NCBI GenBank assembly: GCA_026387915.1
Contig: JAPLKS010000018.1
Location: 124,001 to 188,000, forward strand
Reading direction: 5' to 3'
DNA from: Gemmatimonadota bacterium
GTDB lineage: Bacteria; Gemmatimonadota; Gemmatimonadetes; Gemmatimonadales; Gemmatimonadaceae
DNA length: 64,000 nt
The notes under the pieces are model-generated. The model ran no database searches, was not told the DNA's origin, and saw only the letters and a program-made list of their open reading frames with translations. This document shows, piece by piece, positions 1-64,000 of this stretch (its first letter is position 1; every line of letters begins with the position of its first letter). The position numbers and the translations under genes were made by a program.

Positions 1-263
1 CCGCCGGCGGCGCGGGTGGCGCAGGTAGCGCAGGCGGCGCTACGGACAGCGCCGAAACACTCGGCAAACTCGTGGAGCAACTTGAGCGCGGCGACCGGCG
101 CAGCGCTGAGAGCCGCGCCTGGTGGCGGCTCAAGGGACTCGTGCTCCACGGCTATTTCACGAGCGAGCGTGTGCAAAAAGAGGTGCTCAAAGTGAACATC
201 ATGCCCGGGAAGTTCGACGGCGGAGCGCCGATGGCTGCCGTGGGAGGGATGAAGCATGACTGA
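1..263 (+). CDS. Gluconate 2-dehydrogenase subunit 3 family protein, C-terminal part
   Basis: This is the 3' end of a gene that enters from the left edge; the open frame runs from base 3 to the TGA at 261-263. The visible part is a Gly/Ala-rich linker followed by about 60 residues containing the motif GYFTSERVQKEVL and then PGKFDGG, which resembles the end of gluconate 2-dehydrogenase subunit 3 proteins. Such proteins are usually exported small partners of GMC flavoproteins, and here the stop overlaps the start of the GMC gene by 8 bases, which supports the pairing. The N-terminus and any Tat signal lie outside the window, so the family call rests on the C-terminus and context. Confidence 0.7.
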   Translation, partial: AGGAGGAGSAGGATDSAETLGKLVEQLERGDRRSAESRAWWRLKGLVLHGYFTSERVQKEVLKVNIMPGKFDGGAPMAAVGGMKHD

Positions 264-1947
264 GCGCAAAGTGTACGACGCCATTGTTGTTGGCTCGGGG
301 ATTAGTGGCGGCTGGGCGGCCAAAGAGCTGTGTGAGCGCGGACTCAAAACGCTCGTGCTCGAAGCCGGTGGCCCGGTGGACCCCCTCAAAGATTTTGTAG
401 AGCATGTGCAGCCGTATCAGATGCCCTTCCGCGGCTATGGCGACCGTAACGCCATCGCCAAAACACATCCGGTGCAGAAGGACTGCTACGCCTGTGATGA
501 AGTGGGGCACAAGTTTTTCGTGAACGACAACGAGAACCCCTATACGAATCCGGCGGACGCGCCCTTCAAATGGTTTCGCGGACGCCAAGTGGGTGGGCGC
601 TCGATCATGTGGGGACGGCAGGTGTATCGCTGGAGCGCGCAAGATTTTGAAGCCAACGCCAAAGATGGCCACGGCAACGACTGGCCCATTCGCTACGCCG
701 ACCTCGCGCCCTGGTACTCGCATGTAGAACGCTTCATTGGCGTCACCGGCGCGCACGAAGGGCTCTCACAGCTTCCCGACGGCGAGTTTCTTCCGCCGAT
801 GGCGCTCACCGTGGTGGAGCAACACGCGCGCGAAAAGATTCTCGCGTCATTTGGCGGCGAGCGCGTACTGACCATTGGCCGAGCCGCGATTCTCACCAAG
901 AATCACAACGGCCGCGCAGCCTGTCACTACTGTGGCCCGTGCGAGCGTGGGTGCATTACGCACTCGTATTTCAACTCCCTTGGCTCCACTCTCCCCGCCG
1001 CGAAAAAAACGGGGAATCTCACGCTCCGCCCGAACAGCGTAGTGGTCGAAGTGCTGTTCGATGAAAAGAAGGGGCGCGCCAAGGGCGTACGCATTATCGA
1101 TGGGCGCACCATGCAATCGCTGGAGTTCCACGCGAAGGTCGTGTTCTTGTGCGCCTCGGCGATTGAATCGGTGCGCCTGCTCCTCAACTCAAAGAGCGAA
1201 CGGTTTCCCGACGGGCTCGGCAACTCCTCCAACACGCTGGGCAAGTACGTGATGGATCACCATTACGGCGCCGGCGCCAACGGCCGGATGCCTGGCTTTC
1301 TCGACAAGCGCACCATTGGGCATCGTCCGAACGGGATTTATTTTCCACGGTTTCGCAACGTGAAGAACACACACGCCGACTTTGTGCGCGGCTATGGCAT
1401 GCAGGGCGGCTCCAGCCGAGGCGAGTGGGGGCGTGGCGCGTCGATGGCGGGCTACGGCGCGGCGTTCAAACAATCGCTGATTGACGGGCTCGGCCCCTGG
1501 TCGCTCGGCATGAGTGGCTGGGGCGAGACACTCCCGCACGAAGCCAACACGGTGACGCTCGACCCCGTGGTGAAGGACAAGTGGGGAGTGCCGGCCGCGC
1601 GGATTGATGTGCGGTGGCGCGAAAATGAAAAGGCGATGGACAAGGATATGAGCATCGCCGCCGCCGAGATGTTGACGGCCGCCGGCTGCGAGGATGTGCG
1701 GCAGCACGGCTCAAACAATCCGCCCGGACATTGCATTCACGAGATGGGCGGCGCGCGTATGAGTAAGACCGCCACCGAAGGCGTGCTGGACCGTTGGAAT
1801 CAGAGCTGGGATGTGAAGGGGCTCTTTGTGACAGACGGCGCGTGCATGGCGAGTTCGGCGTGCCAGAATCCGAGTATCACGTACATGGCGCTCACGGCGC
1901 GCGCGGCGGCTCGGGCGGTGGGGATGATGAAGCGGAGGGAGCTGTGA
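256..1947 (+). CDS. GMC family oxidoreductase (FAD-dependent sugar/alcohol dehydrogenase)
   Basis: A 563-residue flavoprotein with an N-terminal FAD-binding Rossmann motif (VGSGISGGWAAKEL, residues about 12-25) and a C-terminal GMC segment ending with a PGHCIHEMGG...NPSITYMALTARAA pattern that carries the expected active-site His and Asn. A Cys-rich stretch (CHYCGPCERGC, about residue 223) is typical of the gluconate-dehydrogenase-like branch. In that family the enzyme oxidises sugars or polyols and passes electrons to a cytochrome or quinone. It overlaps the upstream subunit-3 gene by 8 bases and the downstream isomerase-like gene by 4 bases (GTGA), so the three probably form one operon. The substrate cannot be deduced. 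Confidence 0.9.
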   Translation: MTERKVYDAIVVGSGISGGWAAKELCERGLKTLVLEAGGPVDPLKDFVEHVQPYQMPFRGYGDRNAIAKTHPVQKDCYACDEVGHKFFVNDNENPYTNPADAPFKWFRGRQVGGRSIMWGRQVYRWSAQDFEANAKDGHGNDWPIRYADLAPWYSHVERFIGVTGAHEGLSQLPDGEFLPPMALTVVEQHAREKILASFGGERVLTIGRAAILTKNHNGRAACHYCGPCERGCITHSYFNSLGSTLPAAKKTGNLTLRPNSVVVEVLFDEKKGRAKGVRIIDGRTMQSLEFHAKVVFLCASAIESVRLLLNSKSERFPDGLGNSSNTLGKYVMDHHYGAGANGRMPGFLDKRTIGHRPNGIYFPRFRNVKNTHADFVRGYGMQGGSSRGEWGRGASMAGYGAAFKQSLIDGLGPWSLGMSGWGETLPHEANTVTLDPVVKDKWGVPAARIDVRWRENEKAMDKDMSIAAAEMLTAAGCEDVRQHGSNNPPGHCIHEMGGARMSKTATEGVLDRWNQSWDVKGLFVTDGACMASSACQNPSITYMALTARAAARAVGMMKRREL

Positions 1948-2849
1948 AACGGAGAGAGATGCTTGGGGTGCTCGGCGCTGGGATAACGGCAACAGCGAGT
2001 AGGCAGTTAACGGTTAACCGTGAACCGTTAACCGTTAACGACGGCGAACATGAGACGCTCGAGCGCTCGCCCACGGTTCAAGCGCGCGGCACCAGCGTCG
2101 GGCTCAAACAAAGTGTCTCCCGCTGGTGCTACGACACACTCACGCTCGACCAACTCTGTGTGGCCGCCAAAGACATTGGCCTTGCGGCCATCGACTTGCT
2201 CGATCCGGCGGAGTACGAGGTACCCAAGAAGCACGGACTCGTCTGCGCTATGTCGAACGGATTCGGGACTATTCCGCGCGGATTCAACCGACCCGACCAG
2301 CACGACAAGCTCGTGGCCGATGGTGAGGCCATGATTCCGCTGGCGGCGGCTGCCGGCGTGCCGAATGTCGTGGTGTTCAGCGGCAATCGGCAGGGACTCG
2401 GCGATGGTGAAGGGCTCGCGAACTGCATTGCCGGGCTCAAGCGGCTCGCGCCGACTGCGGAAAAGCACGGCGTGACGCTCTGTCTGGAGTTGCTCAACAG
2501 CAAAGTGGACCACCGCGACTACCAGTGCGATCACACCGCGTGGGGCGCGGAGGTGGTGAAGGGGGTGGGCTCCTCGCGCCTAAAGCTGCTCTATGACATC
2601 TATCACATGCAGATCATGGAGGGCGATGTGGTGCGCACGATCCGCAACTACGCGCCGTTCATTGGGCACTATCACACCGGCGGCGTGCCTGGCCGCAATG
2701 AGATTGATGAGTCGCAGGAGCTGAACTACCGGCGGATTGCGCAGGCGATCGTGGACACGGGGTACGCCGGGTTCTTGGCGCATGAGTTTGTGCCGAAGCG
2801 CGATCCGCTGACATCGCTCCGAGCGGCGGTGCAGCGCTGCGCGGTGTGA
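1944..2849 (+). CDS. Hydroxypyruvate isomerase-like TIM-barrel protein
   Basis: A 301-residue protein read from the GTG at 1944, which overlaps the GMC stop codon; the open frame extends further upstream but only inside the GMC gene. The N-terminus (VKRREMLGVLGAGITATAS) looks like a Tat or Sec signal. The rest matches the xylose-isomerase-like TIM barrel of hydroxypyruvate isomerases, with LCLELLNSK, LLYDIYHMQIMEGD and GHYHTGGVPGRNEIDE segments that hold the metal-binding Glu, Asp and His residues. In this context it probably acts on keto sugars made by the GMC enzyme (inference). Codons just after the signal contain an inserted short repeat encoding LTVN twice. Confidence 0.82.
   Translation: MKRREMLGVLGAGITATASRQLTVNREPLTVNDGEHETLERSPTVQARGTSVGLKQSVSRWCYDTLTLDQLCVAAKDIGLAAIDLLDPAEYEVPKKHGLVCAMSNGFGTIPRGFNRPDQHDKLVADGEAMIPLAAAAGVPNVVVFSGNRQGLGDGEGLANCIAGLKRLAPTAEKHGVTLCLELLNSKVDHRDYQCDHTAWGAEVVKGVGSSRLKLLYDIYHMQIMEGDVVRTIRNYAPFIGHYHTGGVPGRNEIDESQELNYRRIAQAIVDTGYAGFLAHEFVPKRDPLTSLRAAVQRCAV
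2006..2039 (+). repeat. In-frame TTAACGG-type palindromic repeat
   Basis: A 34-base block made of alternating GTTAACGG and CCGTTAAC units forms an imperfect inverted repeat and encodes QLTVNREPLTVN inside the linker after the signal sequence of the isomerase-like gene. It is AT-richer than its surroundings. I found no second copy in this window, so its status as a dispersed repeat is an inference. Confidence 0.75.
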
Positions 2850-2908
2850 TACCGGAGCACGCGTGCGGTCATTGGCGCTAGAGATGCGTTTGTACCGACA
2901 CTCTGAAA

Positions 2909-2937
2909 GCACGAGGGATTCGTCCTTCGTGCATTTT
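2909..2937 (+). terminator. Rho-independent terminator of the GMC/isomerase operon
   Basis: A 10-base-pair stem (GCACGAGGGA with TCCTTCGTGC, one G-T pair) closed by a stable TTCG tetraloop and followed by ATTTTT, 60 bases after the isomerase stop codon. Confidence 0.9.
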
Positions 2938-2964
2938 TGGTAAAAAGAATATACATTACGTAAC

Positions 2965-2981
2965 CTGTTGCCATACAACAG
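2965..2981. promoter_or_regulatory. Inverted repeat upstream of the tetR promoter
   Basis: CTGTTG-ccata-CAACAG is a perfect 6-base inverted repeat with a 5-base spacer, about 27 bases upstream of the -35 box of the TetR gene. It may be an additional protein-binding site; nothing else supports that. Confidence 0.35.
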
Positions 2982-3007
2982 TTTATGGCTAATCCCGACA
3001 AAAAGTG

Positions 3008-3036
3008 TTGCTTTTAGGACTTTACAGTCCTATATT
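3008..3036 (+). promoter_or_regulatory. Promoter with a TetR-type operator in its spacer
   Basis: A -35 box TTGCTT (3008-3013) and a -10 box TATATT (3031-3036) are separated by exactly 17 bases. The perfect palindrome AGGACT-ttac-AGTCCT (3016-3031) lies in that spacer and touches the -10 box, as expected for autorepression by the TetR protein encoded directly downstream. Transcription would begin about 7 bases after the -10 box, which falls at the GTG start codon (3045), so the mRNA is probably leaderless. Confidence 0.75.
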
Positions 3037-3044
3037 ATTAGATC

Positions 3045-3641
3045 GTGAACCCAAGACGCCTGCAGATTCTCGATGCCGCCGCGACGCTCTTCAATGACAA
3101 GGGCTTTGCACAAACGTCCGTTGATGAAGTCATCGACGCGGCTGGCCTCAGTGGCAAGAGCCACTTCTATCACTACTTCAAATCCAAGGAAGAACTTGGA
3201 TTGGAAGTCATTGGTCGTCAGTTCGACCTCATGGCGGAGAAGGGCGCGGCGATTCTGCGCGAGCCTTCGATTGATGCCCTTGAGCGACTGAATCTCTTCA
3301 TTGACTCTGTGGTCGCGCTCCAGGTGGAGAGTGGGAGCAAGTGCGGGTCGCCGTTCGGCATGTTGGGCGCCGAAATGGCGGAGCGTGACGAAGGGTTTCG
3401 GCTGCGCATCGCGCTGTCGTTCCGCGGGTGGATTGAGCAAATCCAGGAACTGCTCGAGTCCGCTCGTGATCAGCTCACCGACGATGCCGAACCGCAGCGG
3501 CTGGCGCGGTTCATTGTGGCGACGCTGGAAGGTGCTACACAGATCGCACGGATGAAGCGCGATGTCTCCGTCATTCACGGAATCGCGCTCGATCTCAAAC
3601 GGTTCATCGCCTCTCAACACAGACGCAAGGTGGTTGGATGA
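3045..3641 (+). CDS. TetR/AcrR family transcriptional regulator
   Basis: A 198-residue repressor with the TetR helix-turn-helix at residues about 6-50 (ILDAAATLFNDKGFAQTSVDEVIDAAGLSGKSHFYHYFKSKEEL) and a C-terminal ligand domain resembling TetR_C members with a GSPFGMLGAEMAERDEGFR segment. It starts with GTG at 3045 without a visible Shine-Dalgarno sequence, consistent with leaderless translation. The gene overlaps the following sigma factor by 4 bases (ATGA), so the repressor and sigma factor are made together. The palindrome in its own promoter is the obvious operator. The ligand is unknown. Confidence 0.93.
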   Translation: MNPRRLQILDAAATLFNDKGFAQTSVDEVIDAAGLSGKSHFYHYFKSKEELGLEVIGRQFDLMAEKGAAILREPSIDALERLNLFIDSVVALQVESGSKCGSPFGMLGAEMAERDEGFRLRIALSFRGWIEQIQELLESARDQLTDDAEPQRLARFIVATLEGATQIARMKRDVSVIHGIALDLKRFIASQHRRKVVG

Positions 3642-4285
3642 TTGGCTCCATTTCCCCCGGAGGCGCGGCGATTGACCCGCGGCGCGCACGTTTTGACGCG
3701 GAAGCGATTGTGCACCTCGACGCGCTGCGCAGCTTTGCACTGAAGCTGACGCGCGCCACGGACGACGCCGACGATCTCGTCAGCGACACGATGCTCCGCG
3801 CCTTTCAGCGTTGGGAGCAATACCGACTTGGCACCAACATCCGCGCGTGGCTGTTCACGATTCTCTATCACGTTTTTGTGAGCCGCAAGCGTCGCGTGGA
3901 TGCCCGTGAGGTCCAGACGGTTGAAAACGAAGACGGGTGGACGGGGCATGAGCTGGTGGGTGAAGCCGACCCAGAGGGCGCCTTCTACGATTCGTTTCTC
4001 GACGAAGAAATCACCACCGCCATTGCGCAGTTGCCGGATGAATATCGCGACGCGGTGGTGATGAGCGACCTGCAGGGGATGCGCTACGCCGAGATTGCGC
4101 AGCAGCTCGATGTGCCGGAGGGGACGGTGAAGTCGCGCCTCTTCCGTGGCCGGCGGTTGTTGCAGAAGGAACTCGAGCAGTATGCGGTGGAGATGGGGTA
4201 TATCAAGCCGCGCATATCGGGTGCGTTCGTGCACGCCGACCTGAGCGAAGAAGAAGCGGCGTTTGCGGTGATGGGCGCGGCATAG
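3638..4285 (+). CDS. RNA polymerase ECF-type sigma-70 family factor
   Basis: A 215-residue sigma factor with region 2 (residues about 20-85, including DADDLVSDTMLRAFQRWEQY and the NIRAWLFTILYHVF segment) and region 4 (about 128-180, LPDEYRDAVVMSDLQGMRYAEIA with the EGTVKSRLFRGRRLL recognition helix). It is translationally coupled to the TetR gene through an ATGA overlap. No anti-sigma factor is next to it, so its activity may be set through the TetR-controlled promoter. It ends before a strong hairpin that also faces the converging CGNR gene. Confidence 0.93.
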   Translation: MIGSISPGGAAIDPRRARFDAEAIVHLDALRSFALKLTRATDDADDLVSDTMLRAFQRWEQYRLGTNIRAWLFTILYHVFVSRKRRVDAREVQTVENEDGWTGHELVGEADPEGAFYDSFLDEEITTAIAQLPDEYRDAVVMSDLQGMRYAEIAQQLDVPEGTVKSRLFRGRRLLQKELEQYAVEMGYIKPRISGAFVHADLSEEEAAFAVMGAA

Positions 4286-4309
4286 TCGCGCGTCGATACC
4301 ATCAGAACG

Positions 4310-4350
4310 CCGAAAGGGGGACGACGGTTTTTCCGTCGTCCCCCTTTCGG
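4310..4350. terminator. Bidirectional terminator hairpin
   Basis: A perfect 18-base-pair stem (4310-4327 with 4333-4350) with a TTTTT loop sits between the convergent sigma-factor and CGNR genes. No long T-run follows on the plus strand, but the stem strength and position favour a shared terminator. Confidence 0.8.
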
Positions 4351-4369
4351 CTATCGCCCGGCGAGAAAC

Positions 4370-5038
4370 TCAGCCGTTGACGTTGAGCTTCACCTTGCGA
4401 CGGTGACGCGCGGCTTTGGCGCGATTGCCGCAGGTGGCCATTTCGCACCACCGACGCTTGCCGTTGCGGCTGCCGTCGAAGAAGACGCGGCTGCAGCGAG
4501 AGTCGGCGCAGCGGCGCACGCGGGTGAGTTCGCCGGTCACGAGGGCATCGGCGGCCGACTCGATGATCGGGATGAGCAATCCGGCAAAGACGTCGCCCAC
4601 CGTGACGAAGTTGCGAGTAAAGCCGCCATCGGAGCGCGGTTCAACGCGGCGCGTGCCAGCGCTACGTCCGAGGATGCGGTTGATCTCGCCGATGGCCACT
4701 TGGGTGGCGCGATCAGCGGGCGCGCCCCCGCGTTCAGCAAGGGCGCGGAGGACGTTGCGGATGCGGCGAGCCTCGTGCAGCGCCGCCGAGGCACCGGTGG
4801 GCTGCTGCAGGGCGCGACGGAGCATGGACGAGGCACGTTCAGCATCGAGGATGCGGGCGGTGCCGAGCCACTGCACGAAGGTGTCGAAGTTGTCGAGCGC
4901 GTCGAGGCGGGCGCCTTTGCGATTGCGCGCGGCGTCGTCACTGTTGACGAAGTCGAGCCAGAGCCGTTCGCCGACGAACACGAAGGCATCCGGCATGGGG
5001 GTACTTTCGGTGGAAACCGGGATCTCTGCGGACGGCAT
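4370..5038 (-). CDS. CGNR zinc finger / ABATE domain regulator
   Basis: A 222-residue protein read from the ATG at 5038; an ATG 42 bases further in (4996) is an alternative. The N-terminus (FVFVGERLWLDFVNS) is the ABATE domain start and the C-terminus holds the CGNR zinc finger (RRCADSRCSRVFFD then RRWCEMATCGNRAKAARHRR). Such proteins are stress-related transcriptional regulators in actinobacteria and other phyla. The open frame extends far upstream of 5038 but overlaps the divergent purine NTPase gene, so that part is rejected. The C-terminal tail is very basic, consistent with nucleic-acid binding. Confidence 0.88.
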   Translation of the reverse strand: MPSAEIPVSTESTPMPDAFVFVGERLWLDFVNSDDAARNRKGARLDALDNFDTFVQWLGTARILDAERASSMLRRALQQPTGASAALHEARRIRNVLRALAERGGAPADRATQVAIGEINRILGRSAGTRRVEPRSDGGFTRNFVTVGDVFAGLLIPIIESAADALVTGELTRVRRCADSRCSRVFFDGSRNGKRRWCEMATCGNRAKAARHRRKVKLNVNG

Positions 5039-5124
5039 AGGTGGATTCAGGTTAGGCGTTGAGAACACAGGCTGCAACCCACGCAGGGGTATGAGCCAAA
5101 GCGGGGGATGCGTAGACTTCCGAA

Positions 5125-5664
5125 ATGGCACTAGAGACAATTCGAACGATTGCCGTGGGCTCAACGAATCCCGTGAAGCTCGCGGCGGTGCGGGCAGTGC
5201 TCGCGCCGCTGGCGCCCCACGCCACCATCTTGCCGGTGGCGGTGGCGTCGAACGTCGCAGACCAACCATTTGGTGACGACGAAACGATTCGCGGCGCGAG
5301 CACCCGCGCCGTTGCCGCGCGTGCGGCACTGGACGCCGATATCGGCGTCGGGATCGAGGGCGGCTGTGTGGAAACAGCCACCGGAATGCGCACGTGCGCG
5401 TGGGCGGTGGTGGTCGATCGCGAGGGGCGGAGCGGCACCGGCGGGTCGCTGGCGATGCCGCTCCCCGAATCGGTGGCGCGCAGCATTCGCGCAGGCATGG
5501 AGCTCGGCCACGCAATGGACGCGTTGGTGCAGCAGCACAACACAAAGCACGGCGCCGGCGCCGTCGGGATCCTCACCGACGGCCTCGTGGACCGCCAAAG
5601 GGCGTACGAGATTCTCGTCACTTACGCGCTCGCCCCGTTTCTCACGCCGATGTACTGGCCATGA
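5125..5664 (+). CDS. yjjX: Inosine/xanthosine triphosphatase (non-canonical purine NTP phosphatase, DUF84)
   Basis: A 179-residue protein with the DUF84/YjjX signature: VGSTNPVKLAAVRAVL at residues 11-26, SNVADQPFGDDETIRGASTRA, GVGIEGGC, and GAVGILTDGLVDR near the end. The family hydrolyses ITP and XTP to the monophosphates and so cleans the nucleotide pool. It is divergent from the CGNR gene and its last 23 bases overlap the 3' end of the convergent universal stress protein gene. The length matches the family. Confidence 0.9.
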   Translation: MALETIRTIAVGSTNPVKLAAVRAVLAPLAPHATILPVAVASNVADQPFGDDETIRGASTRAVAARAALDADIGVGIEGGCVETATGMRTCAWAVVVDREGRSGTGGSLAMPLPESVARSIRAGMELGHAMDALVQQHNTKHGAGAVGILTDGLVDRQRAYEILVTYALAPFLTPMYWP

Positions 5665-6604
5665 GCATTCCCTCGTGCACCGTGCGGTCACCGTCCACGC
5701 GAGTGGGGCGGTAGCAGAGCGCGGGGCGCGAGCCGGAGCGTAGCACTTTGTCGGCGACGCTTCCGAGAAATACACGCGAGAGTCCACGGCCGTAGGTGGC
5801 GAGTGCCACCACGTCGGGATCGGTATGCTGGATATGGTCGAGGATCGCGCGCGCCGGGCTGAGGTGCACCGTCACGGTCGACGTGGCGGTCACGCCTTCG
5901 CCGCGCAGACGTTGCGCCACGCGTTCCACTTCATGTTTGGCTTCGTCGGCGACGGCGTCGATATCGAACGCATCGGCTTCGCCGGCATTGAGTGCGGTCA
6001 TGGAGTCGCCCACCCAGGGCGGCGAGACGATGCGTAGCACTTCGACCGTCGCACCAAAAGCGCGCGCCAGCCAGCCGGCGTTTGGGACCATGGCGTCGGA
6101 GATGTCGGAGCCGTCGTGGAGCAGCAGGACGCGGTCAATCGAGCTGGGGCGCACCACGGCGTCCTCGGACATGGCGAGCACCGGGCAGGAAGCGTGGCGA
6201 ATGACGCCATCGGCTACGCTACCCAGCCACCGCATGGCCCAGCCTCCGAGACCGTGCGTGGAGCAGACAATGGCGGTGGCGTGGCGCTCAGCGGCCGCCG
6301 CGACGATTTCATCAACGGCTCCGCCCACGCGCAACTCGTGCGTGACGGCGAGCCCCGTGACCCCGCGGACGGCTTCGGCCTTGCGCTCGAGCCACAGCTG
6401 CGCGTCAGTCTGCATTCGCTCGTTCCACGCGGGGTCAGGAATCAACGCGGCGGCTTCGGGTGGCGCGCCGAGCGTGGACATCGGCGTGAACACGCGAACG
6501 AGGTGCAGGCCGCCGTGCAGGCGGCTGGCGATCTCTGCGGCGTGAGCGATGGCGGCATCGGCCAGTGGCGAGCCGTCGAGTGGGACCAGAATCTCACTGT
6601 ACAT
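5642..6604 (-). CDS. Universal stress protein with two UspA domains
   Basis: A 320-residue cytoplasmic protein with two tandem UspA folds. The first begins MYSEILVPLDGSPLADAAI and contains the nucleotide-binding-loop-like segment STHGLGGWAMRWLGSVADGVIRHASCPVL (about 116-144). The second begins near residue 157 (IDRVLLLHDGSDISDAMV) and ends with ATYGRGLSRVFLGSVADKVLRSGSRPAL. Both domains keep the G-x2-G-x9-G(S/T)-type ATP-binding pattern. It converges on yjjX with a 23-base overlap of coding ends. Confidence 0.92.
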   Translation of the reverse strand: MYSEILVPLDGSPLADAAIAHAAEIASRLHGGLHLVRVFTPMSTLGAPPEAAALIPDPAWNERMQTDAQLWLERKAEAVRGVTGLAVTHELRVGGAVDEIVAAAAERHATAIVCSTHGLGGWAMRWLGSVADGVIRHASCPVLAMSEDAVVRPSSIDRVLLLHDGSDISDAMVPNAGWLARAFGATVEVLRIVSPPWVGDSMTALNAGEADAFDIDAVADEAKHEVERVAQRLRGEGVTATSTVTVHLSPARAILDHIQHTDPDVVALATYGRGLSRVFLGSVADKVLRSGSRPALCYRPTRVDGDRTVHEGMLMASTSA

Positions 6605-6770
6605 TTGTCCCTCCCGGGCAAATGGTCATCGCCAGAAGGCACCTGATTTCGGTGACCGAGGGCGACACCGTTAGATTAGTGACGAACCCACTCACCGCGC
6701 GTCGGATAACCTGCTCCTCCGTCGCGCGGGTTTCCCTGACCGCCACTGCGTCATATCACCCAGTCCCCCT

Positions 6771-7217
6771 GTGAACCAGCCTCTATCTCCCTCTGAGCAC
6801 CGCGTCCTCGAGATTCGCGACCGCATCCGCTGGACAGACTCCGATCCGATGGGGATTGTCCATTATGGTGCCTATATTCGCCTCTTTCAGATCGGGGAAG
6901 AGGAGCTCCTTCGGGCCTGCGGACTGCCCTACCACGAGCTGCGGATCCGCCGGAGCGTGTGGATTCCTCGAAAGGCGCTCCACATGGAGTTCCACTCGCC
7001 GGCGCAGATCGACGAGGAAGTGGTGATTGTCTCCTGTTTTGCGAAAATCGGGGTGAGCTCCATCACGTACGCCTTTGAGGTGTACCGGGCGAGCGACCGG
7101 CTGCATCGGGCGAGCGGTTCGCTGACGGTGGTGAACGTGGACAAGGAGAGCGTCACCACGCGAGCGCTGCCCGAAGAGGTCAAGACGATGATGCGACCGT
7201 ACCTGCGTGCGGAGTGA
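6771..7217 (+). CDS. Acyl-CoA thioesterase, 4HBT hotdog family
   Basis: A 148-residue hotdog-fold protein with the 4-hydroxybenzoyl-CoA thioesterase-type motif WTDSDPMGIVHYGAYIRLF (residues about 22-40), where the Asp is the usual catalytic residue. The length is right for the family. It starts with GTG at 6771. The 166 bases upstream hold no further gene. Its substrate is unknown; the aromatic-acyl-CoA island is 26 kb away and there is no reason to link the two. The ispH gene follows after 36 bases in the same direction. Confidence 0.88.
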   Translation: MNQPLSPSEHRVLEIRDRIRWTDSDPMGIVHYGAYIRLFQIGEEELLRACGLPYHELRIRRSVWIPRKALHMEFHSPAQIDEEVVIVSCFAKIGVSSITYAFEVYRASDRLHRASGSLTVVNVDKESVTTRALPEEVKTMMRPYLRAE

Positions 7218-7253
7218 CCTCCGGCAGTGGCCTTCAACGCTTAGTTTTCTGAC

Positions 7254-8474
7254 GTGAGCGACCCCGTGACGTACTTCCGCAAAGGCTTTGGCCTCAAGTC
7301 TGATGTTGAGGGCACCCTCTCGGCCGATTACACCGGCCAGTTGGTGGACCTGCTGCAGGCACGGGACTACACGCTCCAGTCCGGCTCCGTGACGGTGCGA
7401 CTCGCGCGTGAGTTCGGCTTCTGCTACGGCGTGGAGCGGGCGGTGGAATACGCGTACCAGACGCGGGCGAAGTTTCCGGATCGCCTGATTTATCTGGCCG
7501 GCGAGATCATTCACAATCCGCACGTCAACGCTAAGCTGCAGCAGATGGGGATCGTCTTTCTGCAAGCGGGCGCCGACGGGTTTGACTATTCCGGCGTACG
7601 ACCGGAGGACGTGGTGATTCTCCCCGCGTTCGGCGTCACGATTTCCGATTTTGAAACGCTGCGTGCGCTCGGGTGTGTGATGGTGGATACCACGTGCGGG
7701 TCGGTGCTCAATGTCTGGAAGCGCGTGGAGAGCTACGCGCGCGACGGATTTACGTCGTTGATTCACGGCAAGTACTACCACGAAGAAACGCGGGCCACGG
7801 CCTCGCAGGTGCTCAAATACGAAGGCGGTGCCTACCTCGTGGTGCGCAACATGGAGCAGGCGCACGACGCGTGCGCGTATATCGAACAGCGCGGCATGAC
7901 ACGCGAGGCATTCCTCGACAAGTATCGCAAACAGGCGAGCGCCGGCTTTGACCCCGACGTGCATTTACAGCGCATTGGCGTGGCGAATCAGACGACGATG
8001 CTCGCGCGCGAATCGCTGGCGATTGGTGAGGAAGTCGGGCAGGCGATGGCGCGCCACTTTGGTGCGTCGCACCGTGCGTCGCACTTTCGCACGTTCGACA
8101 CCATCTGCAGTGCCACGCAAGACCGCCAGGACGCGGTGAATGCGTTGTTGGAGGAGCCGCTCGACGTGATGCTGGTGATTGGTGGCTACAACTCCAGCAA
8201 CACAATCTCGTTGGCGGCGCTGTGCGCTGAGCGGGTGCGCACGTACCACATTGCGGATGCCGCGTGCATTGACGTGGCCGCCGGCACGATTCGTCACGCG
8301 GCGTCGGTGGGTGGCGCGACGACCGACGAAGCGGAGACCGCTGGGTGGCTGGCCGGTGACGCGCCGTTGCGGGTGGGGCTGACGGCGGGGGCGAGCACGC
8401 CGAATAACAAGATTGGCGAAGCGGTGGCGCGAGTGTTTCTGACGCGCGGCATCGATCCCGCTGGGCTCGTGTGA
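7254..8474 (+). CDS. ispH: 4-hydroxy-3-methylbut-2-enyl diphosphate reductase
   Basis: A 406-residue IspH, the last enzyme of the MEP isoprenoid pathway, which reductively dehydroxylates HMBPP with a [4Fe-4S] cluster. The three cluster cysteines are visible in FGFCYGVERAV (Cys57), VDTTCGSVLNVW and FDTICSATQDRQ, and the substrate-binding GGYNSSNT segment is present. The N-terminal extension and the insert with AFLDKYRKQASAGFDPDVHLQRIGVANQTTML make it the long form seen in cyanobacteria and plants rather than the roughly 315-residue form of E. coli. It overlaps the following mutarotase-like gene by 4 bases. Confidence 0.95.
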   Translation: MSDPVTYFRKGFGLKSDVEGTLSADYTGQLVDLLQARDYTLQSGSVTVRLAREFGFCYGVERAVEYAYQTRAKFPDRLIYLAGEIIHNPHVNAKLQQMGIVFLQAGADGFDYSGVRPEDVVILPAFGVTISDFETLRALGCVMVDTTCGSVLNVWKRVESYARDGFTSLIHGKYYHEETRATASQVLKYEGGAYLVVRNMEQAHDACAYIEQRGMTREAFLDKYRKQASAGFDPDVHLQRIGVANQTTMLARESLAIGEEVGQAMARHFGASHRASHFRTFDTICSATQDRQDAVNALLEEPLDVMLVIGGYNSSNTISLAALCAERVRTYHIADAACIDVAAGTIRHAASVGGATTDEAETAGWLAGDAPLRVGLTAGASTPNNKIGEAVARVFLTRGIDPAGLV

Positions 8475-9478
8475 CGGCGCCGCCGGGATTTGCGGCATTG
8501 CACGGCGGCGCGTCCAGCGCGGTGCTCCTGCCCGCGCTCGGCGGCAAGATTCGCGAGCTGACACTCGGCGGTCGTCAGTGGCTCTGGCATAATCCGGAAC
8601 TGCCGTTTGGTGAATCACCGGCTGGCGCGCCGTATGCGACCGCGGGTGACAGTGGCGGTATGGATGAATGTTTTCCCACGATTGCCGCGGGCGTGATGCC
8701 GACGCATGTGCGGGGTGGTGGGAGCTTGGTATTGGCCGATCACGGCGCGCTGTGGAATCGCGCGCCCGAGCTGACGATTCGCACAGAGGCCGCCGGACAC
8801 GCGGCCACGTGTGTCTGGCGCGGCGATGCGTGGCCGTGGAATTTTGCTCGTACCCTGCGGATGTTGCCGTCGGGCGAGGTGCACTTTGCCTACGAGCTCC
8901 GCAACGAAGGCGCCAATAAGTTGCCGTTCATGTGGGCGGCGCATCCACTCTTTCCGCTCACACCGCACACGCGCATCGAGCTTCCCGAGGGCGCGCGCAC
9001 ACGGGTCTGGTCGCAAATGGGCGCGGACTTTGGCGGTGTTGGTGCGGAGCATCAATGGCCACGGCTACGCGTGGGTGCGGCGACGGCGGATGTGTCGCGA
9101 CCGTGGACGGCGCTCAAGGAACCGTACGCGTGCAAAGTGTTTGTGTCGTTGCCCAAGCGCCCCTGTGTGCTGGCGTTGATTGAGGGGGAGGCGCGTCTCG
9201 AGTTATTAGTGGACGGGCGTGAAATCCCGTATGTGGGTTTATGGATCAATCGTGAAGGATGGACCCCGTTCGCGCGCTCGCGCGGCTGGCGCTTTTGGCA
9301 GCGGGCCCCGCGTCCGTACGCCAATATCGGCATTGAGCCATGTCTCGGCGCGCCGGATTCGCTGAGCGAGGCGATTGGCAGTTGGGATTCGGCGTCGTGG
9401 GTAGAGCCAGGCGCCACCGCGCACTGGTCGATGACATGGCGCGCATCGCAGATTATCACACAGCCACCCACCGGATGA
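8471..9478 (+). CDS. Aldose 1-epimerase/mutarotase-like protein
   Basis: A 335-residue protein with a galactose-mutarotase-like beta-sandwich pattern: PALGGKIRELTLGGRQWLWHNPE at residues about 18-40, GGMDECFPTI, LRNEGANKLPFMWAAHPLF and a closing IGIEPCLGAPDSLSEA segment. The His in WAAHPLF and the Glu in IGIEPCLG sit where catalytic residues occur in mutarotases. It starts with GTG inside the ispH stop and shares 4 bases with the next cupin gene. The precise sugar is unknown. Confidence 0.8.
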   Translation: MTAPPGFAALHGGASSAVLLPALGGKIRELTLGGRQWLWHNPELPFGESPAGAPYATAGDSGGMDECFPTIAAGVMPTHVRGGGSLVLADHGALWNRAPELTIRTEAAGHAATCVWRGDAWPWNFARTLRMLPSGEVHFAYELRNEGANKLPFMWAAHPLFPLTPHTRIELPEGARTRVWSQMGADFGGVGAEHQWPRLRVGAATADVSRPWTALKEPYACKVFVSLPKRPCVLALIEGEARLELLVDGREIPYVGLWINREGWTPFARSRGWRFWQRAPRPYANIGIEPCLGAPDSLSEAIGSWDSASWVEPGATAHWSMTWRASQIITQPPTG

Positions 9479-9984
9479 ACGACGTGACAGATCCGTCCGC
9501 TTCCCGCGCCGATACGCTCGTGCGCGATTTGCAGTTGCAGCCGCACCCCGAAGGGGGGCACTTTCGCGAAGTCTTTCGCTCGCGCCGCATGGTGCGCACG
9601 GATGATGGACGTTCCGAACGCTGGGCCTCGACGAGCATTTACTTTTTGCTCCGTGCTGGGGAGTTCAGTCGGTGGCATCGCGTCGCGTCAGACGAGATCT
9701 GGCATTTCTACGAAGGCGCGCCGCTCGAACTCGTGCTGTTAGACGCCACCGGTGAACGGACGCGCTGCGACGTCCTCGGGCCTGTGGGGTCACCCAAGGC
9801 CGAGCCGACGCGCGTGGTACCCGCTGGGATCTGGCAAGCGGCGCGCAGCACGGGGGCATACACGCTGGTTGGCTGCACGGTAACACCCGGATTCGAGTTC
9901 TCCGATTTCCGGTTGATGTCGGGCGATACTCGCGCGGCGGACGTATTGCGCGAGCGTCATCCCGCTCTCGTGCCTTTGCTGTAG
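9475..9984 (+). CDS. Cupin family protein (DUF985-like)
   Basis: A 169-residue protein from the ATG at 9475, which overlaps the preceding stop by 4 bases. It contains LQLQPHPEGGHFREVFRS at about residue 17, then SIYFLLRAGEFSRWHRVASDEIWHFYEGAPLEL, which is the cupin_5/DUF985 signature. Members bind small ligands or carbohydrates but have no settled function. Translational coupling to the mutarotase-like gene hints at sugar metabolism (inference). Confidence 0.88.
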   Translation: MNDVTDPSASRADTLVRDLQLQPHPEGGHFREVFRSRRMVRTDDGRSERWASTSIYFLLRAGEFSRWHRVASDEIWHFYEGAPLELVLLDATGERTRCDVLGPVGSPKAEPTRVVPAGIWQAARSTGAYTLVGCTVTPGFEFSDFRLMSGDTRAADVLRERHPALVPLL

Positions 9985-10014
9985 GCGCGAGCGACTCCAA
10001 CGGAGGTTCGTGTG

Positions 10015-12087
10015 ATGTTCGCATTCGCTCGTCGTGCCGCAGTCCTCGCGCTGGCGGCCACTTCGCTTGGCGCGCAGCAGACGCGCCCCATCACGTTTGA
10101 CGATTTCTCCGCCATGCGCGGCGTGTCCGATCCGCAACTGGCGCCCGATGGCCGGCAACTGCTGTACGCCGTGCGCACCACCGACGTGGCCGCCAATCGG
10201 CGCAGCACTCGAACGTTCATTCTGGCGCTGAGTGGTGGCGCGCCGCGCGCTTGGCCAAACGACAACACGGTGGCCGGCGAGGCACGCTGGTCGCCCAATG
10301 GGCGGCAGGTGGCGTTTACGAGTGGCGGACAACTCTGGATTGCCGACGCGGATGGCACGCATGCGCGTGCGCTCACCACGCTTTCTGGTGGGGCGAGCGG
10401 GCCGGTGTGGTCGCGCGCGGGCGATCGTATTGCGTTCACGAGCGGCGTGTACCCTGACTGCAGCGACGATGCGTGCAGTGCCGCAAAATCGAAGGCGGCG
10501 AGCGACAGTAAAGTCAAAGCGCACATCGCCGACCAGCTGATGTTCCGTCACTGGAACGCATACGACGACGGCACGCGGCAACATCTCTTTGTGGTGAAGC
10601 CGGATGGCAGCGAGTTGCGCGACCTCGTCCCGGGCGCGCGCTTTGACGTGCCGCCTGGCCCATTTGGCGGGAGCGAGGGCTATGCATTCTCCCCTGACGG
10701 GCGGGAAGTGGCGTTCACCGCAAAGGCGCAGGGGCGCGCCGACGCGTGGACGACCGACGCCAACGTGTACACGGTGCCCTCGACTGGTGGCGCCGCGCAG
10801 CCGATCACGGCAGGGAATAAGGGCGCCGACCAGAACCCGCTCTATTCTGCGGATGGCAAATGGATTTTCTACGCGTCGCAGGCGAAGGTCGGCAACGAGA
10901 GCGATAAATGGCGTTTGATGGCGTATGATCGCGCGGCCAAGTCCGCGCGCGAGTTGCTGCCGATGTGGGACCGCTGGGCCGAATCGTATGTGGTGAGTGG
11001 CGATGGGCGCACGGTGATCGTGGGCGCCGGTGACCGCGGACGCGACAAGTTTTTCCGTGTGATGCTCGACGGTGCAGGCAAGGCGACGACGCCCTCAGTG
11101 ATTATGGGCGAGCACAACAACACCGCGGCGTCGCTCTCCGACGATGGGCGCACGATGGTGTGGTTGCGCGATGCCACGGAACGGCCCGCCGAAGTGTGGG
11201 CGGGGACGCTTGGCGCGAGTGGTGCGGTGCAGCAGGCGCACGCGCTGACGCACGAGAACGACGCGCTCGTGGCGACGCTCACGTTGCATCCCGCGGAAGA
11301 TTTTGGCTACGTGGGCGCGGCGGGCGACAGTGTCTTTGGGTTTGTGGTGAAGCCGCCGCAGTGGCAGGCAGGAAAGAAGTTCCCCGTGTTGCTGCTCATT
11401 CATGGCGGCCCGCAGGGCGCGTGGCTCGACTCGTGGGGTTCCCGTTGGGCGCCGCAAATGTTCGCGTCTGGTGGCTACGGTTTGGTGATTCTCAATCCGC
11501 ACGGCTCCACCGGCTACGGGCAGAAATTTGTGGACGCCGTGTCGCGCGACTGGGGTGGCAAGACGTATGACGACCTCATGAAGGGTGTGGACGCGGCACT
11601 CAAGCAGAATTCGTGGATGGACTCTACGCATATGGCGGCGGCCGGTGGTTCGTACGGCGGCTACATGGTGAACTGGATTGCGGGCCACACGAATCGCTTC
11701 AAGGCGCTCGTGAGCCACGCCGGCGTGTTCAATCTTGAGTCGATGGCGGGTGCGACCGAAGAGCAGTGGTTTGTGGACAATGAGTTCAGCGGTCCGTGGT
11801 GGAACTCCAACGCCATGGCGGCGCAGTATCGCAAGTTCAGTCCGCATCTCTTTGCCAAGAATTTCAAAACACCCACGCTCGTCATTCACGGCGAACAGGA
11901 TTATCGGGTACCGTACACCGAGGGGCTCTCGCTGTTTACGGCCTTGCAGCGTCAGAATGTGCCGAGCCGGTTGTTGGTGTTTCCGGACGAAGGGCATTGG
12001 ATCTCGAAGCCGCAGAACTCGCAGCTCTGGTGGGGCGAGATGCACAAATGGCTGGGCGCGTATCTCAATCCGCGGCCGAGCATGTGA
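10015..12087 (+). CDS. Secreted S9 family peptidase (acylaminoacyl-peptidase/DPP-type)
   Basis: A 690-residue serine peptidase. The ATG at 10015 is preferred over a GTG 3 bases upstream because it lies 8 bases after GGAGG. A signal peptide (MFAFARRAAVLALAATSLGAQ) is followed by a TolB/beta-propeller-like half with repeated LAPDGRQLLYA, WSPNGRQVAFTS and FSPDGREVAFTA blades, then an alpha/beta-hydrolase domain. The catalytic triad is visible as Ser in GGSYGGYMVNW (about 543-553), Asp in HGEQDYRVPYTEG and His in DEGHWI. It probably degrades peptides in the periplasm. Confidence 0.94.
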   Translation: MFAFARRAAVLALAATSLGAQQTRPITFDDFSAMRGVSDPQLAPDGRQLLYAVRTTDVAANRRSTRTFILALSGGAPRAWPNDNTVAGEARWSPNGRQVAFTSGGQLWIADADGTHARALTTLSGGASGPVWSRAGDRIAFTSGVYPDCSDDACSAAKSKAASDSKVKAHIADQLMFRHWNAYDDGTRQHLFVVKPDGSELRDLVPGARFDVPPGPFGGSEGYAFSPDGREVAFTAKAQGRADAWTTDANVYTVPSTGGAAQPITAGNKGADQNPLYSADGKWIFYASQAKVGNESDKWRLMAYDRAAKSARELLPMWDRWAESYVVSGDGRTVIVGAGDRGRDKFFRVMLDGAGKATTPSVIMGEHNNTAASLSDDGRTMVWLRDATERPAEVWAGTLGASGAVQQAHALTHENDALVATLTLHPAEDFGYVGAAGDSVFGFVVKPPQWQAGKKFPVLLLIHGGPQGAWLDSWGSRWAPQMFASGGYGLVILNPHGSTGYGQKFVDAVSRDWGGKTYDDLMKGVDAALKQNSWMDSTHMAAAGGSYGGYMVNWIAGHTNRFKALVSHAGVFNLESMAGATEEQWFVDNEFSGPWWNSNAMAAQYRKFSPHLFAKNFKTPTLVIHGEQDYRVPYTEGLSLFTALQRQNVPSRLLVFPDEGHWISKPQNSQLWWGEMHKWLGAYLNPRPSM

Positions 12088-12103
12088 TGCGGCGGTCTTC
12101 TTT

Positions 12104-12973
12104 ATGACAGACTCGCTCGACGTGTTGCTCGCGGGGCTCGTGGATTACGCCGGCTTGTTTCCGCCGACGTCGTTGACGATGTCGGACGCCGTGCGTGCGT
12201 ATGGCATGTACCGGAGTGGTCCGCGCGCCTCGATGCTCGGGCGGTTTGTGGTGCCGGCGCAACGGTTGCAGGAGTTCGCGGAGGCTGCGGCACCGCTCCT
12301 CGCGCCGGGTGATCCGTGGCGGTTGTCGGTACTCGCGGAGCCTGGGGATACGGCGCGTCTCGATTCCTTCGACGCGGAGCATGCGGGTCGTGCGGTGATT
12401 GAGACGATCGAAACCAAGGCGACGACAGCGGATGCCGTGTCCGCCGCGGCCACGCTCGGTGCTGGCCGCACCACCTTTGTGGAGTTTCCGCTCGACGCCG
12501 ATCCTGCGCCCTTTCTCGCAGCGTTGGCGAGGTGTGGGCTGTCGGCCAAGGCGCGTACCGGCGGCATCGTGGCTGGTGCGATACCCTCGGTGGAACAGGT
12601 GGCGCGCTTCATTGGCGCATGCGCACGAGCCCAGGTGCCGTTCAAGGCCACGGCTGGGCTCCATCATCCGATGCGCGGCGAGTATCGCCTGACGTACGAC
12701 GAAAACAGTGATTACGGCACGATGTTCGGATTTTTGAATGTGTTTGCCGCTGCGGTTTTTGCGCGGAGCGGTGCGACGGATGCGGAGATTGCCGCGATTC
12801 TCGACGAACGCGCGGCGGCGGCGCTGCAGTTCACCGATGGCGCACTGCATTGGCGTACGTGGCGTGCATCGAGTGCCGATGTCGGCGCGGCGCGCGCGAG
12901 TTTTGCCACCTCGTTTGGCTCGTGCTCCTTTGCCGAGCCGGTAGACGACCTTATGACTCTGGGACTGCTGTGA
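12104..12973 (+). CDS. Conserved protein of unknown function, partner of fumarylacetoacetase
   Basis: A 289-residue protein from the ATG at 12104, 16 bases after the S9 peptidase. I do not recognise a characterised family. Notable blocks are LVDYAGLFPPTSLTM near the N-terminus, GRFVVPAQRL, SAKARTGG and VPFKATAGLHHPMRGEY (about 185-201), followed by GFLNVFAAAVFA. The alternation of hydrophobic strands and helices with charged residues after the strands suggests a TIM-barrel-like enzyme (inference). Its stop overlaps the fahA start by 4 bases, which ties it to tyrosine/homogentisate-type catabolism. There is no signal peptide. Confidence 0.7.
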   Translation: MTDSLDVLLAGLVDYAGLFPPTSLTMSDAVRAYGMYRSGPRASMLGRFVVPAQRLQEFAEAAAPLLAPGDPWRLSVLAEPGDTARLDSFDAEHAGRAVIETIETKATTADAVSAAATLGAGRTTFVEFPLDADPAPFLAALARCGLSAKARTGGIVAGAIPSVEQVARFIGACARAQVPFKATAGLHHPMRGEYRLTYDENSDYGTMFGFLNVFAAAVFARSGATDAEIAAILDERAAAALQFTDGALHWRTWRASSADVGAARASFATSFGSCSFAEPVDDLMTLGLL

Positions 12974-14295
12974 CCGCACTCGACGAAACGCTCGATCCGT
13001 CGCTCCGCTCGTGGGTGGAAGACGCCAATGTGCTCGGCACCGATTTTCCGATTCAGAATCTACCGTTTGGCGTGTTTCGCCACGACTTTGAAGAACGGCC
13101 GCGCGTGGGAATTGCGATTGGCGCGCATGTGCTCGACTGTTTGTCGGCGACGCGCGCTGGGCTCTTTGATTCGCTGAGTCCGCCCGTACGTGATGCGCTG
13201 CAGTCGTGGTCGCTGAATGCGCTGATGGCGCTCGGCCGCGATGATGCGCGCGCGGTGCGCCGTGTGGCGAGTCGTTTGCTGCGCGCCGATACGGCCGATG
13301 GCCGCACGGCGGCCGGGATGCGTGACGCGCTGCTGGTGCGCATGGATGGCATTGGCATGTGTGTGCCCGCGGAGATCGGCGATTACACGGACTTTTACGC
13401 GTCGGTGTTTCACGCCACGAATGTCGGCGCACTGTTCCGTCCCGACAATCCGTTGCTGCCCAACTACAAGTGGGTGCCGATTGGATATCACGGGCGCGCT
13501 TCCACGGTAGTGAGCACGGGAACGCCGGTGCGCCGTCCGCGCGGGCAGCGGCGTCCAGACGAACAGCAACCGCCGGTGTTTGGGCCGTCGGTGGCAATGG
13601 ATTACGAACTCGAGGTCGCCGCGTGGGTGGGAGGGATGTCGGCGCCTGGCGAGACGATTCCGATTGCGCAGGCGAATGAACGAGTGTTTGGGTTGAGTTT
13701 GCTCAATGATTGGTCGGCGCGCGATATCCAGAGTTGGGAATATCAGCCGCTCGGTCCTTTTCTCTCCAAGAGTTTTGCGACGACGGTGTCGCCGTGGGTC
13801 GTGACGGCCGACGCCTTGGCGCCGTTCCGGACGCCGGCCTTTGCGCGTCCCGAGGGAGATCCCGCACCCTTGCCCTATTTGCACGACGCCGCGGATCAGG
13901 CCAGTGGTGGCTATGACATCACGCTCGAAGTGTGGTTGCGTACCGCGGCGATGCGCGCGCGCGAAGCGCCGGCGGTGCGGTTGTCGCACGGGAATTTTCA
14001 GTCGATGTACTGGACGATGGCGCAACTGTTGACGCATCACGCGAGCAATGGCTGCACGATGCGCGCGGGTGATTTGCTCGGAAGCGGTACGGTGTCTGGA
14101 GCAGAAGCGGAGGCACGCGGGTGCTTGCTCGAGCTGACGCGCCGCGGCGCAGAGCCGGTGGCGCTCCCTGAGGGTGAGACGCGGGCGTTTCTGCAGGATG
14201 GTGACGAAGTGATCATACGCGGCTGGTGCGAACGCGACGGAGCGACGCGCATTGGGTTTGGCGATTGCCGCGGCGTTGTGCTCGCCGCAACCTGA
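12970..14295 (+). CDS. fahA: Fumarylacetoacetase
   Basis: A 441-residue enzyme that hydrolyses fumarylacetoacetate to fumarate and acetoacetate, the last step of aerobic tyrosine degradation. The GTG at 12970 overlaps the previous stop. Family landmarks are FPIQNLPFGVF near the N-terminus, the metal/active-site block GDYTDFYASVFHATNVGALFRP (about 137-158), YHGRASTVVSTGTPVRRP, DYELEVAAWVG, LLNDWSARDIQSWEYQPLGPF and the C-terminal GDLLGSGTVSG. All are intact. No homogentisate dioxygenase lies nearby, so upstream steps must be encoded elsewhere. Confidence 0.96.
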   Translation: MTALDETLDPSLRSWVEDANVLGTDFPIQNLPFGVFRHDFEERPRVGIAIGAHVLDCLSATRAGLFDSLSPPVRDALQSWSLNALMALGRDDARAVRRVASRLLRADTADGRTAAGMRDALLVRMDGIGMCVPAEIGDYTDFYASVFHATNVGALFRPDNPLLPNYKWVPIGYHGRASTVVSTGTPVRRPRGQRRPDEQQPPVFGPSVAMDYELEVAAWVGGMSAPGETIPIAQANERVFGLSLLNDWSARDIQSWEYQPLGPFLSKSFATTVSPWVVTADALAPFRTPAFARPEGDPAPLPYLHDAADQASGGYDITLEVWLRTAAMRAREAPAVRLSHGNFQSMYWTMAQLLTHHASNGCTMRAGDLLGSGTVSGAEAEARGCLLELTRRGAEPVALPEGETRAFLQDGDEVIIRGWCERDGATRIGFGDCRGVVLAAT

Positions 14296-14309
14296 CACCC
14301 GGAGTTTTG

Positions 14310-14885
14310 ATGAGCGCGATCTGGCAAGACATGATGACGTTCGGCATTCCCTTTGGCGAGAAGGCCGCGCGTACCGTGCTGGTGTATGCGTTTCTCGTCG
14401 CGGGCTTGCGGTTGTTCGGCAAGCGGGAGCTCGGGCAGCTCAATCCGTTGGATTTTATTGTGCTCTTGCTGCTCTCGAACACGGTGCAGAACGCGATTAT
14501 TGGCAATGACAATTCGCTGATCGGTGGATTGGCTGGAGCGGCGGTGCTGTTCTTGGTGAACGAGGCGCTCGTGCGTCTGTCCTACCGCAACCCGCGGTTT
14601 CGGCGGCTGATCGAAGGGCGCTCGGAAGAACTGGTGCGCGAAGGCAAGGTGCTGCGTGCCTCGTTGCGGCACAATCTCATAACGCGTGAAGAATTGGAAG
14701 CGGCGGCGCGCAAGCAGGGGATTGAGCACATGCGCGACGTGGAGAGCGCTCGGCTCGAAGTGAGCGGTGCGTTGAGTTTTTCGATGAAGGAGCCCACGGA
14801 GCCCGAGCGTTTTCATCTGGAGCTTTTGCAACGGCTCGACGCGATTGATCGCCGGCTTGGTGCACTCGAAGGAGCGAAAGCGTGA
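14310..14885 (+). CDS. DUF421 (YetF-like) membrane protein
   Basis: A 191-residue protein from the ATG at 14310, preceded by GGAG. Three hydrophobic segments in the first 95 residues (TVLVYAFLVAGLRLF, LDFIVLLLLSNTVQNAI, GLAGAAVLFLVNEALV) and the GKRELGQLNPLDF motif identify the DUF421/YetF family, followed by a cytoplasmic domain with RSEELVREGKVL and a helical tail. Function is unknown. Its stop overlaps the start of the next gene (GTGA). Confidence 0.9.
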   Translation: MSAIWQDMMTFGIPFGEKAARTVLVYAFLVAGLRLFGKRELGQLNPLDFIVLLLLSNTVQNAIIGNDNSLIGGLAGAAVLFLVNEALVRLSYRNPRFRRLIEGRSEELVREGKVLRASLRHNLITREELEAAARKQGIEHMRDVESARLEVSGALSFSMKEPTEPERFHLELLQRLDAIDRRLGALEGAKA

Positions 14886-15934
14886 TCGGCGTGGTGTGGT
14901 GTGTGGCGGCTGGGGCGTTCTCCGCGCAAGGCGGGCGCCCGTCAACGGATGTGTGGGTGGTGCCGATTGTCGAGTCGGCGCCGGTGCTCCGCGTGGGCAC
15001 GCCGCGCAACCTTACCCATCGCACGGGATATGATAATCAGCCGTCGTTCACGCCGGACGGCCGTGCGGTGTTGTACACGGTGATTGGCGAGGACGCGCAG
15101 GCCGACAGCTGGCGCATCACACTGCCGGATGGCGTCCCCGAGCGGGTGACCCGCACTGCGGAAAGCGAGTATTCGCCGCTCGTCACACCAGATGGGCAGT
15201 TCTTTTCGGTGGTGCGCGTGGAAGCCGATTCGACGCAGCGGCTCTGGAAGTTTCCGCTCAGTGGCCGAGGCGCGCCGTCGCTGGTGCTCACCGACATCAA
15301 GCCGGTGGGCTACCACGTGTGGACGTCGGCCCATCAGCTGGTGCTCTTTGTGCTGGGTGGGGCATTGGGTGCGCCCGCCGCTCCGCCGGCGACGCTGCAG
15401 GTGGCGGATGATCGCACCGGTTCGGCGCAGGTTGTGGCGCGGGATATTGGCCGCGCACTGGCCAAAGTTCCCGGGCGCGATGCCGTGACATTCTTACAGA
15501 TGGTGAAGGACAGCGCGAGTTGGATTTCGGAACTCGATCTCCGCACGAACACGACGCGACGATTGATGCATCCACCGAAAGGCGCCGAGGACGGCTACCA
15601 CGTGTATTCGCGGGGCGGGATGCTTCTGACGGCGGCCGGGACCACGCTCTATGTGTGGGCCGACGGCGCGTGGCAGGTGGCGGCTGATCTCGCACCGTAC
15701 GGCGTAAAAAATATTTCGCGGCTGGCCATGAGTCCGCGTGGCGACGCGCTGGCGTTTGTGGCTGACGATGCGCCGGTTCCCGCCGTACGGCCCGCCGTAC
15801 GGCCCGCAGTACGGCCCGCGGTACGGCCCTCCGTGCGGCCCGCCGTACCCACCGCCGCACCGTCTGCCGGGTTGCCCTTGTCGGGGCGTGCCGCCTCACA
15901 CATTGTTCGAATATCTCTACCCGGTCACCTATGA
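14882..15934 (+). CDS. TolB-like beta-propeller protein with a PAVR repeat tail
   Basis: A 350-residue protein starting with GTG at 14882, with a hydrophobic N-terminus (VVWCVAAGAFSAQG) that may be a short signal peptide. It has propeller-type blades (YDNQPSFTPDGRAVLYTVIG, SEYSPLVTPDGQFFSVV, RLAMSPRGDALAFVADD). Near the C-terminus a 12-base tandem repeat encodes PAVR four to six times, followed by a short tail. It resembles the N-terminal propeller half of larger WD40/amidohydrolase proteins, so it may be a shortened descendant (inference). The stop overlaps the next start. Confidence 0.7.
   Translation: MIGVVWCVAAGAFSAQGGRPSTDVWVVPIVESAPVLRVGTPRNLTHRTGYDNQPSFTPDGRAVLYTVIGEDAQADSWRITLPDGVPERVTRTAESEYSPLVTPDGQFFSVVRVEADSTQRLWKFPLSGRGAPSLVLTDIKPVGYHVWTSAHQLVLFVLGGALGAPAAPPATLQVADDRTGSAQVVARDIGRALAKVPGRDAVTFLQMVKDSASWISELDLRTNTTRRLMHPPKGAEDGYHVYSRGGMLLTAAGTTLYVWADGAWQVAADLAPYGVKNISRLAMSPRGDALAFVADDAPVPAVRPAVRPAVRPAVRPSVRPAVPTAAPSAGLPLSGRAASHIVRISLPGHL
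15779..15850 (+). repeat. 12-base tandem repeat encoding PAVR
   Basis: Six consecutive 12-base units of the form CCCGCCGTACGG. The first two are identical, the next three differ at one or two positions, and the last is incomplete. They encode PAVR-PAVR-PAVR-PAVR-PSVR-PAVP in the tail of the propeller protein. Confidence 0.9.
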
Positions 15935-16401
15935 CGCCGTCCAAGCAGGTGCAGACCCCCCCGAGCGGAAGCACTGTTGCGCTGCTCGCCTCCGCCGACG
16001 CACTGTTGCGCGCCGCACTCGAAGCGTGCCGTCAGCACGAGCGCGTGTCGCGGCTCCTCGAGAAGCACTGCGCCGATGACGAGTTGCGCGATGCGGCCAT
16101 GCTGTGCGAGCTGAGCGCGGCACATCTGACGGGGCGGCTCAAGGAGTATGAGGCGGCGGCGTCCGAAGGCCGCGGCGCCTGCGACGAGACCCTGTGGCAC
16201 GTGGCCAACACGTTGTGGCATGCCAGTCGCGAGTATCAGCGGCGGGCGCAGTCCGGCGATGCGGCGGCGCTACACCTGAGCCGGCACAACCCGGAGCGGA
16301 TGGGCGAACTCCATTTGGAGTTCGAGTTCGCCGCCTCGGCCGTGCTCGCCGTGCGACAGGCGATTGCCGCGTATCGCAAGCTGCGGACGGACGCCGAATA
16401 G
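15931..16401 (+). CDS. Hypothetical helical protein
   Basis: A 156-residue protein whose ATG overlaps the previous stop codon. It has no signal peptide or membrane segment and is predicted by eye to be almost entirely alpha-helical, with many Ala, Glu and Arg and scattered His (CRQHERVSRLLEKHCADDELRDAAMLCEL, ETLWHVANTLWHASREY). I do not recognise the family. Overlapping starts suggest that it is co-transcribed with the propeller protein and DUF421. Confidence 0.6.
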   Translation: MTPSKQVQTPPSGSTVALLASADALLRAALEACRQHERVSRLLEKHCADDELRDAAMLCELSAAHLTGRLKEYEAAASEGRGACDETLWHVANTLWHASREYQRRAQSGDAAALHLSRHNPERMGELHLEFEFAASAVLAVRQAIAAYRKLRTDAE

Positions 16402-16424
16402 CCAGGGTTCGCCGATAGCGAGAC

Positions 16425-16453
16425 TTGAGATAGAAATGGTTGACGTGTAAACT
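16425..16453 (+). promoter_or_regulatory. Sigma-70-type promoter of the first His-rich membrane protein
   Basis: TTGAGA (16425-16430) and TAAACT (16448-16453) are spaced by exactly 17 bases in an AT-rich stretch, 64 bases before the ATG at 16517, which has GGAG 8 bases upstream. Confidence 0.6.
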
Positions 16454-16516
16454 TTCCGGTGTCGCCGGGGTACTGTTTCGTGCCCCGCGCCCCCACTTCC
16501 CTCCGGAGAACCGCCG

Positions 16517-17152
16517 ATGTTTACCCTCGTCATCGCAGGTGCGTTGCTGCTGAGCCCCGCCGATACCGTGGATCGTGCGTCGGCGATCGGACCGCGCGAC
16601 GTTCCGGTCGGGATTGGTATGACGACCCGTGAGGAGCGCGCCGTGGACGGGCTCAGCCTAGGCTTCGCGCTATCGCCAGCGGATACCGTGCGCCCCCGCG
16701 CCAAAGCGGTGGAAATCTCCGAGGGGTACGAGACGCGGCTCCAGATTCACAAGTTTGCGAGCTATGCGACGGTGCCGCTCTTTGCCGCGCAGTATCTCGC
16801 GGGCACCGCCATCTGGGACGCCGACCGGAGTGGAAAAGTGCGGCCGCAGTGGGCCACCAACGCCCATCGCCCACTCGGGTACGCGCTCGGTGCGCTCTTT
16901 GCCGCGAACTCGGTGACGGGGGCGATGAACTGGTGGGAGACGCGCGGCAATGAAAAAGGGCGCACCTGGCGGACGATTCACGCGGCGCTCATGCTCGCGT
17001 CCGATGCTGGGTTTGCCGTCGCGGGCAACCTCGGCTCGCAGGCGCGGTTCGATTACAGCAAGCAATCGGCGCACCGCACGTGGGCGCTCACCTCGATGGG
17101 CGTGGCGCTCGCGAGTTACGTGATGATGTTGGAGCCGCTCCGCCGCGATTGA
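16517..17152 (+). CDS. His-rich membrane protein, cytochrome b561-like (paralogue 1)
   Basis: A 211-residue protein with an N-terminal hydrophobic segment, a low-complexity spacer, then about four hydrophobic helices with conserved histidines: QIHKFASYATVPLFAAQYLAG, NAHRPLGYALGALFAANSVTG, TWRTIHAALMLASDAGFAVAG and SAHRTWALTSMGVALASYVMML. This His distribution resembles diheme cytochrome b561-type proteins, but I cannot confirm heme binding. A clear paralogue begins at 19208; both carry PRxKAVEhSxxYETRhxIHKFASYAT and NWWxxR. The ABC-F gene lies between them on the other strand. Confidence 0.7.
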   Translation: MFTLVIAGALLLSPADTVDRASAIGPRDVPVGIGMTTREERAVDGLSLGFALSPADTVRPRAKAVEISEGYETRLQIHKFASYATVPLFAAQYLAGTAIWDADRSGKVRPQWATNAHRPLGYALGALFAANSVTGAMNWWETRGNEKGRTWRTIHAALMLASDAGFAVAGNLGSQARFDYSKQSAHRTWALTSMGVALASYVMMLEPLRRD

Positions 17153-17161
17153 TCGCGGCGG
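17140..17161. terminator. Possible terminator hairpin between convergent genes
   Basis: A perfect 10-base inverted repeat (CCGCCGCGAT with ATCGCGGCGG, 2-base gap) spans the stop codon of the plus-strand gene and ends a few bases before the end of the minus-strand ABC-F gene. No T-run follows, so the call is tentative. Confidence 0.45.
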
Positions 17162-17166
17162 GGGCG

Positions 17167-19098
17167 TTAGTCGCCCGCGAGGTCGGCCCAGCGGGCCAAG
17201 GCCTTGTCGAGTGTTTTGAGCGCGTCGGTGAGCTCGCGGTCGAGCTGTCCGGCGCGTTTGGCATTCGTAGACGATCCATCATAGAGCGCGGGGTCAGCGA
17301 GCGCGTCGCGCAGGTTGTTAACCGTCAGCTCAAAGCGTTGCACCTCTTTTTCAGCGAGCGCGACCGCCTTTTGATTGGTGCGCCGCGTGGCGTGCTCCAC
17401 GGCCTGCGACGACGCATTCCTTTTTGCGCGTGCCTTTTCCTGTTCCTTGCGAGAGTCGCTCGCGAGTGCGGCGGCCGCGCGCTCCGCGAGGGCGGCATCT
17501 TTTTGTATCCGTTCCCATTCAACGAACGGGCCGCCAAAGTCCGCGAGGCGTTCCCCATCGAACGCCCAGACGCGCGTGGCCAGTTCGCGAAGCAGCGCGC
17601 GGTCGTGGCTCACGAGCAACACCGTGCCGTCGTATTCGTCGATCGCGTCTTCGATGGCTTCGATTGACTCGACGTCGAGGTGGTTGGTGGGTTCGTCGAG
17701 CACGATCAGGTTGGCGCGCTGCAGGACGATCACCGCCAGCGCGAGTCGTGCCCGTTCGCCGCCGGAGAGTGTGCGCGTGGAGCGAAACACTTCTTCGCCG
17801 GAGAAAGTGAAGGCGCCGAGGTGGTTCTGAATGGCGCCGCGCGTCCAGAGCGGGCGGAGGTCGCCGATGACGTCATAGAGCGAGCGATCGAGCGGGAGCT
17901 GATCGAGATCCTGACGGAAATACGCGGCGGTGACGGAGCCGCCCAGTTTGGCTTCGCCGCCCTGTGGTTCGCGTTCGCCGAGGAGTGTTTTGATGAGCGT
18001 GGATTTTCCAGCGCCGTTGGGACCCACGAGGGCAATGACATCGCCGCGATTCGCGGTGGCGGTGAAGTCGAGCACGAGGGTGCGTCCCTCCACGCCAACG
18101 GTGAGGTGGTCCGCGATGAGCGCGCGGTCGCCGCCGCGCTCATGGATTTCGAGCCGTAGCGTCATCGCGCCGTCTTCGCCTGGTGGCGGCGTCAGGCGCG
18201 GTAAACGCGCGAGGCGTTTGCGGCGTCCCTTGGCCTGCGAGCTGTTTTGCCCGGCAAGGTTGCGGCGGATGTAGTCCTCTTCCTTGTTGACCATCTTCCG
18301 CTGCTGATCGGCCTGCCGCTCCTGTGCGAGGCGGCGTTCGGCGCGCTGCTGTACGAACGCCGAGTAGCCGCCGCGATAGGTGACGCCGGTGCCGCTCTCG
18401 AGGTGGATGACGTGGTCGGCCACTTCGTCGAGGAAGGCGCGGTCGTGGCTGATGACCATCACGGTCTCATTGAGATCGCGCAAATAGTCCTGCAGCCAGA
18501 GCGTGGTCTCGAGATCGAGGTGGTTGGTCGGTTCGTCGAGGAGCAGAAGATCGGCGGGGGCCACGAGCTGTGCAGCGAGTCCCACGCGACCGCGCTCGCC
18601 ACCGGAGAGTGTGGAGAGGAGACGGGTTTTGGCGTCATCGGCGTCGAAGCGGAGTCCCTGCAGTACGGCATCCACGCGGGCGTGAAAGGTGTAGCCGCCT
18701 TCGTGTGCGAATGTTTCGAGGTCGTGACCGTACTTCGCGAGCATCGCCGGCGTGGCTTTTTCGCCGAGTTCGGCGAGCTGGGCCGCCTGTTCGGCCAGCG
18801 ATAGTTCGAGGGCGAGGAGGTCAGCAAAGGCGCGGGCCGTGGCATCCCACACCGTGGTGGCTTCGCCAAAGTCACGATGTTGGTCGAGGAGCGAGATGCG
18901 CATCCCCGGCTGCCGTGCAATGGCGCCCTTGGAGGGGGCGAGCTTGCCGGTGATGATCTTGAAGAGCGAGGTCTTGCCACAGCCATTACGACCGACGATC
19001 CCCCAGCGCTCCCCAGCAGCGACGGTAACCGTCACATCGCGGAGGAGGGTGGTGGAGCCGAATTCGATGGCGATTTCAGAGAGGGAGAGCAGGGTCAC
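17167..19098 (-). CDS. ABC-F family ATPase (Uup-like)
   Basis: A 643-residue soluble protein with two ABC ATPase domains and no membrane segments. I use the GTG at 19098, which matches the usual start of the family (TLLSLSEIAIEFGSTTLL); an ATG at 19128 is an alternative. Domain 1 has Walker A GRNGCGKTS, signature LSGGERGRVGL and Walker B LLLLDEPTNHLDL. A linker with RRNLAGQNSSQAKGRRKRL follows. Domain 2 has GPNGAGKST, LSGGERARLAL and LIVLDEPTNHLDV. A C-terminal coiled coil (about 560-643) points to the Uup branch, which acts on ribosomes or DNA structures. Confidence 0.92.
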   Translation of the reverse strand: MTLLSLSEIAIEFGSTTLLRDVTVTVAAGERWGIVGRNGCGKTSLFKIITGKLAPSKGAIARQPGMRISLLDQHRDFGEATTVWDATARAFADLLALELSLAEQAAQLAELGEKATPAMLAKYGHDLETFAHEGGYTFHARVDAVLQGLRFDADDAKTRLLSTLSGGERGRVGLAAQLVAPADLLLLDEPTNHLDLETTLWLQDYLRDLNETVMVISHDRAFLDEVADHVIHLESGTGVTYRGGYSAFVQQRAERRLAQERQADQQRKMVNKEEDYIRRNLAGQNSSQAKGRRKRLARLPRLTPPPGEDGAMTLRLEIHERGGDRALIADHLTVGVEGRTLVLDFTATANRGDVIALVGPNGAGKSTLIKTLLGEREPQGGEAKLGGSVTAAYFRQDLDQLPLDRSLYDVIGDLRPLWTRGAIQNHLGAFTFSGEEVFRSTRTLSGGERARLALAVIVLQRANLIVLDEPTNHLDVESIEAIEDAIDEYDGTVLLVSHDRALLRELATRVWAFDGERLADFGGPFVEWERIQKDAALAERAAAALASDSRKEQEKARAKRNASSQAVEHATRRTNQKAVALAEKEVQRFELTVNNLRDALADPALYDGSSTNAKRAGQLDRELTDALKTLDKALARWADLAGD

Positions 19099-19207
19099 GG
19101 GGGAAAGATTGCCGCGTGCAGGTGGCATGGGTACTGGCGAGGAACGAATCCGCGCTCGGCGGTTTAGATTAAACAATCGGCCCCCCGCCACCCGAACGCC
19201 GGCACCT

Positions 19208-19873
19208 ATGTTCGTTCTGCTTGTTGCGTTGTCGCTATTTGGCCGGGATACGATTCTGGTCCAAGCTGAGCCGCCAGGCACCGTTCCGGCATTTCCGGCG
19301 GTCAGTTCGTCGCCCGCGGCGGGCACCTCGGGCATCGCAACCTTGGCGCCTTCGCTCCCAATGTCACCGTTGTTGGGGGCTGGAGCGGTGCCAAGTCTGG
19401 CGTCCGACACCACGCCACGCCGTCCGCGCGTGAAAGCGGTGGAATACAGCGACCTGTACGAGACGCGCGTCGCGATTCATAAATTTGCGAGCTACGCGAC
19501 GATTCCGTTGTTCATCGGTCAGTACCTCACGGGGCAGACGTTGGTCACCAAGGGGACGGACAGTCCTCAATGGGTGAAGAGTGTGCATCCCATGCTCGCG
19601 ACCGGCGTAGCGGCGCTGTTTGCCGCCAATACCGTCACCGGGGCCTGGAACTGGTGGGATTCGCGTGCGGACCCCGCTGGGCGCACGTGGCGCACCGTGC
19701 ACTCTGCGCTCATGCTGCTCTCGGACGCCGGATTTGTGTATGTCGGCTCGATTTCAGAAGAAGCAAAATATTCTGGGTCGGCGCGTGACCGACATCGGTC
19801 CGCCGCGATCATTTCTGGTAGCACCGCGCTGCTCTCGTATGTGATGATGCTCTCGCCCTTCCGGCAGGATTGA
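19208..19873 (+). CDS. His-rich membrane protein, cytochrome b561-like (paralogue 2)
   Basis: A 221-residue protein from the ATG at 19208. It has an N-terminal signal-like segment and an Ala/Pro/Ser-rich spacer to about residue 75. Then come four hydrophobic helices carrying His: AIHKFASYATIPLFIGQYLTG, KSVHPMLATGVAALFAANTVTG, TWRTVHSALMLLSDAGFVYVG and RDRHRSAAIISGSTALLSYVMML. It is a close paralogue of the protein at 16517. The next gene, a double Rieske protein, starts 2 bases after its stop, so a b-type cytochrome partner for Rieske proteins is an attractive but unproven role. Confidence 0.72.
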   Translation: MFVLLVALSLFGRDTILVQAEPPGTVPAFPAVSSSPAAGTSGIATLAPSLPMSPLLGAGAVPSLASDTTPRRPRVKAVEYSDLYETRVAIHKFASYATIPLFIGQYLTGQTLVTKGTDSPQWVKSVHPMLATGVAALFAANTVTGAWNWWDSRADPAGRTWRTVHSALMLLSDAGFVYVGSISEEAKYSGSARDRHRSAAIISGSTALLSYVMMLSPFRQD

Positions 19874-19875
19874 CG

Positions 19876-20736
19876 ATGTCGGACGCGACGACAGGACGCT
19901 GCAGCGGTTGCGGCGGACTCGACCGCCGTACCTTCCTGTCGCAGGCGACGCTTGCGACGGTGGCGGCGTTGCTCGCCGACGCATGCGGAACCGGCGTGTG
20001 GGATCCAGTCTCGCCGCAGGCGAACGTGGTGCCGTCGAGCGGGCTGAGTTTTCGGTTGGCCGACTATCCTGCGCTCGCCAGCGTGGGTGGGATGGTGACG
20101 GTCCACACGGCGACTGGTGGGCCGATGGCACTCGTCCGATCGGCGACGAGTACTTTTGTCGCGCTGTCGTTGGTTTGCCCGCACCAGGGGACGACGGTGA
20201 CGGTGCAGGGTAGCGGCTTCTTCTGCCCGAATCACGGCGCCAAGTTTTCGGCGACCGGTGTGTGGACCGGTGGTCAGGCGACGGCCAATCTCACATCGTA
20301 CCCGGTGACCTACGACGCGGCGGCCGGCACGCTGGTGATTGCGGCGCCGGCGCAGACCACGCCAGCGACGCCTGTGGCGAACGGTTCGCAGTTACTCGTC
20401 ACGCTGGCAAATGTGCCGGCGCTGGCGGTGGTGGGTGGAATCGCCCGTGTGGATGGCAACTCCTCGCGGCCGGTGGCGCTCGTGCGTACGGCGCAGAGTA
20501 GCTATGTGGCCCTGTCGATGCGTTGCCCGCACCAGGGGGCCACGGTGTCCATTCAGGGTGGCGCCTTCAACTGCTCGCGGCACGGGGCGCGCTTTTCTTC
20601 CACGGGGCAGTGGCTCAGCGGCCAGCGGACGTCGAACCTCACGCAACTGGCGGCCGTGTATGACGCAACAAAGGGGACCGTCACGATTACGGTGACAGGG
20701 GCGGGAACCACCTCGGGCGGCGAACGGGACCCCTAG
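19876..20736 (+). CDS. Double Rieske [2Fe-2S] protein with Tat signal
   Basis: A 286-residue protein with a twin-arginine leader (DRRTFLSQATLATVAALLADAC, residues about 16-37; the Cys could be a lipobox residue). Two complete Rieske domains follow. Domain 1 has Cys101-x-His103 (CPHQG) and Cys117-x2-His120 (CPNHG). Domain 2 has Cys217-x-His219 (CPHQG) and Cys233-x2-His236 (CSRHG). All eight cluster ligands are present. Two Rieske domains in one chain are uncommon and suggest an internal duplication, since the domains share FVALSxxCPHQGxTV. It is probably an extracytoplasmic electron carrier for the neighbouring membrane proteins (inference). Confidence 0.9.
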   Translation: MSDATTGRCSGCGGLDRRTFLSQATLATVAALLADACGTGVWDPVSPQANVVPSSGLSFRLADYPALASVGGMVTVHTATGGPMALVRSATSTFVALSLVCPHQGTTVTVQGSGFFCPNHGAKFSATGVWTGGQATANLTSYPVTYDAAAGTLVIAAPAQTTPATPVANGSQLLVTLANVPALAVVGGIARVDGNSSRPVALVRTAQSSYVALSMRCPHQGATVSIQGGAFNCSRHGARFSSTGQWLSGQRTSNLTQLAAVYDATKGTVTITVTGAGTTSGGERDP

Positions 20737-20843
20737 TATTTCGCCGGATTGAACAGGCTGCGGCTGTTTCGCGTCTATATATTTGACCTCGCGTCGCGCC
20801 GATCCCTCCCCGGCCGCGTCGCCGACCTGCACTGGGACTCACG

Positions 20844-21344
20844 ATGTCGATTGTTCAGACGATTGCGGACGCCGCAAAGCCATGGGCGGATATCTATTCG
20901 CACTCCAAAGCTGTTTCTGCCGCGGTCACCTACGCGCACCTCGGGGCGTTATTGATCGGCGGCGGGTTTGCGGTGGCCTCGGATCGCGCGGCGTTGCGTG
21001 CCCGCACGGCGGACGCCGATGAGCGCCGTCGCGTGCTGCGTGACTTTGCTGGTATTCACCGCCCGGTAGTGGCCGCGATGAGCATCATGGTGGTGAGCGG
21101 CCTGCTCATGATGCTGGCTGACGCCGAGACCTTTTTGGTGTCGCCGGTGTATTGGCTGAAGATCGGGCTCTTTGTGGTGTTGCTCGCCAACGGCTACAAC
21201 GTGATGCGTACGGAGCAACGGCTCAGTCTCGACCCGTCGCCGTCGAATCCGCTCTGGAAACGGTTCACGATGGGAGCGGTCGCAAGCCTCGTGCTCTGGC
21301 TGACGACGACGCTCGTTGGCGTCGTGTTGGTAAGCGCCAGCTAA
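20844..21344 (+). CDS. Membrane protein of unknown function (about four helices)
   Basis: A 166-residue integral membrane protein with hydrophobic segments around residues 25-45 (SAAVTYAHLGALLIGGGFAVA), 72-92 (HRPVVAAMSIMVVSGLLMML), 98-118 (VSPVYWLKIGLFVVLLANGYN) and 142-164. Potential heme-ligand histidines occur in TYAHLGALL and GIHRPVVAAM, which recalls CopD or DUF2214-type small cytochrome-like membrane proteins, but I do not recognise it firmly. It lies between two Rieske protein genes and ends 6 bases before the second, so a shared electron-transfer role is likely (inference). Confidence 0.65.
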   Translation: MSIVQTIADAAKPWADIYSHSKAVSAAVTYAHLGALLIGGGFAVASDRAALRARTADADERRRVLRDFAGIHRPVVAAMSIMVVSGLLMMLADAETFLVSPVYWLKIGLFVVLLANGYNVMRTEQRLSLDPSPSNPLWKRFTMGAVASLVLWLTTTLVGVVLVSAS

Positions 21345-21350
21345 CCGGGG

Positions 21351-21869
21351 ATGACCACGTTGAAACCAGAACACAACCGCGAGAGCGGAGCGTCCTGCAC
21401 GAGTTGTGACGTGGGGCGGCGCATGTTCTTGCGTGATGCCGCCACCGCCGTGGCGTTGCTCGCCGTTGCCGGCACACCGGCGGCGGCGCTGCCCGTGCGC
21501 TTCATTGAATCGCTGGGGCGCGCAGGGAAAGAGGTGACCTATCCCATTCCGGCCGCCGACGGCGTGAACGTGGACAAGGACAACGACGCGTTCATTGTGC
21601 GTACGGCGGGCAAGGTGTTCGTGATGGCGGTGACCTGTCCGCACCAGAACAGCGCGCTCAAGTGGCTCGACGGCGATCGGCGTTTTCAGTGCCCGAAGCA
21701 CAAATCCAAGTACACGGCCGAAGGCGTGTTTATCGAAGGGCGTGCGACGCGTTCGATGGATCGCTTTGCGGTGCGCAAGGCGGGCACTACGGTGGTGGCC
21801 GATCTCGACAAGCTGTACGAAGAGGACCAGGATGGTGCCAAGTGGAAAGAGGCGTTCATCCCGGCGTAA
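21351..21869 (+). CDS. Rieske [2Fe-2S] protein with Tat signal
   Basis: A 172-residue protein with a twin-arginine leader (VGRRMFLRDAATAVALLAVAG, residues 21-41) preceded by a CTSCD motif. It has a single Rieske domain with Cys96-x-His98 (CPHQN) and Cys114-x2-His117 (CPKHK). The leader implies that it is folded and exported with its cluster. It is the last gene of the run of the His-rich membrane protein, double Rieske protein and membrane protein, and is followed by a strong terminator. Its redox partner is unknown. Confidence 0.9.
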   Translation: MTTLKPEHNRESGASCTSCDVGRRMFLRDAATAVALLAVAGTPAAALPVRFIESLGRAGKEVTYPIPAADGVNVDKDNDAFIVRTAGKVFVMAVTCPHQNSALKWLDGDRRFQCPKHKSKYTAEGVFIEGRATRSMDRFAVRKAGTTVVADLDKLYEEDQDGAKWKEAFIPA

Positions 21870-21933
21870 TATCCGGCGGCGCGGCGCGGAGCGGCGCGCC
21901 GCGGTAGCGATGCGAGTCGGGTGATAGAAAGAC

Positions 21934-21966
21934 AGAAGGGGCGCCGTCTCAGACGGCGCCCCTTCT
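21934..21966. terminator. Bidirectional terminator hairpin
   Basis: Perfect 16-base arms (21934-21949 and 21951-21966) are separated by a single base, so the real loop will use some of the inner pairs. The hairpin is followed by TATT and lies between the Rieske gene and the convergent acyl-CoA dehydrogenase gene. Confidence 0.85.
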
Positions 21967-21985
21967 TATTGCTAGTGCAGATTGC

Positions 21986-23743
21986 CTACTCTTCGATCGG
22001 CAGCGGCACGGATAGTTTGCCGCTCTCCAGCGCTGCGAGGGCGAGCGCGGAGAGGCGCGCGTCCTGATTCTTTTCGAGCGCACGTACCGCGCGCCGTGCG
22101 CGCCGCATGGCCATCGGCACGAAGATGCGCGTATGGTCGATGTCGGCCGCGGCACCGGCCTCGCCCTTCGCGGCGATCGCGGAGGTGGCGCGTGCGAGTG
22201 CGGCGGTCGAGAGGTAAATGTCGATCACCGCGTTGGCCATCCGCTCCTGGAGGAACTGGCGCTCGATGATATTCTTGCCATGCTCAATGAGTGCCTTCTC
22301 AACGTTCAGCGCGAGGTCGTGGATCACCGTGGTGACCATGTCGGCCTCCTCGGAGAACATCGGGTGCATCTTCGTGAACTCGGGCTTCACGAGCTGACGT
22401 TTGACGCGCCCGCCGATGTACGAGCCGATAGCGCCGAGCGAGTTGATGGGATCCTTGAAGGCCTTGCCGATGGCCTTGAGGTGCTCGCCGGGCTGCTGTA
22501 GGCCGCTCAGCGCGATGAGTGCGCGCAAGATTTCGTTGGTGCCCTCAAAAATCAGATTGATGCGCGAGTCGCGCAACGCGCGCTCGTACGGGTAATCTTT
22601 GGAGTAGCCGATGCCGCCGGCAATCTGCTGGGCGTCGCTGGAGGCGCGAAAGACGAGTTCCGATCCATACACTTTGCACGCCGCCGTCTCAAGCGAAAAA
22701 TCGATGCCGCCGCGGTCCACCATCGCGGCCGTGAGCATCCAACCGGCATCCGAGGCATAAATATCGGCGGCGCCAATGGCGAACTTGCGCTGGAGCATTT
22801 CAAACGAGCCGATGGGGCGCCCGAACTGTTCGCGTTGTTTGGCGTAGGCCAGCGCCATTTCCAGCACCCGTTGTGCGCCGCGCGTGGAGGCGGCGGCGAG
22901 GCCAAGGCGGCCGCTATTGAGAATCTCGAGGGCGATTTTGAAACCGTGCCCCACATCGCCGATGCGGTCTTCGACCGGCACTTTCACATTGACGAAGCTG
23001 ATGGTGCGTGTGTCGCTGGCTTTGATTCCCATCTTTTGCTCAGCGGCACCTAGCGTGATGCCGGCGGCGTGCGCATCCACGATGAACGCGGTGACGCGCT
23101 GCTTGATCTTGCCGTCCACCTCGACGGCCACTTTTGCGAAGACGGTGAAGAGGCCCGCGTAGCCGGCGTTGGAGATCCAGATTTTTTCGCCGTTCAGCAG
23201 GTAGTGCGTGCCGTCGGCGCTGAGTTCGGCGGTGGTGCGCATGGACTGCGCGTCGGAACCGGAGCCGGCTTCGGTGAGGCAGAAGGCAGCGATGGTTTCG
23301 CCGGTGGCGCACTTAGGAAGCCAGCGCTGCTTTTGATCGTCGGTGCCAAAGAGCGTAATCCCCTTGCAGCCGATGGATTGGTGCGCGCCGAAGTACACGC
23401 AAAGCGCCGCGTCGGTGGCGCCGACCTCGGCGAACATTCGGCTAAAGAACATCGCGCTGGCGCCGAAGCCGCCGTAGGCCTCTGGGATCCCGAGTCCCAT
23501 CAGCCCCAGTTCGGCCATCCCGTGACGAACCTCGTCGGAGAATTTGCCGTCGTGGTCGAGCTTGGCGGAGTCCACGGTATCGGCCGCCCAAGAGCGGAAG
23601 GCATCGAGGACAGCGGCGAGATTTTCCTTTTCATCCTTCGCCATCTCAGGAAACGGGAAGATCAGATCTTCACGAATTTCGCCGAGAAAAAGTCCCTTGG
23701 TGAACGAAGGGTTGCGATCGGGATCTGCGAGATGGGCGGTCAT
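21986..23743 (-). CDS. Acyl-CoA dehydrogenase (VLCAD/ACAD9-like)
   Basis: A 585-residue flavoenzyme read from the ATG at 23743. The standard ACAD core runs from about residue 35 to 430, with AFCLTEAGSGSDAQSMRTTA (FAD and substrate contacts), WISNAGYAGLFTVFAKV, and YPYERALRDSRINLIFEGTNEILR, whose Glu is the usual catalytic-base position of this branch. A C-terminal extension of about 150 helical residues matches very-long-chain acyl-CoA dehydrogenases. The enzyme starts beta-oxidation by making the trans-2-enoyl-CoA. It stands alone and is separated from the peptidase genes upstream by a hairpin. Confidence 0.94.
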   Translation of the reverse strand: MTAHLADPDRNPSFTKGLFLGEIREDLIFPFPEMAKDEKENLAAVLDAFRSWAADTVDSAKLDHDGKFSDEVRHGMAELGLMGLGIPEAYGGFGASAMFFSRMFAEVGATDAALCVYFGAHQSIGCKGITLFGTDDQKQRWLPKCATGETIAAFCLTEAGSGSDAQSMRTTAELSADGTHYLLNGEKIWISNAGYAGLFTVFAKVAVEVDGKIKQRVTAFIVDAHAAGITLGAAEQKMGIKASDTRTISFVNVKVPVEDRIGDVGHGFKIALEILNSGRLGLAAASTRGAQRVLEMALAYAKQREQFGRPIGSFEMLQRKFAIGAADIYASDAGWMLTAAMVDRGGIDFSLETAACKVYGSELVFRASSDAQQIAGGIGYSKDYPYERALRDSRINLIFEGTNEILRALIALSGLQQPGEHLKAIGKAFKDPINSLGAIGSYIGGRVKRQLVKPEFTKMHPMFSEEADMVTTVIHDLALNVEKALIEHGKNIIERQFLQERMANAVIDIYLSTAALARATSAIAAKGEAGAAADIDHTRIFVPMAMRRARRAVRALEKNQDARLSALALAALESGKLSVPLPIEE

Positions 23744-23770
23744 CGGTCGGTACGGTGCGGGGGAACGAAC

Positions 23771-23794
23771 CGGGCATCCCCGCTGGGATGCCCG
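23771..23794 (-). terminator. Terminator-like hairpin after the M28 peptidase gene
   Basis: A perfect 10-base-pair stem (CGGGCATCCC with GGGATGCCCG) with a 4-base loop lies between the end of the M28 peptidase gene and the start of the acyl-CoA dehydrogenase gene on the same strand. There is only a weak T-rich stretch after it. Confidence 0.6.
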
Positions 23795-23850
23795 TTCGGG
23801 GTACTGTGTATGGAATCTAGAACGACTCGCCGCCGGCGTGTGGTTGCCGG

Positions 23851-25437
23851 TTAGCGTTCGAGCTTGAATCCCGGCTCCAGCGCCGGTCGCTTGGGGACGT
23901 TGGCCACGTACCAGCCCGTGAGGTACATCCACTGCGTCATCCGGGTGAGCTTGGCGTAGTCAATGCGCGAGGGCTCGTCCCGGGGCGTGTGGTAGTCCGG
24001 GTGCAGGTTGGTGGAGTATTCGATCGCCGGCACGTTGAGTCGCGCGTAGGGGAGGTGATCGCTTCGGAAGTACCACCCTTCGGGGTGCGTCGGGCGATCC
24101 CAGATAGAATCCAGTTGGAACTTGCCCGTCTTGGCATTGGCCGCGAGGGCCATCGCGACAAGCTCGCTGGAGTTCAGGTGCGGCGGCTGAATGCCCATGA
24201 TCGACGCGGAATCTGGATTATTTCGGCCGATCATGTCGCCGTTGAGCACGGCCACAATCTGCGTGAGCGGGACCACGGGATGTGCGGCATGCCAGCGCGA
24301 GCCGAGCAGGCCGCGTTCCTCGGAGCCGTGATAGACGAAGAGCACGGAGCGTTTGCCCGGATTCTTGACGAAGGCGCGGGCCGTGGCGAGGAGTGCGACG
24401 CTCACCGAGCCGTTGTCGTCGGCGCCGTTCCAGACGGAGTCGCCGGCCATTTCGTAGCGGACGCCATCGTGGTCTTGGTGCGAGCTATACAGGACGTACT
24501 CATCGCGCAGCTTGGGGTCAGTTCCGCGAATGACACCCACGACGTTCACCGACGGAGCGTCGAATCGCTCCACGCGCAAATGGATTTCTGCCGCCGCGCC
24601 GCCGCTGCGAAGAGCGGGAAGCATCGACTGACGGACAAGCAAAACAGCTGCTGGAGCGGTACCGCCGGCTCCACCGCGTCCTCCCCCTGCGCCGCCTGCC
24701 GCGGCATTGCCGCCGCGTCCCGCACCCGGAGCTCCGGCGGTAGTCACGGCGAACCGCGGTACGCCTCCCTCGACGTCATAGGCGCCGCGCGCCCGCATCA
24801 CGGACGCGGCGGTGAACCCGACGTCCGTAATCGAATCGGCGATGATAATGAGCCCGGCGGCTCCGCGGCCTCGAAAGCGATTCACCGTCGCGGTGAGTGC
24901 GGCCGTGGCATAGCGGTACTCAAACGAATAGGTGCCGACCTCCCGCACCGGCTGCGCGGGCGCCGACATCGTCACGACGGCAATCTTGCCGTGCAGGTCG
25001 ATGGTGGAATCGCTTCCGTCGCCGGCAAAGATGGTAAGACCCACGGCGTCTGCTTCGGCGTTTCCGTTCGGCACGACATCGGTCCACAGCGCCGGGGTGA
25101 GCGCGCCAATCTTCACCGAGCTGGCCACGGTGGAGATGCGCGTGCGGCGCATGTTCCACCACTGGTAATAGGTGCCGTTTTCGCCGGCGGGCTTTACGCC
25201 AATCGTGCGAAGTTCGTCGGCGAGCCAGGCGGAGGCGCGCAGTTCGTCGAGCGTGCCGCCCTCGCGGCCGCGCATGGCGTCGCCGGCCATCGCGTAGAGG
25301 TCACGTTTGAGATCGCTTTCGCGAATGGCGGCCATCGCCGCGGCGGGAGCGTCCGGATACTTGGTGACGGCTTTGGTGCCCTGCGCCGCAAGCGGAGCGG
25401 CCACAGCAAGGCAAGTAACGAAGAGAGAGAGGCGCAT
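23851..25437 (-). CDS. Secreted M28 family metallopeptidase with PA-like insert
   Basis: A 528-residue zinc aminopeptidase. A signal peptide (MRLSLFVTCLAVAAPLAAQ) is followed by a helical region. A PA-type insert (about 130-300) contains a Gly-rich loop near residue 240. The M28 catalytic domain has SSHQDHDG (Zn ligand His), WNGADDNGSVSVALL (bridging Asp), YHGSEERGLLGSRW (catalytic Glu pair), NGDMIG and the final His in HPDYHTPRD. All expected ligands are present. Two further secreted peptidases lie directly upstream on the same strand, suggesting a peptide-scavenging cluster. Confidence 0.93.
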   Translation of the reverse strand: MRLSLFVTCLAVAAPLAAQGTKAVTKYPDAPAAAMAAIRESDLKRDLYAMAGDAMRGREGGTLDELRASAWLADELRTIGVKPAGENGTYYQWWNMRRTRISTVASSVKIGALTPALWTDVVPNGNAEADAVGLTIFAGDGSDSTIDLHGKIAVVTMSAPAQPVREVGTYSFEYRYATAALTATVNRFRGRGAAGLIIIADSITDVGFTAASVMRARGAYDVEGGVPRFAVTTAGAPGAGRGGNAAAGGAGGGRGGAGGTAPAAVLLVRQSMLPALRSGGAAAEIHLRVERFDAPSVNVVGVIRGTDPKLRDEYVLYSSHQDHDGVRYEMAGDSVWNGADDNGSVSVALLATARAFVKNPGKRSVLFVYHGSEERGLLGSRWHAAHPVVPLTQIVAVLNGDMIGRNNPDSASIMGIQPPHLNSSELVAMALAANAKTGKFQLDSIWDRPTHPEGWYFRSDHLPYARLNVPAIEYSTNLHPDYHTPRDEPSRIDYAKLTRMTQWMYLTGWYVANVPKRPALEPGFKLER

Positions 25438-25452
25438 GGTTTGTGGCTAGGG

Positions 25453-27729
25453 TTACGGCGTGACCGAGGGACCAGCGGGAAGGTGTTCTTTGAGATAGCG
25501 CGTGAGCAAGGTGTAGAGGTGCACGGTGGTGCCGCGCCCCTCGTAAATACCGTGCGTACGGTTGGGATACTCCATCATCGTAAACGGCTTATTGGCCGCC
25601 ACGAGCGCATTGATGAGCTGCTCGGTGCCCTGAAAGTGCACGTTGTCGTCGCCAGAACCGTGTACCACGAGCAGGTCGCCCTTGAGCCCGTTCACGTAAT
25701 TGATGGCCGAGGCGTCGTGGTAGGCGAGCGAATCGGTGGTGGGAAGCCCGACGTAGCGTTCCTGATAGATGGTGTCGTAGTTGCGCACGTCAGCCACCGG
25801 CGCGACCGACATGCCCATGCGATACACATTTGGTGCGCGGAACATGAGGAGGAGCGTGGATGACCCGCCGCCGCTCCATCCCCAGACGCCAATGCGCGTA
25901 GAGTCCACATACGGCCGTCGGCCGATGGCGAGTGCCGCCGCTGACTGTTCCTTCACGCGGAGCGCGCCAATCTGATTGAGCACGGCTTTCCGCCAGTCGC
26001 GTCCCTTGGGCGCTGGTGTGCCGCGGCTATCTACGCTGGCGACGATGTAGCCCTGCTGTGTGAGCATCAGGTGCCAGAGCCAACGCGATCCGCTCCACGC
26101 ATCGGTCACCGTCTGCGCGGCGGGCTCGCCGTATACGTAGAACAGCACGGGATATTTTTTGGCGGGATCAAAATCGGCGGGCTTCATCATCCAGCCGTCG
26201 AGCTTTACGCCCCCGCCGACCTCCACCTGAAAGAATTCCTGCGGTCCGGTCTTGAGCGTCGCAAGCTTGGCCTTGAGCGCGTCGTTCGTCACCAGCGTGC
26301 GCACGACGGTGTGCGAGGGAAGCCGCACGACGTCGGTGCTCGGCGGCACGCCCCACGAGCTTAAGGAATGGACGGCCCACGCGCCACCGGGCGCGAGGTC
26401 GTAGCTATGCACGCCGCGCGCGGCGGCGGGGGTGAGGCGCTCCGGCGTGCCGGTGCCGTCGAGTTTGCTGCGCCAGAGTGAGAGCTGCGTGGCATTCTCC
26501 GGCGAGCCTTCGTAATAGAGCCAGCCGCCCTTGCTGTCGATGCTGACCACGCGCATGACATCGTACGCGCCCTTGGTGACGAGCCGCGTGCTGCCATCGC
26601 GATCCACGACGTATGCGTGGCGCCAGCCATCGCGCTCGCTCAGCCAGAAGAACGACTTGCCGCCGTCGAACCAATGCAGCGACGGACCAGGGCCATAGCC
26701 GACGTGGTCATCCGAGATGTCGAGCCAGGCGCTGTCTTTTTCCACGAGCACCGAACGCGCGGCGCCGGATGTGGCATTTGCAAACCAGAGCGTGTTCTGC
26801 GTTTGTCGGCGATTGAGTTGCTGCACTGCGACTTCGCTGGAGTTGGCGGCCCAGTCCATGCGCGCGAGGTAGTTGTTGCGCGGATCGCCGGGAATCTTGA
26901 GCCACGTGGTGGCGCCGCCATTGGCGCTCACCACACCGACGCGCGCCGCGGAGTTCGTAGTGCCGGCCTTGGGATACTGCACGGGCGTGACGAACGAATA
27001 GAGCGAATCGGTGTTATTGATCAGCAAGAAGTCCCGCACGCCTTTGGCGTCGAGCTGCCAATACGCGATGTGCGTACCGTCGGGACTCCAACGAAAGCCG
27101 TCACGCATGTAGAGTTCTTCTTCGTACACCCAGTCGAACGTGCCGTTGATCGTGGTGACCGAGCCGTCGCGCGTGAGCGGCGTGACGCGCCCATCGGCCA
27201 GCGATTCCACAAACAGATTGTGCTCGCGCACGTACGCGGCGCGCGTACCGTCGGGTGAGAACTTGGCAAACTGCAACGTGGAGGGCTTGGCGGCGGTGCC
27301 GCCGAGTTTGGCGAGGCGGTGCGAGGCAACGTCGAGCACCCAGAAATCGCCACGCGTGTTCTCGCGCCAGACGCGCGCGGAGTTGGTGAAGATCATGAGC
27401 TTGGCGTGATCGGCCGACCAGGCGTAATCCTCTAGCTCGAGCGGTTCGCTCGCGCCCTTTGGCGTGAGCTGTGCCGCGGTCACCAGCACACGCTTGTTGC
27501 CTGAGGCGGCGTCGTAGCGCACCAACTCTGCGCCTTTGCCTCCGGCTGCGGCTTCGACCGTGGTATAGGTGCTGTCGTCGAGCCAGCGGATTTGGCCAAA
27601 GCCAGCCGCGCGAAACTCACGGGACGCGAAGATGCGCTCCACGGTAAGCAACGCAGGATCGGCGGGCCGCTGCTGCGCCGCGAGCGGTGCAGCGAGCAGG
27701 ATGGCAACGGTAACAAGCGTGCGGCGCAT
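25453..27729 (-). CDS. Secreted dipeptidyl peptidase IV-like S9 peptidase
   Basis: A 758-residue serine peptidase with a signal peptide (MRRTLVTVAILLAAPLAAQ), an N-terminal eight-bladed DPPIV-type propeller to about residue 490 (including the DWVYEEELYMRDGFRWSPDG block that holds the Glu pair binding the substrate N-terminus) and a hydrolase domain. The triad is Ser in WGWSGGGSSTLL, Asp in GSGDDNVHF and His in NRTHGIYEGRG. The DWVYEEE motif supports a true aminodipeptidase. It starts 27 bases downstream of the M20 peptidase gene and ends 16 bases before the M28 peptidase. Confidence 0.94.
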   Translation of the reverse strand: MRRTLVTVAILLAAPLAAQQRPADPALLTVERIFASREFRAAGFGQIRWLDDSTYTTVEAAAGGKGAELVRYDAASGNKRVLVTAAQLTPKGASEPLELEDYAWSADHAKLMIFTNSARVWRENTRGDFWVLDVASHRLAKLGGTAAKPSTLQFAKFSPDGTRAAYVREHNLFVESLADGRVTPLTRDGSVTTINGTFDWVYEEELYMRDGFRWSPDGTHIAYWQLDAKGVRDFLLINNTDSLYSFVTPVQYPKAGTTNSAARVGVVSANGGATTWLKIPGDPRNNYLARMDWAANSSEVAVQQLNRRQTQNTLWFANATSGAARSVLVEKDSAWLDISDDHVGYGPGPSLHWFDGGKSFFWLSERDGWRHAYVVDRDGSTRLVTKGAYDVMRVVSIDSKGGWLYYEGSPENATQLSLWRSKLDGTGTPERLTPAAARGVHSYDLAPGGAWAVHSLSSWGVPPSTDVVRLPSHTVVRTLVTNDALKAKLATLKTGPQEFFQVEVGGGVKLDGWMMKPADFDPAKKYPVLFYVYGEPAAQTVTDAWSGSRWLWHLMLTQQGYIVASVDSRGTPAPKGRDWRKAVLNQIGALRVKEQSAAALAIGRRPYVDSTRIGVWGWSGGGSSTLLLMFRAPNVYRMGMSVAPVADVRNYDTIYQERYVGLPTTDSLAYHDASAINYVNGLKGDLLVVHGSGDDNVHFQGTEQLINALVAANKPFTMMEYPNRTHGIYEGRGTTVHLYTLLTRYLKEHLPAGPSVTP

Positions 27730-27755
27730 ATGGATTTGGAAAAAGGGAAACGGCG

Positions 27756-29159
27756 TTAGTTCTTGGTGGCGAACGCTTTGAGGAGCGCGTACCCGTAGTC
27801 GGCGCCCGAGTCGAACTCTTTTACGATGATGCGTTCGTCGCGGCCGTGCGCACGGATGTCGTCACGGTCGAGGAAAATCGATGAAATGCCGTAGGTGAGC
27901 AGTCCGGCGTTGCGGAGCACGGCGCCGTCTGTGGCGCCGGTCTCCATCTGCGGCACTACGGGGACGCCGGGCCAAAACGCCTTGGTCACTCGTTCCACGG
28001 CTTGCATCACGTCGGGGCGGAGCGGCGATGGTGGGCTCGGCGTGGCGGGCGACACCACTGAGAACTTCACCTGCGAATCGGCCACAACTTTGCGCAACGT
28101 TTCGAGGACGTAGTCGCTCGACTCCTCGGGGAGAATGCGGCAGTTCACCGTGGCGCGTGCGCGCTGCGGCAGCGCGTTCTCAGCGTGACCACCCTCGAGC
28201 ATAGTGGTGACGCAGGTGGTGCGCATCTGCGCGTTGTAGAACGGTGACCCTGCGGAGAGGCGCTTGACGGCAGCCGCGTCCGGTTTGGCCGCCACCACGA
28301 GGCGCAAATCGGCAGCAATCGCCGCGGGTTCAAAGTTGGCGGCACCCGCCAACGCACCACGCGTGACCGGGCTCAACGCTACTGGAAAATCGAAGGCTTG
28401 CAGGCGAACAAGTGCCGCACTGAGACGGTAAATGGGATTGTCGCGCGGGGGCAGCGAACTGTGCCCGCCCGCGCCGGTGACTTCCAGCTGATACGAAGCG
28501 TAGACTTTCTCGCTCGCCTGTACGGTGCGCATGATGCGCTTGCCCTTGAGGATGAGCGGATCGCCGCCGTCCACGTTCCAGCACCACTCGGCGTCAATCA
28601 AATCGCGGTGGTTGGCGAGCAGCCATTCCACGCCGCTGTAGTCGGGGTTTGATTCCTCACCGGCCGTGAGGGCGAGAATCACGTCGCGGTCCGGCGTGAT
28701 ACCATCGCGCTTCATTTGCAGGAAGGCCGCGACGAGCACGGCCGCGCCGTTCTTGATGTCGCTCGTACCGCGGCCGTAGAGGAAGCCGTCTTTTTCGGTA
28801 AGCGCGTAAGGCGGCAAGGTCCAGTCGCTCGGACGAGCGGTGACCACGTCGAGGTGCGCGAGCAGCAACAGCGGTTTGCGCGCACCGGTGCCGTGCAGGC
28901 GCGCGACGAGATTGTGATTCTTGGAGTTGGCCGGACCAATGACGTGCACGTCCGCGGCGGGGATGCCAGCGGCGAGGAGCCGTTTGGCAATGGCCTGTGC
29001 CGCGACCGTGGTGCTCCCCGAGTCGTGGTCAGTGTTGATGCCAATCAGTTCCGCGAGCACCTCGCGGGCCGTGACCTGCACATTGCTACGAACGGGAGAC
29101 TGGGCCGGAAGCGCCGCGGCCGAAGCCAGCAGGGCGCCAATCAGAGAGGAGAGTCGCAT
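27756..29159 (-). CDS. Secreted M20 family metallopeptidase
   Basis: A 467-residue protein with a signal peptide (MRLSSLIGALLASAAALPAQ). It shows M20 signatures: LLLLAHLDVVTA (first Zn His and Asp), YGRGTSDIKNGAAVLVAA (bridging Asp), LTAGEESNPDYSG (catalytic Glu pair), NVDGGDP, and the late His in RAHGRDERI. A dimerisation domain lies between about residues 215 and 330. It is the first gene of a three-gene run of secreted peptidases on the minus strand. Confidence 0.93.
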   Translation of the reverse strand: MRLSSLIGALLASAAALPAQSPVRSNVQVTAREVLAELIGINTDHDSGSTTVAAQAIAKRLLAAGIPAADVHVIGPANSKNHNLVARLHGTGARKPLLLLAHLDVVTARPSDWTLPPYALTEKDGFLYGRGTSDIKNGAAVLVAAFLQMKRDGITPDRDVILALTAGEESNPDYSGVEWLLANHRDLIDAEWCWNVDGGDPLILKGKRIMRTVQASEKVYASYQLEVTGAGGHSSLPPRDNPIYRLSAALVRLQAFDFPVALSPVTRGALAGAANFEPAAIAADLRLVVAAKPDAAAVKRLSAGSPFYNAQMRTTCVTTMLEGGHAENALPQRARATVNCRILPEESSDYVLETLRKVVADSQVKFSVVSPATPSPPSPLRPDVMQAVERVTKAFWPGVPVVPQMETGATDGAVLRNAGLLTYGISSIFLDRDDIRAHGRDERIIVKEFDSGADYGYALLKAFATKN

Positions 29160-29182
29160 CTATATAAGATACGACGCTCCGG

Positions 29183-29545
29183 CTAGCTCCGCCGCCCCGC
29201 CGCGTCGTTGATCATCTGTACTTCGGTCTCAGGGTTCCGCACCTGCAGAATGAGCTGGTCGTAGTCCTCGTGGTCGAGGTCCACGATGATCGTGTGGTCG
29301 GGGTGGTGGACGTCGTAAAACACCATCCGTCCCTTTCGGTAGAAGGTCCCGGCGGTGATGACCCCGGGGAGGTCGGAACCACCCAGCCTGACCCCATGCC
29401 ACCATCCCTTAGCGGCCTCGTTGTCCACCCGGGCGCCCTTGATATGCGCTAACGGAATGTCGAGCCGGCTCTTGAGTGCCCAGAGCTTGTCCATGCCTTC
29501 GATTTCGAAGGTGATGGTGTCGCCGTGCACAGTGATTTCGACCAT
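29183..29545 (-). CDS. PH-domain-like conserved protein
   Basis: A 120-residue soluble protein rich in beta-strands. It contains ITFEIEGMDKLWALKSRLDIPLAHIKGARVD and a central PGVITAGTFYRKGRMVFYDVHHPDHTIIVDLDHEDYDQLIL stretch that resembles bacterial pleckstrin-homology-like proteins. No catalytic motif is visible and the function is unknown. The gene is a possible stand-alone unit between the MFS exporter and the M20 peptidase. Confidence 0.7.
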   Translation of the reverse strand: MVEITVHGDTITFEIEGMDKLWALKSRLDIPLAHIKGARVDNEAAKGWWHGVRLGGSDLPGVITAGTFYRKGRMVFYDVHHPDHTIIVDLDHEDYDQLILQVRNPETEVQMINDAAGRRS

Positions 29546-29597
29546 CGCTCGTTGCCTCAGAGGTAAAAGTCCAGACTGACGACAGGCTCCCAGTAAT

Positions 29598-31154
29598 CTA
29601 CTCGAGAATCAGTTCGTGTTTCACTTTGCTCCGCGTGACCCGAACCAGGGCAAGCAGGGGAACAATGGAAAGCACCAAGAGCGCAGCCAAGATGTACGTT
29701 CGCGAATAGGCAATCACACTGGCTTGTCCGGCAATCTGCCGATCGACGATGGCGAGGGCGCGTTGATGCGCGGTGACAAAATCGGCCCCGCGGCCCTGAA
29801 AGGCGCGCTCGAGCATTGAAATCCGCGCGAGGCTTGCGGGGTCAAAGCGCGTCACATGCTCGGTGAGCGTGGCCTTATAGAGCACCGTGTTGTATGACAC
29901 CACGGTGGCAATGCCGGCAATGCCCAGCGATCCGCCCAGCTGACGAAAGAAATTAAAGAGCCCCGTTGCCTGCGGCAGTTCGATATGCGACAGGTCGGCG
30001 AGTGTGATGGTCGTGAGCGGCACGAACATCAGGCCGAGTCCGAAGCCGCGAATGATCAGCGGCCAAAAGAAATCACGGCTGCCACTATCGGCGGTGATGA
30101 GCGAGAGCTGCCACATCGCGCCCACGAACATGAGCGCTCCGGCGGCGACCAGTGCGCGCGGATCGTACCGCGCGTTGAGTCGCCCAGACACCACCATCGA
30201 TAGGGCCGTCGCGGCCGCCCCGGGTAAAAGCACCATGCCCGTTTGCTGGGCGGTCATCCGGAGGTTGCCCTGCAGGAACACAGGGAGCGTGAAGACCGAC
30301 GCAAAGAGCCCCATCCCCATCACGATGCCGAGGATGGTGCCAACCCACATTTGTCGGTGGCGCAGCACGCGGAAGTCGATCACCGGATGGTCAATCGTCA
30401 GTTCTCGCCACACGAGTGCCGTGCCCGATACGATGCTGAGAATGCCGAGGCCGATCATGATCCGTGAATCGAACCAGTCTTCGCGCTGTCCGTGCTCGAG
30501 CAGGTACTGCAGCGCGGCCACGCTCATGATGAGGAGCGCGATCCCTGTGTAGTCCACGCTCGGCGCCCGCCGGTGGTGCGGAGAATCGTGCACGTACTCG
30601 GCGATCATCATCGCGGCCAGGATGCCAAGGGGAACGTTGATATAGAAAATCCACGGCCAGTTGTAGTTGTCCGTGATCCATCCGCCGAGCGTGGGGCCGA
30701 GTGTGGGACCCACCATCACGCCTAGACCGAACAGTGCCATGGCGGTGCCCGCTTCTTTGCGCGGGAATGCCTCGAGCAGCACCACCTGCGACGTCGTCAT
30801 CAGCGCGCCGCCGCCGATGCCTTGCACGATGCGCCAGAATATCAGCGCGCCCAGCGAATGCGAGGCGCCGCACATAAACGACGCGGCGGTGAACAGCAGC
30901 ACAGACCCCACGAAGTAGCGCTTCCGCCCGAAAAACGACCCCAGCCACCCGGTGAGGGGAATGACAATCACCGAGGCGAGAATGTAGCCGGTGGACACCC
31001 AGGCGATTTCGTCGAGCGACGCGCCGAGGTTCCCCATCATGTCGGGGAGGGCGACATTCACAATGGACGCATCAATCACCTGCAGCAACGACGCCAACGT
31101 CACCGCGAACGCGATGATGTATTTATGTGGTTCGCCTTCGTCAGTTGCAGACAT
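29598..31154 (-). CDS. DHA2 family MFS multidrug exporter (EmrB/QacA type)
   Basis: A 518-residue membrane transporter with about 14 hydrophobic helices. Family marks are LQVIDASIVNVALPDMMGNLG in helix 1, LTGWLGSFFGRKRYFVGSVLLF (motif A), RIVQGIGGGALMTTSQ and GVMVGPTLGPTLGGWITDNYNWPWIFYINVPLG (motif C region). It would export drugs or toxic compounds with the proton gradient. No EmrA membrane-fusion partner is adjacent. It lies just outside the aromatic island, so a role in exporting aromatic stressors is possible but unsupported. Confidence 0.93.
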   Translation of the reverse strand: MSATDEGEPHKYIIAFAVTLASLLQVIDASIVNVALPDMMGNLGASLDEIAWVSTGYILASVIVIPLTGWLGSFFGRKRYFVGSVLLFTAASFMCGASHSLGALIFWRIVQGIGGGALMTTSQVVLLEAFPRKEAGTAMALFGLGVMVGPTLGPTLGGWITDNYNWPWIFYINVPLGILAAMMIAEYVHDSPHHRRAPSVDYTGIALLIMSVAALQYLLEHGQREDWFDSRIMIGLGILSIVSGTALVWRELTIDHPVIDFRVLRHRQMWVGTILGIVMGMGLFASVFTLPVFLQGNLRMTAQQTGMVLLPGAAATALSMVVSGRLNARYDPRALVAAGALMFVGAMWQLSLITADSGSRDFFWPLIIRGFGLGLMFVPLTTITLADLSHIELPQATGLFNFFRQLGGSLGIAGIATVVSYNTVLYKATLTEHVTRFDPASLARISMLERAFQGRGADFVTAHQRALAIVDRQIAGQASVIAYSRTYILAALLVLSIVPLLALVRVTRSKVKHELILE

Positions 31155-31199
31155 GCCGAATGATAAGCGCCAACCCGCGTGGCGGGCGTCCCCCTCGGT

Positions 31200-33227
31200 T
31201 TACCGGTGTACGAACTCCGCCTTGGCACGCGGGCCATTGGTAATGAAGTTCGATACGCCGATTCGCATATCCTCGGTGGCACAGCAGGCGCCGAACATCT
31301 CAGATTCAAACCGTAGCCCCTCGGCGAGCGGCTTGCGGCACCCTTCCACGATGGCGCGCGAGATGAGTGCGTCGGTCGCCGTGCTCAGGTGCCCGAGTTC
31401 CGCCGTGGGGAGCGTGTTGGGTGTTTCAATCGGGCCGCTGTTGATGGGGGTGAGCGTGACCTCACCGCGTACGGCGGAGCGAGCGAGCGCGATGGCCGCG
31501 GCCACCACATCGCCGTCCACTTCGGCGCGCACGAGCCCGCTCGCTACAGCGTCGCGACTGGAGAGGGTGTGACCGGTGCGTAGCATTTCGGCGGCCTTCT
31601 CTACGCCTACCAGACGCGGTAGCCGTTGTGTTGCGCCCGCGCCGGGCACGATGCCGAGGTTCGCCTCAGGCTGACCGATGGCCACGCTGAGTCCGGCGCG
31701 AATGAGGCGGGCGGTGCAGCACATGGCGAGCTCGTTCCCGCCGCCGAATGCCATACCGTTCATGGCGCAGATGACCGGTTTGCCGAGCTGTTCAAAAAGA
31801 TTGCCCGGTACTTTGGACCGCTCGGAGGTGGTGACTCCGTCTGCCGGGCTCTTGATAGCGGCGAGGAAGTTCACGTCGGCGCCGGAGACAAAGGCCTTGG
31901 GGCCGAAGCCGGTGATCACAACGGCGGAGATGGCGGCATCGGTACGCAGCGCCATGGCGTGTGCGGTGAGCTGGTCGTAGACGTCGTCGTTGAGCGCGTT
32001 CAGCACTTTGGGGCGGCGGATAGTGAGCACCGCCACATCGCCGTCGTCGTGCCGAATGACATGTTCAATACGGAACGGTGTGCCAGCGGCGGCCTGTTCG
32101 GTGATGCAGCGCGGCACGGGGAATCCGGCATGCGTTGCGGCATACGCCTGCACGAGCGCGAGGGCGCGCTTGACGCCCATGCTGTTCATCATGGCAAAGG
32201 GCGCGCGCATGGCGAGCCCCGTTTCCACGCCCAGTTCGAGATCGGCGAGAGTGATGATCCCGCTGTCGAGGATTTCGCCCGCGAGGCCAAAGTAAGCGCC
32301 GAGCATGGTGTCGGCGATAGTGGCTTGCTGTGCGGCGGTCATCTCGACTTTTTCGTCGCGCTTGGGCACGTCCCACGGCTTGCCGGCGGCCATCGCCTCT
32401 TTCATGAGGCGTGGTGAGCGGAACCAGGCATTCAACTTCGACGTCATGACGTCGAGCGAATGGTTGGTAATGGGATTGCCGCCCGTGAGGTTCATGGCGG
32501 TGAAGGGGCCGACGCCGAGTCCGAGTGCGATTTTGGCGGCGGTGTCCACCTCTTTCACGGTGCCTAGGCCGTCTTCCACGGCAAGCGCGGCTGCGAGGAA
32601 GAGCCCTTCAAAGACCGGATTGACGGCATAGCCGAAGCGTCCGCCGACGAGCACGGGAATTTTGCCGATTTCTTCGTAGAGCCCCATGAGGGCGCGGGTG
32701 TGCACGGGGTTGGTGTCGCGTCCCGGCACAATCTCCACGAGCAGGTTTCGCTCGGCGGGGAAGAAATAGTGAATGACCGCGGTGCGGGCACGCGTGGTGG
32801 CGCCGAGCGCGCCGAAGATCTCCTCCGGTTCAATATGGGAGGAGTTGGAGGCGAGAATGGTGTTGGGTCCGCAGAGCGACTCAAGCTGCGTGAAGATGGC
32901 GCGCTTGATGTCGAGATTTTCGGTGGCCGCTTCAATCACGAGACTGGCGCCTGCAAGTTCGGCGTAGTCAGTGGTGAAGGTGAGGGCGGCGAGCATGGCG
33001 TCGGCGGCGGCCGGCTTGAAGGCGCCGGTCTCTCGGCCTTTCGCAATCTTTTGTTCGGCTTTCGCGCGTCCGCGGGCAACGGCGTCAGCGGAGACATCCA
33101 CCACGACCACGGGGACGCCGTGGGCGTGGAATGCCTTGGCGAAGAAGAGGGCGATGTCGGGTCCGATATTGCCCGATCCGACGACGCCGATCTTGTCGAT
33201 GCTGAGATCCCTGAAGCGGTAGCTCAT
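31200..33227 (-). CDS. 3-hydroxyacyl-CoA dehydrogenase / enoyl-CoA hydratase fusion
   Basis: A 675-residue protein from the ATG at 33227. The N-terminal half has a NAD-binding motif (IGVVGSGNIGPDIALFF, residues about 13-29), the SNSSHIEPEEIF block with the catalytic Ser and His region, and the hydroxyacyl-CoA dehydrogenase C-domain. From about residue 395 a crotonase domain follows, with SGADVNFLAAI, MNGMAFGGGNELAMCC (oxyanion hole) and GQPEANLGIVPGAGATQRL. This order is the reverse of FadB. Divergent transcription from the bcr genes across a shared operator suggests that it handles the 3-hydroxypimelyl-CoA step after ring opening (inference). Confidence 0.9.
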   Translation of the reverse strand: MSYRFRDLSIDKIGVVGSGNIGPDIALFFAKAFHAHGVPVVVVDVSADAVARGRAKAEQKIAKGRETGAFKPAAADAMLAALTFTTDYAELAGASLVIEAATENLDIKRAIFTQLESLCGPNTILASNSSHIEPEEIFGALGATTRARTAVIHYFFPAERNLLVEIVPGRDTNPVHTRALMGLYEEIGKIPVLVGGRFGYAVNPVFEGLFLAAALAVEDGLGTVKEVDTAAKIALGLGVGPFTAMNLTGGNPITNHSLDVMTSKLNAWFRSPRLMKEAMAAGKPWDVPKRDEKVEMTAAQQATIADTMLGAYFGLAGEILDSGIITLADLELGVETGLAMRAPFAMMNSMGVKRALALVQAYAATHAGFPVPRCITEQAAAGTPFRIEHVIRHDDGDVAVLTIRRPKVLNALNDDVYDQLTAHAMALRTDAAISAVVITGFGPKAFVSGADVNFLAAIKSPADGVTTSERSKVPGNLFEQLGKPVICAMNGMAFGGGNELAMCCTARLIRAGLSVAIGQPEANLGIVPGAGATQRLPRLVGVEKAAEMLRTGHTLSSRDAVASGLVRAEVDGDVVAAAIALARSAVRGEVTLTPINSGPIETPNTLPTAELGHLSTATDALISRAIVEGCRKPLAEGLRFESEMFGACCATEDMRIGVSNFITNGPRAKAEFVHR

Positions 33228-33307
33228 GGCCTTGATTCTCCGGGCCCGCCGTCCGGCACGGCCACGGGGGCCGGCGGCGCGAGCCATCGATGACAGGGTA
33301 ACCCCTA

Positions 33308-33336
33308 TTGACGGTCGTGGTACAATGATGAAGTAT
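33308..33336 (+). promoter_or_regulatory. Candidate promoter for the bcr gene train
   Basis: TTGACG (33308-33313) is followed after 17 bases by AAGTAT (33331-33336). The -10 match is weak. It lies about 110 bases upstream of the bcrC start, and the operator-like palindrome begins 7 bases downstream of it. Confidence 0.4.
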
Positions 33337-33360
33337 ATTCTATCGAACGTCCGTTCGAAA
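33332..33360 (-). promoter_or_regulatory. Candidate promoter for the dehydrogenase/hydratase fusion gene
   Basis: On the minus strand, TTTCGA (33360-33355) and TATACT (33337-33332) are separated by 17 bases. The palindrome at 33343-33358 lies within this promoter, so a bound repressor would block it. Confidence 0.5.
33343..33358. promoter_or_regulatory. Operator-like palindrome of the divergent aromatic promoter region
   Basis: TCGAACG-tc-CGTTCGA is a perfect 7-base inverted repeat with a 2-base centre, the size and symmetry expected of a TetR-family operator. It sits in the 217-base gap between the divergent hydroxyacyl-CoA dehydrogenase fusion and bcrC, over the minus-strand promoter and directly downstream of the plus-strand one. 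The TetR gene at 41807 inside the island is the natural candidate regulator (inference). Confidence 0.7.
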
Positions 33361-33444
33361 TAGGAACAGACGCCGGAACACCCGCTTGAGCGGGTACGGG
33401 CCGCCGGTTGGGCCGCACCTCACCATCGCACGCTGGAAGTTGCC

Positions 33445-34632
33445 ATGGCCAAGCACGACGAGTTGGTGACGCGCACTGCAATCGTAGATTGGGCGCGCGA
33501 CATTTTTGAAGACCTCGACTTTACGGTCGTTCGACAGTGGCTCGAGGACAATCCGGGTCGCAAGGCGGGCGGCTATCTCCCCGTCTACGCGCCGCGCGAG
33601 GTGCTCCATGCGACGGGGTTCTTGCCGGTGGGGATCCACGGCGGCGGCGACCGCATTGAGATCATTCGCGGCGACGCCTTCTATCAGTCCTATATCTGCC
33701 ATTTGCCGCGTTCGGTGATCGAGCTCGCACAGTCCGGGCGGCTGGACATGCTCTCGGCGGTACTCTTTCCCTCGACGTGCGACGTCATTCGCAACTTGTC
33801 GGGGATGTGGAAGCTCCTGTATCCCGATACCTACGTGCGGTACATCGACGTGCCGCAGGTGCCGGATCCAGGTGCGTCCGCTGAGTTCTGGGCCGGCGAG
33901 CTGCACCACATGATCGACGGGCTCGCCGAGGTATCGGGGCATCGTCCGACCGATGTGGACTTGCAGCGCTCGATCGCCGTGTACAACGAAGCCCGCGCGG
34001 TCATTCGTGAATTGTATGCCCTGCGGCGGGATCGCCCCTGGGATGTGCCGACCGAAGAGCTCTATCTTCTGCTCCGCGCTGGCGAGAGCGTAGCGCCCGA
34101 GACGTTCATTGCGCACGCCAAGCAGTACATCGCCGCTGTGGCCGCCGATCCCAAGCGTCAGCGCGACAACAGCCGCGTCGTCGTGGTGGGCGCGTTCTGC
34201 GAGCAGCCGCCGCTGGGGCTCATCAAAAGCATTGAGCGCGCCGGTTGCTACATCGTGGACGACGACTTTCTGCTCGGCAATCGCTTTTTGACGACCACCG
34301 TGCGGGATGACGGTGAGCCGGTACGCGCGCTGGCCGACGCCTTCATTCGCAACGACATGGCGTCATCGGTGCTCTACGAAATCAATCCACTCGGCAAGCG
34401 CAATCTGATGAAGAACCGTGTGGCCGATGCCAAGGCAGACGGAATCATTTTTGCGACGCCGAGTTTCTGCGACCCCGCGCTGCTCGATCAACCAATGCTG
34501 CGTGATGGTGCGGAAAAAGCAGGGATCCCGTGTATCGCGTTCAAGTACGCGGAGAACACGGGGCAGTTCCAGCAGTTCCGCGAACAGGCCGGCACCTTCG
34601 CCGACTCGATTAAGCTCTGGGGGGCCGCCTAA
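33445..34632 (+). CDS. bcrC: Benzoyl-CoA reductase subunit C
   Basis: A 395-residue subunit of the ATP-dependent class I benzoyl-CoA reductase, which dearomatises benzoyl-CoA to cyclohexa-1,5-diene-1-carbonyl-CoA. It belongs to the HgdB/HgdC-type dehydratase fold and keeps three regularly placed cysteines for a [4Fe-4S] cluster: Cys85 (YICHLPRS), Cys112 (STCDVIRN) and Cys342 (SFCDPALL). The length fits the Thauera BcrC subunit. Its TAA overlaps the bcrB ATG by one base (TAATG). The gene order bcrC-bcrB-bcrA-bcrD matches Thauera aromatica as I recall it. A related 2-hydroxyacyl-CoA dehydratase is the main alternative, made unlikely by the neighbouring genes. Confidence 0.92.
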   Translation: MAKHDELVTRTAIVDWARDIFEDLDFTVVRQWLEDNPGRKAGGYLPVYAPREVLHATGFLPVGIHGGGDRIEIIRGDAFYQSYICHLPRSVIELAQSGRLDMLSAVLFPSTCDVIRNLSGMWKLLYPDTYVRYIDVPQVPDPGASAEFWAGELHHMIDGLAEVSGHRPTDVDLQRSIAVYNEARAVIRELYALRRDRPWDVPTEELYLLLRAGESVAPETFIAHAKQYIAAVAADPKRQRDNSRVVVVGAFCEQPPLGLIKSIERAGCYIVDDDFLLGNRFLTTTVRDDGEPVRALADAFIRNDMASSVLYEINPLGKRNLMKNRVADAKADGIIFATPSFCDPALLDQPMLRDGAEKAGIPCIAFKYAENTGQFQQFREQAGTFADSIKLWGAA

Positions 34633-35906
34633 TGGCTGAAGTACTCAAGGACCGCTCGATGGTGCTGCAGAAGGAAATGATCGCCAACCATTTTGAGTTG
34701 TTGGCGAAAGCGCCTGAGACGAAGACTCCGGTCGTGTACACCTTTGTGCCTGGGAACCTGACCGAGCTCATTCGCTCGTTCGGAGCGCTCCCCGTGCTTC
34801 CCGAGATCAATGCGCTGCAGTCGGGAATGCGCAAGCAGTCTGGCGATTACATCGCTGAGGCTGAGCGCGGCGGGCACTCCGAGGATGTGTGCACCTATGT
34901 GAAGTGCGACATCGGCATGATGCGCTCGGGGAATATCGGACCCGGTGGCACCAAGCTCCCGAAGCCCGATCTGCTTCTCCTCTCGTACACCGGCTGCTAC
35001 ACCTTCATGAAGTGGTTTGAGTTGCTGCGTGAGGAGTATGACTGCCCGACGGTGATGTTCCACGTGCCGTATCAGGGCGACGGCAAGCTCGAGCCCGAGC
35101 ACCGCGAGTATATGCTGCGCCAGTTGCGCGAGACAGTGATTCCGGCGCTCGAGAAGGCGACCGGCAACAAGTATGACGAAGAAAAACTGCGCCATCACTT
35201 GCAGCTCTCGGCGCAGGCCGAGGACGATCTTGTGGCGGTGCTGCAGGCTGGCAAGCAGGTGCCGAGTCCGATTGATGGATACTTCGGCACCGTGTACTAC
35301 GTCGGGCCGATCTTCAGTGCGTTTCGTGGGACGCAGGAAGGAGTGGACTACTACAAGGCGCTGCGCGAGGAAGTGGAGGAGCGCGCGATGCTTGGCCTTG
35401 GGCCGATCACGCCAGAGGGGCCGCTTGAAGGGGAGAAGTATCGCCTCGTGGTAGAGGGGCCGCCCAACTGGACGCACTTCCGAGATTTTTGGAAGATGTT
35501 TGCGGACGAGAAGGCGGTCGTGGTTGCCTCGACGTATACCAAGGTCGGCGGCACCTACGACTTTGGCTTCCGCCACAACCCCAATGATCCGCTCGGCACG
35601 CTCGCGGATTACTGCAGCGGCTGCTACACCAATCTCAACTTGCCGTCGCGCATTGATATGATCTGCAACTACATCAAAGAGTATAAGGCCGACGGCTTCC
35701 TGATTAACTCGGTGAAGTCGTGCAACTCGTTCTCGGCAGGACAGTTGATGATTCTGCGTGAGGTGGAGAAGCGCACGGGGATCCCCGGCGCGTTTATTGA
35801 ATCGGATTTGGTGGACCCGCGCTATTTCTCGGCCGCGAACATCAAGAATCGACTCGAGAGCTATTTCCAGATGATTGACGCGCGCCGCGCGGGGAAGGGC
35901 GTATGA
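34632..35906 (+). CDS. bcrB: Benzoyl-CoA reductase subunit B
   Basis: A 424-residue subunit of benzoyl-CoA reductase that pairs with BcrC to form the dearomatising module. Cluster-ligand candidates are Cys92 (YVKCDIGMM), Cys122 (YTGCYTFMKW) and the Cys of SVKSCNSFSAG near residue 360; further Cys occur in EDVCTYV and CSGCYTNLNLPSR. The dense Cys pattern and the FGALPVLPEINAL segment are characteristic of BcrB. The start overlaps the bcrC stop and the end overlaps the bcrA start (ATGA), so stoichiometric translation is likely. The enzyme needs a low-potential ferredoxin, and no ferredoxin gene was seen in the window. Confidence 0.93.
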   Translation: MAEVLKDRSMVLQKEMIANHFELLAKAPETKTPVVYTFVPGNLTELIRSFGALPVLPEINALQSGMRKQSGDYIAEAERGGHSEDVCTYVKCDIGMMRSGNIGPGGTKLPKPDLLLLSYTGCYTFMKWFELLREEYDCPTVMFHVPYQGDGKLEPEHREYMLRQLRETVIPALEKATGNKYDEEKLRHHLQLSAQAEDDLVAVLQAGKQVPSPIDGYFGTVYYVGPIFSAFRGTQEGVDYYKALREEVEERAMLGLGPITPEGPLEGEKYRLVVEGPPNWTHFRDFWKMFADEKAVVVASTYTKVGGTYDFGFRHNPNDPLGTLADYCSGCYTNLNLPSRIDMICNYIKEYKADGFLINSVKSCNSFSAGQLMILREVEKRTGIPGAFIESDLVDPRYFSAANIKNRLESYFQMIDARRAGKGV

Positions 35907-37171
35907 GTTGCGTCGTCGGGATTGACCTAGGCTCGACCACCACGAAGGCCGTGATTTTGGATGAAAACGGCGATGTGCTCGGTCGAGGCATCACGAACTC
36001 GCGTTCGAACTACGACCTCGCAGCGGCGGTCGCCAAGACCGAAGCGTTTATCAATGCGCGCTTTGGGCTGATTGAGCAGCATGTGGAGTCCACAGAGACG
36101 GTGCAGGCCGTGAGCGATCTGCGGCGTGCCTTTGTGATGGAGCAACTGCTGCATCAGCTGCGACGGTTGGAGCAGTTGCTGCTCGAGGAAATCGACAAGT
36201 CAGCGCCGCAGGAACTCAAGGCGCCATTCCGTGACGCGATTGAAGAAATCTGCCGCCGCATTACGGTGGAAGAAGAAGAACGCTTCAAGCGTCCCGCCGA
36301 ACTTCGTTCGGACTTCTTCCGTGACGCGGTCGGCTCGGCATTTATGCGCATTGCTGAGCAGATTGGCGACCCCACGGGCGTGAGTTTCGATCGCCTCATT
36401 GGCGTGTATGACAAATGCATCATTCGCGTGGAGAACGAGCCGATGGATCTCGACTTCCGCGATCACATCGGCGATGCGCTGAATCGCGTGAGCAACCCGC
36501 GCTTGGCCCACGCCGTGGAGTTTGCGGTGGCCTATGACCTGAGTCCGGCTGCGACGGTTGGCACCGGCTACGGCCGCGCGCGGCTCCCGTTTCCTAAAGA
36601 ACAGATCCGGTCCGAGATTCTGTGTCACGGACTCGGGGCACACGCGATGTTCCCGAATACGCGCACGGTGCTCGATATCGGCGGTCAGGATACGAAAGCG
36701 ATTCAGGTGGACGCCGCCGGAATCGTCACGGGCTTTCAGATGAACGACCGGTGCGCGGCGGGCTGCGGACGCTACCTCGGCTACATCGCGGACGAAATGA
36801 ACCTCGGCCTGCACGAGCTTGGGCCGTTGGCGGAACTCTCCAAGCGTAGCGTAAAGATCAATTCCACCTGCACCGTGTTTGCGGGCGCGGAACTGCGCGA
36901 GCGGCTGTCGCTTGGTGAGAAGCGCGAAGACATTCTGGCTGGGTTGCACCGCGCGATCGTGATTCGCGCGATGAGTCTATTGGCGCGCTCGGGTGGCGTG
37001 GACGATGAGTTCACCTTCACCGGCGGCGTGGCCAAGAATCCCGCCGCGGTGCGCGCGATTCGCGAGTTGATTCAGGAAAACTATGGCGAGCGTACGCTGA
37101 ATATCTCAGCGGAGAGTATTTACACGGGCGCGCTGGGTGCGGCGCTCTTTGCCAACCGGATGGTGGCCTAA
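35903..37171 (+). CDS. bcrA: Benzoyl-CoA reductase ATPase subunit A
   Basis: A 422-residue ASKHA-type ATPase that couples ATP hydrolysis to electron transfer into BcrB/BcrC. It shows GIDLGSTTTKAVILD at residues 6-20 (phosphate 1), LDIGGQDTKAIQVD at about 257-270 (phosphate 2), and cluster cysteines Cys284 in NDRCAAGCGRYL and Cys323 in NSTCTVFAGAEL that bridge to BcrD. The insertion of roughly 150 residues between positions 50 and 205 distinguishes the large BcrA subunit from ordinary 260-residue dehydratase activases. It ends with TAATG into bcrD. Confidence 0.94.
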   Translation: MSCVVGIDLGSTTTKAVILDENGDVLGRGITNSRSNYDLAAAVAKTEAFINARFGLIEQHVESTETVQAVSDLRRAFVMEQLLHQLRRLEQLLLEEIDKSAPQELKAPFRDAIEEICRRITVEEEERFKRPAELRSDFFRDAVGSAFMRIAEQIGDPTGVSFDRLIGVYDKCIIRVENEPMDLDFRDHIGDALNRVSNPRLAHAVEFAVAYDLSPAATVGTGYGRARLPFPKEQIRSEILCHGLGAHAMFPNTRTVLDIGGQDTKAIQVDAAGIVTGFQMNDRCAAGCGRYLGYIADEMNLGLHELGPLAELSKRSVKINSTCTVFAGAELRERLSLGEKREDILAGLHRAIVIRAMSLLARSGGVDDEFTFTGGVAKNPAAVRAIRELIQENYGERTLNISAESIYTGALGAALFANRMVA

Positions 37172-38028
37172 TGATCACCACAGCGGGAATCGACGTTGGG
37201 AGCGGCGCCGTGAAGGTGACCGTGATGCGCACGGACGGCGAGGGCTCCGAGCAGCTACTCGCGCAAGTGTCGACGCGCATTCGCCGGCGTGAGATTGCGA
37301 AAGTCGTCGACGAAACCTTTGATGCCGCGGTCGAGATGGCCGGCGTAGACGAGATCCACTACATCGGCACCACGGGCGAGGGTGGCGAAGTGCCGTATGC
37401 CACTGGGCATTTTTACGGCATGACCACGCACGCGCGTGGCGCGCTGTTTCTGACGCCAGGCATTGGCGCGGTACTCGATGTGGGTGCACTCCACACGCGT
37501 GCGGTGGCCATGGACGGTCACGGTCGCGTGAAGGACTACAAGATGACCAGCCAGTGCGCGTCGGGTTCCGGGCAGTTCCTCGAGAACATCGCGCGCTACC
37601 TTGGCGTGTCGCACGACGAAATCGGGCAGCTGTCGATTATTGCCACCAAGCCGGAGAAGGTGAGCTCGATCTGCGCCGTGCTCGCTGAAACCGACGTGAT
37701 CAATATGGTGTCGCGTGGCATTACGACCAGCGACATCCTGCGTGGCGTGCACGAGAGTATGGCCGAGCGCTTTGTGCGATTGCTGCGGTCGCTGGAGTTT
37801 GCGGGGGCGGTGTTTGTGAGTGGTGGACTCGCCTCGGACACGGGGTTGCTTACGGCGTTGCGCGATTCGTTGGCCAAGAAGGAAGCCGAGCTCGGAAAAC
37901 TCGAGGTTGTGACGCACGACGACGCGATTTTCGCTGGCTCCATCGGCGCGGCGCTGTGGGGTGCGTTCCGGTATCGGAAGATGTCGCAGCAGGACGTGGC
38001 GTGGACCGCCGCGTCGAAGGTGGCGTGA
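37171..38028 (+). CDS. bcrD: Benzoyl-CoA reductase ATPase subunit D
   Basis: A 285-residue partner ATPase of BcrA, with the length expected for BcrD. The N-terminal GIDVGSGAVKVTVM motif is present. The phosphate-2 loop reads LDVGALHTRAVAMD instead of DIGGQD, a substitution I also recall in known BcrD proteins. The bridging [4Fe-4S] ligands are Cys129 (SQCASGSGQFLENIARYLG) and Cys168 (SSICAVLAETDVIN). A gap of 63 bases without an obvious Shine-Dalgarno separates it from the molybdoenzyme genes, so this could be an internal operon boundary. Confidence 0.93.
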   Translation: MITTAGIDVGSGAVKVTVMRTDGEGSEQLLAQVSTRIRRREIAKVVDETFDAAVEMAGVDEIHYIGTTGEGGEVPYATGHFYGMTTHARGALFLTPGIGAVLDVGALHTRAVAMDGHGRVKDYKMTSQCASGSGQFLENIARYLGVSHDEIGQLSIIATKPEKVSSICAVLAETDVINMVSRGITTSDILRGVHESMAERFVRLLRSLEFAGAVFVSGGLASDTGLLTALRDSLAKKEAELGKLEVVTHDDAIFAGSIGAALWGAFRYRKMSQQDVAWTAASKVA

Positions 38029-38091
38029 TGCGAGGCGGCCTCGGTCGCCCGCGTAGACACGTCCTCCACTCTCACCGCTGAGTGCTTTCGA

Positions 38092-38967
38092 ATGGCGATG
38101 CCGGATTTCACCTATCTGCGGCCGGGGAGCTTGAGCGACGCGTGCGCGCTTGCCTCGAGCCTCGGCGCCGACGCCGCATTTATTGCGGGCGGCACCGAAC
38201 TCATTCCCGACTTTCAGCGTGAACGGGAGACGGCGCGTCAGCTGATTGCGCTCGATCATTTGCCCGAGTTGCGAGGGATTGCCGAAGACGGCGGGGGGCT
38301 GTGTATTGGCGGTCTCACGACCGTGTCAGCGGTCGCGTCCTCGCCGCTCGTGCGCGCCCGTAGTGTCGCGCTGGCCGACGCGGCGCGAGCGATTGGCAGC
38401 GCACAAATTCGAAGCCTAGCTACGATCGGCGGTAACTTTTGTCGTGCGGTGCCGTGCGCGGACACGCCGCCCGCGGCGATCGCCTCCGGCGCTCGGGTCC
38501 GCCTGATTGGTGTGAATGGCACGCGTGAGATGCCGGCCGAGGAGTTCTTTCTCGGGCCGCGGAGCACGGTGCTCACCTCAGGCGAGGTGCTCGTCGCGAT
38601 TCTGCTACCCGCGCAGCCCGCTGGGTCTGGGACGAGTTATCAGCGATTCTCGCGCCGCAAAGGCGCGTCGCTCGCGGTGGCGGCCGTCGCCGCTCGGATT
38701 ACGGTGGCCAAGGGACGCATGCAGGGCGCACGCATCGTGCTCGGTGCGGTCTCCCCAGTACCACTGAAGATCAGCTCTGCTGCGGCGATGCTTGAGGGCG
38801 AACGTCCGTCGCCGGAGCTCTTTGCGAAGGCGGCGGCACAGTGCGCCGTTGAGGCGTTGCCAATTACCGATGTTCGCGGCTCAGCGGACTTCCGACGTGA
38901 ACTGGTGAGCGTTCTGGCTCAGCGCGCATTTGAGCAGGCGGTAGAACGCGCGGAGGGTCGCTCATGA
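38092..38967 (+). CDS. FAD-binding subunit of a xanthine-oxidase-family molybdoenzyme (HcrB-like)
   Basis: A 291-residue flavoprotein subunit of the CoxM/HcrB family, with the FAD-binding block AAFIAGGTELIPDFQRE (about 29-45) and SLATIGGNFCRAVPCADTPPAAIAS (about 108-132). In context it should belong to 4-hydroxybenzoyl-CoA reductase, which removes the phenolic hydroxyl to give benzoyl-CoA. Known HcrB proteins are about 30-40 residues longer because of an inserted loop holding a [4Fe-4S] cluster; that loop and its four Cys are absent here. The enzyme might therefore be a different aryl or aldehyde hydroxylase or dehydrogenase. A second ATG 6 bases downstream is an alternative start. Confidence 0.8.
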   Translation: MAMPDFTYLRPGSLSDACALASSLGADAAFIAGGTELIPDFQRERETARQLIALDHLPELRGIAEDGGGLCIGGLTTVSAVASSPLVRARSVALADAARAIGSAQIRSLATIGGNFCRAVPCADTPPAAIASGARVRLIGVNGTREMPAEEFFLGPRSTVLTSGEVLVAILLPAQPAGSGTSYQRFSRRKGASLAVAAVAARITVAKGRMQGARIVLGAVSPVPLKISSAAAMLEGERPSPELFAKAAAQCAVEALPITDVRGSADFRRELVSVLAQRAFEQAVERAEGRS

Positions 38968-41810
38968 GCACCGAAGTCCTCGTTCGTTTGAACATCAATG
39001 GTGAGGATCGTACCCTCGCCCTCAAACCGAACACCACGCTGCTCGCCGCGTTGCGGCAACACCTTGCTCTGACCGGCACCAAAAAGGGATGCGGCACGGG
39101 CGACTGTGGCGCGTGCACCGTACAGGTGGACGGCGATCCGGTAAACTCGTGCCTTATGCTGGCCGTCGCGGCGCAGGGAAAGCGCATTACGACCATCGAA
39201 GGACTGTCGCACGACGGTGAGTTGCACCCCCTGCAGCATGCGTTCGTCAAGCACGGGGCGATTCAGTGCGGCTATTGCACGAGCGGCGCGGTGATGGCAT
39301 CGAAGGCGCTCATCGACAGAAATCCGACGCCGACTGAGGGCGAGATCAAAGAGGCGCTCTCGGGCAACTTGTGCCGCTGCGCAACATACCCGCGCATGAT
39401 CAAAGCGGTGTCTGGGTGGAAAGAGTTCGAGGGCGTGCCCTTCAACTCCAAACCGCACGTGCACGCCGAACGCGACCAGGTGCGCGATCACGACACGGTG
39501 AGTCACGGCGTCACGCGCTACGACGGACCGGATAAAGTCACCGGGCGTGCGAAGTACACGGCAGACCTCAACCTCCCCGACACAATTGTCGGCAAGATTT
39601 TGGGCAGCACGGTGGCACACGGCATCATCAAGCGCATTGACGTGACCAAAGCACGCGCCTTGCCGGGCGTGCTGGCGGTGATCACCGGCGCCGATGTGCC
39701 AGACGCCTTCTACGGCGTGAGCCCCGCCCGCGAAGATGAACAGATTCTCGCCAAGGAGCGCGTGCGCTACGTTGGCGATGAAGTAGCTGCGGTGGCCGCG
39801 TTGGACGACGCGACCGCTGAAGCGGCGTTGAAGCTGATTGAAGTGGAGTACGAAGAACTGCCCGCGGTGTTCGATCCGGTGGCGGCGATGGCGCCCGGTG
39901 CGCCAGTGATCCATCCTGAGAAGCCGCGCTACGCCGGCAACATCAATACGCGCGTGGACTGGCACTTTGGCGACGTGCATAAGGGATTCGCCGAGGCGGA
40001 CCTCGTACGGGAAGAGCGATTTATTGGCAATCGTACGTACCAGTCGCCGATGGAGCCGCATGCGGCGCTGGCGCGCTGGGAGCATCACGGCGATCGTCTG
40101 ACCCTCTGGTCCTCCACACAAACGCCGCACTATCTGCACCGCTCGCTCTCGCGCGTGCTCGGCGTTCCCATGGGAAACATCCGTGTGATTCGCCCAGCAG
40201 TAGGAGGCGGATTCGGTGCCAAGGCAGAAGCGACGCCGCTCGATTTCTGCGCCGCGATCCTCTCCAAGATGACGGGACGTCCCGTCGCGATGGAATACAC
40301 GCGGGAAGAGATGTACACGCACTTCCGCGGCCGTCATAAGCAGTACATCGATCTCAAAATCGGCCTCAAGAAAGACGGCACGATTACGGCCGCTGAGCAT
40401 ACGGTGGTGCTGGATGGTGGCGCGTATACGTCATACGGCGTGATCACGGCGTACTACGCCGGATCGATGCTGCCGACGCTCTACAAGATTCCGAACTACA
40501 AGTATGAAGGCACGCGCGTGTACACAAACCTTCCGGCCTCCGGCGCGTTCCGTGGGCACGGGGTGCCACAGCCGCGCTTTGCCTTTGAATCATTGCTCGA
40601 CATGATGGCCGAAGAACTGGGCATCGATCCGTTTGATATTCGGCTCAAGAATGCCATGGAGCCGAACACGCGTACTGGCAACGCGCTCGACATTTCGTCG
40701 TGTGAGTTTATTGCCACGCTCAATCGTGCGCGCGAGACCTCGGGGTGGGCCGAGAAGCGCGGCAAGCTTCCGCCGGGCAAGGGGATTGGCGTCGGCTGCG
40801 GCGGCTTTGTGTCGGGCGCTGGATATCCGATTTACCGATCGGACTTCCCGCACTCGAATGCCATGATCCGCGTACACGAGGATGGCACCGGCGTCACGTT
40901 GCACATTGCGGCAGCGGAGATTGGCCAAGGCTCGGACACGGTGCTGGTGCAGATTGCCGCTGAGGAGCTTGGTGTACCGTACGAGTGGGTGTGGATGGCC
41001 GATTGCGACACCACGGTCAGCCCGCTCGATCTTGGCTCCTATTCGAGTCGCGTGACACTCATGGGCGGCAATGCCGTGAAGATGGCGGCCGCGAATGTGT
41101 CGGCGCAGCTCCGCGAAGTGGCGGCCCGAGAGTTGGGTTGCGACCCCACAGCGCTGACCGTGCGCGATGGCCGCATCTTTGTGCCGCAACATCCGTCCGT
41201 CGGAATGTCCTGGGCCGATGCCGCGCGCGCGGCATTCTCCAAGAAAGGCCCAGTTGTCGGTACTGGTTCATATTCGCCGCCCAAACATCTCGGTGGCGAG
41301 TTCAAGGGCGGCACGGTGGGCACGTCGCCGGCCTACAGCTTCTCGACCGCGGTGGCGGAAGTGACCGTGGATTTGGAAACAGGGTATGTGACCGTTGACC
41401 GCTTTACGGACTACAGCGATGCTGGAACCGTGATCAATCCGGTGACGCTGCACGGTCAGGTTGAGGGCGCGATCATCATGGGACTGGGTGAGACGTTGCT
41501 CGAGGACACGATCGTTGGCCCTGGCGGCAAATTTGCCAACGCCAATCTGCACGACTATCTGATTCCGACGATCGCCGAGACGCCGGAGATTCATACGGCG
41601 GCCGTGGAGAGTTTTGAGCCGCGTGGCCCGTTCGGCGCGAAGGAAATCGGTGAAGGCTCTATGCTTCCCGTGTTCGGCGCGATTGCCAACGCCATTTACA
41701 ACGCGTGCGGCGTGCGGGTCACGGAACTACCCATCACCCCAGAGAAGATTCTGCGCGGCATCAAGGCCAATGGTGGCGCGGCCGCCGTAGCGACCGGAGC
41801 GCGTGGATGA
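38964..41810 (+). CDS. Fused [2Fe-2S] and molybdopterin subunits of a 4-hydroxybenzoyl-CoA-reductase-like enzyme
   Basis: A 948-residue fusion. Residues 1-155 are a two-cluster iron-sulfur domain: plant-type ligands Cys43, Cys48, Cys51 and Cys63, then Cys102, Cys105, Cys137 and Cys139. From about residue 175 the molybdopterin domain begins (RYDGPDKVTGRAKYTADL), with VGGGFGAKAEAT, ASGAFRGHGVPQPRF, AAEIGQGSDTVLVQIAAEE and the catalytic Glu in RGPFGAKEIGEGSMLP near the C-terminus. In Thauera these are two separate genes (hcrC and hcrA); here they are one polypeptide. It overlaps the FAD subunit gene and the downstream tetR gene by 4 bases each. Confidence 0.9.
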   Translation: MSTEVLVRLNINGEDRTLALKPNTTLLAALRQHLALTGTKKGCGTGDCGACTVQVDGDPVNSCLMLAVAAQGKRITTIEGLSHDGELHPLQHAFVKHGAIQCGYCTSGAVMASKALIDRNPTPTEGEIKEALSGNLCRCATYPRMIKAVSGWKEFEGVPFNSKPHVHAERDQVRDHDTVSHGVTRYDGPDKVTGRAKYTADLNLPDTIVGKILGSTVAHGIIKRIDVTKARALPGVLAVITGADVPDAFYGVSPAREDEQILAKERVRYVGDEVAAVAALDDATAEAALKLIEVEYEELPAVFDPVAAMAPGAPVIHPEKPRYAGNINTRVDWHFGDVHKGFAEADLVREERFIGNRTYQSPMEPHAALARWEHHGDRLTLWSSTQTPHYLHRSLSRVLGVPMGNIRVIRPAVGGGFGAKAEATPLDFCAAILSKMTGRPVAMEYTREEMYTHFRGRHKQYIDLKIGLKKDGTITAAEHTVVLDGGAYTSYGVITAYYAGSMLPTLYKIPNYKYEGTRVYTNLPASGAFRGHGVPQPRFAFESLLDMMAEELGIDPFDIRLKNAMEPNTRTGNALDISSCEFIATLNRARETSGWAEKRGKLPPGKGIGVGCGGFVSGAGYPIYRSDFPHSNAMIRVHEDGTGVTLHIAAAEIGQGSDTVLVQIAAEELGVPYEWVWMADCDTTVSPLDLGSYSSRVTLMGGNAVKMAAANVSAQLREVAARELGCDPTALTVRDGRIFVPQHPSVGMSWADAARAAFSKKGPVVGTGSYSPPKHLGGEFKGGTVGTSPAYSFSTAVAEVTVDLETGYVTVDRFTDYSDAGTVINPVTLHGQVEGAIIMGLGETLLEDTIVGPGGKFANANLHDYLIPTIAETPEIHTAAVESFEPRGPFGAKEIGEGSMLPVFGAIANAIYNACGVRVTELPITPEKILRGIKANGGAAAVATGARG

Positions 41811-42460
41811 CGGCCATCAAGCGCGCGCGTACCGCGAAAGCTCCCGGGCCACGTCTGGCTCGGGAAAAAACGCAACGCAAGCTCGACGAACTGCTGATGA
41901 AGGCAGCCGCGCTGATCGCGAAGAAAGGATTCGAAGCCACGACCATGCGTGACCTCGCGAAGGCGATCGACGCGAGTCTGGCGGGGCTGTACCACTACTT
42001 CTCGAGCAAAGAAGACCTGCTGTATCAATTGCAACACCGGACGTTTTCGGCGCTGCTCGAGGCGCAGCAGGTCATCGCCGCCCTCCCTGGGACGCCCGAT
42101 GAGCGGTTTGCGCGGTTGCTGACGGGACACCTCGAGTTCTATGCGCAACACACGAATGAACTCAAGGCCTGCACCTTTGAACTCGAGTCGCTTTCAGTTG
42201 ACGATTACCGCACCGTCGAAGCGATTCGCCGGAAATACTATCGATTGATGACGTCCGTAGTCACTGATGTGATGCACGCGCGCAATGCGTCCGCGAAAGA
42301 AATGCGTCAAAGTCGTCACGCGACGCTGTTCATCTTCGGCATGCTCAACTGGATTTTCATGTGGTACGAGCCCTCCCGGCATGGAACGGTCTCGCAGATC
42401 GGCGACGAGATGCGCGATCTAGTCCTGCATGGATTGAAGCGCACGAAGGGAGGCAGGTAA
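41807..42460 (+). CDS. TetR family regulator of the aromatic island
   Basis: A 217-residue repressor from the ATG at 41807 that overlaps the molybdoenzyme stop. A basic N-terminal tail (TAIKRARTAKAPGPRLAREK) precedes the helix-turn-helix (LMKAAALIAKKGFEATTMRDLAKAIDASLAGLYHYFSSKEDLLYQL, about 30-75). The C-terminal domain resembles TetR_C regulators of fatty-acid or aromatic acyl-CoA genes. The palindrome TCGAACG-tc-CGTTCGA in the divergent control region at 33343 is the likely operator and an acyl-CoA intermediate the likely inducer; both are inferences from position. Confidence 0.9.
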   Translation: MTAIKRARTAKAPGPRLAREKTQRKLDELLMKAAALIAKKGFEATTMRDLAKAIDASLAGLYHYFSSKEDLLYQLQHRTFSALLEAQQVIAALPGTPDERFARLLTGHLEFYAQHTNELKACTFELESLSVDDYRTVEAIRRKYYRLMTSVVTDVMHARNASAKEMRQSRHATLFIFGMLNWIFMWYEPSRHGTVSQIGDEMRDLVLHGLKRTKGGR

Positions 42461-42506
42461 TGGTGGATGGCGCGCCGGCTTCATACTGGCGCGGGTAGGA
42501 TTCTCG

Positions 42507-43736
42507 ATGACGAGGGGAACGACCGTGCAGTTCAACGATGTGTTCATTCCATATGGCGCATATTGGTCGACGCCATTCTGCTCGTGGCAGGGAAGTTTGG
42601 CAACGCTCCCGCCGATTCCGTTCGCCGCAGAAGTCACCGCGCGGGCGCTCGCGCAGCGGGATATCGAGGCCGCAACGATTGACGGCCTCTGCCTCGGCAT
42701 TACCGTGGCGAGCAAGTTCTCGTTCTATGGCACGCCGTGGTTCGCTGGATTAGCTGGTCTCGGGCACACGACGGGCCCCACGATCAGTCAGGCGTGCGCC
42801 ACGTCGGTGCGCTGCCTTGCGACGGCTGCACAAGAGCTGAGCACCGGTGGCGCAACGGTGTACCTTGCCGCCGCGGCCGACCGCACGAGCAATGGGCCGC
42901 ACGTTTTCTATCCAAACCCCGCTGGTCCTGGCGGGACGGGCGACGCTGAGAATCTCGTCCTCGACAGCTTTGGCCACGATCCGTGGGCCAAGAACTCGAT
43001 GTTGCAGACCGCGGAGAACGTCGCCAAGGAAGCTGGCATTACGCGCGAGCAGCAGGAGGAGATCACGCTCCTGCGCTATGCGCAGTATGCCACCGCTACC
43101 GCTGATGACAGTGCATTCCTCAAGCGCTACATGCCGTGGCCGCTCGAAGTAAAAGATGCCCGTGGCAAGAAGGTCGTCGCGACGGTGACCGGCGATGAAG
43201 GCGTCCATGGCACCTCCGCGCAGGGCCTTGCTGGATTGCGCCCTGTGATCGAAGGCGGATCGGTGACCTTCGGAACGCAAACGCATCCCGCCGACGGCAA
43301 TGCCGGTATGGTGCTCACCGCTGGCCGCGATCGCGCCCGTGCGATCGCACCGGCTGGATTGGTGGATGTGCAGCTCCTCTCGGTTGGCCAAGCGCGCGTG
43401 AAGAAGGGGTTCATGCCAATGGCCGTCGTACCGGCAGCAGCGCAGGCACTTGAACGGGCGGGCATCACGGCTGCCCAACTCGGCAGCGTGACGTCGCACA
43501 ATCCGTTCGCGGTCAACGATGTGTATCTCTCGCGCGAACTCAAGCTCGACCCCGAGCGGATGAACCGACATGGCTGTTCGCTCGTGTGGGGGCACCCGCA
43601 GGGACCCACGGGGCTTCGCTCGGTTATCGAGCTCATCGAAGATCTCGCGATTGCCGGCGGTGGGTATGGACTGTTCACTGGCTGTGCCGCAGGCGACAGC
43701 GCCGCCGCGGTGGTATTGAAAGTCAGCATGCGCTGA
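42507..43736 (+). CDS. Thiolase family protein (acyl-CoA acetyltransferase)
   Basis: A 409-residue thiolase. The acyl-carrying Cys is Cys97 in TISQACATSVRCLA. SVTSHNPFAVNDVYLS and HGCSLVWGHPQGPTGLRSVIEL supply the usual Asn/His elements, and GGGYGLFTGCAAGDSAAAVV near the end supplies the second Cys. AGGA precedes the ATG at 42507; a GTG at 42524 is out of frame. Within the pathway it is the best candidate for cleaving 3-oxopimelyl-CoA into glutaryl-CoA and acetyl-CoA (inference). The sequence is divergent from standard FadA, so another substrate is possible. Confidence 0.85.
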   Translation: MTRGTTVQFNDVFIPYGAYWSTPFCSWQGSLATLPPIPFAAEVTARALAQRDIEAATIDGLCLGITVASKFSFYGTPWFAGLAGLGHTTGPTISQACATSVRCLATAAQELSTGGATVYLAAAADRTSNGPHVFYPNPAGPGGTGDAENLVLDSFGHDPWAKNSMLQTAENVAKEAGITREQQEEITLLRYAQYATATADDSAFLKRYMPWPLEVKDARGKKVVATVTGDEGVHGTSAQGLAGLRPVIEGGSVTFGTQTHPADGNAGMVLTAGRDRARAIAPAGLVDVQLLSVGQARVKKGFMPMAVVPAAAQALERAGITAAQLGSVTSHNPFAVNDVYLSRELKLDPERMNRHGCSLVWGHPQGPTGLRSVIELIEDLAIAGGGYGLFTGCAAGDSAAAVVLKVSMR

Positions 43737-43765
43737 ACACATGGAATGACGAGAGGGCACCAGCC

Positions 43766-44725
43766 ATGAATTATTTCGCCTCCAAAGAGGCTTCCAGCTT
43801 CGGATTTAAAGACATCCTGTATGAGAAGAAGGACTGGGTGGGGCGTATTACGATCAATCGCCCCGAGTCCTTCAACTGCTACACGACGTCCACCTTGCAA
43901 GAACTGATCACGGCCATCGACGACGCGTCGAATGACGACAACGTAGGTGTGATTGTGCTGACGGGCGCGGGCGACAAGGCGTTCTGCACCGGTGGCGATG
44001 TGAAGGAGTATGCGGGTACCTACACGCAGAGCCCGCACGACTACTTCAAGTACATGGGACTGTTTGCCAAGTACATCGAAAGCATTCTGCGCAGTGGCAA
44101 GGTTACCATCGCGCGCCTCAATGGCATCGCGGTGGGCGGCGGCAACGAAACACAGCTCGCCTGCGACCTTGCGGTGATGGCCGATGATACCTACCTCGGC
44201 CAGGTTGGCACGAGCGTCGGGAGCGTCGCGTGTGGCGGCGCCACGCAGTGGCTGTCGATTCACGTTGGCGACCGGCGCGCGCGCGAAATGCTCTTCCTCA
44301 ATCCTCGCATTCTGGCCGCGAAAGCCTTGGAGTGGGGGTTGGTGAATCGCGTGGTGCCGCGCGCCCAGCTCGACGAAGAAGTGAACTCGCTGGTGAAACA
44401 GCTCCTCGAGAAATTCCCGGAGTGCACCCGTTACACCAAGCAGCAGGTGAACTACTGGAAGGAAGCTTCGTGGCACGCGACCGTCGGTCATGCGCGCGAC
44501 TGGCTCTCCACGCACTTCACGACGCTTGAGCCGTACGAAGGGATGCAGGCGTTTGTGGAGAAGCGGAAAATCGACTTTATGGGTCTCCGCCAAAAAGCCG
44601 CTGACGAAAATGCGAGCAGCGAATTCCTCTGGGGGCCGTACAGCCAGACCTGTGGTGGTTGTGGCGCCAAGGGCATCCCCAAGCAGTTCACCTTCTGTGG
44701 CGGCTGCGGCGCCAAGTTGGGATGA
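43766..44725 (+). CDS. oah: 6-oxocyclohex-1-ene-1-carbonyl-CoA hydrolase-like protein with C-terminal zinc ribbon
   Basis: A 319-residue crotonase-fold protein. It matches the ring-opening hydrolase BamA/Oah by eye: NRPESFNCYTTSTLQEL, TGAGDKAFCTGGDVKEYAGTY (about 66-86), a GGGNETQLACDLAV oxyanion segment, GSVACGGATQWLSIHVG, and a C-terminal LLEKFPECTRYTKQQ plus IDFMGLRQKAAD. It is about 55 residues shorter than Thauera Oah because an internal segment is missing, and the middle part also recalls BadI/MenB. An extra zinc ribbon closes the protein: Cys296, Cys299, Cys311 and Cys314. It is coupled to the next SDR gene by an ATGA overlap. The exact substrate is an inference. Confidence 0.78.
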   Translation: MNYFASKEASSFGFKDILYEKKDWVGRITINRPESFNCYTTSTLQELITAIDDASNDDNVGVIVLTGAGDKAFCTGGDVKEYAGTYTQSPHDYFKYMGLFAKYIESILRSGKVTIARLNGIAVGGGNETQLACDLAVMADDTYLGQVGTSVGSVACGGATQWLSIHVGDRRAREMLFLNPRILAAKALEWGLVNRVVPRAQLDEEVNSLVKQLLEKFPECTRYTKQQVNYWKEASWHATVGHARDWLSTHFTTLEPYEGMQAFVEKRKIDFMGLRQKAADENASSEFLWGPYSQTCGGCGAKGIPKQFTFCGGCGAKLG

Positions 44726-45483
44726 CCATGGCGATGAAACGCGATCTCGCGGGGCAGGCGACCCTCGTGACCGGAGGCGGCCGCGGCATTGGTGCGGCCA
44801 TCGCTCGGGAACTAGCGCAGCAGGGAAGCGATGTGGCGCTAGTGGATCTGGGTGCGTTTGACGACGCCGAGCGGGTCGCGGCGGAGTTGCGCGCGATGGG
44901 TCGCAAGGCCGTGGCGTTGAAAGCGGATGTGTCGGATTTCGCGGCCGCCGAAGCGGCGGTCGCGGCGGCCGTCGTAGCGCTTGGAAAGCTCGACGGGATT
45001 GTGTGTAACGCCGGCATTACGCGTGACGGCGTGTCGTGGAAAATGACCGAAGCCGCATGGGACGCCGTGCTCGACGTGAACCTGAAAGGGTGCTTTGCAT
45101 ATTGCCGAGCTGCGGCGCCGCTCTTTCGCGCACAGAAGGGCGGACGCATTGTCACGATCGCCTCGATCAACGGCATGCGTGGAAAGTTTGGACAATCGAA
45201 CTACGCCGCGTCGAAGGCCGGTGTGATTGGCCTCACCAAGACGTTGGCGCGCGAACTTGGGCCCAGTGGCGTGAACGTGAACTGCGTGGCGCCTGGCTTT
45301 ATTCGCACCGAAATGACTGACATCGTGCCACCCGCCGTCATTGAGCGCGCCTCTGCGGAGTCGGCGCTTGGTCGGCTCGGTGAACCCGACGAGGTGGCAG
45401 CGGTCGTGGCGTTCCTGCTGTCCGACCGCGCGCGCTACATCACGGGCGAGGTCATCAAAGTTGATGGCGGCCAGTACACCTAA
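44722..45483 (+). CDS. SDR family 3-hydroxyacyl-CoA dehydrogenase (FabG/BadH-like)
   Basis: A 253-residue short-chain dehydrogenase with TGGGRGIGAAIA (NAD(P) binding, about 18-29), NAG in CNAGITRDG, the catalytic Ser in IASINGMRG, Tyr-x3-Lys in SNYAASKAG, and VAPGFIRTEM. Three closely spaced ATGs are possible starts; the first (44722) overlaps the previous stop and is used. BadH of the Rhodopseudomonas pathway, which oxidises 2-hydroxycyclohexanecarboxyl-CoA, is an SDR of this size, so the enzyme could act on a cyclic hydroxyacyl-CoA or on 3-hydroxypimelyl-CoA. Sequence alone does not decide between them. Confidence 0.85.
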   Translation: MTMAMKRDLAGQATLVTGGGRGIGAAIARELAQQGSDVALVDLGAFDDAERVAAELRAMGRKAVALKADVSDFAAAEAAVAAAVVALGKLDGIVCNAGITRDGVSWKMTEAAWDAVLDVNLKGCFAYCRAAAPLFRAQKGGRIVTIASINGMRGKFGQSNYAASKAGVIGLTKTLARELGPSGVNVNCVAPGFIRTEMTDIVPPAVIERASAESALGRLGEPDEVAAVVAFLLSDRARYITGEVIKVDGGQYT

Positions 45484-45493
45484 GGGGAAGGCA

Positions 45494-46273
45494 ATGACCG
45501 AAACAGTGGCTCCACAGGCGGTGCGGTACGAGGTGCGCGACGACGTCGCGTTCCTCACGCTTGACGTACCGCCCGTGAATGTGCTGCGATCGGCGACGAT
45601 GCATGAACTCGCTGAGGCGGTAGAGCGCGCGCAAGCCGACCGATCGCTGAAGGCCGTGGTGCTGGAGTCGGCAGCTCGCGCGTTTTCGGCGGGCGCGGAT
45701 GTTGGTGATCACCGGCCGGAGGAAGCGCCGGGGATGATTGCTGGGTTCAGTCGCTTGTTTGCGGCGTTCGGCGCGCTCGAGTTGCCGATGGTGATGGCCG
45801 TCGACGGAGCGGCACTGGGTGCCGGTTTTGAACTAGTGATGATGGCGGATGTGCTCTTGGCGACGGAGCGTTCGACCTTTGGGCAGCCGGAGATTCGGCT
45901 CGGTTTCTTTGCGCCGGTGGGTGTGGCCTGGCTTCCGGCGCGCATTGGAGTGGCGAGGGCCATTGAGGTGACGTCTACTGGCCGCACGTATTCCGCAGCA
46001 GAGATGCATACGATGGGCTTGGTGTCGCGCGTGGTGGCTGATGGCGGGCTGGCAGAGGCGCTGGCGCAGGTGCTCGGCGACCTGCGGCGCGCGAGTCCGT
46101 TGGTGCTGCGAATGAACGTGCGGCTTGCGAAGTCGTTAAACGGACGTCCGTTCGAAGAAGCCCGCCTCGAGGCGGAGCGCGTGTTTCTGAACGAGTTGAT
46201 GGCCACCGAAGACGTGCGCGAGGGGATCGCGTCGTTCTTCGAGAAGCGGCGGCCCGCATGGAAGAACCGGTAA
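45494..46273 (+). CDS. dch: Cyclohexa-1,5-dienecarbonyl-CoA hydratase-like protein
   Basis: A 259-residue crotonase-fold enzyme. The pattern SAGADVGDHRPEEAPGMIAGF followed by LFAAFGALELPMVMAVDGAALGAGFELVMMAD and STFGQPEIRLGFFAPVGVAWLPARIG resembles Dch/BamR, whose members share a V-x-x-H-x-P stretch and G-Q-P-E-I-x-L-G-x-F-A-P. That enzyme adds water to the dienoyl-CoA product of benzoyl-CoA reductase to give 6-hydroxycyclohex-1-ene-1-carbonyl-CoA. It lies 10 bases after the SDR gene, with GGGGAAGG upstream as ribosome-binding site. Confidence 0.82.
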   Translation: MTETVAPQAVRYEVRDDVAFLTLDVPPVNVLRSATMHELAEAVERAQADRSLKAVVLESAARAFSAGADVGDHRPEEAPGMIAGFSRLFAAFGALELPMVMAVDGAALGAGFELVMMADVLLATERSTFGQPEIRLGFFAPVGVAWLPARIGVARAIEVTSTGRTYSAAEMHTMGLVSRVVADGGLAEALAQVLGDLRRASPLVLRMNVRLAKSLNGRPFEEARLEAERVFLNELMATEDVREGIASFFEKRRPAWKNR

Positions 46274-46304
46274 GTCGCGTGTTCGCGCGACAGGAGGGGT
46301 GACG

Positions 46305-48605
46305 ATGCGGATCCTGATCGTCGGGGCCGGGGCGCTGGGCGGGCTCGTGGGCGCGTATCTCTCGCGCTCGGGCGAGGACGTAACGTTGCTCGAGGTAAAT
46401 CAGGCGCGTGCGCGACTGCTTGCCGACGCCGGATTGCACATCACGCGGGTCGGGCAAGATGAGACGACCATTCCGATTCACGTCGTGACATCGGTGGTGG
46501 GGCTCGCGCCGTTCGACCTCGTGTTCGTGGCCACCAAGACGTACCAAACGCAAGACGCCGTGCGTGCGGCCCTCGCCGCGACGACGCCCGCGACCCTGTT
46601 CTTTTCGCTGCAGAATGGCATCGGCAACGCCGAAGCCATTGCTGAGATCGTGGGCGCGTCGCGCGTGCTGTGTGGCGTGACGTATCACAGTATCGAGCAT
46701 TCGGGGCCTGGGCGGCTACGTTACCGCGCTGGGATCAAGCCCATTCAGATCTCCGCCGTGGAAGGCGGGGCCACGCCGGAAGTTGAGGCGATTGCCGTCG
46801 CGTTCCGGAAGGCCGGGTTCGAGACCAACGTGGTGCCGAACGTCGATCACGCGCTCTGGCAGAAACTGTTGCACAACGCTGTCGTCAATCCGACGTCCGC
46901 AATCACCGGGCTCACCTGTCGCGAGTTGCTCGCCGACGAGCATCTGATGGGCTTCATGCGCGACCTGTGCAACGAGATTGTGACGGTGATGCGCGCGCGC
47001 GGCGTGCCGATCATGGACGAAGAAGATCCCTTCCGTCCCGTGACCGGATCGCTCAAAGCCCTCGGCAAGAATCGGCCGTCGATGTGGCAAGATCTCGCGC
47101 GCGGTACCCGCACGGAAATCGACGCGCTGAACGGCGCGATTGTGCGTGAAGCCGAACGCCTTGGGCTTTCCGTGCCACACAACTCCGCGCTCGTGCGGTT
47201 CATCCACTCCCGCGAGCGGCAAAAGTTCCTGCGCAAGCAGGAGATTGTGCAGCATCTCGGGCTCGACCGCACACGCGCGGCAGAGGAAGAAGCGCCGCGC
47301 CCACGTTTGCGTGCCGTGCCGGGCGTGCCGGTGCGTGCTGCGCCGCGGGACGCCGATGCGGGAATGCCGCCCGGTGGACCGCCGCTGGAAAGCACGCGGC
47401 GGCTCAAGGAGTTGATGCACACGTACTATCTGGATCTCGCGGCGGCGTCGGATGATTCGAATCGCATCGTCGCGGCGGTGTCGGGGCTCGGGCCGGTGGA
47501 ACTGCTGCGCGCGATGGATATTGTGCCGTACTTCCCGGAAAACCATGCGGCGCTCATTGCGGCCTCACGGCGCGCCGGCCCGTACATCGCGCGCGCGACC
47601 GCCGACGGTTTCTCACAGTTCGTCAGTTCCGCGATGCGCACTGATATTGGCGCCCTCCTCACGGGCACCACCCCGCTCACCGACGCGCATGGTATTGCCG
47701 GTGTTCCGCGTCCGGATATCGTCACGTATAGCACGAACACCGGCCACGAGTTGGTACGCTGGTTTGAGTTCTATGGATCGCACTATGGCGTGCCGGTGAT
47801 GGGTGTGCATCCGCCGCCAGCACTCGACGTGCTCGAACAAATCGACGTCGATGCGGCCGTGCACCAGTTGCTCCGGCTGCAGCGGCGCCTCGAAGAGGCC
47901 AGTGGTCGGTCGCTCAACATGGACCGGCTCGGCGAGGTGGTGGGGTACTCGGCGCAGGCAGCGGAGCTGTGGGGGGACATCCTCGCGCTCGCGCGCCACA
48001 CGCCGGCACCGATCACCTTCTTCGATACACTGATTCACATTGCGCCCATGATCCTGCTGCGCGGCACGCCGGAGGCGGTGGACTACTACCGGCAGCTCAA
48101 GGCAGAAATTGAAGAGCGCGTGGACCAAGGTGTCTCGGCCGTGCCGAATGAGTCACACCGTCTCTATTGGGACGGACCGCCCATTTGGTGTGCGTTGCGC
48201 CCCTTGGCCCGACTATTCGAAGAAGCGGGTGCGGCGATCGTGGCCTCGACGTTCTGTTCTGAATTTGCGTTGACCGGTCTCGACCCCTGCGATCCGCTCG
48301 AAAGTATGGCGCGTGCGTACACCGGCATCTTCGACAATCGGTCGGAAGATTTCCGCGCGGCGTACCTCGCTCAACAGTTCGAACAGTTTTCCGTGGATGC
48401 GGCGGTCTACCATGACTGCCGCACGACGCCCGAGACGAGCCACGTGCGGTACGGGCCGTCGTCACGCACGGAGCATCTCGCGCAGGTGCCGGGGTTGGTC
48501 ATTGAAGCCGATTCACACGACCTGCGGCTGTTCTCAACCGAACGCCTGCAGGAACAGTTCGCCGATTTCCTCGAGCATCGCGCCGAGCGGATTGGTGCTC
48601 GATGA
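46305..48605 (+). CDS. Ketopantoate reductase fused to a degenerate 2-hydroxyacyl-CoA dehydratase/BCR-type subunit
   Basis: A 766-residue fusion; the ATG at 46305 lies 7 bases after AGGAGG. Residues 1-310 form a full PanE/ApbA domain: GAGALGG at 7-13, Lys78 (ATKTYQ), Asn104 (LQNGIG), Lys187 and Asn191/Asn195 (WQKLLHNAVVNP) and Glu271 (RTEIDALNG), so reductase catalysis looks possible. A Pro/Arg-rich linker (about 325-362) leads to an HgdB-like domain (362-766) clearly paralogous to the protein at 49430. In that domain two of the three cluster cysteines are replaced, by Ser441 and Gly480; only Cys705 remains. I know of no described protein with this architecture. The substrate is unknown. Confidence 0.85.
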   Translation: MRILIVGAGALGGLVGAYLSRSGEDVTLLEVNQARARLLADAGLHITRVGQDETTIPIHVVTSVVGLAPFDLVFVATKTYQTQDAVRAALAATTPATLFFSLQNGIGNAEAIAEIVGASRVLCGVTYHSIEHSGPGRLRYRAGIKPIQISAVEGGATPEVEAIAVAFRKAGFETNVVPNVDHALWQKLLHNAVVNPTSAITGLTCRELLADEHLMGFMRDLCNEIVTVMRARGVPIMDEEDPFRPVTGSLKALGKNRPSMWQDLARGTRTEIDALNGAIVREAERLGLSVPHNSALVRFIHSRERQKFLRKQEIVQHLGLDRTRAAEEEAPRPRLRAVPGVPVRAAPRDADAGMPPGGPPLESTRRLKELMHTYYLDLAAASDDSNRIVAAVSGLGPVELLRAMDIVPYFPENHAALIAASRRAGPYIARATADGFSQFVSSAMRTDIGALLTGTTPLTDAHGIAGVPRPDIVTYSTNTGHELVRWFEFYGSHYGVPVMGVHPPPALDVLEQIDVDAAVHQLLRLQRRLEEASGRSLNMDRLGEVVGYSAQAAELWGDILALARHTPAPITFFDTLIHIAPMILLRGTPEAVDYYRQLKAEIEERVDQGVSAVPNESHRLYWDGPPIWCALRPLARLFEEAGAAIVASTFCSEFALTGLDPCDPLESMARAYTGIFDNRSEDFRAAYLAQQFEQFSVDAAVYHDCRTTPETSHVRYGPSSRTEHLAQVPGLVIEADSHDLRLFSTERLQEQFADFLEHRAERIGAR

Positions 48606-48632
48606 CGCGCGGATACGTGGAGGAGCCGTTCC

Positions 48633-49430
48633 ATGGCTGAAAAAGAACTGCGAATAGCCGCCGGCATAGATGTCGGCACGGAATGCGTGAAGGCAATCAT
48701 CGCGGCGGAGGACGGCCGAGTGATTGGCCGTTCGGTACTCGCGACTCGCGGCTACTTTCAGGCCTGCGTGTACGAGGCACTCGCGGCCGCACTTGATGAT
48801 GCGCAGCGCAAGGAAGAAGAACTCACCGGCATTGGCGCCACCGGTTTCGGTATGGACTGTGTGCCCAAAGCCACGGTTACGATCACCGAAGCATCGTCGC
48901 ACGCCTTTGGGGCCTTTCAGCACATTGGTCATGCTATGACGCTCGTGAACATTGGCGGACGTGATCCGCACGTGATTTCGGTGGACGCCGAAGGCCGTCG
49001 CACCGCCGCGCGCGGAGCGCGTCGCTGTGCGGTTGGAATAGGCAGTTTCCTGATGTTCGCCGCCCGGCATCTCGACGTCAGCCCCACGAGGCTCCAGGAG
49101 TTGGCGTCCGCTGCGGGCGACCGGCCGGCGCGCGTGAGCAGCTACTGCTCTGTGTATTCCGCGTCGGAGGTACTCGAACGACTGCGCGAAGGCGCCACGC
49201 GTGAAGAAATCGCGCTGGGATGCATGCACTCCATTGCCGAGCGGATTGTCGAGATTGGGGGCTTTGACGCGCCCGTGGTAGTCTGCGGTGGCGTAGTGGA
49301 GTACTTCCCTGGAGTGCTCACGGCACTCGAAGCGAAAACTGGCTTGAGCGTCCAAGCAGTTCCCGATGCGATCTTTACCGCTGCGCTCGGAGCGTCGCTG
49401 AGCGTCTTCCAGCAAGCGCAGGAGAGTTAA
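48633..49430 (+). CDS. Activase-type ATPase with altered phosphate loop (BcrD/HgdC-like, second set)
   Basis: A 265-residue BadF/BadG/BcrA/BcrD-family ATPase, preceded by GGAGGA. AAGIDVGTECVKAII opens the fold. The cluster cysteines are kept as Cys132 (RRCAVGIGSFLMF) and Cys172 (SSYCSVYSASEV). The phosphate-2 loop, normally D-I-G-G-Q-D, reads N106-I-G-G-R-D111, and the usual TGFGR reads TGFGM. Like BcrD it may be the regulatory or weakly active partner of a heterodimer with the canonical ATPase at 50683. Its stop overlaps the next start (TAATG). Confidence 0.85.
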   Translation: MAEKELRIAAGIDVGTECVKAIIAAEDGRVIGRSVLATRGYFQACVYEALAAALDDAQRKEEELTGIGATGFGMDCVPKATVTITEASSHAFGAFQHIGHAMTLVNIGGRDPHVISVDAEGRRTAARGARRCAVGIGSFLMFAARHLDVSPTRLQELASAAGDRPARVSSYCSVYSASEVLERLREGATREEIALGCMHSIAERIVEIGGFDAPVVVCGGVVEYFPGVLTALEAKTGLSVQAVPDAIFTAALGASLSVFQQAQES

Positions 49431-50683
49431 TGGCGGAAGCACGCACGGAACTACGGAGCACGGCGGCGCTACGCGACACGATGAGTGCCTACTACAAGAA
49501 GCTCGGCGACGCGGTCACGCACAAATCGGCGCCGGTGGCGTGGTGCACGAGCGTTGGACCGGCGGAGTTGCTGCGCGCGCTTGGGTTTGCCGTGCACTTT
49601 CCCGAAAATCACGCCGCAATGCTCGGTGCGGGACGCACGGCGAATAAGTACCTCCCCGTGGCACACGCACAAGGCTACTCGCAGGATATCTGTTCGTATC
49701 TCACGAGCGATGTGGGCGCGTATCTCGCCGGCGAGTCGCCGCTCGCAGCATTTGGCCTCTCCGGTGTGCCGCGTGCGGACGTGCTCGTGTTCAATACCAA
49801 TCAGTGCCGCGACGTGCGCGACTGGTTTGAGTGGTATGGCCGCCAGTGGAACGCACCGGTGGTAGGCGTCAACTCGCCGCGCTCTGTTGGAGATGTGACC
49901 GACGCAGAAGTCGACGACGTCACAGCGCAGCTCGAAGCGCTCGTCCCCGTGCTGGAGTCGGTGGCCGGTGTTCGGCTCGATGGGGGGCGTCTTGCCGCCG
50001 CGATGAAGGCCGCGCGCGAAGCGTCCGAGCTCTGGGAACGCTGCCTACAAACCGCAGCGAACAAGCCGTCCCCGTTCACGTTCTTCGATGGCACCATCCA
50101 TATGGGGCCGGCGGTAGTACTCCGCGGTGCTCCAGAGGCAGCGGCCTACTACCACGTGTTGCTCGCGGAGCTCGAGGAGCGCGTACGCGGCGGCGTGCAG
50201 TCGGTGCCCGGCGAAGCGCTGCGGCTGTACTGGGATGGCATGCCGGTGTGGGGACGGCTTCGTGCGCTCTCCACGACATTCGCTGAGTTCCACACAGCGG
50301 TGGTCGCGTCTACCTACTGCAATAGCTGGATCTTCTCGATGCTCGACCCTGCCGATCCTTGGCGCTCGATGGCGCGCGCATCGGTGGAGTTGTTCATCGC
50401 GCGCTCCGATGGCCCGAAGGAGCGCTACATAGAACGCATGGTGGAGCTGTACGGCGTGGACGGCATCGTCTTTCACGACTGCCGAACCTGCCCCAATAAC
50501 ACGAACACGCGCTACGGCATGCCACGTCGGTTGTCCGAAAAACTTGGCATCCCCACACTCGTACTCGACGGCGACGTCAACGACTTGCGCTGTTTCTCCG
50601 ACGAGCAAGCGCGTACGAACATCGAAGGCTTTGTGGAGCAACTCGCGGACGCGCGCACCCACGCTAGCCGAGCGACGAGATAA
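49430..50683 (+). CDS. 2-hydroxyacyl-CoA dehydratase/BCR-type subunit with intact cluster ligands (second set)
   Basis: A 417-residue HgdB-like subunit. The expected [4Fe-4S] ligands are present: Cys88 (QDICSYLTSD), Cys126 (NTNQCRDV) and Cys351 (FHDCRTCPNN). Further cysteines at 39, 297, 354 and 388 sit in conserved blocks. The FPENHAAMLGAGR and LYWDGMPVW segments are typical of the dehydratase family. It is paralogous along its whole length to the C-terminal half of the fusion at 46305, so the two probably form the alpha-beta module of one enzyme. It is closer to 2-hydroxyacyl-CoA dehydratases than to BcrB by eye. Both junctions with its neighbours are TAATG. Confidence 0.87.
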   Translation: MAEARTELRSTAALRDTMSAYYKKLGDAVTHKSAPVAWCTSVGPAELLRALGFAVHFPENHAAMLGAGRTANKYLPVAHAQGYSQDICSYLTSDVGAYLAGESPLAAFGLSGVPRADVLVFNTNQCRDVRDWFEWYGRQWNAPVVGVNSPRSVGDVTDAEVDDVTAQLEALVPVLESVAGVRLDGGRLAAAMKAAREASELWERCLQTAANKPSPFTFFDGTIHMGPAVVLRGAPEAAAYYHVLLAELEERVRGGVQSVPGEALRLYWDGMPVWGRLRALSTTFAEFHTAVVASTYCNSWIFSMLDPADPWRSMARASVELFIARSDGPKERYIERMVELYGVDGIVFHDCRTCPNNTNTRYGMPRRLSEKLGIPTLVLDGDVNDLRCFSDEQARTNIEGFVEQLADARTHASRATR

Positions 50684-51525
50684 TGGCGCGCTTTGCCGGC
50701 GTGGACAGCGGGTCGTGGAACACGAAAGCCGTGGTCATTGACGACGCGGGCCACGTGCTCGGCACCAGCGTGGTGCGCTCCGGCGCCGATCTTACCGTGG
50801 CGGCGGAGCGGGCCTATGCCGAAGCGCTCGCGGTCGCTGGCTGTTCGGCGGCTGATGTGTCTGCGGTGTGGTCTACGGGCTTCGGGCGTAATGCCGTGCC
50901 ATTTGCGAATGGATCGCGCACAGAACTGGACTGCCATGGCCGTGGCGCGGCGTTTCATGTGCAGGGACCACTGGTGGTGATCGACATTGGCGGACAAGAT
51001 GCCAAGGTGATTCGGATTGATGCGAATGGGCAGCGGCTTTCGCATCGGATGAATCGCAAGTGCGCCGCAGGCACGGGAAGCTTTCTCGACGAAATCGCCC
51101 TCCGGCTCGGCATCGACACAGCCGCGTTGGACCCGCTGGCAGCGGGCGCCACAGAAGAGTTGGAGCTCTCGAGTTTCTGCACGGTGTTTGCTGGCACGGA
51201 GCTGCTCACACTCATTCGATCGGGCCGACGTCCCGCCGACTTGGCGATGGCGGCGTACCGATCGCTGATGAAGCGCGTCATCGCGATGGATGTGTTTGAG
51301 GGGCGCGTTGTGGCGACCGGCGGCGTCGTCGCGCATCACCCTACCATGGTGACGCTACTCTCAGAGGCGACGGGGACCGAAGTGATCGTGCCACCACATC
51401 CGCAGGAAATGGGCGCCTTTGGCGCGGCGCTCGCGGCTCGTGACGGCGCGGTGTCGGTGGGGCCAGGCAGTGTGCCGGCTGCACCTCGCACAACGACGCC
51501 GACGGAAGGTGACGATGCCGACTGA
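50683..51525 (+). CDS. Activase-type ATPase, canonical (BcrA/HgdC-like, second set)
   Basis: A 280-residue activator ATPase with the full family signature: AGVDSGSWNTKAVVID at 5-20, STGFGRNAVPFANG, VIDIGGQDAKVIRID at 99-113, the cluster Cys127 in RKCAAGTGSFLDEIALRLG and Cys166 in SSFCTVFAGTELL. Unlike BcrA it lacks the large insertion and is of normal activase length, with a Pro/Thr-rich tail. With the ATPase at 48633 it would form a heterodimer that energises electrons for the second set. The next gene starts 11 bases before its end. Confidence 0.9.
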   Translation: MARFAGVDSGSWNTKAVVIDDAGHVLGTSVVRSGADLTVAAERAYAEALAVAGCSAADVSAVWSTGFGRNAVPFANGSRTELDCHGRGAAFHVQGPLVVIDIGGQDAKVIRIDANGQRLSHRMNRKCAAGTGSFLDEIALRLGIDTAALDPLAAGATEELELSSFCTVFAGTELLTLIRSGRRPADLAMAAYRSLMKRVIAMDVFEGRVVATGGVVAHHPTMVTLLSEATGTEVIVPPHPQEMGAFGAALAARDGAVSVGPGSVPAAPRTTTPTEGDDAD

Positions 51526-53437
51526 CCACACGGACGGCGCACCGGGCGCCATGAAGCACGCACTCGCCGCCATTCGCGAGGGTGATATCATCCGCTCCCA
51601 ACTGGAGCCGGTGGGAGTGCCCGAAAGTATTGGCGGGTTGCTCTCGCGTAACGTAGCGCGCTTTGGCAATCACGCGGTGTTCAGCGAACTGCGCGATGGT
51701 GAATACCGCGCGGTGTCGTGGACTGATTTTGCGCGAAACGTGGCGTCGTTCGGTTCGTTCCTTGCGTCGGCGGGCGTCGGCCCGGGCACACGGGTGGCGA
51801 TGGTGTCGCCCAACCGCGGCGAGATGCTCGTCGCAGAGTTTGCCACCATGGGACTGGGTGCGACTTACGCGCCCATCTTCTCCGCCTATCCTGCTGAACA
51901 AGTGCAAGGATTGCTTGGCCAGTTGCAACCCGTCGTCGTCATTGTCGCTGGCCGCGATCAGATGGCCGGCGTCACGCTCGGCGCAGCGGCGCGCGCCCTG
52001 GTGTCGTTCGACGCGGTAGACGCGACCGTGGTGGAGGGGATCGTCAAGGGATCGACGGCCAGTTACACCACGTTCGCCGACGCCCTCGCCGCTGGGGCCA
52101 GCGATACGGTGCGGTGCGCCGCCTTTGCGGCGAGCGCGACGCGCGTCGATCCGAACGAGCCGTGCCTGCTCAACTTCACTTCAGGAACGAGCGGCCTGCT
52201 CAAGGGCGTGCTACTCACCCACGACAACATCCTGTCGCAGCAACGTGCGCTCTCGGCGATCTGGTCGGTGACTCATAACGACCGGTTCCTGTCGTATCTG
52301 CCTTGGCATCACAGCTTCGGTGGAATCTTTGAGAAGTACTCTGCGCTGTTCAACGGCGCGACCATTCACATTGACACCTCGCGCGGCAAAGACTTTGAAG
52401 TGCTGCGCCGTAACTGGGCTGCGGTTCGACCGACGATCTACTTCAGTGTGCCGCAGGTATATCAGCAATTGGTGGCGCACGTGCAGTCGCGTCCGGAAGA
52501 CGAAGGCAGCATCTTTCACGCTGGCCTGCGCTTTGTCTTCACCGCGGCCGCCCCGTTGCCGGCAAATGTATCGGCGTACTTCGCCTCCAAAGGCGTGGCA
52601 GTCCTTGAGGGCTGGGGCCTCACCGAGACGTCCCCGTGCTGCACGCTCACCGATCTCGCGCAGCCGCGGACCGTGCCAGGAATGGTGGGATATCCGATTC
52701 CTGGCGTGACTATTCGCATTGCCGAGGATGGCGAGATATTGGTGCGCGGCCCCAATGTGATGCGTGGCTATTTCGGAAACCCCGAGGCCACCGCGCAGGC
52801 GCTTCCGGGCGATGGCTGGTTCCACACCGGCGATCTCGGGGAGTTTGTGGGCGCGGGATTGAAGCTTGTGGCGCGCAAAGATCGTGTCTTCAAGATGTTG
52901 AACGCCGAAAAAGTTGTCCCCACCGAAATCGAAAACCGTTTGGCGGGGATGAACAACTACATCCGCCATGTCATCGTCGCGGGGCAGGGGGAGCGATTCC
53001 TCGCTGCCCTAATATTCCCCGACTACTTCCGAATCTCAGAGCAGTTCGGCGATGACCGTGAGGCGGCGGAGCGCGTGGTCAAGGAATCGTTGCGCACGAC
53101 GCTCCTCGCGTTCAACGATGATCATCCGGTGAGGTACGAGCGGATTCAGGCCTTTGCCGTGATCAGCAAGGAGCTCTCCATTGAGAATGAGGAGCTCACT
53201 CCGTCAATGAAAGTGCGGGTGCGGAATGTGCTCTCGCACGCCGAGGAATATCTGGAAGCAGTGTATGCGCCGAGCGCGGACTGTGACTGCCGGTTCTTGC
53301 GGAAGGTGATGCGCTTGAAGCCGGACGATCGCGCTTGCTTTGCTGGGATTGAACGTTCGCTCGACCAATGCCATTCCTGTGGGAGTTTCGTGTTTGGCGA
53401 TGCTCCCGATGCAGAACCCACTCAATTGAGCCATTGA
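51515..53437 (+). CDS. AMP-dependent acyl-CoA ligase with Cys-rich C-terminal tail
   Basis: A 640-residue adenylate-forming ligase of the long-chain (FAA1-like) size class, from the ATG at 51515. Motifs: LNFTSGTSGLLKGVLLTHDN (P-loop, with Leu replacing the usual Pro before Lys-Gly), YLPWHHSFGG, VLEGWGLTETSPCC, and GWFHTGDLGEF...RKDRVFKMLNAEKVVPTEIEN. A tail of about 50 residues after the ligase domain carries Cys590, Cys592, Cys608, Cys619 and Cys622, ending with QCHSCGSFVFG, possibly a metal site. In context it may activate benzoate, 4-hydroxybenzoate or another acid; its size differs from the roughly 520-residue benzoate-CoA ligases. Confidence 0.87.
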   Translation: MPTDHTDGAPGAMKHALAAIREGDIIRSQLEPVGVPESIGGLLSRNVARFGNHAVFSELRDGEYRAVSWTDFARNVASFGSFLASAGVGPGTRVAMVSPNRGEMLVAEFATMGLGATYAPIFSAYPAEQVQGLLGQLQPVVVIVAGRDQMAGVTLGAAARALVSFDAVDATVVEGIVKGSTASYTTFADALAAGASDTVRCAAFAASATRVDPNEPCLLNFTSGTSGLLKGVLLTHDNILSQQRALSAIWSVTHNDRFLSYLPWHHSFGGIFEKYSALFNGATIHIDTSRGKDFEVLRRNWAAVRPTIYFSVPQVYQQLVAHVQSRPEDEGSIFHAGLRFVFTAAAPLPANVSAYFASKGVAVLEGWGLTETSPCCTLTDLAQPRTVPGMVGYPIPGVTIRIAEDGEILVRGPNVMRGYFGNPEATAQALPGDGWFHTGDLGEFVGAGLKLVARKDRVFKMLNAEKVVPTEIENRLAGMNNYIRHVIVAGQGERFLAALIFPDYFRISEQFGDDREAAERVVKESLRTTLLAFNDDHPVRYERIQAFAVISKELSIENEELTPSMKVRVRNVLSHAEEYLEAVYAPSADCDCRFLRKVMRLKPDDRACFAGIERSLDQCHSCGSFVFGDAPDAEPTQLSH

Positions 53438-53439
53438 CG

Positions 53440-54519
53440 ATGACGACCCGACGCGACGGAATGTGGGATGCGTGGATGATGACGGCGCCTGGCGCGCCCT
53501 TTGAGCACCGGTCATTAGTGCCTCGTCCTCCTGCTGCGGGCGAAGCGACCGTGGAGGTGTCTGGCTGCGGCGTGTGTCACACCGATGTCTCGTTCTTGCA
53601 TCACGGCGTCAAAACACGCGGCGCGCTTCCACTCGTGTTGGGTCACGAGATTAGCGGTGTGGTACGCGAAGTCGGCGAGGGAGTAGATGTCGCGCTGATC
53701 GGCCGAGCCGTGGTGGTGCCAGCCGTTCTCCCCTGCGGTGAATGTGATTTGTGCCGCGCCGGTCACCGCACGATTTGCCGGCGTCAGGTGATGCCAGGCA
53801 ACGACGGCAATGGCGGCTTTGCCTCGCACGTTGTGGTGCCGGCGCGCTTTCTCTGCCCTGTTCCGGCAGCGGCGCTGGCCACGCATGACCTATGGGAACT
53901 GAGCGTGGTGTCGGACGCGGTCGCTACGCCGTTCGAAGCGGTCAAGCGATCGGGGCTCGCCTCAGGCGAAGCCGCACTGATCGTTGGCATTGGTGGCATC
54001 GGTGTGTACGGCGTACAGATCGCGGCGGCGACGGGCGCCAAGGTGATCGCTCTCGATGTTGATGATCGCAAGCTTGCCCAGGCGCGAGAGGCAGGAGCGG
54101 GGGCGGTGCTCAATGTGCGCGACATGGCTACCAAAGACGTGCGCAAACAAGTGCGCTCGCTCGCCGAGTCGCTCGGTGCGCCAGCACACTTATGGAAGAT
54201 TTTTGAAATGTCAGGCACGCGCGCCGGCCAGGAGACGGCCTATTCGCTGCTCGGCTTTGGCGCGTCGCTCGCCGTGGTTGGGTTTACCATGGACCGGGTC
54301 GAGGTGAGTCTCTCGAACCTCATGGCCTATGACGCCACCGTGCGCGGTAACTGGGGCGCCGATCCGCTCATCTATCCTGAACTGCTGCAGTGGATTGGCG
54401 AGGGGCGGGTGACGGTGAAGCCGTACATTGAGCGCCATCCGTTGGATCGCATCAACGAAGTGTTCGACGACGCGCACCACGGGCGGCTCACGAAACGCGT
54501 GGTGCTCGTTCCGGGCTGA
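53440..54519 (+). CDS. had: 6-hydroxycyclohex-1-ene-1-carbonyl-CoA dehydrogenase
   Basis: A 359-residue zinc-dependent alcohol dehydrogenase. The start MTTRRDGMWDAWMMTAPGAPFEH and the blocks VSGCGVCHTDVSFLHHGVKTR, LPLVLGHEISG, PCGECDLCRAGHRTICRRQVMPGNDGNGGFASHVVVPA correspond closely to Had of the benzoyl-CoA pathway as I recall it, which oxidises the Dch product to 6-oxocyclohex-1-ene-1-carbonyl-CoA. Catalytic Zn ligands are in GVCHTD and GHE; the structural Zn cysteines are in CGECDLC and the following C. NAD binding is GIGGIGVYG. It is the last gene of the train, 2 bases after the ligase, and a hairpin follows. Confidence 0.92.
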   Translation: MTTRRDGMWDAWMMTAPGAPFEHRSLVPRPPAAGEATVEVSGCGVCHTDVSFLHHGVKTRGALPLVLGHEISGVVREVGEGVDVALIGRAVVVPAVLPCGECDLCRAGHRTICRRQVMPGNDGNGGFASHVVVPARFLCPVPAAALATHDLWELSVVSDAVATPFEAVKRSGLASGEAALIVGIGGIGVYGVQIAAATGAKVIALDVDDRKLAQAREAGAGAVLNVRDMATKDVRKQVRSLAESLGAPAHLWKIFEMSGTRAGQETAYSLLGFGASLAVVGFTMDRVEVSLSNLMAYDATVRGNWGADPLIYPELLQWIGEGRVTVKPYIERHPLDRINEVFDDAHHGRLTKRVVLVPG

Positions 54520-54548
54520 CCGACCGCGCGCACACGAAGCGCGGTCGG
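54520..54548 (+). terminator. Terminator-like hairpin closing the aromatic gene train
   Basis: A perfect 10-base-pair stem (CCGACCGCGC with GCGCGGTCGG, 9-base loop) starts immediately after the had stop codon and lies between this gene and the convergent hemerythrin gene. Only CGTTC follows, so efficiency is uncertain. Confidence 0.65.
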
Positions 54549-54567
54549 CGTTCAGGCACGGCTGGTA

Positions 54568-55131
54568 TTAGCCCGCTAGGGTGCGAGCCTCGGCCTCGAG
54601 GCTCCCCGCCAGCGCGAGAAACCGCTCGTGCGCACCATCGCCGGCATCCTGCTGTTCAATCTGCTGATATCCGTGCAGTACCGCAGCGAGTTGTTGCGGG
54701 GTGATGATCTCGTCGGCCATCGGAAAGAGCATTTCGTCTTCCTTGGCAATATGGTCGCGGAGGAGCGCCACATAGCGCCGGGCGTTCGAGACCACCACGC
54801 GGGCGGCATCGAGGTCACCTTCGCTTAGGCGGCGGGCACCCTCGCGCATCGCGCGCGTGAGCGCGCGCCCCTGCTCGTGCTCCTCGAGCATCATATCAAT
54901 CGCGCCGCCCTCGCGCGGCGCCCCGCTGTCGATCATGGCGCCAAAGAGCACGCCCTCTTCCTTACGATGGTGGCAGCCGTCGGCAAATCCGGCAATGAAA
55001 TCGGCCGCTTCCAGGAAAAACGCCGGGCGTACGGGGCGAGCCCGTTCGAGCGCGACGGCCGCTGTTTCGAGCGCGTCCAGCACCCGCTCAATCACCCGGT
55101 GTTCTTGCATCAAAATGTCGGTCGCCTGCAT
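54568..55131 (-). CDS. Hemerythrin-like HHE domain protein
   Basis: A 187-residue helical protein with the HHE pattern: DILMQEHRVIERVLDAL (about 5-21), GCHHRKEEGVLFGAMID (about 52-68), MMLEEHEQGRALTRAM and LRDHIAKEDEMLFPMAD (about 123-139). These supply the His and Glu/Asp ligands of a non-heme diiron centre that binds O2 or NO or senses redox state. It converges on the end of the aromatic gene train. Since benzoyl-CoA reductase is very oxygen-sensitive, a protective or sensing role is conceivable, but the position alone is weak evidence. Confidence 0.9.
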   Translation of the reverse strand: MQATDILMQEHRVIERVLDALETAAVALERARPVRPAFFLEAADFIAGFADGCHHRKEEGVLFGAMIDSGAPREGGAIDMMLEEHEQGRALTRAMREGARRLSEGDLDAARVVVSNARRYVALLRDHIAKEDEMLFPMADEIITPQQLAAVLHGYQQIEQQDAGDGAHERFLALAGSLEAEARTLAG

Positions 55132-55273
55132 CGCCTTGCCTCTCGTTAGGTGAGGAAACTGCCTCTGTGGAAGCTAGGGCGATCCCCTGCCCGCGCCAGA
55201 GCGCGAGGAGCCCCCCGACGAAACGGGGCGGAGGCGCGTACATTAACACCGACCCACCAACCCTGGACTTCCA

Positions 55274-56344
55274 ATGCGCGTACTCGCTCTCGCTCTTTTG
55301 GTGCTCATGGCCGCTCCCGCCGCTGTGCCGCTCGCGGCACAGGGAAAGCCGGGCGATTATGTGGCTCACAACTTCCGGTTTAGCACCGGAGAAACCCTGC
55401 CCGAGGTGAAGATCCATTACGTCACGCTCGGCACACTCCGACGAGACGCAGGTGGCATCTCGCGCAATGTGGTGATGATTTTGCACGGAACTGGCGGCAC
55501 CGGGCGCGCCTTTCTCTCTCGCAACTTTGGCGGTGAGCTCTTTGGTCCGGGGCAGATGCTCGACACCAGCAAGTTCTTCATTGTGCTTCCTGACAACCTC
55601 GGGCACGGCGGATCGAGCAAGCCGAGCGACGGGCTGCGGATGAAGTTCCCGCAGTACACGTACGACGACATGGTGGCGCTCCAGCATCGCCTGCTCACCG
55701 ACGGCCTGCAGGTCAATCACCTGCGCCTCGTGATGGGCACGTCAATGGGCTGCATGCACGCGTGGGTGTGGGGATACGCGCATCCCACCTTTGTGGACGG
55801 TTTGGTGCCGCTCGCTTGCGCTCCGACCTCGCTTGTTGGACGCAATCGCATCATCCGCACGATGATCGCTGATAACATCAAGAGCGACCCCGAGTGGAAG
55901 AACGGTGATTACACCTCGCCGCCGATGCTCGGACTGAAGGCGGCTATCCGTTCGCTGTACATCATGTCGAGCGCGCCGCTCGTGCAGCACCGCCAGGCGC
56001 CCACGCGTGAGGCCGCTGATTCGCTCATCCGCGCCTATGTGGAGGGTTCGTCGAAGACGACGGACGCCAATAATATGCTCTACTATTTTGACGCCTCGCG
56101 CACCTATGATCCGTCGTCGCATCTCGAGGCGGTGACGGCGCCGGTGCTGGCGATTAACTCCGCGGACGATTTCGTCAACCCGCCGGAGTTGCACATTGTT
56201 GAGCCGCTGATCGCCAAGGTGAAGCAGGCCAAGTTCATACTCCTGCCAATCACCGAGCAGACGCGCGGGCACGGCACGCACTCGCAGCCGGCCATCTGGG
56301 GCAGTTATCTCAAGGAGTTTCTGGCGACGCTGCCGGAACGCTAA
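55274..56344 (+). CDS. Secreted alpha/beta hydrolase, homoserine acetyltransferase-like
   Basis: A 356-residue protein with a signal peptide (MRVLALALLVLMAAPAAVPLAAQ) and the MetX-type hydrolase fold. VKIHYVTLGTLRRDAGGISRN and PDNLGHGGSSKPSDGLRMKFPQYTYDDMV are typical, the nucleophile elbow is MGTSMGCMHAWVWG (Ser in GTSMG), the Asp lies in SADDFVNPPEL, and the final His in TRGHGTHSQPAIWGSYL. The signal peptide argues against a role in methionine synthesis; it is more likely an exported esterase or hydrolase of unknown substrate. Confidence 0.87.
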   Translation: MRVLALALLVLMAAPAAVPLAAQGKPGDYVAHNFRFSTGETLPEVKIHYVTLGTLRRDAGGISRNVVMILHGTGGTGRAFLSRNFGGELFGPGQMLDTSKFFIVLPDNLGHGGSSKPSDGLRMKFPQYTYDDMVALQHRLLTDGLQVNHLRLVMGTSMGCMHAWVWGYAHPTFVDGLVPLACAPTSLVGRNRIIRTMIADNIKSDPEWKNGDYTSPPMLGLKAAIRSLYIMSSAPLVQHRQAPTREAADSLIRAYVEGSSKTTDANNMLYYFDASRTYDPSSHLEAVTAPVLAINSADDFVNPPELHIVEPLIAKVKQAKFILLPITEQTRGHGTHSQPAIWGSYLKEFLATLPER

Positions 56345-56352
56345 ACGGCGCC

Positions 56353-56384
56353 GCGGGTCGAGGAGAACGCATCACTCGACCCGC
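56353..56384. terminator. Hairpin between convergent hydrolase genes
   Basis: A perfect 10-base-pair stem (GCGGGTCGAG with CTCGACCCGC) with a 12-base loop lies in the 57-base gap between two converging genes. No T-run is visible. Confidence 0.6.
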
Positions 56385-56401
56385 GCACCGGAGCGGCTCA
56401 G

Positions 56402-57640
56402 TTACTTGGAGCCGGGGTGGCCGTCGTCCTTCACCACACGGCCGCCCTTCATGACAAAGCTCACGCGACGCACCGCCGTGATATCGGTGAGCGGATTGCC
56501 GTCTACGGCAATGATGTCGGCCTCGTAGCCGGCAGCCAGCGCGCCCAACGTGGTTCCCAATCCGAGCGACGCCGCATTGAGCGATGTCGCGGAGACAATG
56601 GCATCCATGGGCTTTTGTCCAGAGGTCTGCACGCGGCAGAGGAGATCCTCTGCATTGCGCCCGTGCGCGCCGGCCACAGCATCGGTGCCATACACCATCT
56701 TGAGATTCTTGGTGGCGACGGCCTTGCGAATGCCCTCTGCGGCGAGCGGGAGCGCACGTTCCATCGACGCAAACCCTTCGGCATTGTAGTTGCCAATGCC
56801 GTCGTACTTCGCGCGATTGTCGAGATAGTTGCGGAAGACGAGTGAGCACTGCGGATCGAACCACGTGCCTTTCGACGCCATCAGGTCGAGTCCGGCTTGC
56901 GTCACGAACACGCCGTGCTCCACCTGTGAACACCCGGCATTCACTGCCGCGCGCACCGACTCCGCGCTATGCGCGTGCACCACGCTGCGGAGTCCCTGCG
57001 CCTTGGCTTCGCCACAGACGGCGGCCAGTTGCTCGTCGGTCATGGACTGCTTGCCGCCATCGCGAATGCTCGCCGAGGCAAAAATCTTGATGACGTCGGC
57101 GCCTTGCTGCTTGCGCTGCTGTACCAGCTGGCGGAGGCGGTCCGGATCACCGTTGGAAATGGATTGGAGCGACGTAATGATGCGCGGCCCCGGCACACCC
57201 TGCGTGTTAATCCAGTCGCGCAGGTCCTTGTCCTCGTTGGAGCCGAGGCTCTGAATGGTCGTGAATCCTGCAGCCAGTGTGGCGTACGCATTGGCGCTGG
57301 CCGAGAGCATGCCTTGGACTGGAGTATCGCCGTCGCCGTTGGTGTGGTAGCGCCCCTGACGGTTGAAGTACCACGTCGGGTGCGTGTGCACATCAATGAG
57401 GCCCGGTAGTACTGTGCGTCCTCGCAAATCAATGACGCGCGCGCCGGGCACGTTGATGGCCTTCGCCACATTGGTGATGCGGCCGTGTTCCACCAGGAGA
57501 TCCACATTCGCCAGCGAAGCACCGCGGCCGTCGAGCGCAACAGAGGTGCGCAAAATGATGGCGGCATCCTGTGCGACCGCCTGAGGCGCGGCGAAGAGTG
57601 TGGTGCAGAGAGCGGCGATGGCGACGAACGAGCGGTTCAC
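56402..57640 (-). CDS. Secreted amidohydrolase family protein
   Basis: A 412-residue protein from the GTG at 57640, which overlaps the stop of the upstream membrane protein gene. It has a signal peptide (NRSFVAIAALCTTLFAAPQAVAQ) and an amidohydrolase barrel. LPGLIDVHTHPTW carries the HxH metal motif, VIKIFASASIRDGG holds the metal-bridging Lys, VVHAHSAESVRAAV and QVEHGVFV the next His residues, and MVYGTDAVAGAHG the catalytic Asp. This is the imidazolonepropionase/Xaa-Pro dipeptidase-like branch, common as secreted peptidases or lactonases. The C-terminal ADIIAVDGNPLTDI is also characteristic. Confidence 0.92.
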   Translation of the reverse strand: MNRSFVAIAALCTTLFAAPQAVAQDAAIILRTSVALDGRGASLANVDLLVEHGRITNVAKAINVPGARVIDLRGRTVLPGLIDVHTHPTWYFNRQGRYHTNGDGDTPVQGMLSASANAYATLAAGFTTIQSLGSNEDKDLRDWINTQGVPGPRIITSLQSISNGDPDRLRQLVQQRKQQGADVIKIFASASIRDGGKQSMTDEQLAAVCGEAKAQGLRSVVHAHSAESVRAAVNAGCSQVEHGVFVTQAGLDLMASKGTWFDPQCSLVFRNYLDNRAKYDGIGNYNAEGFASMERALPLAAEGIRKAVATKNLKMVYGTDAVAGAHGRNAEDLLCRVQTSGQKPMDAIVSATSLNAASLGLGTTLGALAAGYEADIIAVDGNPLTDITAVRRVSFVMKGGRVVKDDGHPGSK

Positions 57641-58041
57641 ACGGACTCCGTGGACGGTGGACGGGGACGACGTAGTAGCCCGCCGGCCACGACGGCCGCA
57701 GTGCTGACGAGAGCGAGCACGATAGGATACCACGGCGACGCACCGGCGGTCGGGTGCACCACGCGGTTGATGTGCGAGAGCAGCATCATCGCCGCGAGCA
57801 CGCCCACATGCCCACGCTGACGATTCGGGGCGAGCGACGCGGTGGCGTACCCGCCAGCCAATGCCGCCACCAGCGACGACCCCAGCATGGCGAACTCCAC
57901 ATCCTGGTGCGACGGCGTCGCACCCTTGGCCATTGCAATGGAGGTGATGAGCACCAATACCATCAACGCGAATGCGTAGATCGCAAAGCCGCCGAGTAGC
58001 GTTACCGTGCTCCGAAAGAGCGGAAACTTTCCCGTGGCCAC
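57637..58041 (-). CDS. Small membrane protein of unknown function
   Basis: A 134-residue protein with about four hydrophobic segments (TLLGGFAIYAFALMVLVLITSIAM, FAMLGSSLVAALAGGYATASL, HVGVLAAMMLLSHINRVV, WYPIVLALVSTAAVVAGGLLR). I recognise no motif. It starts 1 base after the end of the upstream GGDEF-like gene and overlaps the amidohydrolase start by 4 bases, so it belongs to that transcription unit. Confidence 0.7.
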   Translation of the reverse strand: MATGKFPLFRSTVTLLGGFAIYAFALMVLVLITSIAMAKGATPSHQDVEFAMLGSSLVAALAGGYATASLAPNRQRGHVGVLAAMMLLSHINRVVHPTAGASPWYPIVLALVSTAAVVAGGLLRRPRPPSTESV

Positions 58042-58042
58042 G

Positions 58043-59254
58043 TTACTGCGCCGCGTGATCGTCCATCACGCGTTTTGCGGCTGCGGTAAGATCCTCAGCG
58101 CCGGAGAACGGTTCGACGGCGAGGACGGTGTCGGCGCGGACGGCATCGCGCACGCCGGAGATGGCAAACGGCGCCGCACGGGCGAGCAGGAAGTTGAGAC
58201 GATTGAGCGCGACGGGCGGAACCGCACGCGGCATGACGACCAAGAAATCCGTGGGGTTCCACCGGAACACCCAGTCGTGCACGCGCGTCCCGCTCGACAA
58301 GACGGCCGCAAAGTGTGCGAGCATGGCGTCGGCGTTCTGTTTACCGTGTTCGGCGGCCAGGGACTCGTGGTTCGTCACGCGGATCCGCGCGACGCTGCCA
58401 AAGCTCGCCATCGCAAAGTCGAGCCCGAGGGCTTCCTCGAACGCCCGGCGGTTAAGCAGCCCACTCTCGTCGTCGTGAAACTCGGCGAGACGATTCCGGT
58501 CGTGGAGCACGCTCAAGTGCGACTGCGCGTCCGCATTGTCGCGGCGCGCGTCTTCAAACAGCAACTGCACCATCGCGTACGCCACACCCGTCAGCGCAAT
58601 CAGATCGAGAAAGAAGCCGTAACGCTCAAAGCGGACGAACCACGGATTTGATGCAAAGGAACTTCCAGTGCGCACGCCGATACCGAAGAGCACTAGGCCC
58701 GACCAGAGCGCCGCCACACCCGCGAGCGACCAGAGCGCCACCGAACTTCCCACGCTTTGGCGGGACTTCGGCAGCGAGGCCATTTGCCACGCGGCATAGG
58801 CGGTGGCGAGTGCCACGAACGGCCCAAAGTACAGCGACAAACCGCCAAGTTGAGTACGGAAGGTGTCCGCAAAGAGCGTGAGTGCGATGCCAACCGGTGC
58901 AGCGGCGGTTACCAACCGACGATTGCGATCGCCCACCGCGTACATGCGCGTCCCGTGCACCATCAACGCCAGCGCCATCAAGCGGAAGCCAAAGTAGGTG
59001 GCCGCGAACAGCCACGTCGTGGCGCGCGACTCGCTCAGCAGAACGCTGGAGGGCTCCGTGAGTCGCTGGTAAATGACGCCGGCGGTCATCGATACGGCGA
59101 GCATCACCCAGCCTTCTTCCCACGCTTTGAAATACGGTCGGCGATCGGCTTGGCCGCGGAGCAACGTGAACAGCGCGACGATCGCTACGACGCCGATGGC
59201 TTCGACGAACGGGCCGAGCCCGGCAATGAGAATATGAGACGGTTCTGGATTCAT
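58043..59254 (-). CDS. Membrane protein with degenerate GGDEF domain
   Basis: A 403-residue protein. The first 235 residues contain about seven hydrophobic helices. A short coiled linker leads to a diguanylate-cyclase-like domain beginning with FHDDESGLLNRRAFEEALG (about 265-283). At the position of the GG(D/E)EF active site the sequence reads RWNPTDFLVVMP, so the catalytic loop is lost and cyclase activity is unlikely. It could be a receptor or scaffold. It overlaps the upstream DinB gene by 4 bases. Confidence 0.78.
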   Translation of the reverse strand: MNPEPSHILIAGLGPFVEAIGVVAIVALFTLLRGQADRRPYFKAWEEGWVMLAVSMTAGVIYQRLTEPSSVLLSESRATTWLFAATYFGFRLMALALMVHGTRMYAVGDRNRRLVTAAAPVGIALTLFADTFRTQLGGLSLYFGPFVALATAYAAWQMASLPKSRQSVGSSVALWSLAGVAALWSGLVLFGIGVRTGSSFASNPWFVRFERYGFFLDLIALTGVAYAMVQLLFEDARRDNADAQSHLSVLHDRNRLAEFHDDESGLLNRRAFEEALGLDFAMASFGSVARIRVTNHESLAAEHGKQNADAMLAHFAAVLSSGTRVHDWVFRWNPTDFLVVMPRAVPPVALNRLNFLLARAAPFAISGVRDAVRADTVLAVEPFSGAEDLTAAAKRVMDDHAAQ

Positions 59255-59745
59255 CGCGCCAGCGGTGGGAGGGGCAGCGCGCCGACGGAATGCGCGTTGC
59301 CGGTGACGATACGACGGTGATAATCCACTTGACCCAGATGATAGGCCAAATGCGATGCGAGGTGCGCAAGAAAGCGTCCGGTCTCGAGCCGTAGCCCGCC
59401 AACCTCTAGCGGAAAGTCCCCCTCGAGGGCTGCTGGGTCAAGCGCGGCTAGCGTGCGCGTGACTTCATCGGACGTGCGTTCTATCAGGGCGATGAGCTCC
59501 GTGCGCGGAAGATCGCGCGTCGCAAACTCCGCGTCACGATCGCGAACGTACCCCGTCGCCCCGAGCTGCGTGCCGACAAACCAACGGAGATTGCCGGCCA
59601 GGTGCAGCGTCAGCGTCCCAGCGGAGTTTGGGATGCCGGCTGGCAGCACCCAGACGGATGCGTCGTCGGGATACGCAAGAAGCTCGTCACGCAGGGTGGC
59701 GAGCTCGCGAGCGAGTAAACGGGAGACATCTGAAAGGGCTGACAT
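59251..59745 (-). CDS. DinB/DUF1572-like metal-binding protein
   Basis: A 164-residue four-helix-bundle protein of the DinB superfamily. TLTLHLAGNLRWFVGTQLG (about 44-62) and FLAHLASHLAYHLGQVDYHRRIVTG (about 124-148) give three His ligands expected for a metal, often nickel or zinc. Members include bacillithiol or mycothiol transferases, but most are uncharacterised. It is co-oriented with the downstream GGDEF-like gene and its stop overlaps that start. Confidence 0.85.
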   Translation of the reverse strand: MSALSDVSRLLARELATLRDELLAYPDDASVWVLPAGIPNSAGTLTLHLAGNLRWFVGTQLGATGYVRDRDAEFATRDLPRTELIALIERTSDEVTRTLAALDPAALEGDFPLEVGGLRLETGRFLAHLASHLAYHLGQVDYHRRIVTGNAHSVGALPLPPLAR

Positions 59746-59805
59746 ACGTCTAAGTTGGCTCTCCGACAGGACTTCGCGCCAGAGGGGCGGGCTCTTCCCG
59801 CCGGA

Positions 59806-60585
59806 TTATCGGGCGGGCGTTTTGCGCATTACGGTCATACGGGTGGCGAGAAACCGCGCGCGCTCTGGCGCAGGAAAACGTTCGATCGCGTATCGGAGCA
59901 GTGTCCGCGGGAGCGTCGCTCCGTAGCGGCGCAGGAATGCCACCACCACCGGTTTGTCACGCTTCGCGGCTTCTCGGAGCAGCCACCCCACGGCTTTGTG
60001 CATCAAGTCGTGCGGATCGTTGCGGAGTTTTGTCGCCATCTTCAGCGTCGGGGCGGTTTCACCCTCGCGCAAAAACCACATCGTGGCGAGCACTGCAATC
60101 CGCCGCTCCCAGAGCACGGGCGAGTCCGCGAGCCGAGTGAGTACGGCGCGAGGGCGCGAGACGAGGTGACGGCCGACAATCCCCGGCGCGCTGATGTCCA
60201 CCAAATCCCAGTTATTGATGCGGTCCGTCCGCGCGAGGTACAAATGGAACACCTCGTCGCGGATTTCCTCATCGCCGCGATCGTACGCCTGACCGAGCAT
60301 CACCACCGCGAGCACGCGATCCTCGTGAATGGGCGAGCAGAGGAGAGTGTCAATCTCCGACAACGGCATCGCGCGCAACGTGCGCGCCAGCGTGCGAATC
60401 TGCGGCATGGTCACACCAATGAATCGGTCTCCCTCGCCGTACTCGCCCTTGCCGGTCTTGAAATAGCCCTGCGTGCGGCGCGCCCGCACGGGATCGGCGT
60501 GGGCGCGCAACAGCCGCCGCGCGCTGGCGGCGGTGAGCGTCGGCGCGCGCGCCGGGACGTCAGTGCGTACGACCTTGCTGGCCAC
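59806..60585 (-). CDS. DNA alkylation repair protein (AlkD-like)
   Basis: A 259-residue all-helical HEAT-repeat-like protein from the GTG at 60585, which lies one base after the stop of the upstream S9 peptidase gene. The AlkD family is indicated by KTGKGEYGEGDRFIGVTMPQIR, INNWDLVDISAPGIVGRHL, SPVLWERRIAVLATMWFLREG and DPHDLMHKAVGWLLREAAKRD. The Trp-Asp-Leu-Val-Asp block and the W-E-R-R-I-A-V motif carry residues that contact alkylated DNA in AlkD glycosylases. The length matches the family. Context with a peptidase is probably incidental. Confidence 0.92.
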   Translation of the reverse strand: MASKVVRTDVPARAPTLTAASARRLLRAHADPVRARRTQGYFKTGKGEYGEGDRFIGVTMPQIRTLARTLRAMPLSEIDTLLCSPIHEDRVLAVVMLGQAYDRGDEEIRDEVFHLYLARTDRINNWDLVDISAPGIVGRHLVSRPRAVLTRLADSPVLWERRIAVLATMWFLREGETAPTLKMATKLRNDPHDLMHKAVGWLLREAAKRDKPVVVAFLRRYGATLPRTLLRYAIERFPAPERARFLATRMTVMRKTPAR

Positions 60586-60586
60586 C

Positions 60587-62584
60587 TCAGGGCACCGTCG
60601 CCGCGAGGTACTTCGTGTACCACGCGACGTAACGCTCCAAGCGATCGCGCTGGAAACTCGGGCGGCGAATGCCGTGGGGTTCGCCGGGATACACAATCAA
60701 CTGCGTGTCGATACCGAGCGATTTCAGCGCCTGATACATCTGTTCGCCACCGAGCACGGGGACGTTCCAGTCGGCGGCGCCGCCGAGGAAGAGCGTGGGC
60801 GTCTTGATGCGATCGGCGTGGAAGAATGCCGTGGAGACCTTGAGCCATTTGTCCACGTTCTTCCAAGGTTGGCCAAGCTCTTGATCGTACTGCACGATGT
60901 ACTGGTCGTGTCCGTACATCCCCAACACATTGCTCACGCCTGCGCCACTCGTGGCGGCCTTGAAGCGTGGATCGGCGGCGATCATGCAGTCGGTGAGAAT
61001 GCCACCGTAGCTCCATCCGCCCACGCCAAGTCGCGATTCGTCGGCCACACCGTCTTTGATGAGGCGGTCCACCATGCCGCGGATATCGCGCACTTCTTTA
61101 TTGCACCAGTCGCCAGCAATCGCGACGGTGAATGCCGCGCCTCGTCCGTTACTGCCGCGGTAGTTGGGCGCAATCACGGCCCAGCCTTGGGCGGCAAGCA
61201 GTTCTTTCTCGAAATCAAAACTCAGGGCGTCCTGCCCGGCCGGGCCGCCATGGATGCGCAGAATCATCGGGAGCTTGGTGCCAGCGGCGGCATTCGCCGG
61301 CCGGCGGAGGATGCCGTGCACTTCGGTGCCGTCATCGCTCTTGGAGGTGACCACGGATGTTGTGGCGAGTGCCACCTCGTTGAGCCAGCTGTTCTGGTGC
61401 GTCAGCGCACGTGCCACGCCTTTGTCGAGCACGTACAACTCGCTTGGCGAACTTGGCGTGGTGGCGAGTACCGCGAACGCCCCGTCTGCGCCTTCACTGA
61501 ATGCCGTAATGACTGGCAGTTGGCTTTCGATCTTGGTCCATCCCGAGCCATCGGCCATGACGCGCAGGAGATACTCGCGCTGATCGTCTGTGACGATGCC
61601 CACGAGGCTCTTTCCGTCGCGGCTCCAGCGAGCACCCGTCATCATACGGTCGAGTTTCTCGGTCAGCAGTTTGACGGGACCGCCAGCTGCTGGTGCCAAG
61701 GCGAGTGTGCCGAATCCACCGCCGTACCCGAAGTACTTCGGTTCCTGCGCCTGACGGTAGGCCACCCAGGCGCCGTCGGGGCTCCAGGCGAGTGGCCCTT
61801 CGTCGGCGCCCTGAAAGGTTGTGAGCGGCACCGGTGTGGCACCGGCCTTCGCCTCCACGACGTACACATCCGAGTTATCAAAACGCTCGGCGTCTTTTGC
61901 GCGCGCGCTAATGAACGCGAGTCGCGTGCCGTCGGGTGACCATGCCGGTTCGCTGTCATCGAAGTCGCCCGTCGTGACCTGCGTGCCTTTGCGTGTGGCG
62001 ATGTCGAACACGAACAGGTGCGCGTGCTGTTTGTCGAGATAGCCTTTGCCGTCAGTTTTGAACTGATAGCGATCCACCACAATCGGTTTTGGTTTCGGCG
62101 TTGCGGAACTGTCTGGCTCTGGGTCGCTGACCACGAGCGCGAGCTTGGTGCCGTCGGGCGACCACGCGAATGACGAAACGCCGCCCTTGAGCTCGGTGAT
62201 TTTCTCTGCCTCACCACCGGCGCGATTGAGCAGCCAGACCTGCCCTCCTTTGGCACCCTGCCGGCTGGAGAGAAATGCCAGCTGCTTGCCATCCGGACTC
62301 CACCGCGGCGTCCGTTCCGATTCGTCGCTGTTGGTGAGGCGCACCGTGGTGGCGCCGTCCCAACTCGTCATCCAGAGATCGCTGTCGGAGCGATCCTTGG
62401 TGGTGTCGACGCGCGCAACCGTGTACGCCACCCACTGGCCGTCGCTCGACCGCTGCGGGTCGCTCACTTGGCGTAAGCGATAAAGGTCAGCGAGAGCGAG
62501 CGGACGCTTGGCTGGGGCGCCCTGTGCGTGGGCGACCCCCGCGAACAGGCTGGCGCAGGTCGCGAGCAGTAGCACTGGGCGCAT
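60587..62584 (-). CDS. Secreted S9 family peptidase (prolyl oligopeptidase type)
   Basis: A 665-residue serine peptidase with a signal peptide (MRPVLLLATCASLFAGVAHAQ). Propeller blades marked by WSPDGKQLAFLSS, WSPDGTKLALVVS and WSPDGTRLAFISA extend to about residue 400. The hydrolase domain has Ser in GVGGWSYGGILTD, Asp in AADWNVPVLGG and His in YPGEPHGIRRPSF. It is a second member of the group at 10015, and the arrangement DLYRLRQVSDPQRSSDGQW at the start is the same. Its start overlaps the stop of the upstream propeller gene by one base. Confidence 0.93.
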   Translation of the reverse strand: MRPVLLLATCASLFAGVAHAQGAPAKRPLALADLYRLRQVSDPQRSSDGQWVAYTVARVDTTKDRSDSDLWMTSWDGATTVRLTNSDESERTPRWSPDGKQLAFLSSRQGAKGGQVWLLNRAGGEAEKITELKGGVSSFAWSPDGTKLALVVSDPEPDSSATPKPKPIVVDRYQFKTDGKGYLDKQHAHLFVFDIATRKGTQVTTGDFDDSEPAWSPDGTRLAFISARAKDAERFDNSDVYVVEAKAGATPVPLTTFQGADEGPLAWSPDGAWVAYRQAQEPKYFGYGGGFGTLALAPAAGGPVKLLTEKLDRMMTGARWSRDGKSLVGIVTDDQREYLLRVMADGSGWTKIESQLPVITAFSEGADGAFAVLATTPSSPSELYVLDKGVARALTHQNSWLNEVALATTSVVTSKSDDGTEVHGILRRPANAAAGTKLPMILRIHGGPAGQDALSFDFEKELLAAQGWAVIAPNYRGSNGRGAAFTVAIAGDWCNKEVRDIRGMVDRLIKDGVADESRLGVGGWSYGGILTDCMIAADPRFKAATSGAGVSNVLGMYGHDQYIVQYDQELGQPWKNVDKWLKVSTAFFHADRIKTPTLFLGGAADWNVPVLGGEQMYQALKSLGIDTQLIVYPGEPHGIRRPSFQRDRLERYVAWYTKYLAATVP

Positions 62585-64000
62585 TAGCGATTCCCTCCAA
62601 GGGGCACGTCTTCGTCGTCGGGGCTGGGCGTGGCGCCCGGTCCGCGTGGTGTGGTGATCGCGAGCGGCTCAGCTCCGGCCGCGCGCAACTTGATATTGAG
62701 CGCCGGAACGTCGGTGCTCGTGAGATGATGCCACGTGCGTCGCGCGACCGCAAATGCCCGGAGGCGTTCGTCGGCCGCCGCGACCACCTGCGATGTCGGC
62801 GCGGCATCCGCATCCTGCAGCACATTCATGATCGGCAAGGCCTGCGATTCAATCGACGCGAATGCGCCCGGCGCGGCCGGCGCGGCGCCGCCCCGTCCGC
62901 CACCACCGCCGCGGCCACCGGCGGCGGGCGCATCGAGTGTCTGTAGCGAGGCGTCGAGCGCGTCGAGTTCTTTCGCGAGCGCTGGCGCTTTGGTTTTTCT
63001 GTCCGCTATTTGCGCGCGCAGCGCACGTACCTGTTGCGCGGCCACCGCGGACTCGCGCGCGGCGTCATAGAGCCCAATCGAGAGCGCATACTGCTGCGCC
63101 AACGCCGACTCCGCCGTTTTCACGCGAGGATCCATCCGCACCGTGATCGGCTGCGTGAACGTCGCGCCGCCCACCGAGAGTTTGACGGTGTACGTGCCGG
63201 GGTGCACCCACGGCCCTTCGGGTTCCTTCTTCGTATTAAACGGGGTCGCTGAAATGGGGAGCGAGAAACTCTGCGCCGGCGGCGGCGTGAAGTGGAGATC
63301 CCACACATAGCGATGCAAGCCGGCGGTCTTGGCTGGCGCATGCATCGGACGGAACCAGTACCACGGCCAGTTGCCCTCGTCTTTCGGCGCGTCGTATTTG
63401 TCTTCGCTCGAGAAGTGGCGCACGAGCACGCCTTTCGCGTCCACGATGTCGATGGTGAGCACACCGTTCGCGTCGGCGGCCAGGAAATAGTCGATGGCCG
63501 CGCCGTCCGGCGGGTTTTCCGCCATCGGTTCGTCGGGCGGCACTGGAGTATCGCTGTACATCGAATAGCGCACGCGCGTGGCGATTGCTGGTTTATAGAG
63601 CGTGACGCCGGCCGAGTTGTTGTTCCACTGACGCAATGCCGACACGTCGTCGAGAATCCAGAATCCGCGGCCGTGCGTACCCACTGCGACATCATTGTCT
63701 TTGATAATCAGGTCGCGCACCGACGTGGACGGCAAGTTCAATCGCAGCGACTGCCAGTGGTCGCCATCGTCAATCGACACCCACACGCCGTTCTCGGTGC
63801 CCGCATAAAGCAATCCACGCCGCGCCGGATCTTCGCGCACCACATTCACGGTGGCGCCGCTGTCGATGCCGCTCACAACATCTGCCCACGTTTTGCCGCC
63901 ATCTCGCGTGCGCAGAATGTGCGGACGCAAATCGTCGAGCCGCAGTGTGTTGATCGCGGCGTACGCAGTGCCGGCATCAAAATGCGAGGCGTCCATCAAC
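62584..64000 (-). CDS. Secreted BNR/VPS10-type beta-propeller protein, C-terminal part
   Basis: The C-terminal 471 or more residues of a gene that continues past the right edge. The visible N-part has propeller blades with HILRTRDGGKTWADVVSGI, GLLYAGTENGVWVSIDDGDHWQSL and VGTHGRGFWILDDVSALRQW, typical of the large BNR-repeat/sortilin-like secreted proteins abundant in this type of bacterium. A beta-sandwich region follows (GTYTVKLSVGGATFTQPITVRMDPRVK), then a helical stretch with a Gly-rich loop (about residues 360-375 of the visible part). The family is sometimes labelled glycosyl hydrolase, but no active site is visible. Confidence 0.82.
   Translation of the reverse strand, partial: LMDASHFDAGTAYAAINTLRLDDLRPHILRTRDGGKTWADVVSGIDSGATVNVVREDPARRGLLYAGTENGVWVSIDDGDHWQSLRLNLPSTSVRDLIIKDNDVAVGTHGRGFWILDDVSALRQWNNNSAGVTLYKPAIATRVRYSMYSDTPVPPDEPMAENPPDGAAIDYFLAADANGVLTIDIVDAKGVLVRHFSSEDKYDAPKDEGNWPWYWFRPMHAPAKTAGLHRYVWDLHFTPPPAQSFSLPISATPFNTKKEPEGPWVHPGTYTVKLSVGGATFTQPITVRMDPRVKTAESALAQQYALSIGLYDAARESAVAAQQVRALRAQIADRKTKAPALAKELDALDASLQTLDAPAAGGRGGGGGRGGAAPAAPGAFASIESQALPIMNVLQDADAAPTSQVVAAADERLRAFAVARRTWHHLTSTDVPALNIKLRAAGAEPLAITTPRGPGATPSPDDEDVPLGGNR

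Follow-up and report, generated by a model that had tools for sequence, protein, structure and literature searches.

The window analysed here, 64,000 nucleotides of contig JAPLKS010000018.1 from a Gemmatimonadota bacterium, contains a benzoyl-CoA degradation locus in which all genes from canonical bcrCBAD through had lie on one strand. Within it, a single gene joins a ketopantoate reductase (PanE/ApbA) domain to an HGD-D subunit of the BCR/HAD family. The HGD-D half of the fused protein is called p below and the protein encoded at 49430..50683 is called q. The features of the locus are as follows.

31200..33287, - strand: 3-hydroxyacyl-CoA dehydrogenase/enoyl-CoA hydratase, FadB-like (Pfam 3HCDH_N and ECH_1)
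33445..38028, + strand: canonical bcrC, bcrB, bcrA, bcrD (TIGR02263, TIGR02260 and TIGR02261 above cut-off; TIGR02259 575.3 against 578)
38092..38967, + strand: FAD subunit of the molybdoenzyme at 38964..41810 (Pfam FAD_binding_5; TIGR03195 112 bits, under cut-off)
38964..41810, + strand: 4-hydroxybenzoyl-CoA-reductase-like molybdoenzyme, gamma and alpha fused (TIGR03194 941 bits, cut-off 994.55)
41705..42460, + strand: TetR regulator (Pfam TetR_N)
42507..43736, + strand: thiolase (Pfam Thiolase_N/C)
43763..44725, + strand: BadI/Oah-like crotonase with C-terminal zinc-ribbon-like CxxC motifs (Pfam ECH_1; TIGR03210 and TIGR03200 under cut-offs)
44734..45483, + strand: SDR of 3-hydroxyacyl-CoA dehydrogenase type (Pfam/NCBIfam)
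45488..46273, + strand: enoyl-CoA hydratase, Dch-like or cinnamoyl-CoA hydratase (Pfam ECH_1; TIGR03189 under cut-off)
46305..47228, + strand: PanE/ApbA-type NAD(P)H-dependent 2-oxoacid reductase domain, residues 1-308 of the fused protein (Pfam, TIGR00745)
47238..47354, + strand: linker, residues 312-350, predicted disordered (pLDDT <50; variable in alignment)
47385..48587, + strand: HGD-D subunit p, residues 361-761, alpha-type fold, without cluster ligands (Pfam HGD-D)
48633..49430, + strand: activase Q, electron-feeding ATPase (TIGR00241 141 bits, above cut-off)
49430..50683, + strand: HGD-D subunit q, cluster-bearing partner (Pfam HGD-D; Cys88, Cys126, Cys354)
50683..51525, + strand: activase A (TIGR00241 194 bits, above cut-off)
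51515..53437, + strand: AMP-forming acyl-CoA ligase, start approximate (Pfam AMP-binding)
53368..54519, + strand: Had, 6-hydroxycyclohex-1-ene-1-carbonyl-CoA dehydrogenase, the genome's only one (TIGR03201 432.9 bits, above cut-off)

No aminotransferase was identified at the locus in the window, a point against the arylpyruvate route proposed below. The FAD subunit has no strong match to HcrB, so that the reaction of the molybdoenzyme is uncertain; its fused gamma and alpha subunits and XdhB-type FAD subunit differ from the separate HcrC, HcrA and HcrB of a Myxococcota locus (L055). The CxxC crotonase type is seen at the PanE locus in genomes that lack a canonical Oah (the window's, G077 and G078) and is a candidate stand-in for that ring-opening enzyme. 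The genes at 33445-38028 place a canonical bcr-type benzoyl-CoA reductase in Gemmatimonadota, while several genomes of the same genus have no related HGD-D match. The flanks (25453-29159 and 56402-57733) encode peptidases (DPP IV, M20) and an Xaa-Pro dipeptidase-like amidohydrolase, consistent with the use of amino acids.

The fused gene, 46305-48605, is a single uninterrupted frame of 766 residues, with an ATG at 46305, a stop at 48605 and steady coding GC. Pfam places ApbA at residues 3-152, ApbA_C at 179-303 and HGD-D at 397-757, all above their cut-offs, and TIGR00745 (apbA_panE) scores 255.6 bits against a cut-off of 141.35, which assigns the N-terminal half to the PanE/ApbA family. In the AlphaFold model two well-predicted domains (mean pLDDT 84) are separated by the disordered linker. 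An earlier note, made from the DNA alone, had described just such a fusion and had aligned its C-terminal half end to end with the 49430 protein; both observations stand, residues 361-761 being 42% identical to q over 401 residues (E 5e-107).

The occurrence of the fusion elsewhere was assessed in a homologue scan with one genome per species. The 44 loci found all belong to metagenome-assembled or uncultured records and are spread over Gemmatimonadota, Acidobacteriota, Krumholzibacteriota, Eisenbacteria and Myxococcota. The ApbA/PanE and HGD-D combination recurs at about 40 loci, in at least five phyla, the closest record being 96% identical in the fused protein. So many independent loci exclude chance, and with it the misassembly or frameshift that the note had named as the finding that would undo its claim. 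Pseudogene decay is likewise ruled out by 51-96% identity across phyla and many invariant residues. One genome (G009) has two copies of the fused gene (at L007 and L033), 87% and 64% identical to the window's. No plasmid record contained a region covering 80% of the fusion.

Wherever the contig extends beyond PanE, PanE and p are fused, except in three Myxococcota genomes. Here a standalone PanE lies directly before had, and q and activase A are present, but neither p nor activase Q was found anywhere in the three genomes. The joint absence suggests that p and activase Q were gained or lost as a pair. At some other loci PanE-p-activase Q and q-activase A form two separate blocks, as would be expected from the duplication of a unit of subunit plus activase. 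As to whether the unfused state is ancestral or results from loss, the PanE tree has very long outgroup branches and misplaces E. coli PanE; the HGD tree favours loss of p, since q of the unfused genomes falls inside the q clade, although the long stem branch of p tempers this.

The difference between p and q is clearest at the cluster ligands. In BzdO three cysteines, Cys95, Cys128 and Cys380, ligate the catalytic [4Fe-4S]-OH2 cluster, with Glu65 beside the water, while in its partner BzdN six cysteines bind an [8Fe-9S] cluster (PMC11971306). Cys88, Cys126 and Cys354 of q align with the three BzdO ligands and Glu59 with the cluster-side glutamate; all four residues are present in 39/39 q homologues without exception, the three cysteines being those of an alpha-type subunit of the BCR/HAD family. 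The facing positions in p are Ser441, Gly480 and Thr708, so that a second subunit with a cluster of its own, as elsewhere in BCR/HAD, is not seen here. None of 39 p homologues has the complete cysteine set, the others showing Asn, Ala, Ser and so on at these positions, although 38 retain the glutamate. The six-cysteine set of BzdN type, which marks the partner subunit of class I BCR, is also absent from p. Thus the alternative that the earlier note had set against itself, many homologues with separate domains and intact cysteines, is not what the homologues look like: PanE is unfused in three genomes only, and those have no p.

The same note had listed these replacements correctly, and had added that Cys705 stays. 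It does so in the window, but in only 11 of 36 homologues, and its counterpart Cys351 is not among the three ligands of q. The asymmetric pair with one cluster that the note put forward is plausible given ligand loss in p and retention in q; the pairing of p and q as a heterodimer is itself our inference from sequence, and p may act as a scaffold or as a pseudo-enzyme that binds CoA. Both activases keep the two cysteines of the bridging [4Fe-4S] cluster (Cys132 and Cys172 of Q in 34/34 homologues, Cys127 and Cys166 of A in 38/38).

Scores against family models place both subunits within BCR/HAD and outside its named members. HGD-D (PF06050) gives 171.7 bits for p and 206.9 for q (cut-off 28.4), but the BcrB equivalog TIGR02260 gives only 128.8 and 129.7 (cut-off 486.55), the HadB equivalog NF052455 143.7 and 191.6 (cut-off 750), and the equivalog NF040772 of the double-cubane cluster protein DCCP 46.7 and 44.3 (cut-off 350). 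HadB is the best sequence match of q. The tree, with 37 rows for p and 34 for q, makes the two sister clades (support 99/99), separate from HadB, MbdO/BcrB and BcrC; no robust node links q to HadB, and this fork is open. Both p and q are of the alpha (HadB/BzdO) type and descend from one alpha-type subunit.

Pocket and fold point towards a dehydratase. Trp38, Ser41, Asn60 and Val129 of q are common to HadB, whereas BcrB and MbdO differ and BzdO has the Trp alone; the earlier note's dehydratase-like partner thus gains from a pocket that is mostly unlike those of benzoyl-CoA reductase subunits. The q model matches HadB with Z 48.9, BzdO with Z 47.1 and MbdO with Z 41.7, and the p model matches 3o3m_A with Z 48.9. 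His131 of BzdO was considered as a marker of ring reductases and dropped, BcrB and MbdO having Phe at that position. For the [8Fe-9S] cluster of BzdN a capacity of at least two electrons has been proposed (PMC11971306), so that a p without cluster would fit a one-electron dehydratase better. One-electron dehydration of a 2-hydroxyacyl-CoA is therefore favoured, with the points from pocket, score and fold being indicative rather than conclusive.

The reductase half retains its catalytic residues. Lys78, Asn104, Lys187, Asn191 and Glu271, picked out in the earlier note, correspond in the alignment to Lys72, Asn98, Lys176, Asn180 and Glu256 of E. coli PanE. The catalytic residues are found in 43-44 of 44 homologues, the remainder being gaps; Lys187, Glu271, Asn104, Asn191 and Asn195, the catalytic Lys/Glu pair and substrate asparagines of the E. 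coli enzyme, are present in all 44. By contrast, Glu30 occupies the place of E. coli Arg31 at the end of beta-2, the residue that binds the 2'-phosphate of NADPH. This makes NADH the likelier cofactor. The domain model matches D-mandelate dehydrogenase and KPR folds with Z 31-36, the best being tied between D-mandelate dehydrogenase (5x20, Z 36.4) and an archaeal KPR (Z 36.3). PanE-type D-2-hydroxyacid dehydrogenases yield (R)-2-hydroxy acids, which after activation are substrates of HAD dehydratases.

Where a locus extends far enough, the p and q genes have a CoA ligase beside them and beta-oxidation genes near; three distant kinds of acid-CoA ligase occupy this one slot. At one locus (L044:14536-20174) the q operon includes an NDP-forming acyl-CoA synthetase and a sodium/solute symporter, with fadB divergent; similar gene families, unlabelled, recur at L038, L045 and L104. 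At a Myxococcota locus (L053:4751-6367) an indolepyruvate ferredoxin oxidoreductase alpha-like gene lies beside fadB/thiolase and the PanE module, and was not found at the other loci compared with it.

Our preferred reading, to which we would give an even chance, sees the fused protein as one chain of a BCR/HAD-family 2-hydroxyacyl-CoA dehydratase, ATP-activated and with the reductase for the preceding step built in, in an arylpyruvate route to (4-hydroxy)benzoyl-CoA. The PanE domain, with NADH, would reduce a 2-oxo acid, most likely an arylpyruvate (4-hydroxyphenylpyruvate or phenylpyruvate), to the (R)-2-hydroxy acid, which the neighbouring ligase would convert to its CoA ester. A heterodimer energised by the two activases, in which q would hold the catalytic [4Fe-4S]-OH2 cluster and p would be a cluster-less structural part and tether of the reductase, would then remove water by a one-electron radical route to give a cinnamoyl-type CoA. 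Hydratase, dehydrogenase and thiolase would take this to (4-hydroxy)benzoyl-CoA, and the molybdoenzyme and BcrCBAD would lead it into the ring pathway. Substrate, order of reactions and physiological direction are proposed; with an HCR-like enzyme and beta-oxidation genes adjacent, the sequence arylpyruvate, aryl-lactate, cinnamoyl-CoA, (4-hydroxy)benzoyl-CoA is the simplest reading. A route from phenylpyruvate through cinnamoyl-CoA to benzoyl-CoA was proposed hypothetically in a 2026 paper on benzene degradation (PMC13416013). The reduction of a 2-oxo to a 2-hydroxy acid followed by radical dehydration, suggested in the earlier note, is adopted here as the best explanation; the note had missed the benzoyl-CoA setting, with its bcrCBAD and had. 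More broadly, its domains and ligand loss hold, and to them are now added that context, two separate activases, a shared alpha-type ancestry and the likelier NADH.

The main rival, which we think unlikely, takes p-q to be another ATP-dependent ring reductase, acting on a substituted benzoyl-CoA (e.g. hydroxybenzoyl-CoA), with PanE reducing the resulting cyclic ketone. The locus does adjoin bcrCBAD and had, its two activase genes recall BcrA and BcrD, the fold of q is matched almost as well by BzdO as by HadB (Z 47.1 against 48.9), and the unfused PanE stands directly before had. However, 19/19 genomes have just one Had, which accordingly serves the ring pathway; the adjacency is then no proof that PanE acts on the ring, and that argument is weakened. 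Against a ring reductase, too, are the want of a cluster in p, where the characterised BzdNO uses [8Fe-9S], the HadB-like pocket of q and its 130 bits to TIGR02260 (cut-off 486.55). Furthermore, the module is apart from the ring genes in Myxococcota of the L055 kind, where canonical bcrC, dch, oah and had are on the other strand and FadB and thiolase adjoin the module, with HcrC/A/B following it.

The dehydratase mechanism could be retained with a non-aromatic or other substrate, such as a branched-chain, indole-type or 2-hydroxy-dicarboxylic acyl-CoA; proximity to the benzoyl-CoA genes would then reflect co-localised anaerobic catabolism. HadB, the closest family, acts on 2-hydroxyisocaproyl-CoA, and D-2-hydroxyacid dehydrogenases of the PanE family are broad. 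We nevertheless rate this as rather improbable in view of the company that the module keeps: a BcrB-like gene is present in 10/10 relatives with the fusion and, among 18 further carriers of the PanE gene, there is exactly one Had in all 18, a canonical Oah above cut-off in 15 and an HCR-like alpha subunit in 16. The module therefore lives in genomes with the benzoyl-CoA pathway. A point against our preferred reading is that a strong HcrA match is missing from two of the three genomes whose PanE is unfused. Finally, the PanE domain might serve pantothenate synthesis, p being idle and the fusion without meaning for any pathway, and the window's genome does have no other convincing PanE. This we consider very improbable: several genomes of the same genus have no PanE-like match at all, which indicates that the genus is independent of PanE, the fusion is present also in relatives that have other PanE-like genes, pan genes were not identified at the loci and Glu30 replaces the NADPH-binding Arg.

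The open-access literature searched for a PanE/HGD-D fusion contained no description of one, and a search on 3-hydroxybenzoyl-CoA and hbd returned nothing. We propose tentatively, and with the balance somewhat against it, that the locus represents a new anaerobic route from aromatic 2-oxo acids (tyrosine and phenylalanine skeletons) to benzoyl-CoA, by way of a PanE fused to a one-cluster alpha/alpha-prime dehydratase with paired activases, in five phyla. If true, this would show a BCR/HAD enzyme at work with one cluster only, its partner being a pseudo-enzyme. A published attempt to obtain BzdNO with one cluster did not succeed, the variant proteins being unstable (PMC11971306); an apparently natural and widely conserved version would make the role of the second cluster in BCR/HAD directly testable. 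The arylpyruvate reading also points to an undescribed way into anaerobic benzoyl-CoA degradation, in lineages for which metagenomes are almost the sole source of knowledge, and its predicted substrates are open to checking.

Among known systems, the PanE/ApbA family, including D-mandelate and other D-2-hydroxyacid dehydrogenases (PDB 5x20, 3wfi), shares the fold and the catalytic Lys/Asn/Glu of the reductase half, but here the domain is fused to an HGD-D subunit and has an acidic residue at the end of beta-2 in place of the NADPH Arg of E. coli KPR. FldABC, the phenyllactyl-CoA dehydratase of Clostridium sporogenes, resembles the module in proposed reaction and radical mechanism; it works in a reductive route with a CoA transferase, whereas a ligase and beta-oxidation to benzoyl-CoA are proposed here. 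HAD activators are normally encoded by one gene and BCR activators by two, and the two activase genes of the module thus speak against the dehydratase reading. Class I BCR (BcrCBAD, BzdNOPQ, MbdONPQ) has, like the present module, two catalytic and two ATPase genes per operon in a benzoyl-CoA degradation locus, and the catalytic [4Fe-4S] ligands of q are those of BzdO, but p has neither a double-cubane nor any other cluster, the q pocket is mostly unlike BcrB and MbdO, and a canonical BcrCBAD is already encoded upstream. With HadBC/HadI (PDB 3o3m), q shares the HadB fold, the three cysteines, the glutamate and the pocket residues, p has the same alpha-type fold, and the activators are ATPases. 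That system differs in that its partner is a beta-type HadC with its own cluster, whereas the module has two activase genes, scores far under the HadB equivalog cut-off and two alpha-type halves, one of them the cluster-less paralogue p fused to PanE.
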